Below, one piece after another: positions 1-36,509 of a DNA stretch of 36,509 nucleotides; positions within the stretch are counted from its first letter, which is position 1; every line of letters begins with the position of its first letter. Below the pieces are notes generated by a model. That model was not told the origin of the DNA. It searched no databases and was given only the letters and a program-made list of their open reading frames with translations. The translations under genes and the position numbers were made by a program. Source of the DNA: Pirellula staleyi DSM 6068 (GTDB lineage Bacteria; Planctomycetota; Planctomycetia; Pirellulales; Pirellulaceae); NCBI GenBank assembly GCA_945870455.1, contig CAMBSL010000030.1, positions 1-36,509 of the forward strand. The letters are read 5' to 3'.

Positions 1-750
1 CTCTTCCACAACATCGGCATAGAGTCCGTGTTGCGAACGTCCCTTGAATGGTTCGGATGCAAATATCGGAACGTGAGGCATGACGAGTGGCAGGTAAAGA
101 AAGAATGGTCGATCGCGATTCCTATCCATAAAGGTGACCGCTCGCTCCGTGAATCGCTTGGTGAATTGGGATTGATCGGGGTCGGTTTCCATAATCATGT
201 CGCCATCATACAGAGGTAATGGCGGCATTTCGCTAGCGAGCGAAGGATGGAATTTCGAATTGTCGTTCGAGTATGGGATGCCAAGATACTCGTCAAATCC
301 ATTGCGCAGCGGACTAAAAGTAGGCGAAAGTCCCAAATGCCATTTGCCAAAGATAGCCGTTGAATAATCGTTTTGCTTGAGCATCTCGGGCAGCAAGAGC
401 TCGTCGGGATGAATCCCTTGGGGACTCGTGTGATTGAGAGCTCCCTCCATTCCAACTCGATTGGCATAGCATCCGGTCATTAGCGAGGCACGCGAAGCGC
501 TGCACACCGCCTGTGAAACGTAGAAATCAGTAAAGCGAGTCCCCGATTTCGCCAGCGAATCGAGGTTGGGAGTGCGAATCGTTTTCGATCCGTAACAAGC
601 CAAATCACCGTAGCCGAGATCATCCGCCAAGATGAGGACGATGTTCGGCTGAGCTTTTCTGGAGTCGAATTCAGTACCGCCCAATGTGCTAACCGTAAGG
701 AGCACCGAAATAAAAAATGCGAAAGTTATTTTATTGAGAAGTGAATTCAT
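1..750 (-). CDS. Secreted Cys-type sulfatase, N-terminal part (cut by window edge)
   Basis: The minus-strand frame is open from an ATG at 750 to the window edge (250 codons), so the C-terminal half lies outside. It begins with a hydrophobic signal peptide (about residues 1-25), then the metal-binding stretch LADDLGYGD and the sulfatase signature VCSASRASLMTG. Cys83 in C-S-A-S-R is the residue converted to formylglycine in type I sulfatases, and a GKWHLG motif follows at the expected distance. Established family role: hydrolysis of sulfate esters, usually on sulfated glycans, in the periplasm or outside the cell. Planctomycetes carry many such genes. The substrate cannot be read from the sequence. 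It follows ftsK on the same strand after 155 bases containing a palindromic repeat, so it is probably transcribed separately. Confidence 0.93.
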   Translation of the reverse strand, partial: MNSLLNKITFAFFISVLLTVSTLGGTEFDSRKAQPNIVLILADDLGYGDLACYGSKTIRTPNLDSLAKSGTRFTDFYVSQAVCSASRASLMTGCYANRVGMEGALNHTSPQGIHPDELLLPEMLKQNDYSTAIFGKWHLGLSPTFSPLRNGFDEYLGIPYSNDNSKFHPSLASEMPPLPLYDGDMIMETDPDQSQFTKRFTERAVTFMDRNRDRPFFLYLPLVMPHVPIFASEPFKGRSQHGLYADVVEE

Positions 751-770
751 AGTGAACCCATTGTATCCAA

Positions 771-877
771 AGTCGCCTTTTGTTCCGAGTCACAACGCGT
801 TCTTAACGCGTATTTTGCGGAGCAAAAGGGGACTACGTTTTGCCCTTCGCGAATAGCATTGCGTAGTGAAAGGCGAC
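771..877. repeat. Nested imperfect palindromic intergenic element
   Basis: Between ftsK and the sulfatase gene. GTCGCCTTT (772-780) is exactly inverted as AAAGGCGAC (869-877). Inside it, 771-786 is inverted with 819-834 at 14 of 16 positions, and ACTACG (832-837) is inverted with CGTAGT (862-867). There is also a TTTTGC-GGA-GCAAAA hairpin and two ACGCGT palindromes. The style resembles multi-copy palindromic elements of planctomycete genomes (from memory, not checked). It may also act as the ftsK terminator. Confidence 0.6.
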
Positions 878-905
878 ATTCGGACTTGGATTGACCGAAC
901 GAGAC

Positions 906-3900
906 TCAGTCGACATCTTCCCAATCGTTTTCGTTTGCTTGTTCCTCGAAGTCCTTGGCAACAACCAAGGCCTCCTCTGCATCCTCGACTCGCTTTTTCT
1001 TTTTGGGTTTCGTCGCCTTAGGAGTTTCCTCCCAACTATCATCCCGTCGAATCTTGTTTCCTCTTCCCTTGCTCGGCTTCTCCTCTGCGCCGTCGGTCCC
1101 GGCCCGCATCTCTTCCCATTGAGCCAAGGTAATCACAACATCCCGAGCTTGGGAACCATTGTATTGCCCCACGATCCCGTCCTCCGACATGAAATCGATC
1201 AAACGGGCAGCCCGACCGTAGCCAATCCCCAACGCTCGTTGCAACAATGAGCAGCTCCCGCGACCTTCGCGAACGACAATATCGACCGCTGCCTCGTACA
1301 GATCGTCGCGTTTTTTGAACGTACCTGGCTTGACAGGCTCCTCATTGTCCTTGGCGGCTTTGAGCTGAACCAACTCTTGCACAAAATTCTGCTCGCCCAT
1401 GCTGCAATGATCGACCACGGCATTGATTTCGTCGTCGCTCAAATAAGTGCCTTGCCCACGAACCAACGCACTCGTACCCGGCCATAGGAACAGCATGTCC
1501 CCGTTACCGAGCAATTTGTCTGCTCCCATTTCGTCCAAGACCACCCGCGAGTCTGTGCGACTAGCCACTTGGAAACTAATTCTGGCTGGAAGATTACTTT
1601 TGATCAATCCGGTGATAACATCCACGGTTGGTTTTTGTGTCGCCAAGATCAAGTGAATTCCAACAGCCCGGCTTTTGGCTGCAAGTCGAATGATGTGTGT
1701 TTCAACTTCCTTGCCCGAGGTAAGCATCAAGTCGGCCATCTCGTCGACCACAATCACAATAAACGGTAAGTGATCTGGAATCAGATCGGCTTCCTCATCA
1801 TTCTCAGGCTTGAGTCGATCCAATAACTCCTCGCGGCCCAGTTGGTTGTAGTTGGTCAAATGCCGTACTCCTGCCCGAGCCAACAATTCGTAGCGTTCCT
1901 GCATCTTGTCGACCGCCCATGCCAAAATCGCTTCGGCTTTCCGCATGTCGATAACGACTGGGTGCATCAAGTGAGGAAGCCTGGCATAGCAGCTCAGTTC
2001 GACCATCTTCGGGTCGATCATCAACATTCGCACTTCGTCCGGTCGCCTAGTCATCAGGATGGACGAGATGATCGAGTTCAAGCAAACGCTTTTGCCGGTA
2101 CCGGTTCGCCCTGCGATGAGCAAGTGCGGTAAGCTTGCAAGATCCACGGTGAGGGCTTTACCCGATACATCTTTTCCAAGAAACAATGGTATTTTTTGCT
2201 TGCGAACCTGAGGCCCGCTCTCTTCGATAACTTCTCGCATCCGAACAATTTGCCGATGTTCGTTGGGCACTTCGATACCAACGCTATTTTTACCTGGAAT
2301 AGGAGCCACAATTCGAACGCTGGGTACACGAAGGGCGATGGCGAGATCGTCGGCCAAGCCTGTGATCTTGCTCAATCGCAAGCCGGCTTCGAGCTCAATT
2401 TCGTATTGCGCGATCACGGGCCCGGTTTCGATTTCTACAACCCGAATGTTGAACCCAAATTTGGCAAACGTTTGCTCGAGGACTTTGGCTTTTTTCTTGA
2501 CTTCTTCGGTCTGCTCGTCGTAGGAAATCTCATCGGACTCCGACAATAGATCGAGGCCTGGCAACACATACTCTTCGCTCCCCTCCGGCAGTTTCGTGTC
2601 GTTCAATTGAGCGTGCAAATCCTCTTGAAGTTGCGGCGATGAAACTTCCACAACCTCAGTCTTTTCTTTGCGATTTTTGACTCGCGGCCCCTTGTCTTCT
2701 TCTATATTTGCCGCGTCACTACGAATGGACCGTGAACGTCCACCTCCGCGTTTTTTGGGCGGCTCAACGACAATTTTGTCTTCGTCGTCCACGCTGTGAA
2801 CCTCGTCGTCATTTTCCTCTTCTCCATCATCATGCAGTTCCATCTCCTCATCCTCGACGGTTGCCTCTTCGTCCTCGTCGAGTTCGTCATCATCGTGGTA
2901 CTCCACTTTGGGTGAAACGGGTTTTCGTCCGCTGACGATGGTTTTATGGTCAGCGATTTCGTTGCTAGAGCCCGCACCCGGCAGATCATCTTCGTCATCA
3001 ACCACCTCGTTCTCAGAATTTTTCTTCGATCCGAAGAGTGCACCTGCAATCGATGCTAGAGTCGTGGTTGCTTTGGGAAAGGTCAAATCCGTTCGCCCGA
3101 CGGCTTTTGATTGCGATGCTAGATCGAGGGCGGTCAGATTTGCTCCCGCTCGTCGGCCAATTCGGATAGCTGGACCATTTTCGCCCGTATCGATCGTTGC
3201 ATGGCTGCCGATGGCGCCCCCTGCCAATGGGGCTGCATGGATAACCGAAGAGGGATAGGCGGTTTGGCCTGCATGGTTGCTTCCACCAGCCGTAATCGAG
3301 GCTGGATTTTGTCGGAGCGTTACGCTCTTTGGCAAATCAGATCGCGAAGGAGAAAAGGTGCCCGACATCATTTCGACTTGGCGACGCATCGTCCAACTCG
3401 GCAAGCGAAAATACTTCAAGACCATCAGGCTGCCAGTCGCAGCAAAGCCGAGGTAGCGAATGAGAGCGTATTCGGTGCTCAAGAGCAGTCCACCAATAAA
3501 CACCGTTAGAACAAGTATGACAGATCCGGCTTGCGCAAGGTGTTCATTCATCCAAGTGTTGCAAAGTGCACCCAAATAGCCACCGCCTCCGATCGGAACA
3601 GGGATTTTGGGCTGGATGCCAAATCGAGTTGGCATGCTGCAGACTGCGACCAAAATCAAGGTCCAGCCGATGCTACGCCTCATTGGAGAAGCCCAGGGCT
3701 GCTGCCTTAGCATCACGACTCCGGACAAGATCATGAGGCTGGCTACCAAATAGGCACCAATGCCTGTGGATTGAAACAGTACATCGCTAGCCAAAGCGCC
3801 CATGTATCCGCAAGAATTTTGAATGCCCTCATTAAATGGGTAGGCAGCATGAATGGGACTGTAAAAAGCAGCCATGGTTCCATTGAATTCACCAAGATTG

Positions 3901-4001
3901 TCCGCTGCGTCGTGCGTTAACAGTGAGAGCCACAATAAGGCTGATGCTGCAAACATTGCGACAGCAGCTACATCCCATCGGACGGACCGTTGATTTTCCA
4001 T
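906..4001 (-). CDS. ftsK: DNA translocase FtsK/SpoIIIE
   Basis: A 1031-residue septal DNA pump that moves chromosome ends through the closing division site. The N-terminus has about four membrane segments (from residue 13 to about 185). A long, very acidic low-complexity linker follows (about 330-470), then the motor: Walker A AGRTGTGKSV near residues 627-637, Walker B IVIVVDEMADL near 748, and the conserved ATQKPTVDVITG and ASRTDSRVVLDEMGADKLLG stretches. A winged-helix gamma domain, which in the family reads chromosome-orientation sequences, covers about 898-950. Unusually, the protein continues for about 73 charged residues beyond gamma, with Lys-rich then acidic patches. The start at 4001 has GAAGG about 10 bases upstream. 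It is divergent from truB across 138 bases, which must hold both promoters. Confidence 0.97.
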   Translation of the reverse strand: MENQRSVRWDVAAVAMFAASALLWLSLLTHDAADNLGEFNGTMAAFYSPIHAAYPFNEGIQNSCGYMGALASDVLFQSTGIGAYLVASLMILSGVVMLRQQPWASPMRRSIGWTLILVAVCSMPTRFGIQPKIPVPIGGGGYLGALCNTWMNEHLAQAGSVILVLTVFIGGLLLSTEYALIRYLGFAATGSLMVLKYFRLPSWTMRRQVEMMSGTFSPSRSDLPKSVTLRQNPASITAGGSNHAGQTAYPSSVIHAAPLAGGAIGSHATIDTGENGPAIRIGRRAGANLTALDLASQSKAVGRTDLTFPKATTTLASIAGALFGSKKNSENEVVDDEDDLPGAGSSNEIADHKTIVSGRKPVSPKVEYHDDDELDEDEEATVEDEEMELHDDGEEENDDEVHSVDDEDKIVVEPPKKRGGGRSRSIRSDAANIEEDKGPRVKNRKEKTEVVEVSSPQLQEDLHAQLNDTKLPEGSEEYVLPGLDLLSESDEISYDEQTEEVKKKAKVLEQTFAKFGFNIRVVEIETGPVIAQYEIELEAGLRLSKITGLADDLAIALRVPSVRIVAPIPGKNSVGIEVPNEHRQIVRMREVIEESGPQVRKQKIPLFLGKDVSGKALTVDLASLPHLLIAGRTGTGKSVCLNSIISSILMTRRPDEVRMLMIDPKMVELSCYARLPHLMHPVVIDMRKAEAILAWAVDKMQERYELLARAGVRHLTNYNQLGREELLDRLKPENDEEADLIPDHLPFIVIVVDEMADLMLTSGKEVETHIIRLAAKSRAVGIHLILATQKPTVDVITGLIKSNLPARISFQVASRTDSRVVLDEMGADKLLGNGDMLFLWPGTSALVRGQGTYLSDDEINAVVDHCSMGEQNFVQELVQLKAAKDNEEPVKPGTFKKRDDLYEAAVDIVVREGRGSCSLLQRALGIGYGRAARLIDFMSEDGIVGQYNGSQARDVVITLAQWEEMRAGTDGAEEKPSKGRGNKIRRDDSWEETPKATKPKKKKRVEDAEEALVVAKDFEEQANENDWEDVD

Positions 4002-4139
4002 CGCTCGCTTACCTTCGATTCGTTAGTTACAATGCAGAACGCCATTCATCTTTTTCGGCAATTGCGATTCAAAACCGCCTTGTAGACTTAAGCGGCAATA
4101 CCAGGTCAGCACAATCCGCAAACTCAACTCGGTTTTCCT

Positions 4140-5033
4140 ATGTTCGGCATTTTGAATTTGCACAAGCCTGTGGGTCCAACAAGCCGTGATTGTGTGAATG
4201 CAGTTCAGCGGTTGCTTCATCCGACCAAGGTCGGACATGCGGGTACACTTGACCCTCTTGCAAGTGGAGTCCTGCTTGTTTTGATTGGACAATCCGTCCG
4301 ATTAACCGACGCAATACATACCCTGCCGAAACAATATTTGGGTTCTTTTGAATTGGGTGTAACCAACGATTCTGCCGACAGCGAGTCAGCCGCTATACCG
4401 ATTCCTTCGCCTCCTATGATCCAACCGCATCAGATTGAGCAGCAATTGCCATCATTCATGGGGAGAATTGAGCAGACTCCGCCGAAGTACTCCGCAATTT
4501 GGATCGATGGGAAACGAGCTCACGAACTGGCCCGTGAAGGAAAAGAATTCGAAATTCCGAAAAGAGAGGTAACGGTTGCATCGATTGAACTAACCGCGTT
4601 CAAGTACCCTCATTTTGAACTGAAGATTACCTGCGGAACCGGCACGTACATTCGATCCATCGGCAGAGACATTGCCTTGGCGCTCGGTTCGGATGCAATT
4701 ATGACCAGTTTGGTACGAACGTCCATTGGCCCGTTCCTTCTCGAGAATGCGTGTTCACCCGATGCACTCGAAGATGAATCCGCCATTGCAAGCCAACTCA
4801 TGCCTTCCAGCCTGGGTGTCAAGCATTGGCCGCAGGCTTTTCCGAATGACGAAACGCTCGTGAGACTGGAACAGGGCAAGCGAATTGACCAATCCGACTT
4901 CAACAGCAGTGAACTGCATTCCGTAGACTTTGCCGCCGCATTGGATTCGTCGGGTCGACTGCGAGCCCTGATCAAACGCATTGATGGGCAAGCGTGGCGT
5001 GCAGACAAATGCTTCTTGTTGCACCTGGGATAG
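4140..5033 (+). CDS. truB: tRNA pseudouridine(55) synthase TruB
   Basis: This enzyme isomerises U55 in the T-loop of tRNAs to pseudouridine. The 297-residue protein starts with the typical MFGILNLHKPVGPTSRDCV and has the catalytic motif GHAGTLDPLASGVL, with the nucleophile Asp38. The family motifs YSAIWIDGKRAHELAREG and CGTGTYIRSIGRDIA follow, then a C-terminal extension of about 85 residues where a PUA-like domain would sit in some homologues. The ATG at 4140 begins the conserved N-terminus exactly, although no clear Shine-Dalgarno sequence precedes it. It is divergent from ftsK. It is not next to rbfA/infB, its usual partners elsewhere. Confidence 0.97.
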   Translation: MFGILNLHKPVGPTSRDCVNAVQRLLHPTKVGHAGTLDPLASGVLLVLIGQSVRLTDAIHTLPKQYLGSFELGVTNDSADSESAAIPIPSPPMIQPHQIEQQLPSFMGRIEQTPPKYSAIWIDGKRAHELAREGKEFEIPKREVTVASIELTAFKYPHFELKITCGTGTYIRSIGRDIALALGSDAIMTSLVRTSIGPFLLENACSPDALEDESAIASQLMPSSLGVKHWPQAFPNDETLVRLEQGKRIDQSDFNSSELHSVDFAAALDSSGRLRALIKRIDGQAWRADKCFLLHLG

Positions 5034-5237
5034 CCATCCGATCGCGTCGCGTAAAGGATCATTCGATAAAGAGAGAACATCCGTAACGCTTGATGCAAAA
5101 TTCTCATTGCGTGTCCTTTCCAACTTGAGTTCGGCATGGATTTGTGATGTACCTTCTCGAAGGGTCATGCTCGATGACACTTCGGTCGCAACGGTTGCGA
5201 ACGTTTCCATGGAACGGTCAGTTTAGGTGATACCTGG

Positions 5238-8006
5238 ATGTGCCACACCTTTTCAAAATCGATATCGAATCCCGGTTATTGCGAACTTGCAATCGATCGC
5301 CGCTCGTTCGCTCGTATCAAGAAGTGTGTTCCTCTTTACGCGTTTGCGGCATGCTGTATTGTTCTTGGGTTCTTCGGTGGATGTAAGAGTCTGTCTCTGC
5401 CAGCCATTGACCCGACTGGCAACCGTATTTTCACCCATCAGGGAACTTCGATCGTTGCGCCGCACGATCCGAACAATGGCTATCCATCGAAGCAACCGGC
5501 ATTTCAAACGCCACCTGAGCCGCCCGCTTGTATCCAAGGGGGAGATGGAGCTGAAAAGAAACTCTGCAAGGGATGCCTTGCCGGCAAAACTTGTTTAGGA
5601 AAAAAGCAGGAAGCTAAGGACGTTGAAGACCTTCGTGGGCGATGCGGACAATTGCTACTTACCCCAACGCGAATCGTTGCCCCTGTTGGTGGCGAAGTCA
5701 TCTTGCTCGCCGGTGTCTGCGGAAAAGATGAATTCTTGGTCACCAATGAGCCTATCGAATGGATGCTCTCTCCCAATAGCGTGGGTGAAATTGTCGCGGT
5801 CGGGGACGATGCCAAGGGACAACCTCGCTCGAGCTGGATGCGCGACGACAGCCCCAAAGTTGAAAAGCTAGATGTGGATTTTGCACGCGGTCGAACAAGC
5901 AAAGAAGCCGGGGTCATCACGCGTGGCACCTCCACAAAAGCCGACGACCTTCCCATCCGAAAAGGCCAAACCTGGATCAGTTTGACTAGCCCCAGTGAAG
6001 GCACATCGAAGGTCACAGCTCTCGCTCCCGACAGCGATGTTTGGGATAAACGCCGACAAACGGCGACCATCTATTGGGTCGATGCGCGCTGGCAATTCCC
6101 AGCGCCCCAAACCGTAAATAGCGGCGAGGAAGTAAGGCTCGTCACGCGAGTGACGAAGGCGGAAGGATTTATGGCAGCCGAGGGCTGGATCGTCCGTTAT
6201 CGCGTCCTGAACCCTGAATTTGCGCTGTTTATGCCAACAAAAGCTGAGAAAGCGGACGTCCAAGTAGACGCAGACGGCGTTGCGCAGGTCGTTATCGTAA
6301 ATGGCTCTTTTCCTGGAGCGAATCAATCGCCCTTCGGAACCGTCATGATTGAGATCGAAATCCGTAAGCCTGCGGATGGTGCATTGAACATGCCCGAGCT
6401 ACCCATCGCTCGCGGGACAACGACCGTAACATGGAGTGCTGCCTCCCTGTTACTTCAAGTGGGTGGCCCCGAGATCGCCGTCCCAGGCCAACCCTTGGGC
6501 TATTCCGCAAGCTTAGCCAATGTCGGTGACCTTGTTGCAGAAAATACAGTCCTGACGGTTTCTATCCCGAACGGTATGCGGTTTGACTCGGCAAGCTACG
6601 CACCAGATCCCCAACCAACCAACAACAGCGTGCGTTGGACGATTGGACCATTGCAAGCCAGACGCCAATTTGACGTTAGCATGACGTTTATCGCAGCCGC
6701 AGCGATGGATGCACAAGTGCTCTTTGATGCCACAGGCTCTCCCAACCTGCGTCAACAAAAAGCAATTCGAACCGATGTACTTAAACCGCAGGTAACCCTA
6801 CAAATCGCTCCGAGACAGAATTTTGCACAAGTCGAAGTAGGCAACGAAGCCGCCTTTGAAATCTTGGTAACAAATACTGGCAATCAGACAATCAACAACC
6901 TTGAGATCACGCTTGCCAGCGATCCCGGGTTGCAACACATTCGTGGAGGAAACGAGTCGCGTCAAGTGATCGATTTTCTGCCGCCCGGACAACCAAGAAA
7001 GCTCGATGCATCCTTTATAGTGCAGCGTGAAGGAGATCTTTGCGTGAACGCAAGTGCTCAATCGTTAAACCAAATTCTCGCCGCACAGAAAGCATGCATA
7101 CGCGGGCTTCCCGCTATACCCAAACGACCTGCCTTGGCATTGCTAATCGACCGTGCCTCGGTACAAAATACGGTTCCATTGGGGGGCGATTTCACCATGG
7201 TTTGGTCCTTTGCAAACACCGGTGCCACGACCCTGCGGAGTCCTGTCGTTACGATGCAACATGATCCAAGTTTCGAAGCCTTGGAATTGAGTCGCGACGT
7301 GGAATATCAACCGGAACGACAGGTTGGTCGATGGCGTTTGCCTGACATGCCGTCTAATGGTCGTCTTGAATTTTCAGGCCGATTTAAAGCCATTTCACCG
7401 TCCGCTCAAGCCAGTGTGACCGTCCAAGTCGAAACGGCGGATGGCATCAGCGGCCGACAAGTGTTGACGCTTGGAATCGGTAATTCTGGCTCGGGAGGGG
7501 ATATTTTGCCGGGCAATTCAGGCTCCGGAGGGGATGTTTTGCCAGGCAATTCACCCGCGCCGAACCGTAGCGGGTTTGGCTCGAACAAAGTCCCCGTTCC
7601 ATCGGGTAACGGATCCCCGCCCTCAGGCAACGGCCTTGAACGAGAATTGAGTGTTACGATCATTCCGGCCAGCAATACCGTCAAGAAAGGCGAGGTAGGC
7701 TCTTACGAGATCCGAGTGGAGAATCTACGAAACAAACCGCATCAGCAAGTTGCCCTTCGATTGCAGTATCCAAACACGACAACCTTGACCTCCATTCGAG
7801 CGAAAGACTTGAAATACAAACTTTCCAACAACGACAGGCAGATCGACTTCGAACCCATCCAATATTTCAGGGCCAACGATACCTATTCGTGTGTCGTTCA
7901 ATTGCGACTGGATCAGGCGACTGAAGGCGAGTTGGTAGCATCGGTCACCAGCACAGGTCAACCAACTCCGTCCTTGAATCGATTATCGATCCAAGCTGCT
8001 CCTTAG
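5238..8006 (+). CDS. Large predicted lipoprotein with DUF11/CARDB-like beta-sandwich repeats
   Basis: A 922-residue exported protein of unknown function. The N-terminal region has a basic stretch, a hydrophobic core (about residues 31-45) and a relaxed lipobox FGGC with Cys49, so it is probably lipid-anchored. A Cys-rich segment follows (CKGCLAGKTC and nearby). The rest is beta-rich: at least four stretches (about 400-520, 520-625, 630-745, 795-920) look like the DUF11/CARDB fold seen in planctomycete surface proteins. The last two are joined by a Gly/Ser/Pro linker in which GNSGSGGD(I/V)LP is tandemly duplicated at both DNA and protein level (near 7480-7552). AGGTG at 5225-5229 supports the ATG at 5238. 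The 204 bases between truB and this gene show nothing convincing. A role as envelope or adhesive scaffold is inference only. Confidence 0.85.
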   Translation: MCHTFSKSISNPGYCELAIDRRSFARIKKCVPLYAFAACCIVLGFFGGCKSLSLPAIDPTGNRIFTHQGTSIVAPHDPNNGYPSKQPAFQTPPEPPACIQGGDGAEKKLCKGCLAGKTCLGKKQEAKDVEDLRGRCGQLLLTPTRIVAPVGGEVILLAGVCGKDEFLVTNEPIEWMLSPNSVGEIVAVGDDAKGQPRSSWMRDDSPKVEKLDVDFARGRTSKEAGVITRGTSTKADDLPIRKGQTWISLTSPSEGTSKVTALAPDSDVWDKRRQTATIYWVDARWQFPAPQTVNSGEEVRLVTRVTKAEGFMAAEGWIVRYRVLNPEFALFMPTKAEKADVQVDADGVAQVVIVNGSFPGANQSPFGTVMIEIEIRKPADGALNMPELPIARGTTTVTWSAASLLLQVGGPEIAVPGQPLGYSASLANVGDLVAENTVLTVSIPNGMRFDSASYAPDPQPTNNSVRWTIGPLQARRQFDVSMTFIAAAAMDAQVLFDATGSPNLRQQKAIRTDVLKPQVTLQIAPRQNFAQVEVGNEAAFEILVTNTGNQTINNLEITLASDPGLQHIRGGNESRQVIDFLPPGQPRKLDASFIVQREGDLCVNASAQSLNQILAAQKACIRGLPAIPKRPALALLIDRASVQNTVPLGGDFTMVWSFANTGATTLRSPVVTMQHDPSFEALELSRDVEYQPERQVGRWRLPDMPSNGRLEFSGRFKAISPSAQASVTVQVETADGISGRQVLTLGIGNSGSGGDILPGNSGSGGDVLPGNSPAPNRSGFGSNKVPVPSGNGSPPSGNGLERELSVTIIPASNTVKKGEVGSYEIRVENLRNKPHQQVALRLQYPNTTTLTSIRAKDLKYKLSNNDRQIDFEPIQYFRANDTYSCVVQLRLDQATEGELVASVTSTGQPTPSLNRLSIQAAP

Positions 8007-8013
8007 GCGAAGA

Positions 8014-8068
8014 GCGTGAGAGTCGCCAGGCTAGGCTTTGGAAACATTCACATGGTCGGCTCTCGCGC
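8014..8068 (+). terminator. Inverted repeat after the lipoprotein gene, possible terminator
   Basis: Bases 8014-8025 pair with 8057-8068 over 12 positions, allowing two G-U pairs, with a 31-base interior. It lies eight bases after the lipoprotein stop and between convergent genes, where a terminator is expected. There is no T-run and the loop is long, so intrinsic termination is uncertain. A second small hairpin, GCAAA-TCG-TTTGC, lies near 8091-8103. Confidence 0.35.
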
Positions 8069-8116
8069 CGGTCAAGAAACAGCGATGCAAGCAAATCGTT
8101 TGCAAGCCTACAACCG

Positions 8117-9205
8117 CTAAAAACCGATCCATTGTTTAGAAGCTTGATTCTTCCCGGCCATTCTTGCGGCAGTCAACACGGCTTGTACCATTCCCGACGC
8201 CTCCGCCTTGTTCTGCCACGCAATGTCGTGAGCTGTTCCGTGAGCGACACTTGTTCGGATGATCGGTAGCCCCAGTGTCACGTTCACGGCATCGAACATA
8301 TCGAGCAGTTTCACAGCAATATGTCCTTGGTCGTGATACATGGCAATAACCGCGTCGAAACCTCCATCGACCGCCTTGGGCATGAGAGTATCGACTGGCA
8401 AAGGACCAACGACATGGATGCCCATCCGTTGGGCGATTGCGACCGCAGGGCCGATAATTGTTTGTTCTTCTACACCGAATCGACCGCTTTCTCCTCCATG
8501 CGGGTTGAGGGCAGCAACAGCGATGCGAGGCTTGGGATCGATTCCGAGGGAGTTTCGAATGCGAGTAAAAACGTCGTTTGCAAGTCGAATCTTTTCGCCG
8601 ATCGCTTCGATGCTTAGATGTTTAAATATTTCACGAAGTGCCATGTGAAGCGTTACATGCACAACTCCGAACCCGGCTGGCCCTCCGTGCCGAGGCCTTC
8701 CTGGTGGCAAGTACAGCATCATTGCGTATTCCTCGACTCCGCACAAATGAGCGAGCAATTCCGTATGGCCAGGCCAATCATGCCCTGCATTTTGAAGCGA
8801 TACTTTGTGAAGTGGTGCTGTTACGATCGCATCCACGCAACCGTCCATTGCAAGCTTGGCAGCACATAGTAAACAATCGTATGCGGCTTGGCCACCTCGC
8901 ACATCGACGACAGGTTCGATTGCCAGATCGGAGGCGGAATCTCCTGTCTCTAAGCACCATAGTTTCAATCTCCCGATCCGATCTTTTTCGTCGGAGGGGC
9001 GCCATTGATCCAATGACGCGATTGGCACGATTGACAGATCGAGACCGGAAGCCAACGACGCACGATGCAAAATGGAAGATCGCCCAATGACGAGTGGTCG
9101 GCAGTGTTGACTGAACTGACCGCTTGCAATTGACTTGACAATGATTTCCGGACCGATTCCGGTTGGATCACCCATGGTTATGGCGACGCTTGGTAAGATC
9201 GACAT
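8117..9205 (-). CDS. pdxA: 4-hydroxythreonine-4-phosphate dehydrogenase
   Basis: This NAD-dependent enzyme oxidises 4-phosphohydroxy-L-threonine in the DXP-dependent route to pyridoxal 5'-phosphate. From the ATG at 9205 the product has 362 residues, close to the family length of about 330. It starts MSILPSVAITMGDPTGIGPE, the hallmark N-terminus. The open frame extends 11 codons upstream to 9238, but those residues are not conserved. Other family features are APLHKVSLQNAGHDWPGHTE (substrate and metal His), ALNPHGGESGRFG, and HDQGHIAVKLL near the C-terminus, with GTAHDIAWQNKAEASGM. It is convergent with the lipoprotein gene. PLP is also the cofactor of RfbH in the polysaccharide locus, but the two are not linked. 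Confidence 0.97.
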   Translation of the reverse strand: MSILPSVAITMGDPTGIGPEIIVKSIASGQFSQHCRPLVIGRSSILHRASLASGLDLSIVPIASLDQWRPSDEKDRIGRLKLWCLETGDSASDLAIEPVVDVRGGQAAYDCLLCAAKLAMDGCVDAIVTAPLHKVSLQNAGHDWPGHTELLAHLCGVEEYAMMLYLPPGRPRHGGPAGFGVVHVTLHMALREIFKHLSIEAIGEKIRLANDVFTRIRNSLGIDPKPRIAVAALNPHGGESGRFGVEEQTIIGPAVAIAQRMGIHVVGPLPVDTLMPKAVDGGFDAVIAMYHDQGHIAVKLLDMFDAVNVTLGLPIIRTSVAHGTAHDIAWQNKAEASGMVQAVLTAARMAGKNQASKQWIGF

Positions 9206-9270
9206 GGACGTGTCCCAGATAAAAGAACCGCGATGCACTGTGACTTAGGGGAGCGGCAGATTGCCGTATC

Positions 9271-9330
9271 CCAACACGAAGCGTAAGCGAGGGAAAATTT
9301 CGCAGGTCCCTCACTTACGAATCGGGTTAT
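9271..9330. repeat. Imperfect palindromic repeat, 24-bp arms
   Basis: Arms 9271-9294 and 9307-9330 match at 18 of 24 positions when one is inverted, around a 12-base centre. The inner 13 bp (9282-9294 against 9307-9319) have a single mismatch. The sequence contains CGTAAGCGAGGGA and its counterpart TCCCTCACTTACG. I associate this type with dispersed intergenic palindromes of planctomycetes (from memory). It lies between pdxA and the thioredoxin-like gene. Confidence 0.65.
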
Positions 9331-9355
9331 GGTTGGTAGTTTTCAGTCTGCCAAA

Positions 9356-9370
9356 TCGCCTTACTGGCGA
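9356..9370 (-). terminator. Short hairpin just after the thioredoxin-like gene
   Basis: On the minus strand the stop codon at 9373-9375 is followed at once by TCGCC-AGTAA-GGCGA and then ATTT. The stem is 5 bp with a 5-base loop. It is well placed for a terminator, but the stem is short and the T-run is minimal. Confidence 0.3.
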
Positions 9371-9372
9371 AT

Positions 9373-10005
9373 TTAACTTCGAGTTTGCTTTTTGGCCTTC
9401 TCGATCGTCCGCTCCAGCGTGGCAGGCGGCACGGCCGAACGCCACACATCTACAACTCGCCCCGCACCATCGACGACGATGGTGGTCGGATACGTAAAGC
9501 CTCCAGCCGTCAGAAGTTGGCTAATTTGAGTTCTAGTGTATTCCGCAGGATCATAGTAAACAGGCAAGTTGAGGGCATTGGGATCGCTCAGGTTGCCCAG
9601 AAACTTCTTGGAATAGAATGCAAGAGAATCTTTGGTGTCATTCGTCCTGTCGCTACATGCAATGCTTGCGAACAGGACGTCGCTGTCGGCGTTGTATTTC
9701 GTTTGAAGTTGGACAAAGTCCGGATACTCCGTGGCGCTCGGTCGGTTCCAATACCCCCAAAAATAAAGCACAACTACTTTTCCCTTCATGGCCTCTTGGG
9801 TGATGGCTTTGTCTGCATTGAGTAGTGGTTGGATATCGAGTTCGGTGATCGTTTGGCCAATAATGCGAGCTTTTTCTCTGCCTATGAATAGCAAAACGCA
9901 AATGCCAGTCACCATAAACAGGCCAGCTAAAATCAACGGGACAAAGGCAGGAGCGGCTCGTTTTTCCTTTGTCGGTTCTGTATTAACTTGCGGGGACTGA
10001 TCCAT
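9373..10005 (-). CDS. Membrane-anchored thioredoxin-fold (TlpA/ResA-like) protein lacking CXXC
   Basis: A 210-residue protein with a short cytoplasmic N-terminus, one membrane segment (residues 21-41) and a periplasmic thioredoxin-fold domain. The strand and helix where redox-active members carry W-C-x-x-C reads YFWGYWNRPSATEYP, so positions 87-90 are N-R-P-S and both catalytic cysteines are missing. The cis-proline region is kept (GGFTYPTTIVVDGAGRVVDVW), so the fold is probably intact. The domain has only one other Cys (IACSD), so normal disulfide exchange is not expected. It may be a binding or structural domain, as are other redox-dead thioredoxin-like proteins. The ATG at 10005 is preceded by AGAAAGG on the minus strand (about 10006-10015). 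It is divergent from nrdR. Confidence 0.85.
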   Translation of the reverse strand: MDQSPQVNTEPTKEKRAAPAFVPLILAGLFMVTGICVLLFIGREKARIIGQTITELDIQPLLNADKAITQEAMKGKVVVLYFWGYWNRPSATEYPDFVQLQTKYNADSDVLFASIACSDRTNDTKDSLAFYSKKFLGNLSDPNALNLPVYYDPAEYTRTQISQLLTAGGFTYPTTIVVDGAGRVVDVWRSAVPPATLERTIEKAKKQTRS

Positions 10006-10162
10006 TTCGACCTTTCTATGATTACGCTGATTGCGTTTCGCGGCTACGGTTCAATAAAATGCAAAATAAGAGTCGGCTTGAGCGACCTCAACGTCTCCGA
10101 ACCTCAATTCTAGTACCCAAACCCGTTAGGTGCGACCTCAAAGCAACTTTGTAGAAGGATCA

Positions 10163-10198
10163 CGCAGGTTAGGGTTGAATAATTGTGGTTAGCCTGCG
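10163..10198 (+). other. Inverted repeat upstream of nrdR
   Basis: CGCAGGTTA (10163-10171) pairs with TAGCCTGCG (10190-10198) over nine positions including one G-U pair, around an 18-base loop. It is in the 284-base divergent region between the thioredoxin-like gene and nrdR, 92 bases before the nrdR start. It could be a regulatory or repeat element. No NrdR box was recognised here, and no clear -35/-10 pair was found. Confidence 0.4.
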
Positions 10199-10289
10199 AA
10201 AATGAACCCGATTGACTGTTCCATATTTCACCACATCCGGCCTTAATTCGGATTTCGTCAAACAGTTTCGATTCAAGTTAGCTTCTTTC

Positions 10290-10772
10290 ATGCGATGTCC
10301 CTATTGTTACAGTGATAACGACGGAGTTCGAGACTCCCGAATCGTCGAAGACGGAAAAGCCATACGACGCCGGCGATTCTGCAATCAATGCCGGAGACGA
10401 TTTACTACCTATGAACGCGTCGAAGGGCTCCTCCAAGTCAGAAAACGAGATGGAACTCACCAGGACTTCAGTCGCGCCAAAATTGAATTGGGATTAAGGG
10501 CTGCATGTTGGAAACGAAAAATCAGTGGTGAAGACGTTGAAAAACTCGCGGCAGAGATCGAATCGCACATTCTCGACAACTTCGAAAAAGAAGTGAGTAG
10601 CGAAGAGATCGGAAAACTATGCATGGAGTTTTTGAAGGAAGTAGACCAAGTAGCGTTTGTAAGGTTTGCAAGCGTCTACCGCAGTTTTGGCGACGCGCAG
10701 GACTTCGTCGATGAATTGACTCCGATCCTAAAGCCGCGGCCGAAAATCAAGAAAAAGAAACCTGCGAAATAG
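10290..10772 (+). CDS. nrdR: Transcriptional repressor NrdR
   Basis: This ATP/dATP-sensing zinc-ribbon repressor controls ribonucleotide reductase genes in bacteria. The start chosen is the ATG at 10290, giving 160 residues and the invariant N-terminus MRCPYCYSDNDGVRDSR. The frame is open upstream to 10212, but those 26 codons are not part of the family. Zinc ligands are Cys3, Cys6, Cys31 and Cys34, followed by RRRFTTYERVE. An ATP-cone domain fills the remainder (about residues 49-139: LLQVRKRDGTHQDFSR, then AAEIESHI and FVRFASVYRSFGDAQDF). The C-terminus is Lys-rich. It is the last housekeeping gene before the polysaccharide locus and probably not part of it. Confidence 0.97.
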   Translation: MRCPYCYSDNDGVRDSRIVEDGKAIRRRRFCNQCRRRFTTYERVEGLLQVRKRDGTHQDFSRAKIELGLRAACWKRKISGEDVEKLAAEIESHILDNFEKEVSSEEIGKLCMEFLKEVDQVAFVRFASVYRSFGDAQDFVDELTPILKPRPKIKKKKPAK

Positions 10773-11122
10773 TGGAAAGCAGTTCCATTTGGATGTGAAG
10801 ATTCAGGTTCTTCTCATTAATCCGATTGCAAAAACTCTGATGGGTATTTCGTTCGAGAAACAGCTTTACCGACAGCAAAAAGCAATCTATCCTAGAACTT
10901 CAAGGTGGCAGAAAAGCGAGGCTTGAAAACACCACCTGCCAGGCGACAGCACAAAAACTGAGCGCCGTTGGGCTTGTGGCCTGCGGTTACGCGTTGACAG
11001 CGGGATATCCAGACTTGACACAATGTTTTGGCAAAAACGGGATAGATTGGCACCCACGGGCACGAAGTCTGTACTAGTTGATCATTGCCAATCTGTTTTT
11101 TTAATGCTTTAACACCATCATC
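10773..11122 (+). promoter_or_regulatory. 350-base leader of the polysaccharide locus
   Basis: No gene was found here. Two perfect TTGACA hexamers occur, at 10994-10999 and 11015-11020. Neither has a good TATAAT at normal spacing; the nearest candidate is ATAGAT at 11042-11047, 21 bases from the second. A small hairpin GTTTT-GGCA-AAAAC lies at 11025-11038. The strongest signal is the terminator-like inverted repeat at 11044-11102, reported separately. The region most likely carries the promoter and regulatory leader of gmd and the genes behind it. Confidence 0.5.
11044..11102 (+). terminator. Terminator-like structure in front of gmd, possible attenuator
   Basis: AGATTGGCA (11044-11052) is exactly inverted as TGCCAATCT (11086-11094), followed by one G and seven T (11096-11102). 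This is the layout of an intrinsic terminator with an unusually long 33-base loop. It ends only 20 bases before the GTG start of gmd and more than 300 bases after nrdR, so it suits a leader attenuator better than an nrdR terminator. Function is inferred. Confidence 0.55.
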
Positions 11123-12124
11123 GTGCGTTCAGCAATTATCACCGGCATTACCGGGCAAGACGGATCTTATCTTTGCGAATTCCTCTTGAATGAAGGCTAC
11201 GTCGTTCATGGGATCGTTCGCAGAAGCAGCTCGCTTGAACGTCCACGATTGCTTTCCCAATACAACAATACCGAAATTTACGGCAAGAGATTATTTCTGC
11301 ATTACGCGGATCTATCGGATACCACTTCAATACGTAGGATCGTTGCTCATACAAAGCCCGACGAGTTTTATCACTTAGCAGGCCAATCGCACGTTGGACT
11401 TAGCTTTGAGATCCCAGAGAGTACTTGCGAGTTGACTGCCATGGGGACCCTTCGGATCATGGAGATCCTTCGCGATCAGCCGAACAACCCGAAGCTACTT
11501 CACGCAAGTAGCCGCGAAATATTTGGTACGCCCAAAATATCGCCCCAGGATGAGGATACGCCGCAGAATCCCAACTCGCCCTACGGTTGTGCCAAGGCCT
11601 TTGCCACACAAATGGTTCGTGTTTATCGGGAATCGCACGGCTCGTTCTTCTGCAATGCAATTTGTTACAACCACGAGAGTCCGCGGCGCGCAGAGAACTT
11701 CGTCACTCGCAAGATAACGCTGGCTGTGGCGAAAATTAAGCTCGGACTCCAATCCAAACTAATGCTTGGCTCCGTCGATTCAGCCCGTGACTGGGGCTAT
11801 GCCAAGGAATATGCAGAGGCGATGTGGCTGATATTGCAACATGCGTCCCCCGATGACTATGTCCTAGCCACCGGAACAAGTCATACGGTTCGAGAATTTG
11901 CTCGGATTGCATTTGAACACGTGGGACTGGATTGGCAACAACATGTCGAACTCGACAAACGCTTCGTTCGACCTGCCGACGCCGCATCACTTCTCGGAGA
12001 CGCTTCGAAAGCCGAGAGAGTTCTTGGATGGAAGGCAAAAACACACATGCATGAACTAGTTCGACTCATGGTGGATCATGACATGAAGTTGCTGGCTAGC
12101 ATGCAACCGATGATAGATCAATAA
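11123..12124 (+). CDS. gmd: GDP-mannose 4,6-dehydratase
   Basis: This NADP-dependent short-chain dehydrogenase converts GDP-mannose to GDP-4-keto-6-deoxymannose, precursor of GDP-fucose, GDP-rhamnose and related sugars. The 333-residue protein has the nucleotide loop GITGQDGSYL, the family stretch FYHLAGQSHVGLSFEIPE, the active-site segment HASSREIFG, YxxxK in SPYGCAKAF, and the diagnostic NHESPRRAENFVTRKIT. In the active-site segment the usual Ser-Thr-x-Glu reads Ser-Ser-Arg-Glu, so Thr is replaced by Ser and the Glu is kept. A GTG at 11123 starts exactly at the conserved N-terminus. It is the first gene of the locus. No GDP-4-keto-6-deoxymannose reductase (Fcl or Rmd) is in the window, so the final GDP-sugar is unknown. 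Confidence 0.93.
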   Translation: MRSAIITGITGQDGSYLCEFLLNEGYVVHGIVRRSSSLERPRLLSQYNNTEIYGKRLFLHYADLSDTTSIRRIVAHTKPDEFYHLAGQSHVGLSFEIPESTCELTAMGTLRIMEILRDQPNNPKLLHASSREIFGTPKISPQDEDTPQNPNSPYGCAKAFATQMVRVYRESHGSFFCNAICYNHESPRRAENFVTRKITLAVAKIKLGLQSKLMLGSVDSARDWGYAKEYAEAMWLILQHASPDDYVLATGTSHTVREFARIAFEHVGLDWQQHVELDKRFVRPADAASLLGDASKAERVLGWKAKTHMHELVRLMVDHDMKLLASMQPMIDQ

Positions 12125-12130
12125 CCGACA

Positions 12131-12178
12131 CCTACTTCCCACAGCCTACTTCCCACAGCCTACTTCCCACAGCCTACT
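12131..12178. repeat. 14-bp tandem repeat, 3.4 copies
   Basis: CCTACTTCCCACAG occurs three times in perfect tandem (12131-12144, 12145-12158, 12159-12172), then a partial copy CCTACT. The unit is two heptamers long. It fills nearly the whole gap between gmd and rfbF and leaves no obvious ribosome-binding site for an ATG at 12181. Confidence 0.95.
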
Positions 12179-12207
12179 GCATGTCCAAGCAATTCATTCA
12201 TAAATCG

Positions 12208-12987
12208 ATGCAAGCTGTCATACTTGCCGGAGGTCTCGGAACGCGGATTTCCGAGGAGACACACCTAAAGCCCAAGCCGATGATCGAAATCGGTGGCAGA
12301 CCGATTCTGTGGCACATCCTTAAAATTTACTCGTCCCATGGCATTAACGATTTCATCATCTGCGCAGGCTACAAAGGCTATGTGATCAAAGAGTACTTTG
12401 CCAATTATTTCCTCCACATGTCGGATATAACATTTGACATGAGTCGAAACAGTATGGAAGTCCACGCTCGCAATGCGGAACCTTGGCGAGTGACGGTAGT
12501 CGATACTGGAGACGACACAATGACCGGAGGACGATTGGCTCGGGTTAAACCCTATCTCAATGACCAGACTTTTTGCTTTACCTATGGAGACGGCGTTTCG
12601 GATATCGATGTTACTGCAGCAGTTGATTTCCATCGCAAGCAAGGCAAGATTGCAACATTAACGGCGGTTCAACCGCCTGGTCGTTATGGAGCTCTGGGCT
12701 TCGATGAAAACGATGCGAAAATCGTCTCGTCGTTCCAAGAGAAGCCAGAGGGGGACGGTTCATGGATCAATGGCGGATACTTCGTTCTAGAACCCAAGGC
12801 CATTGATTACATCAAGGATGGTGACCATACAATTTGGGAACGACAACCGCTCGATAAATTGGCTAACGATGGACAACTTGTTGCATATCGACACGGAGGA
12901 TTTTGGCGTCCAATGGATACCTTGAGGGATAAGACTGATCTCGAAGCATTGTGGTCGAGTGGAAAAGCTCCTTGGAAATCTTGGTAA
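12208..12987 (+). CDS. rfbF: Glucose-1-phosphate cytidylyltransferase
   Basis: This enzyme makes CDP-glucose from CTP and glucose 1-phosphate, the entry step to CDP-3,6-dideoxyhexoses (also called ddhA). From the ATG at 12208 the product has 259 residues and starts at the conserved MQAVILAGGLGTRISEET. An ATG nine codons upstream (12181) is also possible but lies directly behind a tandem repeat. The nucleotidyltransferase signature continues with LKPKPMIEIGGRPILWHI. TYGDGVSDID is the metal and sugar-nucleotide segment, and GRYGALGF, INGGYFVLEP and the C-terminal GFWRPMDTLRDK are typical of the cytidylyl type. It is followed after 13 bases by rfbG, the next enzyme of the pathway. Confidence 0.96.
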   Translation: MQAVILAGGLGTRISEETHLKPKPMIEIGGRPILWHILKIYSSHGINDFIICAGYKGYVIKEYFANYFLHMSDITFDMSRNSMEVHARNAEPWRVTVVDTGDDTMTGGRLARVKPYLNDQTFCFTYGDGVSDIDVTAAVDFHRKQGKIATLTAVQPPGRYGALGFDENDAKIVSSFQEKPEGDGSWINGGYFVLEPKAIDYIKDGDHTIWERQPLDKLANDGQLVAYRHGGFWRPMDTLRDKTDLEALWSSGKAPWKSW

Positions 12988-13000
12988 TCAAATAGTACAA

Positions 13001-14122
13001 ATGTTTGCTGACATTTATCAAAATCGTTCTGTACTTGTTACGGGCCACACTGGTTTCAAAGGGAGTTGGCTTAGTCAGTGGCTTCTGCAACTTGGAGCTC
13101 AGGTACATGGCTTTGCACTCAATCCACAATCGCACGAGAAACTTTTTGATCAGCTTTCAATGGCCGAGAAACTTGCAACTGACACGCGAGCCGATATTTG
13201 CGACAGGGAGTTGCTCAAGGAAACGATTGACGAGACTCAACCCGATATAATATTTCATTTGGCAGCACAACCTCTAGTCCGGCTTTCGTTCGACATTCCG
13301 TTTGATACGTTTGAGACCAACGTAATGGGAACGGCAAATTTGCTCGAGTCCATTAGGTTGCTCGATCATTCTTGCTCAGTCGTACTAGTGACGACAGATA
13401 AGTGCTACGAGAATCGCGAATGGTTGCACGCATACAGAGAGGAAGACGCCATGGGAGGCTATGATCCCTATAGTGCATCTAAAGGGTGTGCAGAATTGGT
13501 GTCTGCAGCGTACCGCAATTCCTTTTTTTCTGTAAACTCCAGGCAAAGAATTGCAACTGCACGAGCGGGCAATGTCATAGGTGGCGGTGATTGGGCCAAA
13601 GACCGAATCGTTCCTGATGTGTTTCGAGCACTCGCAAAAGGAGAATCGATTCCAGTCAGAAACAAGCATGCAACAAGACCATGGCAACACGTGCTCGAGC
13701 CATTGTCAGGGTACCTTTGGCTCGGCGCAACGCTTGCTCAAGATCTTGATTCTGGTTCCTACCGGGAGCAATACTGCTCCGCGTTTAATTTTGGGCCCAG
13801 TATTTTGAGCAATCGAACCGTTTCGGAAGTAGTCCAGTCGATATTGAGCCATACCGGTGGCGAATGGATAGATCGTTCAGATCCCAATGCGCACCATGAA
13901 GCGTCCAAATTAAATTTGGCAATCGACAAGGCATTTCATTTGCTGGGCTGGCGACCGACTTGGGACTACGATGAGACCATTCTTAGAACTGCAGAATGGT
14001 ATCAGGCAGTCACCGACGGAGCCGACCCGACCAGTATGGTTTCGCAACATATCTCAACGTTTGAGTCGAACGCATCGGAAATTGGCAATCCATGGGCCTC
14101 TACCATGAACCAATCACAATAG
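13001..14122 (+). CDS. rfbG: CDP-glucose 4,6-dehydratase
   Basis: This NAD-dependent short-chain dehydrogenase converts CDP-glucose to CDP-4-keto-6-deoxyglucose (also called ddhB). The start chosen is the ATG at 13001, 13 bases after the rfbF stop, giving 373 residues. The frame is open upstream into rfbF but those codons are not family sequence. Features seen are the Rossmann loop GHTGFKGSWLSQWL, IFHLAAQPLVRLSF, the active-site stretch VTTDKCYENREW, the YxxxK motif in YDPYSASKGC, and ARAGNVIGGGDWAKDRIVPD, all hallmarks of this family. It sits between its upstream and downstream pathway partners rfbF and rfbH. Confidence 0.96.
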   Translation: MFADIYQNRSVLVTGHTGFKGSWLSQWLLQLGAQVHGFALNPQSHEKLFDQLSMAEKLATDTRADICDRELLKETIDETQPDIIFHLAAQPLVRLSFDIPFDTFETNVMGTANLLESIRLLDHSCSVVLVTTDKCYENREWLHAYREEDAMGGYDPYSASKGCAELVSAAYRNSFFSVNSRQRIATARAGNVIGGGDWAKDRIVPDVFRALAKGESIPVRNKHATRPWQHVLEPLSGYLWLGATLAQDLDSGSYREQYCSAFNFGPSILSNRTVSEVVQSILSHTGGEWIDRSDPNAHHEASKLNLAIDKAFHLLGWRPTWDYDETILRTAEWYQAVTDGADPTSMVSQHISTFESNASEIGNPWASTMNQSQ

Positions 14123-14134
14123 CTTGTATCATCT

Positions 14135-15637
14135 ATGAATGCACTTAATAACGATCAATTGAAGGCCGAGATTCTCAGACTTACTCGTGAGTTCTCAAGA
14201 CGAGTCCATGGAAGTAATCGGCCCGGTTACGAGGAAATTCAACCGAAGTTTATCCCGGGCGAAACGGTTGTTCCGTACGCAGGGAGAGTCTTTACCGAGG
14301 ATGAAGTCGAAGCGGCTGTGTCAAGTACGCTCGACTTCTGGCTTACGCTCGGTCCCGAAGGTGACAAATTTGAAAATCAACTTGCCGAGTTCTTGGGAGT
14401 TCGGAAATCGCTTTTGGTGAACTCAGGGTCGAGCGCTAATCTTATCGCAATATCGGCTTTGACAAGCCCCAAGCTTCCCAAAGACAAGAGACTGCGCCCG
14501 GGTGACGAAGTGATCACCGTCGCCGCAGGTTTCCCAACAACGGTTGCACCTATTCTGCAAAATGGATTAACAGCCGTGTTCATTGACGCGGATCCGATCA
14601 CGGGGAATGCTAGATGCGAACAACTCGAAAATGCCTATGTGCCGGGCAAAACAAAAGCAGTTATGATGGCGCACGCGCTAGGTAACCCGTTCGATCTTTC
14701 CGTGGTGCTTCCGTTCTGCAAAGAGCACGATCTTTGGTTGATAGAAGACAATTGCGATGCATTGGGATGTTCGTACACGCTCCCTGCAAACTCTCCATTG
14801 ATCGCTGACTATTCAAAGTCACCGCTTAATCCCGACGGTAGTTTGACTAAATATACGGGAAGTTGGAGTGACCTGTCGACTCAAAGTTTTTACCCGCCAC
14901 ACCATTTGACGATGGGCGAGGGTGGAGCCGTCAACATCGTCAAGCAGGCTGCTTTAAAGGTCCTGGTAGAAAGCTTTCGGGATTGGGGACGTGACTGTTG
15001 GTGCCCATCTGGCAAGGACAATACGTGCAACAAGCGATTTGGCTGGCAACTAGGCGAGTTGCCTGAAGGCTACGACCACAAGTATATCTATAGTCATCTC
15101 GGCTATAACTTAAAGCCGCTTGATATGCAGGCTGCCATCGGAAGCGTGCAACTTAAAAAACTACCTGCCTTCATTCAGGCGAGAAAAGACAATTGGCAGG
15201 CGTTGCGAAGTGGACTTGCATCGTTGGAAGAGTTCATTGAGTTTTCCCTGCCAACCCATGCAACGAAATGGAATGCGGACGGCAGTTTCGACTGGGATTC
15301 CACGGGTTGCCGTACAGACTGTTCCTGGTTCGGCTTCAAGATGTCCGTGCGTGCTGGAGCCCCATTCACTCGAACGGATTTGGCGAGACATCTCGACGAG
15401 TGCAAAATAGGGAATCGAATGTTGTTTGGTGGAAACCTATTGAGGCAACCCGCTTTTGTTCAAGCAACGTTGGATACGCCAAATTCCATTCGCGTGATCG
15501 GGGATTTGAGTGGTGCCGATGAGATAATGAATAGCACCCTATTCATCGGAACCTATCCAGGGCTTTCGTCTGCTATGATTCATTACATCAATGAATCGAT
15601 TGTTGACTTCGTGAAAAGTAAGACGGCAGCAACGTGA
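14135..15637 (+). CDS. rfbH: CDP-6-deoxy-4-keto-glucose 3-dehydrase (RfbH/E1)
   Basis: A PMP- and [2Fe-2S]-dependent dehydrase (also ddhC) that removes the C3 hydroxyl of CDP-4-keto-6-deoxyglucose. The fold is that of aspartate aminotransferase-like sugar aminotransferases. The usual PLP Lys is replaced: the site reads FYPPHHLTMGEGG with His256-His257, diagnostic of dehydrases. The iron-sulfur region DCWCPSGKDNTC gives Cys288, Cys290 and Cys298. The 500-residue length is above the roughly 437 of enterobacterial E1, partly through extra residues around 215-245 and 375-400. E1 enzymes normally need the E3 flavin/ferredoxin reductase, not encoded here. It overlaps the next gene by four bases (GTGA), implying translational coupling. 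Confidence 0.94.
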   Translation: MNALNNDQLKAEILRLTREFSRRVHGSNRPGYEEIQPKFIPGETVVPYAGRVFTEDEVEAAVSSTLDFWLTLGPEGDKFENQLAEFLGVRKSLLVNSGSSANLIAISALTSPKLPKDKRLRPGDEVITVAAGFPTTVAPILQNGLTAVFIDADPITGNARCEQLENAYVPGKTKAVMMAHALGNPFDLSVVLPFCKEHDLWLIEDNCDALGCSYTLPANSPLIADYSKSPLNPDGSLTKYTGSWSDLSTQSFYPPHHLTMGEGGAVNIVKQAALKVLVESFRDWGRDCWCPSGKDNTCNKRFGWQLGELPEGYDHKYIYSHLGYNLKPLDMQAAIGSVQLKKLPAFIQARKDNWQALRSGLASLEEFIEFSLPTHATKWNADGSFDWDSTGCRTDCSWFGFKMSVRAGAPFTRTDLARHLDECKIGNRMLFGGNLLRQPAFVQATLDTPNSIRVIGDLSGADEIMNSTLFIGTYPGLSSAMIHYINESIVDFVKSKTAAT

Positions 15638-16551
15638 AATGCTTTGTAACCGGTGCAAATGGTTTTGTCGGTAGCCATGTAGTACGGATGTTGGTTGAAT
15701 CCAGGATCCCAACCGCAGTGCTTGTTCGCAACAGTGCCTCTTGTCGCAATTTAGTCCATCTTTTATCAGATGTCGAAGTGTTTTGCGGCGACATGCACGA
15801 CGAGTCAGTCCTTTCCGGAGCGTTACAGGCCTTCCGGCCGGACACCATTCTACATTTGGGATGGACTGGTGTCGCATCTGGAAATCGAAATGAGACCTTG
15901 CAATTGTGCAATCTCCAAACATCCATCGAGTTGGTTCAGCTCGCCAAGAACTTTGGAGTTGGTACCATCGTCGCACTTGGTAGTCAAGCCGAGTATGGCC
16001 CCAAAGAAAGCGCAATGGATGAACACGCTGCATGTGCTCCTAACACTTTGTATGGAGCTGCGAAACTTGCAAGTTCGACCATCGGAATTCAGTTGTGCAA
16101 ATTGAACAAAATACGATTTGTTTGGCTGAGGCTTTTCTCCTGCTTCGGTCCCGGAGATCACTCAGGTGCAATGATCCCAAGTTTGATTGCCACTTTACTG
16201 GCTGGTGAAAAGCCGTCGCTGACTTCCGCGAGACAGAACTGGGATTACCTATACGTGGATGATGCGGCCAGAGCAGTCATTCATTCGGCTGTGAATTCTA
16301 ATTTAGAAGGTATCTTTAACTTGGGTTCGGGCAACGCGGTAGAACTGAGACAAATCATTGAGTGCATTCGTGATCAAATCGACAGCTCTTTACCGCTTGG
16401 GTTCGGAGAAATTGCACAGAATCCGGATGCGCCTAAGCACCTTGAAGCGAATATTGGCAAATTGGTCGCTTCAGGCTGGAAACCCGAAACTTCACTGTTG
16501 GAGGGTATCAAAACTACTATTGATTGGGTCAAGAAAGAGGTCTCGCAATGA
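15634..16551 (+). CDS. NAD(P)-dependent sugar-nucleotide reductase/epimerase, candidate YerF-type
   Basis: A 305-residue extended short-chain dehydrogenase with GANGFVGSHVV at the N-terminus, YxxxK in LYGAAKLASS, and NWDYLYVDDAARAV, the usual substrate-domain motif. By position it acts on the CDP-3,6-dideoxy-4-keto sugar. Two roles are possible: C4 ketone reduction, as in abequose or paratose synthases, or reduction of a two-carbon side chain, as YerF does in yersiniose biosynthesis. The coupled thiamine-diphosphate gene behind it favours the second. The GTG start overlaps the rfbH stop (GTGA), and its own stop overlaps the next ATG (ATGA). I recognise the family with confidence but not the exact reaction. 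Confidence 0.85.
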   Translation: MKCFVTGANGFVGSHVVRMLVESRIPTAVLVRNSASCRNLVHLLSDVEVFCGDMHDESVLSGALQAFRPDTILHLGWTGVASGNRNETLQLCNLQTSIELVQLAKNFGVGTIVALGSQAEYGPKESAMDEHAACAPNTLYGAAKLASSTIGIQLCKLNKIRFVWLRLFSCFGPGDHSGAMIPSLIATLLAGEKPSLTSARQNWDYLYVDDAARAVIHSAVNSNLEGIFNLGSGNAVELRQIIECIRDQIDSSLPLGFGEIAQNPDAPKHLEANIGKLVASGWKPETSLLEGIKTTIDWVKKEVSQ

Positions 16552-18266
16552 AAGCAACTGACTATATCGCCCTAGCCCTGCACGAGAAGAACGTTACCGC
16601 AGTTTTTGAGATGTCCGGTGGGATGATTACGCACCTGCTCGACTCAATTCATCTTTACGGAAAGACAAGGATCGTAAGCACACATCATGAGCAAGCTGCC
16701 GCTTTTGCTGCCGAGGGATATGGTCGAATGACCGGAGTTCCTGGTGTTGCAATGGCGACCAGTGGACCTGGTGCAACCAACTTATTGACGGGCGTGGGTA
16801 GTTGCTTTTTCGATTCTACGCCTGCGGTTTTCATTACCGGTCAGGTCAATAGACATGAACAAAAAGGAAACAAAGCAATCCGCCAGTTAGGATTTCAAGA
16901 AACGGACATCGTGTCGATGGCGGCCCCGGTCACAAAACACGCAACGATGGTACAAAACCCAGAATTGTTACAAGAAAGCTTCGAACATGCCTTCGAGACA
17001 GCGACAAGCGGTAGACCCGGTCCCGTGTTGCTGGACATCCCAATGGATGTTCAGCGAACACAGATTGAACCCAAACCTGTTAGCCCTACCAAAGTGGGCA
17101 AGGTTGGTTCGGACGAAATGGGACCCTTTCTAGAGGAAACCCTCAAAGCGCTTAATCAAGCAAAGTTTCCGTTGATCCTGATTGGAGGCGGAGTCCGGTC
17201 TGGACGATGTGCGGAAATGCTATTGCGCTTGATCGAAAAACTTGGTGTTCCGGTTGTACATTCGTTGATGGCAGTCGACGTTCTTCCGTTTCTTCATCCA
17301 CTCCGAGTCGGCATGATTGGCACCTACGGGAATCGATGGGCTAACATCGCATTGCATAAGTCAGATTGCATTCTTGTGCTTGGGAGTCGCTTGGACGTAC
17401 GACAGACTGGTTCAGACACGAAGGCATTTAGCAAGGGAAAATCGTTCTTCCACGTCGACTGCGAAGCAGGAGAAATGAATAATCGAGTGGAAGGCTGCCG
17501 GACACTTGTGAGCGAACTGAGCACCTTCTTGGATTTCGCGGTTGCACAAGTTTTTAGGCAAGCGGAAAAGGAAGACTGGCAATTTGAAATCGGCGAATCT
17601 AGGAAGCAATGGCCAGACGATGGTGAACTTCCTGGGATCGAGGGCATCAATCCGAACCGTTTTATGCACGCTCTCTCTGCGGCAACCCCATCCGCTTCCG
17701 CATACGTAGTTGACGTCGGCCAACATCAAATGTGGGCGGCCCAATCGTTAAGACTTGGTGCGGATCAACGCTTCCTAACATCGGGTGGAATGGGATCCAT
17801 GGGATTTGCACTCCCGGCCGCGATTGGCGTGAGCGTTGCAGTACCTGACCGCCCGTGTGTTATGATTGCAGGCGACGGCGGATTTCAAACGAATATTCAG
17901 GAACTTGAGACGGTTCGAAGATATCATCTGCCAATCAAAATGATCGTAATAAACAATCAATGCCACGGTATGGTTCGGCAGTTTCAAGAGAGCTATTTCG
18001 AAGGAAGGTATCAATCGACGTTCTGGGGATACAGCGCCCCTGACTTTGAAAGAGTAGCCGATTCTTATCGAATTCCAGCTCGAACCTGTCGGCTCAGTGA
18101 AGACATCCAGGGAGCAATGGATTGGCTGTCACAAGACATGAGTGCTCCCTCTCTTCTTCAAATTATGGTAGACACTTTTGCCAATGCCTACCCAAAGGTA
18201 GCGTTCGGATGTCCAATTTCGGAAATGGAACCATTCGCAAAACCTATTGAAATGGAGAGCACTTGA
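16548..18266 (+). CDS. Thiamine-diphosphate enzyme, candidate YerE-type branched-sugar synthase
   Basis: A 572-residue member of the acetolactate synthase-like ThDP family. It has the activating glutamate Glu48 in STHHEQAAAFAAEGYGR, the GPGATNLLTG stretch, a central domain with ILIGGGVRSGR, and the ThDP/Mg motif starting GDGGFQTN near residue 442 and ending INN. The N-terminus MKATDYIALALHEKN at 16548 overlaps the previous stop (ATGA). The frame also opens at 16524, within the previous gene. In Yersinia, YerE transfers a two-carbon unit from pyruvate to C4 of CDP-3,6-dideoxy-4-hexulose. Placement directly behind rfbF-rfbG-rfbH and a reductase strongly suggests the same chemistry here, rather than branched-chain amino acid synthesis. 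No ilvN/ilvC neighbours are present. The YerE assignment is inference from family plus context. Confidence 0.82.
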   Translation: MKATDYIALALHEKNVTAVFEMSGGMITHLLDSIHLYGKTRIVSTHHEQAAAFAAEGYGRMTGVPGVAMATSGPGATNLLTGVGSCFFDSTPAVFITGQVNRHEQKGNKAIRQLGFQETDIVSMAAPVTKHATMVQNPELLQESFEHAFETATSGRPGPVLLDIPMDVQRTQIEPKPVSPTKVGKVGSDEMGPFLEETLKALNQAKFPLILIGGGVRSGRCAEMLLRLIEKLGVPVVHSLMAVDVLPFLHPLRVGMIGTYGNRWANIALHKSDCILVLGSRLDVRQTGSDTKAFSKGKSFFHVDCEAGEMNNRVEGCRTLVSELSTFLDFAVAQVFRQAEKEDWQFEIGESRKQWPDDGELPGIEGINPNRFMHALSAATPSASAYVVDVGQHQMWAAQSLRLGADQRFLTSGGMGSMGFALPAAIGVSVAVPDRPCVMIAGDGGFQTNIQELETVRRYHLPIKMIVINNQCHGMVRQFQESYFEGRYQSTFWGYSAPDFERVADSYRIPARTCRLSEDIQGAMDWLSQDMSAPSLLQIMVDTFANAYPKVAFGCPISEMEPFAKPIEMEST

Positions 18267-18304
18267 GTCGTGTCTTAAAATTGAAAAGCGGCCACTGATA
18301 ATTT

Positions 18305-18389
18305 GCAATAACCTCGTGGAAGCAGTTCAGCGGCCAGCAGACTGAAATCGACTCGCCCTTGTTCCCAATTGCAAGTGTGAGGCTATTGC
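18305..18389. other. Long-range inverted repeat between the sugar and export blocks
   Basis: GCAATAACCTC (18305-18315) is inverted as GAGGCTATTGC (18379-18389) with one mismatch. Between them a TTCAG...CTGAA stem (18325-18345) occurs. The pair fills most of the 129-base gap between the ThDP gene and wzx. No T-run follows. It may form a structured RNA ahead of wzx or be a repeat remnant. Confidence 0.35.
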
Positions 18390-18395
18390 CGAGCT

Positions 18396-19973
18396 TTGAT
18401 TTGGTTTGGAAGGAGCCCGGAAAATCTATTGACTACAACCAGACAAACACTTTTTGCAATCGCTTCGAGCTGGTTTAATCGGTTAGTTACGATATTCTTG
18501 GGCCTTGCTCTCATGCCCTTGCTGTTTAGCAATCTTGGGCATGAGGAACTAGGGGCTTGGATTCTGTTGGCTCAAACGAGTTCGATACTCGGAGTTCTTG
18601 ACTTCGGTTTTGCGGCAACGCTAACTCGAAGAATCGCGTTTGCCAAAGGAATGAGTGGCGGCGCACCCAACGTACCCCTAAATGATGAGTCGACCCGGTT
18701 AATCGCAAACTTGGTAACGACCGGTAAGCGAGTCTACCAAGCCATAGCCGTTTCCACATTCCTCATTTCCTTTATTGGAGGCTCGCTTTACCTTTCACAA
18801 ATTGAGGTCAAGGATGTGAGCCTGTCGACTCTGCTATTTGCGTGGGGAGTTTTGTGCTTGAGTCAGGCAATCACTATACTCTCGCTGATCTGGACTTCTT
18901 TGATGCAAGGAATCGGATATGTGGGCTGGGACGCACTGATCAATTCGCTCGCGTCCTCGATTACTATCATTGCTCAGATCAGTTGTGTCATTTTCGGAGG
19001 AGGAATTGTAAGCCTCGCCGTGGTGGTTTCGTTGGGTGCTGTCTTGCAACGGGTTCTCATTGTTGGGATCGCAAAAAAACGTCGTCCGCAAGTTTTTCAA
19101 TTTAGTGGAAGCTGGGACAGCTCGCTTCTTCGAAGCATGGTAACGATATCGCTTCGATCTTGGGTGACTGGTCTAAGTTGGGTCCTGGTACTCAATTCGG
19201 ACCCGATATTCATCGCGAAAATCCTTGGTACGGATGAGATTCCAGTCTACCGAGCAGCACACCTAATCTTTTACAATATGACGCTCATGTCAGTCACAGC
19301 CGGCACAGCCTCTGCGGTCTTTGTGAGCCAATTATGGCAGGCAGGCAAACAGGAAGATGCCCGGAGGATCGTATTGCGCAATCTTAGGCTAGGGTTAGGT
19401 CTGATGGCTTCCGGTAGTGCATTCACCATTATGTTGGATCACCGGCTGTTTGATGTTTGGCTTGGCGCGGGCAATTTCGTTGGGGCAACAATACTCTGGA
19501 TACTGTTCGCATTGTTTTTCCTGGAAACACAGTGTCAGATTGTGAGTGCGGGATCGCGGGCGACCGAGGACGAGGCATTTGCACTTTCCTTTTGCGCTGC
19601 GGCTGTGCTCAAGATAGGCTTCGCGCTTGCTCTGGGGTACTATTTCGGCCTGGTTGGAATTGCCATGTCCACCCTTATAGCACAGGGGTTGACGAACTAT
19701 TGGTATATGGTTTATCGAGGTCTGACGCGACTTGGGATTAGTTTTTACTCGCACGTATGCACAGTTCTGGCACCTACCTTAGTGCTTTTTTGCGGCGTAA
19801 TGTTCGCTGTCCGTTTGGTTATCTTGTCGAATGTATTTAGCGGCATAACGGAGCTGATTGCCACCGCGGCTGTCTCTGGTGTACTCCTATTCGGATTCAC
19901 TTGGACGTTTATCGCCGAACCGAATCAGCGGGCTCAAGTCTCCGGTTGGCTGAGGAAACTGCGACCATCTTGA
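18396..19973 (+). CDS. wzx: Wzx-type polysaccharide flippase
   Basis: An integral membrane protein of about 525 residues with roughly 12-14 hydrophobic segments. It opens LFAIASSWFNRLVTIFLGLALMPLLFSNLG, typical of the MOP/PST (Wzx) exporters that flip undecaprenyl-linked oligosaccharide units. FGFAATLTRRIAFAKG in the N-terminal third and the repeated small-residue membrane helices are consistent. The frame opens with TTG at 18396. A second TTG at 18429, preceded by AAGGAG at 18409-18414, is an alternative that removes 11 residues. With the Wzy-like gene further down it defines a Wzx/Wzy-dependent assembly route. Confidence 0.87.
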   Translation: MIWFGRSPENLLTTTRQTLFAIASSWFNRLVTIFLGLALMPLLFSNLGHEELGAWILLAQTSSILGVLDFGFAATLTRRIAFAKGMSGGAPNVPLNDESTRLIANLVTTGKRVYQAIAVSTFLISFIGGSLYLSQIEVKDVSLSTLLFAWGVLCLSQAITILSLIWTSLMQGIGYVGWDALINSLASSITIIAQISCVIFGGGIVSLAVVVSLGAVLQRVLIVGIAKKRRPQVFQFSGSWDSSLLRSMVTISLRSWVTGLSWVLVLNSDPIFIAKILGTDEIPVYRAAHLIFYNMTLMSVTAGTASAVFVSQLWQAGKQEDARRIVLRNLRLGLGLMASGSAFTIMLDHRLFDVWLGAGNFVGATILWILFALFFLETQCQIVSAGSRATEDEAFALSFCAAAVLKIGFALALGYYFGLVGIAMSTLIAQGLTNYWYMVYRGLTRLGISFYSHVCTVLAPTLVLFCGVMFAVRLVILSNVFSGITELIATAAVSGVLLFGFTWTFIAEPNQRAQVSGWLRKLRPS

Positions 19974-20074
19974 GAGTGTAAAATGACTCGCGAGAAAGAC
20001 TCCCATTTTTTCCAATATCAAGCTTTTTTAACCACAGATTCTGCGGAAGAGCCAAAAGTTTAGAAAGAATATAT

Positions 20075-20731
20075 ATGTTACAATCGAGTATGCTGATTGG
20101 GAAACAAGAAATAGGTGTCTCGCCAGATCATACAAAGAGAATGGCAATGAGCGCGATCAGGCTTGTCCCCGAGACCTTTCCAAGTCGACTTGCTATGGAC
20201 GTCGGGGGAGGCGAAGGAACGCTTGCTCGAATGCTGACGGAAACGTTCACATCTGTTACGCTCCTCGATTACAACGCGCACAAACGAGATGATTTGCCGA
20301 CTCGAATCTCTGCCATCCAGTGCGACTTGAACCTCGTGTGGCCCATTGAGGACAACACCGTTGACTTTGCATTCTCTTTGGAGGTGATCGAGCATATAGA
20401 GAACCCAAGGCACTTCCTCCGAGAGATGGCAAGAATTGTAACACCGGGTGGTTATGTTTTTATTACAACTCCCAATATTCACAACCTTTGGAGTGTAATT
20501 GCTTTTGCCCTGAGGGGTCAGCACAGGTATTTTCAGGACAGTAGCTATCCGGCCCATATAACACCACTGTCCAAAATCGACCTGCATCGCATTGGCAGAG
20601 AGGCTGGTCTTGTTGTGAAAGGCGAATTATGGGGCGGACGGGATCCGGCACCATTCACGAGCATAAGGCTGCCTAGTTTTATTCACCAATTATCATCAAC
20701 GATTGGCATTCTTTACATGAAGCCACTCTAG
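20075..20731 (+). CDS. SAM-dependent methyltransferase (class I)
   Basis: A 218-residue soluble methyltransferase. Motif I is MDVGGGEGTLARML, an acidic residue follows in LLDYNAHKRDD, and FAFSLEVIEHIENP and PGGYVFITTPN match the Methyltransf_11/23 type seen in polysaccharide and lipid-linked sugar modification. The ATG at 20075 has AGAAAG seven bases upstream. Likely role: O-methylation of a sugar, or modification of a lipid-linked intermediate. The substrate cannot be told. Confidence 0.85.
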   Translation: MLQSSMLIGKQEIGVSPDHTKRMAMSAIRLVPETFPSRLAMDVGGGEGTLARMLTETFTSVTLLDYNAHKRDDLPTRISAIQCDLNLVWPIEDNTVDFAFSLEVIEHIENPRHFLREMARIVTPGGYVFITTPNIHNLWSVIAFALRGQHRYFQDSSYPAHITPLSKIDLHRIGREAGLVVKGELWGGRDPAPFTSIRLPSFIHQLSSTIGILYMKPL

Positions 20732-20787
20732 ACAACTGAGCATCTCGTACGCGTTAAATTTTAATGCCCCATGATAGGTTAAAAAGT

Positions 20788-20808
20788 CGTCGCGATCAAA
20801 AGGCGACG
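20788..20808. other. GC-rich hairpin ahead of the acyltransferase gene
   Basis: CGTCGC (20788-20793) and GCGACG (20803-20808) are perfectly inverted around nine bases, 15 bases before the ATG at 20824. The right arm shares AAAAGGCGAC with the palindromic elements of the left flank, so it may be a decayed copy. In mRNA it would lie next to the ribosome-binding region. Confidence 0.35.
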
Positions 20809-20823
20809 TGACAAGCAGACTCT

Positions 20824-21972
20824 ATGAGCAGGTTGTATGCGATTGATGGGCTTCGAGGCTTGGCGGCGTTGGCGGTGCTTGTGTATCACTCTCGCTCGTC
20901 TTTCTGGGTCGGCATTAACGCCACCTACAGAGAACATGGCCTAGCGCCCAATCTGAATGCCTGGATAGGATATTTGACCGCACCCTTTAGCTTTGGCGGC
21001 CTAGGAGTTACACTCTTTTTCGTTCTTTCAGGATTCTGTATTCATAGACGTGGTGCACGCAATCTCGCCAGTAGTAATCCAAGTGAATTGAATTTGGTCA
21101 CGTTCGCAAGTCGTCGGTTCTGGCGAATTTTCCCTACGTATGTTTGTGCATTGCTATTGACAGCATTAATAGACTACTGGCTTCAAGCAATGTCCGGGCA
21201 CAAAGTTCCAAACCAGGACAATTCCGCATTCACTTTCTTAATTAGTTTATTGACACTGCAGGGCTATGTGGCTCCTTCGTTTGGCAGTAACGGCGTGTTT
21301 TGGACGCTGGCTATGGAGATCCATCTTTACGCCATGTATCCGCTGCTATACGGACTGTCCTCTAGAATGGGCCCGGTTCGTGTGTTGGCAATGACGTTTT
21401 TTATATCCTTGCTCTACACGATATGTGAAATGATGTTCAAATTTGAGAGCCTGTTTGCATATCGCTTTGATCGCGGGCCAGCTTTTCTACCTTATTGGTT
21501 TACTTGGACATTGGGCTTCTATCTTGCAGAAGTAGAAGCTGGGAGATGCAGAAGTGTAGGCGACAAAGTTTGGTTCTCGGCGAGCATTGTGGCGATTCCT
21601 ATTGGCGTTTGCCTGTCGCTTATGAATCACTACTTATTAGCCGAACTCTTCTGGGCGATCGTTTTTGTTAGTTTGTTAAAGGCGAGCTTGAAACCTAGGG
21701 GTGAGGAGATTTTTCGGATGCGAATAGGGAGGTTTTTTGCAGCAATAGGCGTGTTTAGTTACTCGCTTTACGCTGTGCATGCCCCGCTGCTGCGGCTATT
21801 CCACTCGCTCATTTCACCGGGTGATCCAAACTACAAGTTTGAGACGTTATGGATGACTTTAGCTGGAGTCGTTGTAAGTGTTGTTTTCGCTTACGTTTTC
21901 TTTCAGCTTGTTGAAAGATGGAGTATACCGAAAACATCAAGAATTGAAGTCAAGTTGGAACCATCGGCCTGA
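20824..21972 (+). CDS. Acyltransferase 3 family (OafA-like) membrane protein
   Basis: A 382-residue multi-pass membrane protein starting MSRLYAIDGLRGLAALAVLV with the invariant His of the family in VYHSR. FSFGGLGVTLFFVLSGF, FASRRFWRIFPTY and the terminal VYAVHAPLLRL-type segment (written here as YSLYAVHAPLLRL) follow in family order, with about ten membrane helices. These enzymes transfer acetyl or other acyl groups to surface sugars. No SGNH domain is attached. Probably O-acylates the polysaccharide of this locus. Confidence 0.92.
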   Translation: MSRLYAIDGLRGLAALAVLVYHSRSSFWVGINATYREHGLAPNLNAWIGYLTAPFSFGGLGVTLFFVLSGFCIHRRGARNLASSNPSELNLVTFASRRFWRIFPTYVCALLLTALIDYWLQAMSGHKVPNQDNSAFTFLISLLTLQGYVAPSFGSNGVFWTLAMEIHLYAMYPLLYGLSSRMGPVRVLAMTFFISLLYTICEMMFKFESLFAYRFDRGPAFLPYWFTWTLGFYLAEVEAGRCRSVGDKVWFSASIVAIPIGVCLSLMNHYLLAELFWAIVFVSLLKASLKPRGEEIFRMRIGRFFAAIGVFSYSLYAVHAPLLRLFHSLISPGDPNYKFETLWMTLAGVVVSVVFAYVFFQLVERWSIPKTSRIEVKLEPSA

Positions 21973-22029
21973 AAAGACATGGCTGCCGATGACATTAAAA
22001 TAAAAAATCTACACCCCTGCATTGTGTTC

Positions 22030-22050
22030 CGCGAAAACGACGTTTCCGCG
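22030..22050. other. 9-bp hairpin upstream of the GT2 gene
   Basis: CGCGAAAAC (22030-22038), GAC loop, GTTTCCGCG (22042-22050): nine pairs with one A-C mismatch. The sequence around it (TTCCGCGAAA..., GTCGCTAAGGGCGGC) again recalls the palindromic intergenic elements, in decayed form. It lies about 60-80 bases before the GT2 reading frame. Confidence 0.4.
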
Positions 22051-22109
22051 TCGCTAAGGGCGGCAAAACAAAGTGGTTTATTTGACGTTTCAAATAACTG
22101 AGAAGAAAA

Positions 22110-23099
22110 ATAGAGTCAAAAACTTCGAAGTCCGCGAAACTGAGTATCTGTATTCCAACTTGGAACAGAAGCACGTTTTTACAGAAAACTCTCTTGATTT
22201 TAGCGGGTCAAATTGAGACGGATCGGCTGGGAGATCACGTTGAAATCTGCATTAGCGACAATGGTTCAACGGATGATACACCAACTGTTGTTGGTCGAAT
22301 TGTAGATGAAAATCCAAAACTGCAAATCGCTCTCCATCGTTTTCCGGAGAATCAAGGATTCTCTATCAATATGGATGCTGCCGTCCGAATTGCATCTGGC
22401 GAATTTGTTTTTCTGCTTGGGGATGATGACATATTTGCGCCTCGTGGGGTGGTTGATTTGCTGAACGCATGCTCCGAATTAGAAGCAGATACACTCGTGA
22501 TACTCAATCTGAAAAATGCAGATTGCAATAGTGAGTGGAGTAGAACGGCGTCTAGTGAACAAGTTATTTTCCGAGACGTTCGCGAGTCCTTGATGCAACT
22601 TGGTAAGTTTCATCCTACGTTTATTGGTAACTTTATTTTCAGGCGAACTGCGTATCGAAAGCACTTTCAACCTCGCTTTTTAAAGTCTATTTATCCACAC
22701 ACGGCGATATTATTTGAAATCATGCGTGGAAAGCGGGTGCATTTCCAAAATCTCTGTTGCTTGGAGGTCGATGATTCAGATCGCCACGTTGGGGATTGCC
22801 AATCTCGCGCGACAGCTGTCGATATGGCAAGAATCCAAACGGAGGGGCATCTACGCCATCAAGGAGGCCAGTTTGAAAATTTGCTTTTTTACAGTGTTAA
22901 TCTGCGAAGTATTCCTCGCGCTATGTTGCTTCAGCGTTCCGGGCTTTGTAAAGAAAGGCGTGGAATCTACTCAGAACTTCGGATAAAGAATCTATTAAGC
23001 TGTTACAATGGGTCTACAATTGCGATTGTCTGCGCAGTTATTCTCGTTTTAGCTTCTCGACTTGTCCCAAAATGGCTTTTGAGGATGATACTACGGTGA
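22110..23099 (+). CDS. Family 2 glycosyltransferase with no canonical start codon
   Basis: A GT-A fold glycosyltransferase: VEICISDNGSTDDT and LLGDDDIF (DxD-like) are clear. The first ATG/GTG/TTG in frame is a TTG at 22194, which would start inside the catalytic fold. The same frame is open upstream to 22098 (after a TAA at 22095) and encodes KLSICIPTWNRSTFLQKTLL, the canonical first strand and P-T-x-N-R motif of GT2. So the gene truly begins upstream, yet only CTG (22098, 22140) or ATA (22110) are available. I set the start at the ATA behind AGAAG (22101-22105); this is a guess. The C-terminus has a hydrophobic segment and basic tail, probably a membrane anchor. It overlaps the following GT4 gene. 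Confidence 0.75.
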   Translation: MESKTSKSAKLSICIPTWNRSTFLQKTLLILAGQIETDRLGDHVEICISDNGSTDDTPTVVGRIVDENPKLQIALHRFPENQGFSINMDAAVRIASGEFVFLLGDDDIFAPRGVVDLLNACSELEADTLVILNLKNADCNSEWSRTASSEQVIFRDVRESLMQLGKFHPTFIGNFIFRRTAYRKHFQPRFLKSIYPHTAILFEIMRGKRVHFQNLCCLEVDDSDRHVGDCQSRATAVDMARIQTEGHLRHQGGQFENLLFYSVNLRSIPRAMLLQRSGLCKERRGIYSELRIKNLLSCYNGSTIAIVCAVILVLASRLVPKWLLRMILR

Positions 23100-24238
23100 A
23101 GCTGCCGACGAAGAGGAAGATACTCATCAGCGGTGGATTGGCTGTGGGTGGGCCGCAAACACACGTGACAATTCTTTGTGAGATTCTAAAGAGCAAAGGT
23201 GCGGATGTAACAATCGCCGCCGCAGCAACCAATTGGGACGCTTTGTCTCTCAATGCACTTAAGTCAAAAGGGGTTCGAATACTTGTTCCCCCGTTTGGCT
23301 TTGGTAGGCTTTCCTTTATTGGCAAAGCGTTATCAATTTGGGGGTGGCCGCTTTTGATGAGTAAGTCATTCGATGTTGTCTACTGCATTGGTGAAGGGAG
23401 AATGCATCTTGTAGCGAAAAGATACTGTGTTTCGGGAGGTCATTGCATTTATCATGAAATTGTGGACTGCCCAGTGCGAGATTCTCTTGTTCACGGAATA
23501 GCCGCAAGTATGACCGCGATAATTGGAAACTCTAACGAAGTAACTCGCAAGCTCAGGAATCTCTTGCCTGAGATTCCCGTCAAAACAATTCCGTTTCTGA
23601 CTTCGAGAGAAGCGAGTGATACTGAGGTTATCCGTGTTCGCAAATCTCCAACGCGAAATTTGAATGTGGCCTTTCTTGGTCGTCTCGTCGTTCACAAAAG
23701 ACCAGCTCAGCTTATCGATTTTTGGCGTGAACACCAGAATGGTAGTGTTGTGGGGCCTAGTAAACTACACCTTTATGGTGGTGATTGCGGCTCTGGCTAT
23801 AAAGATATTTTAGTCCAAAAGGTTAAGCATCTCGGCCTGACAGACCGAATTGCATTACATGGAGAGTATAATCATGCGCAGCTTTCACAGGTTCTCGAAA
23901 ACGTTGACTTGGTGGTCTTACCATCGCTTTTTGAAGGACTCCCCCTAGTTTTGGTTGAGGCGATGTCTAGGGGCATTCCCGTCGTTGCGACTTCTGCAGG
24001 AGGAACCGCAGAACTTGGTTTTGACAACGAAGATGTTATCATCACGGAAGGTACAGATTGGAGTGCATTTGAGGTTGGGCTATTAAGGATGATATCCATG
24101 ATCCGAAGCGAAAAGATAGATTGCAATCGACTAAAAAGATGGACCGAGGATCGCTATGGTTTCGCAAGCGTTTCCAGGCAATGGGAAAGCGCTCTGCTTA
24201 ATACAAGTATTTCCTTCGGTTGTGGACAAAGTTTATAG
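23096..24238 (+). CDS. Family 4 glycosyltransferase
   Basis: A GT-B retaining glycosyltransferase. The N-domain begins KILISGGLAVGGPQTHVTIL (the glycine loop), and the C-domain has LNVAFLGRLVVHKRP and the nucleotide-sugar motif ending LFEGLPLVLVEAMSRGIPVV, an EX7E signature. The frame opens at ATG 23072, but a GTG at 23096 overlaps the preceding stop by four bases (GTGA), the same coupling used at 15634. I prefer this start (380 residues). Donor and acceptor are unknown. It sits between a GT2 and another GT4 in the assembly block. Confidence 0.88.
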   Translation: MKLPTKRKILISGGLAVGGPQTHVTILCEILKSKGADVTIAAAATNWDALSLNALKSKGVRILVPPFGFGRLSFIGKALSIWGWPLLMSKSFDVVYCIGEGRMHLVAKRYCVSGGHCIYHEIVDCPVRDSLVHGIAASMTAIIGNSNEVTRKLRNLLPEIPVKTIPFLTSREASDTEVIRVRKSPTRNLNVAFLGRLVVHKRPAQLIDFWREHQNGSVVGPSKLHLYGGDCGSGYKDILVQKVKHLGLTDRIALHGEYNHAQLSQVLENVDLVVLPSLFEGLPLVLVEAMSRGIPVVATSAGGTAELGFDNEDVIITEGTDWSAFEVGLLRMISMIRSEKIDCNRLKRWTEDRYGFASVSRQWESALLNTSISFGCGQSL

Positions 24239-24281
24239 CTTGGATTGTTTTTGTGTTTGCTGAATGGCAGAGTAATTGAAC

Positions 24282-25553
24282 ATGAACGAGGTCCGGGTCG
24301 CTCACATAATGGATGGATCTAGACGACACTATGACGTTGCTCAAGCGCTTCATCGAGAGCGATGCTTGCACAGCATGTTCACGTCGTGGTATTCGCCGCC
24401 TGGCTCTTGGGAGGCCTTCGTAGGGCGGGGGGTGAGAATGATTTCGCCAAAGCTCGGGCAAAAAATGCTCGAACGGTACTGCCAAGTCATTCCAAGTGAA
24501 ATGGTGCGGGCAAATCCTTGGCTTATGCTTCGAGGAGCTATCGCAAAACGTCAGTTTCGAATGGAGGAAGAATATTTTGAATGGATGTCTTTCGAGACCG
24601 CCAAATGGATTGAAAAAAAAGGAATCCTTAACGCAAATGGAATGTATGGTTACGTGCGAAATATTCATCCTAGATTGTGTAAGAATGCCCGGGATGAGGG
24701 GGTTGTCGTTGTAGGTGAGCAAATGATTGCTCCTGCGGCTATCGAAAGGCAGCAAGCACAGTATCAACAAGAAAGATGGCCGGGATGGGAGAATCCCATG
24801 TCAAATAAAGCGTTCGATCTGGTACAGGAGAATGAGCAAAAAACATGGGAGAACCTAGATCGGATCGTAGCTCCTTCTCAATATGTAGTAGAAGGTCTAG
24901 TTGCTTGCGGTGTAGATGCTGACCTAATCGATTTGATACCCTATCCCGGTGAGTTCGAATCCATATTCAGTAACAGGGACTATGGAAAACAGAAAGATCA
25001 ATTTACAATTGGCTTTGTTGGCCAAATTAATTTAAGGAAGAATGCTCCAATCTTCATGGAGATTGCTAAGAAAATGAAGGGTGAAGGAGTTCGGTTTACC
25101 ATGGTTGGTCGAAATTATCTAAATCAACAACGGATTGACGAGTACCGACCTTACGTTAATTTTACAGGGGCCGTGGCCCGTTCCCAGATCCGGCGTCATT
25201 TGGATGAATTCGACGTTTTTTTCTTTCCAAGTACCTGTGAGGGATCTGCGGGAGTAGTTTTAGAAGCTATGGCTGAAGGGCTGCCTATCATTACCACGCC
25301 CAACAGCGGTACAATCGTCGAACATGGCGAAAACGGGTTCGTTGCAACTCCAAACGATATTGAGACCTTTATCCAGTACATAACCTTGTTGAAAGAAGAT
25401 CCAACGAGCCGACTCCAAATGGGGATGAACTCGCAAAAACGTGTTAGTGAGCTAACAATAGAGGAATACGGTAAAAAACTGGTTCACAGCTTTCAAAAAG
25501 GCACTTTATTCAAGATGACAGCATGTCAGGATAACAGTTCGTATGATCGATAG
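24282..25553 (+). CDS. Family 4 glycosyltransferase
   Basis: A 423-residue GT-B protein starting MNEVRVAHIMDGSRRHYDVA at the ATG 24282; a TTG two codons upstream is possible. The N-domain is longer and more helical than usual (residues about 40-170). The C-domain has FTIGFVGQINLRKNAPIF and the EX7E motif STCEGSAGVVLEAMAEGLP, with the following GTIVEHGENGFV. It overlaps the next gene, a polymerase, by 11 bases, implying coupled expression. The sugar transferred is unknown. Confidence 0.88.
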   Translation: MNEVRVAHIMDGSRRHYDVAQALHRERCLHSMFTSWYSPPGSWEAFVGRGVRMISPKLGQKMLERYCQVIPSEMVRANPWLMLRGAIAKRQFRMEEEYFEWMSFETAKWIEKKGILNANGMYGYVRNIHPRLCKNARDEGVVVVGEQMIAPAAIERQQAQYQQERWPGWENPMSNKAFDLVQENEQKTWENLDRIVAPSQYVVEGLVACGVDADLIDLIPYPGEFESIFSNRDYGKQKDQFTIGFVGQINLRKNAPIFMEIAKKMKGEGVRFTMVGRNYLNQQRIDEYRPYVNFTGAVARSQIRRHLDEFDVFFFPSTCEGSAGVVLEAMAEGLPIITTPNSGTIVEHGENGFVATPNDIETFIQYITLLKEDPTSRLQMGMNSQKRVSELTIEEYGKKLVHSFQKGTLFKMTACQDNSSYDR

Positions 25554-26868
25554 TAACTTCCTTATATTCCTCGCTAATATCTCAATTTTGCTACTGTTTG
25601 CGGGCGTTGTCATTTCTTCTCTTTTGACTCCGAGGAAAATGCTTTCATTCAAGTTCACCTCGGTCTGTCTAGGCAGCTATTTCTATATATTTCTTAACTT
25701 TAACGCCCAGTCTCAGATGGGAGGTTATCTCGCAAGCACCGATCTGTTATTGTCGCTCGCTATCATATTATTCACCTACATTGCCATTGTGATTGCGCAG
25801 CCAAGTGTCAAATGCTTGAAGGTTGAAGGAACAGCATTCGAGTACGATTGGAACATGCTCTGGTACATCTCCATCGCGGTGGCAATAATTGGGTTCGCCG
25901 GCACTTATAGTTTCACGTCACAGTCCGAGCGAGACTGGAAAAATACATCTGCGTACTGGTACATGACGTTTCATGCCACGTATCCATCTATTGCATTGAT
26001 GCTTTGGGCGTCCCTAAAAACGCCTGGTAGTGAAGGTAGAATTAAATTGATACTCACAGGAGTCCTCGCTTTTGCTTGCCTCGTACCATTCATCATTACA
26101 GTACGACGCGGTCCAATGTTTCCCATGGCAATTGTTTTGTTGTTCACTCCTTCTCTTGCGTTGCGGAAATCACCCTCTAGGTTCATACTGCTGTCGGGAC
26201 TCGCCGCAACGGGCTTTTTAATGTTGCTTTTTGTCACGATTCGAGACTACAGCGTCTCCTCGGATCAACAATGGAGCAAGATATTCTCATTGAATGTGGC
26301 GGATACACTTTTAGATAAGGCTAAAAATGTTAACGACAATGAATTTATTTATCACTGCTATCTGGTTACGTCGTCGTACAGAAGCGGACTGTATCAGTAC
26401 GGTACCTCGTACCTGAACTTGGCAGTTTGCTGGATTCCTCGCCAAATATGGCCCGATAAGCCGGATATGACCGTTGGGTGGTTCGAATCACCGATGCAAG
26501 GAAACCGTGTATTTGAAGTCATAGGCAATTCTTTATCCGGAGGCGCAGCAGCAGGCGGAATTGCGAATGTTTTTTTGCAATTTGGCCTCCTAACACCCGT
26601 TTTCTTTTGGTGGATTGCGAGATCGTTTGAGAATCTCTACGTTAAATGTATCGCATTTGGCGATCCGCGGCATTGTCTGGTCTATGTGGGACTTTCAGCT
26701 GGCCTACATTGGTTTATAGCACAAGGAGTTGAAGCGGCATTCGTTCCATGTGTAGTCTACATCGTTATACCTCTGGTTCTTTTGAGGGTTGTCGCGAGAA
26801 GATCCGAAACCGTTTCTACTGGTCCTCCTTACAGGCACGTAGATTTTACGCGCGTAGGTACTCGGTGA
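25543..26868 (+). CDS. Wzy-type O-antigen/oligosaccharide repeat-unit polymerase
   Basis: A 441-residue, strongly hydrophobic protein with about 11-12 membrane helices and a large extracytoplasmic loop (about residues 240-325), the topology of Wzy polymerases, which join lipid-linked repeat units in the periplasm. Arg-rich loops with TVRRGPMFPMAI and VTIRDYSV resemble the O-antigen polymerase/EpsG-like type in which Arg residues contact the sugar chain. Primary sequence in this family is poorly conserved, so the call rests on topology, length and location between glycosyltransferases with a flippase upstream. It overlaps the previous gene by 11 bases. Confidence 0.75.
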   Translation: MIDSNFLIFLANISILLLFAGVVISSLLTPRKMLSFKFTSVCLGSYFYIFLNFNAQSQMGGYLASTDLLLSLAIILFTYIAIVIAQPSVKCLKVEGTAFEYDWNMLWYISIAVAIIGFAGTYSFTSQSERDWKNTSAYWYMTFHATYPSIALMLWASLKTPGSEGRIKLILTGVLAFACLVPFIITVRRGPMFPMAIVLLFTPSLALRKSPSRFILLSGLAATGFLMLLFVTIRDYSVSSDQQWSKIFSLNVADTLLDKAKNVNDNEFIYHCYLVTSSYRSGLYQYGTSYLNLAVCWIPRQIWPDKPDMTVGWFESPMQGNRVFEVIGNSLSGGAAAGGIANVFLQFGLLTPVFFWWIARSFENLYVKCIAFGDPRHCLVYVGLSAGLHWFIAQGVEAAFVPCVVYIVIPLVLLRVVARRSETVSTGPPYRHVDFTRVGTR

Positions 26869-26910
26869 TGGTTGGTAAAGTCGCATTGCGCAACTGAGTT
26901 GTAGCCTATT

Positions 26911-26940
26911 GAATAGTCAAAAGACTATTTTTAATTTTTT
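26911..26940 (+). terminator. Intrinsic terminator after the polymerase gene
   Basis: AATAGTC (26912-26918), loop AAAA, GACTATT (26923-26929), extended by a G-T pair and followed by TTTAATTTTTT (26930-26940). The 7-bp stem is perfect but has only two G-C pairs. The T-tract runs straight into the next gene's start region, so downstream genes would rely on readthrough or another promoter. Confidence 0.5.
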
Positions 26941-26946
26941 GTGAAA

Positions 26947-28131
26947 ATGGCAGTCGAACAGTCGAACATGTCTTCTTCTAGTCTTCGCGTCTTGACGCTT
27001 TGCTCATCCCTTTCGAATGCCGCGGGCGGTATTTTCGGTGTCCAAAAGTCTCTCGCCAAGTACTGTCAAAGTTCGGGTATTGAAGTTATTGCCGCCGGAG
27101 TTGAGGACTCGCGGTGGAGTTCTGATCGACACGAATGGCAGGGTATTGACGCAAACGTTTTCCCAGGTTGTTTTCCCAGGTTTTACCGAAGATCGACTGA
27201 GCTCGCCCATTTCGCAGACGAGAAGGGTCCGGCGATCGATTTGGTTCACTTGCACGGTCTATGGCACTATCCTTCATTTCTGACTCGTCGGCTTCAGACG
27301 AAATTCAAAAAACCGTCGATTGTTTCTCCCCACGGGATGTTAGAAGGGTGGGCTCTCCAAAATAGTTCATGGAAAAAAAGATTAGTACTTCGGCTTTTCG
27401 AACGCAAAATGCTCGAAACAGCTACATGCATTCATGCACTCAATGAAAATGAACTAGATGATATAAGGAAACTTGGACTGAGAAACCCTGTTTGCATACT
27501 ACCAAATGGAGTTGAAAATCGAATTTCATGTTTACCGCTTCTGAAAAAGTATGAAGTTATATTTATTGGACGCCTGCACCCCAAGAAAGGTCTGGTCAAT
27601 CTTATCAAAGCTTGGAGTAAGATGCCGGAAGAGATCCTGAAGGTTTGGCATCTAAGGATTATCGGATGGGATGACGGAGGGCACGAACGAGAACTGGAAA
27701 CCCTGGTTCGGTCAATGTCACTCGAAGGATCTGTTTCCATGAATGGTTCTTTGTTCGGTGCAGAAAAGCAGAAAGTTCTGGATGAAGCTCGGCTTTTCAT
27801 TTTACCCTCTAAAAGTGAAGGCTTACCAATTGCCGTTCTAGAAGCCTGGGAGTCAGGACTTCCTGTCATGATGACTCCACATTGCAATCTAGATATTGGC
27901 TTCCAAAATGGATGCGCAATCCAGGTCGACACAACCGTAGATTCAATCGTGGAAGGGCTTCTGAAATTCTTTGACCAAACGGACAGCGAATCGGCCGAAA
28001 TGGGACGAAAAGGAAAGCGACTCGTTGCCGATAGTTTTACTTGGCCAAAAGTTGCGGAACAGCTTTTGTCGGTCTATCAATGGATCGTTCGAGGTGACTG
28101 CCGACCAAGTTGTGTTCACCTCGATGCGTGA
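26947..28131 (+). CDS. Family 4 glycosyltransferase
   Basis: A GT-B glycosyltransferase of 394 residues from the ATG at 26947; a GTG at 26941 and an ATG at 26968 are alternatives. N-domain: LRVLTLCSSLSNAAGGIFGV, then VHLHGLWHYPSFLTRR and SPHGMLEGWAL, typical of GT4 enzymes of exopolysaccharide loci. C-domain: VIFIGRLHPKKGLVNLIKAW and the EX7E stretch SEGLPIAVLEAWESGLPVM. The start follows a terminator-like hairpin at once and shows no Shine-Dalgarno sequence. The 117 bases after the stop are very A+T-rich; nothing else was seen there. Confidence 0.9.
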   Translation: MAVEQSNMSSSSLRVLTLCSSLSNAAGGIFGVQKSLAKYCQSSGIEVIAAGVEDSRWSSDRHEWQGIDANVFPGCFPRFYRRSTELAHFADEKGPAIDLVHLHGLWHYPSFLTRRLQTKFKKPSIVSPHGMLEGWALQNSSWKKRLVLRLFERKMLETATCIHALNENELDDIRKLGLRNPVCILPNGVENRISCLPLLKKYEVIFIGRLHPKKGLVNLIKAWSKMPEEILKVWHLRIIGWDDGGHERELETLVRSMSLEGSVSMNGSLFGAEKQKVLDEARLFILPSKSEGLPIAVLEAWESGLPVMMTPHCNLDIGFQNGCAIQVDTTVDSIVEGLLKFFDQTDSESAEMGRKGKRLVADSFTWPKVAEQLLSVYQWIVRGDCRPSCVHLDA

Positions 28132-28248
28132 GAAAAAACAAGGTTTGTTACGAGTTGCCTTTTATGGTCATCAAATCAATTCTTTATTGATAAAATTGTT
28201 TTTGACTACCTTTCGTTTAATGCATCGCTAGCTGCGCGAAGAAGCACT

Positions 28249-28827
28249 TTGGCAAATTACATTAACCTGCGACGTTTCAGCAATCTAGGCTTCGATCGAG
28301 GCGTATCCAAAGTTTGCGAAGGATGCTGGATTTTTGTTAGGGCTGCTGTATTTATGCACTCTATTCCGCTTCCGTCGCGTTGGAAGGCATGGATCCTGAG
28401 GGCATTTGGAGCAAAAATCGGTGCTAGAGTTGTAATTCGATCCCGCGTTCATATCACTATGCCCTGGAGGCTTGAACTAGGTGACGATGTCTGGATTGGG
28501 GATGACGTAATGATTCTGTCCCTGGATAGAGTCACAATCGCTTCCAATTGCTGCCTCTCTCAACGGTCGTTTTTATGTACCGGATCGCATGATTTTTCAA
28601 GTGAGATGTTCTCGCTGATTACGAAACCAATCGTGATTGAAGAAAGTTGCTGGGTTGGAGCCCAAAGTTTTATTGGACCAGGAGTAACGATCAAAATGGG
28701 TAGTCGAACCCTGGCGGGTGCTGTTGTCATCCGAAATGTTGAACAAGGAACGGCCGTGGCAGGTGTGCCTGCCAAACCAATCCCTGTGCGGAGTGCAACC
28801 GACGTTAGGTCAAACATTTCGCGATGA
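28249..28827 (+). CDS. WcaF-like left-handed beta-helix acetyltransferase
   Basis: A 192-residue member of the hexapeptide-repeat acyltransferases, close to the colanic acid WcaF type. Order of features: N-terminal helix region ending LRAFGAKIGARVVIRSRVHI, hexapeptide strands LELGDDVWIGDDVMI, the catalytic His in CTGSHDFSS, then IVIEESCWVGAQSFIGPGVTI and VAGVPAKPI. It transfers acetyl from acetyl-CoA to a sugar hydroxyl. The only canonical start in place is TTG at 28249, preceded by GAAGAAG (28238-28244). The frame is open upstream to the previous stop without a start codon. It likely adds a second acyl decoration besides the acyltransferase-3 protein. Confidence 0.9.
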   Translation: MANYINLRRFSNLGFDRGVSKVCEGCWIFVRAAVFMHSIPLPSRWKAWILRAFGAKIGARVVIRSRVHITMPWRLELGDDVWIGDDVMILSLDRVTIASNCCLSQRSFLCTGSHDFSSEMFSLITKPIVIEESCWVGAQSFIGPGVTIKMGSRTLAGAVVIRNVEQGTAVAGVPAKPIPVRSATDVRSNISR

Positions 28828-28849
28828 ACCATTACATCTTTCTTGCCAC

Positions 28850-30499
28850 TTGCAAACTTGGACGAAGTCCAACTTGATAAGGTTGAATCGCTGGGATTGG
28901 TATGCAATTGTCTTGCCAATGATTGCTCTTGCACCATTGCTTTTTTCCCAGGCAATTTATCTCTGGTCGCGCGAGCATATGCAGTTCTTCCCGCTCGCAA
29001 TCTGTGCCTCGTGCAGTTTCTTTTACCGGGAAGGACAATCAAAAGCGTTACTTTCGCTTGTTCGCGTCAGGCTATCTTGGATTCTTTCTGGAATGGCAAC
29101 CCTATTGTGCTTGATTGCCCTAGTCCTATACAGCCCATGGATGGCGCATGCAGCAAGCGTATTGTTGTGTGTCAGTTGGGCGTTTGGTAGGTTCGGAAAT
29201 CTAACTCCCTTGAGGATTTGTGGCATTTGTGGCCTTCTCGCCGTGACTATTCCACTGCCTCTCGAAATGGATCGAACACTTGTTCAGGTCCTACAAGGTC
29301 TATCGGCAGACATTTCTAGCCGTTTGATGGACTTAGCGGGAATTCTGCATTTCCCAAAAGGTAACATCATTGAGGTTGCCGCGAAACCACTTTTCGTCGA
29401 GGAAGCCTGCAGTGGAGTCGATAGCCAATATGCATTAATGGCTGTCGCGGGAATCCTGCTGCTAATTGGTCGAGCTGGACTTTTGGTAAGTTTGATCACC
29501 ATTGTCACAGTACCGCTTTGGGCGATTTTAGGGAATCTGTTGCGAATCTACTCGATTGTTTTCGGTCTCGAGTTCTTGAACGTTGATTTAACGTCCGGGA
29601 CTATCCATACAATTCTGGGTTTCATAACTTTCTCTCTAGCTGCATTTGCACACTGGAGTTCCGTTCAGTTGCTGAACTATTTCGTTTGTCTTTTTTCGAA
29701 CTTTGACCTCAACGCGAAAGGTCGTTCAGACAATCAACACTCAAGTATGACTGTTTTCAAAAGCCTTTTCGCGGTGCCTTTCGTTTTGTTGCTTTTTTTT
29801 CCTTTTTGTATCGCCGGTTTATTGGAGTTCTCGCCTCGATCCTCAAATCCGCCTTTTTTCTCGTCACAATTAGCGAACATTTTTCCAAAAGAGGGGGACG
29901 TCCCTAATCAATTGCTAGGAAGCGAGCAAATTGGATTCACCACAATGACTCGCGTTTCCAATAATAATTTGGGGCAATACTCTCGAATATGGCAATATTC
30001 GAGGGAGAATGCGGACCACGTTGTATCACTCGACTTTCCGTTTCGCGGTTGGCATCCACTTTGGATGTGCTACCAAACGACCGGTTGGAAAGAGCAACAA
30101 CGAATTCGCGTGAAGACGTCAGCGGACGACGCACCGATCCAATGGGCATTTTATGAATCTCGACTGCAAAACATGAGTGGCGAACACGCCGTGTTGCATT
30201 TCTCGTTGTTCGATGGGAATGGCGCACCTTATGATTCCGAAACCGCAATGGAGAAAAACGACGCTCGGTCGCGAATTTCAAAAAACTTGATATCGGTAAT
30301 GTCAAGACAAATTCGGTCACTCAAGAACCCAATCGAACCCGTCACATTCCAATTTCAGCTACTGACGCTAAGTGATTCGCCAATTCCAACGGAGCAAATC
30401 ATTGGTTATCGAAAAATGTTCTTGAAACTTAGAGAAATGGTACACAAAAAATCACTGCCAGCACTGGAAGTCGTTCGACGCGAAACTCTTGGCCTGTGA
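28850..30499 (+). CDS. Exosortase with C-terminal EpsI-like region (XrtU-like)
   Basis: A multi-pass membrane transpeptidase-like protein of the exosortase/archaeosortase family. Catalytic elements are in order: Cys187 in VEEACSGVDSQ, Arg232 in GNLLRIYSIV and His253 in GTIHTILGFITF (numbered from 28850). After about eight helices it continues with a last membrane segment (near 29760-29830) and a roughly 200-residue extracytoplasmic part containing FRGWHPLWMCYQTTGW, which resembles the EpsI protein often fused to or adjacent to exosortases. Exosortases process C-terminal PEP-CTERM-type signals; none is encoded here. It is probably the planctomycete XrtU type. The frame is open back to 28718 within the acetyltransferase gene; TTG at 28850, 28874 or 28883 avoid the overlap, so the start is uncertain. 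Confidence 0.87.
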   Translation: MQTWTKSNLIRLNRWDWYAIVLPMIALAPLLFSQAIYLWSREHMQFFPLAICASCSFFYREGQSKALLSLVRVRLSWILSGMATLLCLIALVLYSPWMAHAASVLLCVSWAFGRFGNLTPLRICGICGLLAVTIPLPLEMDRTLVQVLQGLSADISSRLMDLAGILHFPKGNIIEVAAKPLFVEEACSGVDSQYALMAVAGILLLIGRAGLLVSLITIVTVPLWAILGNLLRIYSIVFGLEFLNVDLTSGTIHTILGFITFSLAAFAHWSSVQLLNYFVCLFSNFDLNAKGRSDNQHSSMTVFKSLFAVPFVLLLFFPFCIAGLLEFSPRSSNPPFFSSQLANIFPKEGDVPNQLLGSEQIGFTTMTRVSNNNLGQYSRIWQYSRENADHVVSLDFPFRGWHPLWMCYQTTGWKEQQRIRVKTSADDAPIQWAFYESRLQNMSGEHAVLHFSLFDGNGAPYDSETAMEKNDARSRISKNLISVMSRQIRSLKNPIEPVTFQFQLLTLSDSPIPTEQIIGYRKMFLKLREMVHKKSLPALEVVRRETLGL

Positions 30500-30572
30500 T
30501 TAAATTGTTTACTTTTGATTTGAGTCTAAACGGAACGTCCCAAAACTGGAAAACCGTTAAAAGGGTTTGCTT

Positions 30573-32543
30573 ATGATGAAACATTTAGCGATCCATTTCG
30601 CACGTTTTGGTCCCTATCATATTGCTAGGTTACGATCCGCAGCAGTTGCCTGTCGGGCTCTTGGGTGGAACGTTTTCGGATTGGAGATTGCAAGCAGCGA
30701 CCTTACCTACGCTTGGGATAAATTAGATCACCACCAATTCGATCCAAACGGCAGCCCATCCGTTGCGACAATTTTTCCGGGCAAAGCATATGAATCCATT
30801 TCGGAACGCGAATTATGTCGCGGCGTACGTGAAACGCTGAATCGACTTAAGCCAGACGCCGTAGCGATTGCCGGTTGGAGATCGGCCGATGCACGGGAAA
30901 GCCTGAAATGGTGTAAGAAAAACGGTGCTATCGCTATTTTAATGAGTGAGACTCGCGAGGCGGACGGTCTGAGAGTTTGGTGGAAAGAAACGTGGAAGTC
31001 ATCCATAGTTTGTCAGTTTGACGCCGCCCTCGTCGGTGGGGCATCGCATCGTGATTATCTTACGATTCTTGGTATGCCAAAGGAATTTATCGAATTCGGT
31101 TACGATATTGTTGATAACGACTACTTCGCGTCGCAGTCTGCAAATGATCGTGTAATCCAAGATGTGAACTTGTATTTTCTGGCATCAAATCGATTTATAC
31201 CACGAAAGAATTTGAGAAGATTAGTTGATGCGTATCGAGAATATGTTACCCATAATCAAACAACTTATAAAGAGTCGGTAAGAGCCTGGGATCTTTGTTT
31301 GCTAGGTGATGGTAAGCTGAAGAGATCACTGATGGACCATTGCCGCTCTAGTAAGCTAAATGTCTCTGAATCTGCCCCATGGGAAGGTATGTCATCGTTG
31401 CAAAAGGACTCGACGGTCTTCTTCCCAGGATTTCGGCAAATTGAAGAATTACCAAGATTTGCTGCCCACGCGGGTTGCTTCGTTCATCCGGCCATTTCTG
31501 AGCCTTGGGGACTTGTAATCAATGAAGCGATGGCATGTGGTCTGCCAATTATATCCAGTAACAATGTGGGTGCAGCAGAAGAACTAGTTGACCACGGCGA
31601 AAATGGTTTCGTGTTTCCACCATTGCAAACATCTGATCTTGCCCGGCGACTAGTTCAGGTTGCCGATCCAAGCTTTTCGCGATTGGATTTTGGAGATGCG
31701 AGTCGGCGAATTCTAAATGAGCGTGTTCCAACCGAAGCTTTTGGAAATGGAATGGCAAGGATTTTAGAAAAAACACTTTGCATTTCACCGATGCTTGTGC
31801 GGAAGAAAATTGAGATTAGTAAAAAACGATTCTTATTCAAGAAGGCGGCCTCTTTTTTCCTTCCGAATGATTATAAGGGTAGGATGACTCATATTCTTGG
31901 CACGCACGGTCCAACTTTTATAAAACGCGCGGCAGAGAATATTTTCGACGTTCCAATACCGGGCTGTATTCGGGATCCGGCCCGACCCTTGTTCATTCAC
32001 ATCCCGAAAAACGCGGGGACGAATATATCAAAGCAAATCTATGGTCGTTACATTGGACACAGGACTGCCGCATGGTATCTTGCTGCGGATGAGCAAATGT
32101 TCATGAACAAGGCTTCCTTTGCACTTTGCCGCGATCCGTATGATCGATTCATTTCTGCGTTCAATTTCGTCTTTACTGGTGGAACCCAAGATGTTTCAGG
32201 ATCTCAGAAAGCACGTAGGCATTTACGTTGCTTTCCTTCGATATTGGAATTTGCAGAACATTACGCATCTCTACCGGTCGAGAAGATTGAAGCCGTGGAC
32301 CCTTGTTTTCATTGCCAGACCCGCTATGTCTTAGGTGACAATCAAGGACAGCTTGTCGATAAAGTATTCCACCTTGAGAATGTTGCTGGGACGTCGTTCC
32401 CGTTTGCAGGGATCGAGATAGATCTGACTGAGAAATCGAACACCAGCAAACAGACTCAAATGGCATTCGATGAAAGGAGACTTCGTTCGCTTGTCAATTC
32501 AATCTATCAATTCGATTATGATTTCTTTGGCTACGCATATTAA
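30573..32543 (+). CDS. Fusion protein: GT4 glycosyltransferase plus sulfotransferase
   Basis: A 656-residue two-domain protein. Residues 1 to about 400 form a GT4 enzyme: N-terminal KHLAIHFARFGPYHIARL, then NLYFLASNRFIPRKNLRRLV, and the EX7E motif SEPWGLVINEAMACGLPII followed by ELVDHGENGFVF. A basic linker (about 405-470) leads to a sulfotransferase domain: PLFIHIPKNAGTNISKQIYG (near 470-488) is the 5'-phosphosulfate loop, and ALCRDPYDRFISAFNFVF (near 516-533) the 3'-phosphate motif, both as in Sulfotransfer_2 enzymes that use PAPS. The frame is continuous, with no stop between domains. It starts at ATG 30573 with AAAAGGG seven bases upstream. Probable role: adding a sugar and sulfating it or a neighbour, in the cytoplasm before export. 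Confidence 0.9.
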   Translation: MMKHLAIHFARFGPYHIARLRSAAVACRALGWNVFGLEIASSDLTYAWDKLDHHQFDPNGSPSVATIFPGKAYESISERELCRGVRETLNRLKPDAVAIAGWRSADARESLKWCKKNGAIAILMSETREADGLRVWWKETWKSSIVCQFDAALVGGASHRDYLTILGMPKEFIEFGYDIVDNDYFASQSANDRVIQDVNLYFLASNRFIPRKNLRRLVDAYREYVTHNQTTYKESVRAWDLCLLGDGKLKRSLMDHCRSSKLNVSESAPWEGMSSLQKDSTVFFPGFRQIEELPRFAAHAGCFVHPAISEPWGLVINEAMACGLPIISSNNVGAAEELVDHGENGFVFPPLQTSDLARRLVQVADPSFSRLDFGDASRRILNERVPTEAFGNGMARILEKTLCISPMLVRKKIEISKKRFLFKKAASFFLPNDYKGRMTHILGTHGPTFIKRAAENIFDVPIPGCIRDPARPLFIHIPKNAGTNISKQIYGRYIGHRTAAWYLAADEQMFMNKASFALCRDPYDRFISAFNFVFTGGTQDVSGSQKARRHLRCFPSILEFAEHYASLPVEKIEAVDPCFHCQTRYVLGDNQGQLVDKVFHLENVAGTSFPFAGIEIDLTEKSNTSKQTQMAFDERRLRSLVNSIYQFDYDFFGYAY

Positions 32544-32653
32544 CCTCATGGAAGAGAACTGATTTCCGCCTCCCTGTTGGGTGCGTTGGCATTTCTCCGT
32601 TGCGGCTTAGGAAAAGCTAGATTGCACACGAGTTAAGTTCCTCTGTATTTCAA

Positions 32654-34261
32654 ATGAATGATGATGGAATAATGCCGAATGATTTGCGACCCTCCAAAAG
32701 CGATTATCTTCGATGGAGCATTCCCTCTATAGTTTTGGCTGTCGTGTCTATGCTTCTTATCGGATACAGCACGCTCGTTGTTGAACCGCGAATACAAGAG
32801 CATTATGAACAGATGCGAGACCAAAATTTTGCAACTCTCGACATTTCGCTCAACGACCTGCCCGTTCGTAATTCTCTTCGGACGGTACAGGAAAATTTGA
32901 GACATGAGCGGCTACTTGTAGAAACCTCCCTTTGCCTACGACGATTGATTTTTTGGAATCCAGAGAATGATTGCTTTCGTTTTCAGTCAGCAATCATTTC
33001 AATTTCCAAAGCAGAATACTATTTGAATTTGGCTTATGAAATACTCTCCACGGAACCCCAGAGTCATCAAATCGGGATGATGACGGGAAAATCCCAAGCG
33101 GAAATGCGAAATGCGCTCGATGCGATGCGCAAAGTTCTCAAGATGAATGGGGCTTTCGCTGCTCGGGCAAATCTATGGATAGCTAGGCAACAATTGGATG
33201 ATGATCTCGACATGCCTTTTGCGGACTTGGCCGCCATCGAACAAAGCGTTAGATCCCTCGTAGCGGACGCATCCGTGCATGCGATTGCTAAACGGTCGCT
33301 TGGTCAAATTCTAGTTGAAAAATCGCTGCGTGTTTCTGTTGATTTAGATGCCGAGGACAGGTTGTTATTGCTGACGGAAGCGGACGAGTGCTTTCGAGCC
33401 GAGCCGCCTTCTGTTCTTCGTGACATCGCTTGGGCTGCAGAAGCCAAAATCGCAGTAGACCCTGTTTTTGGACAAGAAGTCGCCTGGAAAGCATCTCAAA
33501 ATTTTTGGAACTCCCCTGAATCGGATTCGTATTTACCCGAAACAATTGCTGCGGGCTTTGATTGTCTCGTGATGGCAGGCAGCATCAAAGAAGCGCAGAG
33601 TTTTTTGATCAAACGACTTCAAAATGGTGCGACATTCGAGCAACTAACGTTGAGGAAAAAATTGGCGGCGGTTTGCCTTCGATCGATCGTCTCCAATGTT
33701 CTTTTCCCCAAGCCAACAAGCGCCCCCAACGACAGTCGCAATAGTATGCTGTTCGCGATGGCTGTGCAGTTGTACCCTGAGTCACCGGAGCTATTGACGC
33801 TGTTGGAGAAAACGGCCAATACGAGCGATGACCATTGGTTGGTCGGATTCCGTAAAGAAATTGTGAACGGTGAGGATGCTGGACTGAAGCAATTGATGAG
33901 CGTTATTGATGACTTTTCTAACAGCAGAACAGCGACTGCTTTAAAGTCATTTGGGAAGTTGACTCACGTTTCGCCCGCATACGGCGTCGTTGCGTCGAAG
34001 TTTGCATTAAGGCGTTGCGAGATTCAATCCTCGCCTATTGAACCACTGATTGAATTGCTTCGGGAGATCAACCGCTCATCACCAGAAATCTTCGTGGTTT
34101 GGCAGGACCGCGCAACGCTACATCTGAAATTGAAACAGATCGAGGAAGCGATCGAGTGCTTAGAGTATTTGAAGCAGAAAATGCCGGACAACGAGGATGT
34201 GATTGAGTCGATCGAAGCGATTGGCAAGAGTCGACTGGGGCCGAATAGTAGCGAACCTTAA
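32654..34261 (+). CDS. Membrane-anchored helical-repeat (TPR-like) protein of unknown function
   Basis: A 535-residue protein that I do not recognise. One membrane segment near the N-terminus (about residues 24-46) is followed by a long, mostly helical, probably periplasmic region. Repeated helix pairs occur throughout, and the C-terminus (about 455-525) has a clear TPR-like stretch with DRATLHLKLKQIEEAIECLE. Such proteins often act as scaffolds; in polysaccharide loci they can help polymerase or exosortase systems, but no such role is shown here. It lies between the sulfotransferase fusion and the last glycosyltransferase. The ATG at 32654 has no obvious ribosome-binding site; ATG 32672 is an alternative. 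The 110 bases upstream show nothing convincing. Confidence 0.7.
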   Translation: MNDDGIMPNDLRPSKSDYLRWSIPSIVLAVVSMLLIGYSTLVVEPRIQEHYEQMRDQNFATLDISLNDLPVRNSLRTVQENLRHERLLVETSLCLRRLIFWNPENDCFRFQSAIISISKAEYYLNLAYEILSTEPQSHQIGMMTGKSQAEMRNALDAMRKVLKMNGAFAARANLWIARQQLDDDLDMPFADLAAIEQSVRSLVADASVHAIAKRSLGQILVEKSLRVSVDLDAEDRLLLLTEADECFRAEPPSVLRDIAWAAEAKIAVDPVFGQEVAWKASQNFWNSPESDSYLPETIAAGFDCLVMAGSIKEAQSFLIKRLQNGATFEQLTLRKKLAAVCLRSIVSNVLFPKPTSAPNDSRNSMLFAMAVQLYPESPELLTLLEKTANTSDDHWLVGFRKEIVNGEDAGLKQLMSVIDDFSNSRTATALKSFGKLTHVSPAYGVVASKFALRRCEIQSSPIEPLIELLREINRSSPEIFVVWQDRATLHLKLKQIEEAIECLEYLKQKMPDNEDVIESIEAIGKSRLGPNSSEP

Positions 34262-34302
34262 CACGTGACGGCCGAGAATGGCAGTACTCCTTGCAACTCA
34301 TA

Positions 34303-34320
34303 CCTAACACCTAACACCTT
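34303..34320. repeat. Heptamer tandem repeat at a gene junction
   Basis: CCTAACA is repeated at 34303-34309 and 34310-34316, then CCTT. The heptamer CCTAACA resembles the first half of the 14-bp unit at 12131 (CCTACTT), and both lie right in front of a gene in this locus. Confidence 0.7.
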
Positions 34321-35596
34321 GTCACGCGTCTGTTTTATTAATCGATGCTATTGGCCGGACAGCGAAGCTACGGGCCAATTACTGACCGAGTTGTGCGAGT
34401 TTCTGGCGCCGAGGTGGGAGGTATCCGCCATTGCAGGACAGCCAAATTGGGAAATCGAAAACGAATCATTCGTTCGTTCGGGGGTCCAAACTCGAAATGG
34501 CGTCGCGATACATCGATTGCTTCATAGCCGGCTTCCAAAAAGCCAACGATTTGCTCGAGTTCGGAATCTAGTTTCGTTTACGCTGGCCGTGAGGCGGTGG
34601 GGAAAAACGCCTGGAAAGGATTGTATCGAACCGATTTATGAAAGTTCCTCAGCCGAGCGAAACAGCAAAACAAAAGGCAAATGTGAGATTATCGTCTGCG
34701 AAACAGATCCGTTCCTTTTGCCGCTCGTTGTGGGCCCGATGGCTCGACGACGAAAAGCCAGGCTCATCTACTATCTTCAAGATATCTATCCAGACGTCGC
34801 TGTTGCGGTAGGCGTTGCCAAGAACAACGTTCCGATTCGATTCCTTCGCAATCGATTGAAAGCGGAATACTTGCGTGCGGATTGCATTGTGGTTCTGGAC
34901 GAGGATATGCGTCATCGACTCGTGGATTGGGGCATTCCCAAAAAGAAGCTACAAATTGTCCCAAACTGGATGAACTGCTCGACCGTTACTCCGATCAAGT
35001 CTAATAATCCATTTCGTGCGGAACAGCATCTGGATGACAACTTCGTGGTGATGCACTCAGGGAATATGGGGTTGACGCAACGACTTGATGTGTTGGTTGA
35101 TGCGATGAGATTGGTTACAGATCATGTCTCAGAGCGTCGTATAACATTGGCGTTGGTCGGCAACGGGGCTAAACGCCACGAACTGGAGGTTCAGTGCGCC
35201 GGATATGACCATGTAAGGTTTTTTGATTACCAACCTCGTGAAACTCTTGCCGCAAGCTTGTCCGCGGCGGATCTCCATATCGTTTCAATGGACGCAGCCA
35301 TCACCGGTTGTTTAGCACCTAGCAAGCTTTATGGCATTCTTGCGAGTGGTACTCCCGTGCTGGCAATTGTTCCGGAAGGAAACGCAGTTTGGCGATTGGT
35401 CGAAAAAGAGCGGATTGGCTGGAATGTAGTACCGGGTGACCGCAATGCGATCGCTGAGGCACTTCGAAATTCTCTTAGGATGGAACGCAGCGAATTAAAA
35501 GCAATGGGTGAACGAGGCCGCGCACTGGCTGAACGATTGTATGACAAGCAAATCTGCTGTGAGGCGTTTGAGGCGATTTTGAAAAGTACTAGCTGA
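34319..35596 (+). CDS. Family 4 glycosyltransferase (WcaI/WbuB-like)
   Basis: A GT-B enzyme of 425 residues from the TTG at 34319. It opens SRVCFINRCYWPDSEATGQL followed by LTELCEFLA, then LIYYLQDIYPDVAVAVG and the donor domain VVMHSGNMGLTQRLDVLVDA, with SKLYGILASGTPVLAIVPEG, the pattern of WcaI/WbuB-type transferases. The frame is open to a GTG at 34265, but the extra residues are encoded by the heptamer repeat and look non-conserved. It has an insertion rich in Ser/Lys near residues 95-120. It is the last gene of the locus and is convergent with the helicase-nuclease gene; the two coding ends overlap by eight bases (35589-35596). Confidence 0.9.
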   Translation: MSRVCFINRCYWPDSEATGQLLTELCEFLAPRWEVSAIAGQPNWEIENESFVRSGVQTRNGVAIHRLLHSRLPKSQRFARVRNLVSFTLAVRRWGKTPGKDCIEPIYESSSAERNSKTKGKCEIIVCETDPFLLPLVVGPMARRRKARLIYYLQDIYPDVAVAVGVAKNNVPIRFLRNRLKAEYLRADCIVVLDEDMRHRLVDWGIPKKKLQIVPNWMNCSTVTPIKSNNPFRAEQHLDDNFVVMHSGNMGLTQRLDVLVDAMRLVTDHVSERRITLALVGNGAKRHELEVQCAGYDHVRFFDYQPRETLAASLSAADLHIVSMDAAITGCLAPSKLYGILASGTPVLAIVPEGNAVWRLVEKERIGWNVVPGDRNAIAEALRNSLRMERSELKAMGERGRALAERLYDKQICCEAFEAILKSTS

Positions 35597-36509
35597 TCGA
35601 AACTTGCAGGTCTTCGCTCAACAGCAACAAGTTGAGTTGAACGTCGTTGGGATGTAGTCCAAACTGCTCACAAAGCACTCGGCGGTAGTATCGCAACTGA
35701 GTACCGTGAACCTCAGCTCGTTCTTTGGTCCATTCGTCGATGTCTATCGACTCAGGTCTACGATCGGTTTTGAAATCCAAAATTTCCGCTCGAACCACTC
35801 GGTCGCCATCGAAGCCCAGCACACAACGATCTATCACACCACTCAGCATTTGACCATCAATAATCTGCAGTAATCGCCGCTCGTTCGTCACCTCCAAATG
35901 CAACATCCTCGGCTGATGCCAAGCTCGGTAGCGATCTGCACTGAGCGCAAGCAACACCGAAGGCTTCTCGCAATACTGCACGAACCGATCTACCCATTCG
36001 TTGATCTTGACGTGCGCCATTTCTTCTTGCGTTAGCGTCGAGCCCGCGATCTCTTTGAGGCGCTTCTTGCTCGGTTTGAAGTCTTCGATCCAACCACGTA
36101 TCTCTTCGAACCAACGGTGTACCAGTTTCCCAACGACTGCGCCAGACGAATTGCTTCCCGCCCATTGAGTTGCTAAATCGACCCTCGTCGGTCGACCGGG
36201 AGCACTTGGGAGCAGCCAAGCCAGTCGTCGAACGGAATCCGCTGCGAGATTGAGTCGTATCGTTCTAACTCTTGGCTCTTGAATCGCTCGTAATGGTGGT
36301 GCGTTGATTGGATCGGTTTGCCGGGTCGCCTCAAGTCGCTCGTACCAATTAGGGTTGCCGAAGCTCGCCACGGTGATGCCTGGCTGCTCGCTCTGACCCT
36401 GTGTCGCAAAGATGGAATGCAATACCGAACCCCATCGCTTCTTGGGTGTCGATGAGGGCGATGTGTAGAGATACAAGGCTTGTCGCGCTCGCGTTAGGGC
36501 TACATAAAA
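35589..36509 (-). CDS. UvrD/AddA-type helicase-nuclease, C-terminal part (cut by window edge)
   Basis: The minus-strand frame is open from the window edge, so only the last 306 residues are present. The first residues seen, YVALTRARQALYLYTSP, are helicase motif VI of the UvrD/RecB superfamily, so the apparent TTG start at 36476 is false. The rest is a RecB-type PD-(D/E)XK nuclease: a His in VVGKLVHRWFEE, Asp in LSGVIDRCVLGFDGD (near 35835), and the ILDFKTDRR core (35762-35788) with catalytic Asp and Lys. Domain order matches AddA, which with AddB resects double-strand breaks before RecA loading. Its partner would be outside the window. It is not part of the polysaccharide locus. Confidence 0.92.
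   Translation of the reverse strand, partial: FYVALTRARQALYLYTSPSSTPKKRWGSVLHSIFATQGQSEQPGITVASFGNPNWYERLEATRQTDPINAPPLRAIQEPRVRTIRLNLAADSVRRLAWLLPSAPGRPTRVDLATQWAGSNSSGAVVGKLVHRWFEEIRGWIEDFKPSKKRLKEIAGSTLTQEEMAHVKINEWVDRFVQYCEKPSVLLALSADRYRAWHQPRMLHLEVTNERRLLQIIDGQMLSGVIDRCVLGFDGDRVVRAEILDFKTDRRPESIDIDEWTKERAEVHGTQLRYYRRVLCEQFGLHPNDVQLNLLLLSEDLQVSIS

Follow-up and report, generated by a model that had tools for sequence, protein, structure and literature searches.

To our knowledge, deoxy sugars with an extra carbon branch are rare and have so far been described in only a few bacteria. The closest described system is the CDP-yersiniose pathway of Y. pseudotuberculosis O:6 and Pseudomonas WCS417, encoded by ddhDABC, yerE and yerF. 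Yersiniose is one of several YerE-type products; PMC12247030 also names erwiniose, caryophyllose, gastriose and more.

As described in PMC8987622, the 3-dehydratase E1 works with E3 and SpnQ works with ferredoxin or flavodoxin pairs, and ColD is without an iron-sulfur cluster. For P. protegens Pf-5, a list in PMC12361813 gives an E3-type reductase (PFL_5093), RfbH (PFL_5096) and a flippase (PFL_5099), which are close by number, and also names rfbF and rfbG.

The window is the whole stretch of DNA analysed here, 36,509 nucleotides long. It holds a run of genes that has much in common with the CDP-yersiniose pathway: homologues of DdhA, DdhB and DdhC share one gene run with an SDR and a YerE-like ThDP enzyme, within an O-unit-type polysaccharide locus. 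It differs in its planctomycete host and in that no ddhD was found. For the ThDP enzyme, the characterised YerE-like proteins compared were those of PDB 5ahk and JanthE.

A five-gene run and its surroundings

A first-pass annotation had proposed five adjacent plus-strand genes at 12208-18266, and these are indeed present. The first three were judged against NCBIfam curated equivalog cut-offs, and all pass. RfbF/DdhA, a glucose-1-phosphate cytidylyltransferase yielding CDP-glucose (12208..12987, plus strand), matches TIGR02623 with 457 bits (cut-off 300). RfbG/DdhB, a CDP-glucose 4,6-dehydratase (13001..14122, plus), matches TIGR02622 with 472 bits (cut-off 278); read from ATG 13001 it is MFADIYQNRSVLVTGHTGFK. 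RfbH/DdhC, an E1-type (PMP, [2Fe-2S]) CDP-4-keto-6-deoxyglucose 3-dehydratase (14135..15637, plus), matches NF011936 with 633 bits (cut-off 423). This means that DdhA, DdhB and DdhC of the CDP-3,6-dideoxyhexose pathway are all there.

They are followed by an extended SDR (15634..16551, plus; PF01370), proposed to be a ketoreductase, and a YerE-like ThDP/FAD carboligase (16548..18266, plus). The 4-base overlaps noticed earlier are confirmed: GTGA at 15634-15637, which holds the SDR start, and ATGA at 16548-16551, coupling the RfbH, SDR and ThDP genes. ATG 12208 is the likely RfbF start because the TIGR02623 match begins at residue 10 of the longer open reading frame. Translation probably begins naturally at 12208 in RfbF, at 13001 in RfbG and at 16548 in the ThDP gene.

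The same cassette is intact in 2 of 26 congeners, with protein identities of 89-98% and dN/dS of 0.05-0.30, so it is not a chance arrangement. In these two congeners it is under purifying selection. Its G+C content (0.48-0.50) lies between that of the first 9.5 kb (0.51-0.53) and that of 21-33 kb (0.44-0.46), which is not decisive as a mark of transfer. The planctomycete host is supported by PSD1 (PF07587), with 69 matches at E <= 0.001 in the genome and none in 14 control genomes.

Directly 5' of RfbF lies a GDP-mannose 4,6-dehydratase-like gene (11123..12124, plus; TIGR01472 404 bits, slightly below the cut-off of 415). Both congeners keep this arrangement, and homologues (45-49%) also occur on the stretches fetched for L012, L112, L117 and L118, four of the loci with related ThDP genes. 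The gene probably serves a second sugar, outside the branched-sugar route.

Directly 3' of the cassette is a Wzx-like O-unit flippase (18396..19973, plus; NF041503 113 bits, below the cut-off of 300). A tblastn search at 1e-10 found no counterpart in the stretches of the two congeners, where other proteins occupy the site. The polysaccharide locus continues from 20075 to 35596, plus strand. By Pfam it contains a methyltransferase, an Acyl_transf_3 protein, a GT2, five GT4 (one bearing a sulfotransferase-like domain), a hexapeptide transferase and an EpsH exosortase, as well as a 535-aa protein and a 441-aa protein that has no Pfam family above cut-off.

The ThDP enzyme and its relatives

The catalytic Glu48 that had been pointed out in the ThDP protein is in place, and the ThDP motif reads GDG at 442-444 with Asn470 (GDG-N). 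Superfamily, ThDP/FAD fold and catalytic Glu are shared with AHAS/IlvB.

The nearest structure by both sequence and fold is PDB 5ahk, which we take to be PpYerE, and which was deposited as acetohydroxy acid synthase Pf5. The sequence match reaches 436 bits, versus 307 for AHAS. Foldseek gives E 4e-51 versus about 7e-48 for AHAS, a small fold margin. The protein is 41% identical to 5ahk. For E. coli AHAS I, Arabidopsis AHAS and the genome's own separate IlvB (34%) the figure is 32-35%, and for 17 other AHAS rows it is 34-38%. Identity to JanthE (PDB 8rph) is 31%, which is not above the values for AHAS.

In trees of 39 and 43 rows, YerE-like and AHAS rows split at 100/100 (one change, with 0 of 500 shuffles as low). 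The AHAS side holds 17 of 75 AHAS-like loci plus E. coli AHAS I, Arabidopsis AHAS and the own IlvB. The YerE-like references are 5ahk and JanthE only, YpYerE, ErwE and the mycobacterial enzymes being left out, as are the L157 fragment, L174-L177, L180 and L181. The window protein lies outside AHAS, so there is no firm clustering with IlvB-type acetolactate synthases. In the 43-row tree it is grouped with 5ahk, L008, L009 and L011 at 97/92, and the other planctomycete RfbH-linked ThDP enzymes fall on the JanthE side.

Like 5ahk, the protein carries a 6-residue insertion and has Phe where AHAS has a tryptophan; its relatives also carry an insertion and likewise lack the tryptophan. The stretch after GQV that holds the insertion is 20, 21 or 24 letters long in 23/23 YerE-like rows, versus 15 in all 20 AHAS rows. 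The tryptophan site is F, T or M in every one of the 23 YerE-like rows and W in 19/20 AHAS. At the site of JanthE K567, 20 of the 21 YerE-like rows with a letter (2 are gaps) have Lys or Arg; the 20 AHAS rows all have Met or Leu.

Published residue numbers for JanthE and 5ahk differ by one from the chain letters, and sites were matched by alignment allowing for this shift; placement of PpYerE V479 is uncertain. Insertion, Tyr260 and Lys550 are shared with JanthE, which has CDG instead of GDG and Thr at the tryptophan site. Where the window protein has Lys550, 5ahk has Arg. By tree, signature and synteny, the window protein belongs to the YerE-like carboligases and not to AHAS, and carboligase activity is predicted.

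The synteny is as follows. An RfbH gene (42-53% identical) lies near the ThDP gene in 9/9 relatives from other genera whose ThDP proteins are 40% identical or more, while none of the 75 lower-scoring, AHAS-like loci has an RfbH match over 250 bits. The 40% line rests on one alignment, by which L114-L116 come to 38%; another gives them 40%. Gene order in L010 is F-G-H-SDR-ThDP, as in the window, and in L118 it is G-H-SDR-ThDP.

Further out the picture changes. In L114-L116 the adjoining DegT protein is 31-32% identical and has no E1 cysteines, and in L117 the sole DegT protein (23%) is several genes off. At 36-39% identity, four more loci lack an RfbH on the stretch fetched: L120 and L121, whose YerE-like proteins are planctomycete ones (both 37% by the alignment behind the 40% line), and L180 (39%) and L181 (37%). 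These last four speak against tying the ThDP family strictly to RfbH. Given all these loci without E1-type RfbH nearby, a YerE-like enzyme alone is no proof of an E1 product. Across the phylum sample, RfbH is found in 24 of 392 genomes, and in 6 of these 24 a ThDP gene of the YerE- or JanthE-like kind lies close by (in one case seen as a fragment).

A plasmid search returned 26 records, all under 60% identity; the best 15 of the 26 reach 36.5% at most, and among these 15 matches listed, the records that carry annotation are AHAS genes. Screening 369 genomes from the class to which an Enterobacter locus (L041) belongs gave no matches at E <= 1e-112. This shows nothing, given the strict threshold, the lack of a positive control and no more than 3 scored candidates per genome among the matches listed.

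RfbH and its electron supply

The His-His that the first-pass annotation saw in RfbH is borne out: residues 256-257 align with E1 H220/H221. Positions 207, 288, 290 and 298 are the kept equivalents of E1 C193, C251, C253 and C261, which by number we take to be the [2Fe-2S] ligands. The best PDB matches are 3bcx/3bb8. His replacing Lys and the four cysteines are thus common to this protein and the E1/SpnQ 3-dehydratases. A GDP-colitose reading was discarded on two grounds: the E1 cysteines are present in RfbH, ColD having no Fe-S cluster, and RfbF and RfbG match CDP-glucose models.

No DdhD/E3 flavin-[2Fe-2S] reductase (Fer2 and FAD_binding_6 in one protein) was found in the 92.5% complete assembly. 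A PF00970 search of the genome returned only a PyrK-like and an Fpr-like protein, and a PF00111 search only NuoG. Since no DdhD/E3 was found, RfbH must, it seems, draw electrons from elsewhere. Neither in the window genome nor in those of L008-L012 was an E3-like gene seen in or near the cluster, and this is what makes the electron donor a question. Supply by ferredoxin or flavodoxin, as for SpnQ, is a likelier arrangement here than the E3 of E1.

Proposed route, alternatives and meaning

The earlier reading of a branched 3,6-dideoxy sugar is supported by the RfbF/G/H cut-offs, the YerE-like rather than AHAS nature of the ThDP protein, and the RfbH synteny. The sequence itself establishes the enzyme families, their catalytic residues, the coupling, the conservation and the family to which the ThDP protein belongs. 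From these we infer a route, including its substrates, electron donor, donor length, SDR role, product and export. RfbF would turn glucose-1-phosphate into CDP-glucose, and RfbG would convert this to CDP-4-keto-6-deoxyglucose. RfbH would remove the C3 hydroxyl via a PMP adduct, with reduction supplied by general ferredoxin or flavodoxin reductases and not a dedicated E3. The ThDP enzyme would decarboxylate a 2-keto acid, most likely pyruvate, and add the acyl unit to the C4 ketone of the CDP-4-keto-3,6-dideoxy sugar. The SDR would reduce the new side-chain ketone, and the product may then pass to the downstream glycosyltransferases and flippase.

That the product is a 4-C-branched 3,6-dideoxy sugar is, going by sequence, very probable. 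The explanation as a whole is likely: the five-gene run would supply a surface polysaccharide with a CDP-activated 3,6-dideoxyhexose branched at C4. Chances are about even that the branch has two carbons, as in yersiniose; yersiniose itself, with the SDR as YerF, is a plausible product.

A longer or functionalised branch, as in erwiniose, caryophyllose or gastriose, would follow if the enzyme favoured larger 2-keto acids. YerE-like enzymes do vary in donor: according to PMC12247030, ErwE does not accept pyruvate, and both JanthE and MygE use long donors. In addition, position 289 of the window protein, a small Ser, aligns (one-residue offset) with JanthE Y297, a residue linked with donor binding in PMC12188165. 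However, the protein groups with 5ahk rather than JanthE (ErwE is not in the tree), and in PMC12247030 PpYerE is called a homologue of YpYerE, an enzyme with a preference for pyruvate. Pfam scanning also found no aldolase for hydroxylated 2-keto acids among 27 window proteins. The longer branch is therefore unlikely, if worth keeping in mind.

The SDR raises a different alternative. It has the motifs TGANGFVG at 6 and YGAAK at 140, and abequose synthase is an extended SDR too. With its gene directly after RfbH, it might be a terminal C4 ketoreductase giving an unbranched 3,6-dideoxyhexose of the paratose or abequose type, the ThDP gene serving something else. Against this, a 4-base overlap joins the SDR gene to the ThDP gene and the two remain together in two congeners, the ThDP lineage tracks RfbH in the nine relatives, and the SDR tree places the window SDR in a set with 98/99 support, together with SDRs whose genes lie close to YerE-like ones and apart from three paralogues in its own genome. 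This makes an unbranched product quite improbable.

The window SDR shares no more than 30% identity with the closest of the other cassette SDRs, not every relative has such an SDR, and that of L008 lies outside the group. In the SDR tree, L012 is a long branch (6.27) of unsure placement, and YerF is not among the rows. A role as YerF is plausible; 'reductase' is a guess that sequence alone leaves unsettled.

A third alternative, hardly credible and rejected, would make the ThDP protein a second acetolactate synthase that arose by duplication, serves branched amino acid or acetoin formation and sits beside sugar genes by chance: its best NCBIfam model is TIGR00118 and the overall fold is common to both, but the 460 bits fall below the cut-off of 538, and tree, insertion, tryptophan loss, synteny and the separate IlvB are all opposed.

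Returning to the branched sugar, no such sugar in planctomycetes was found in open-access literature on branched-chain sugars, dideoxyhexoses and LPS or monosaccharide composition, as screened by title and start of abstract. New here are that no DdhD/E3 was found to go with RfbH, and how often RfbH, alone or with a ThDP gene nearby, occurs in the phylum sample. The cassette also points to ketone-accepting carboligases beyond the usual sources; such enzymes are sought by chemists for chiral tertiary alcohols, as noted in PMC12247030.

Tentatively, and at somewhat less than even odds, branched 3,6-dideoxy sugars may be recurrent but patchy in planctomycete surface glycans. They would be made by an E3-less pathway, with RfbH running on general ferredoxin or flavodoxin reductases. 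Two ThDP lineages, on the 5ahk/PpYerE side in this genus and on the JanthE side in others, would have been acquired separately, in a cassette mobile between phyla whose downstream flippase and some transferases are swapped. For planctomycete surface glycan chemistry, the cassette provides a concrete, testable prediction.

The five-gene cassette and its ThDP enzyme

The first-pass annotation placed five adjacent plus-strand genes at 12208-18266, and the open reading frames confirm them there. The assignments of RfbF, RfbG and RfbH hold, all three scoring above curated equivalog cut-offs, as do the 4-base overlaps: GTGA joins RfbH to the SDR gene, and ATGA joins SDR to ThDP. RfbH does carry the His pair said to replace the PLP lysine, as in its homologue E1, the iron-sulfur 3-dehydratase; in PDB 3bb8, the other E1 entry, a Lys sits at exactly that position. 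The four E1 cysteines are also retained in the alignment. Going by residue number in E1, these are presumably the cluster ligands. In E1 and SpnQ the cluster is bound by four cysteines, and ColD is described as having no cluster (PMC8987622).

That the ThDP protein is an acetohydroxyacid synthase (AHAS, IlvB type) is very unlikely, though Pfam and NCBIfam both class it as AHAS-like. The AHAS equivalog model gives it 460 bits, which is below the cut-off of 538, and it is 34% identical to the genome's own IlvB (L001). Among PDB sequences 5ahk ranks first with 436 bits, followed by AHAS (307) and JanthE (8rph, 270). By fold, 5ahk again leads, then JanthE with AHAS close behind, using an AlphaFold2 model with a mean pLDDT of 84 in which the insertion itself is poorly predicted. 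The PDB title of 5ahk is acetohydroxy acid synthase Pf5, from P. protegens; we take it to be PpYerE. Structures exist for both PpYerE and JanthE (PMC12247030).

The phylogeny that had been proposed as a check separates the YerE-like from the AHAS rows with 100/100 support, both with 39 rows and with 43, and the window protein is not with IlvB. In the 43-row tree it groups at 97/92 with 5ahk and relatives from L008 (a Deinococcales MAG), L009 (a Peregrinibacteria MAG) and L011. The insertion-bearing stretch after GQV has 20-24 letters in all 23 YerE-like rows, versus 15 in all 20 AHAS rows. Nineteen of the 20 AHAS rows retain the AHAS tryptophan, which none of the 23 YerE-like rows has. The position of window Tyr260 is Tyr in 17 of the 23 YerE-like rows, whereas all 20 AHAS rows have His there. 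JanthE Y268, reported as steadying FAD (PMC12188165), aligns with Tyr260 with a one-residue offset.

RfbH beside ThDP relatives elsewhere

In one search, the five loci with at least 44% ThDP identity all hold RfbH (47-53% identity). The remaining 75 loci, at 38% or less, have no RfbH match above 250 bits, some contigs ending near the gene. Further searches, of other phyla, matched 7 of 379 genomes in the phylum of L009 and 3 of 398 in that of L012; both counts include L009's or L012's own genome, and the gain is six and two genomes. Of these eight, L112, L113, L118 and L119 have RfbH (42-51%) close to the ThDP gene. In L117 a DegT protein (23%) lies several genes away. L114, L115 and L116, from L009's phylum, have a DegT protein (31-32%) adjoining the YerE-like gene, with the histidine kept and the E1 cysteines absent; the pair may belong to a ColD-like pathway that makes a different branched sugar and needs no iron-sulfur cluster. 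By alignment-based figures, RfbH is near ThDP in 9/9 relatives with at least 40% identity; by the L009-phylum search's own figures L114-L116 also reach 40%, and the count would be 9/12. Gene order in L010 is exactly that of the window, and in L118 nearly so.

Across several phyla (L012, L112, L117, L118), YerE-like genes have a homologue of the GDP-mannose 4,6-dehydratase (GMD, window 11123-12124) in their neighbourhood. On the Actinomycetota contig of L011, which also has a YerE-like enzyme, a second, very divergent ThDP enzyme adjoins a 3-dehydroquinate synthase-like gene (3219-6202, minus strand).

Within the phylum, the RfbH model NF011936 is above cut-off in 24 of 392 genomes, versus 0 of 14 controls. 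Wider stretches around RfbH in the 23 genomes other than the window's, several cut by contig ends, were scanned for ThDP relatives, and five have one: L157 (an edge fragment), L158, L167, L168 and L172. The expectation for TPP_enzyme_C in these 296 kb is 0.25, based on 5 matches in 5.84 Mb of the window's own genome alone, which gives a rough P of about 7e-6 for five. The four of these placed in a tree form a 6-row set (100/99) with JanthE and the second L011 protein, and these four have the insertion in the alignment. RfbH with a nearby YerE- or JanthE-like enzyme is found in 6 of the 24 RfbH-bearing genomes, L157 being judged from its fragment. In L169 (genome G027), RfbH adjoins a Wzx that shares 35% identity with the window Wzx (6268-9137); a ThDP match is absent within the fetched 16 kb.

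The SDR and the electron supply

The window SDR falls in a set (98/99) with the SDRs of L010, L118, L112, L115 and, on a long branch, L012. This set excludes GMD, RfbG and three own-genome paralogues. The first four SDRs score 126-137 bits, versus at most 76 for the paralogues. The L008 SDR, in the same gene position, falls outside the set, and L113, L114, L116 and L119 have no SDR match in the fetched stretches, which leaves a side-chain ketoreductase role as a prediction from sequence. That step in yersiniose synthesis was described in 2016 as not characterised (PMC4753412).

E1 depends on the reductase E3 (NADH, FAD, [2Fe-2S]), and SpnQ is served by ferredoxin or flavodoxin pairs, not E3 (PMC8987622). 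By eye, the genome's two FAD_binding_6 proteins are a PyrK-like (L006) and an Fpr-like one (L007), and its single Fer2 protein is NuoG. FAD_binding_6 matches are absent in three of the five L008-L012 genomes; each of the remaining two has a single match, an open frame of 259 aa in one and 407 aa in the other, both lying outside the fetched cluster. The simplest reading is that the pathway runs without E3, with the caveat that the assemblies are incomplete.

Genus, polysaccharide locus and literature

Among 55 relatives searched, the ThDP protein is present in 2 of 26 congeners (96% and 91% identity), with weaker matches in two same-order genomes (39% and 37%). In the even sample of 392 phylum genomes, three matches reach E <= 1e-110, one of them the window protein itself and the others at 38% identity. 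Both congeners have the identical order NrdR-GMD-RfbF-RfbG-RfbH-SDR-ThDP, and from GMD through ThDP the proteins are 89-98% identical, with dN/dS of 0.05-0.30. The cassette thus belongs to the genus itself, occurs patchily in it and evolves under purifying selection.

The cassette is followed 3' by a Wzx-like flippase, a methyltransferase, an acyltransferase, a GT2, five GT4, a hexapeptide transferase and an EpsH exosortase. Both congeners (L178, L179) retain the GT2 and two GT4; the methyltransferase and acyltransferase have matches in L179 alone. The window Wzx has no tblastn match at 1e-10 in either congener's stretch, and the gene 3' of ThDP differs among all three (window 18396-19973, L178 5199-6536, L179 7277-8641), each polytopic by eye. 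This looks like the usual polysaccharide-locus pattern, with a constant sugar module.

A conserved cassette beside a varying next gene points to serotype-like exchange in a planctomycete. At window 30567-32543 a GT4 domain is fused with a sulfotransferase-like domain, which suggests a sulfated glycan.

Over 200 YerE-like enzymes were reportedly covered by Krug in 2024. The enzymes, their products and donors are reviewed in PMC12247030, the text of which lacks the stem planctomycet. Yersiniose is known from O-antigens (PMC8533242, PMC4753412, PMC3715488). Open-access literature pairing planctomycetes with these sugars gave no description by title or abstract start, the sole listed match for dideoxyhexose and planctomycete being a Brachyspira genome paper.

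As a claim about families, the prediction that the window encodes a YerE-type sugar-branching pathway is well supported, in a phylum for which the open-access literature searched lists, by title or abstract start, no description of such a sugar.
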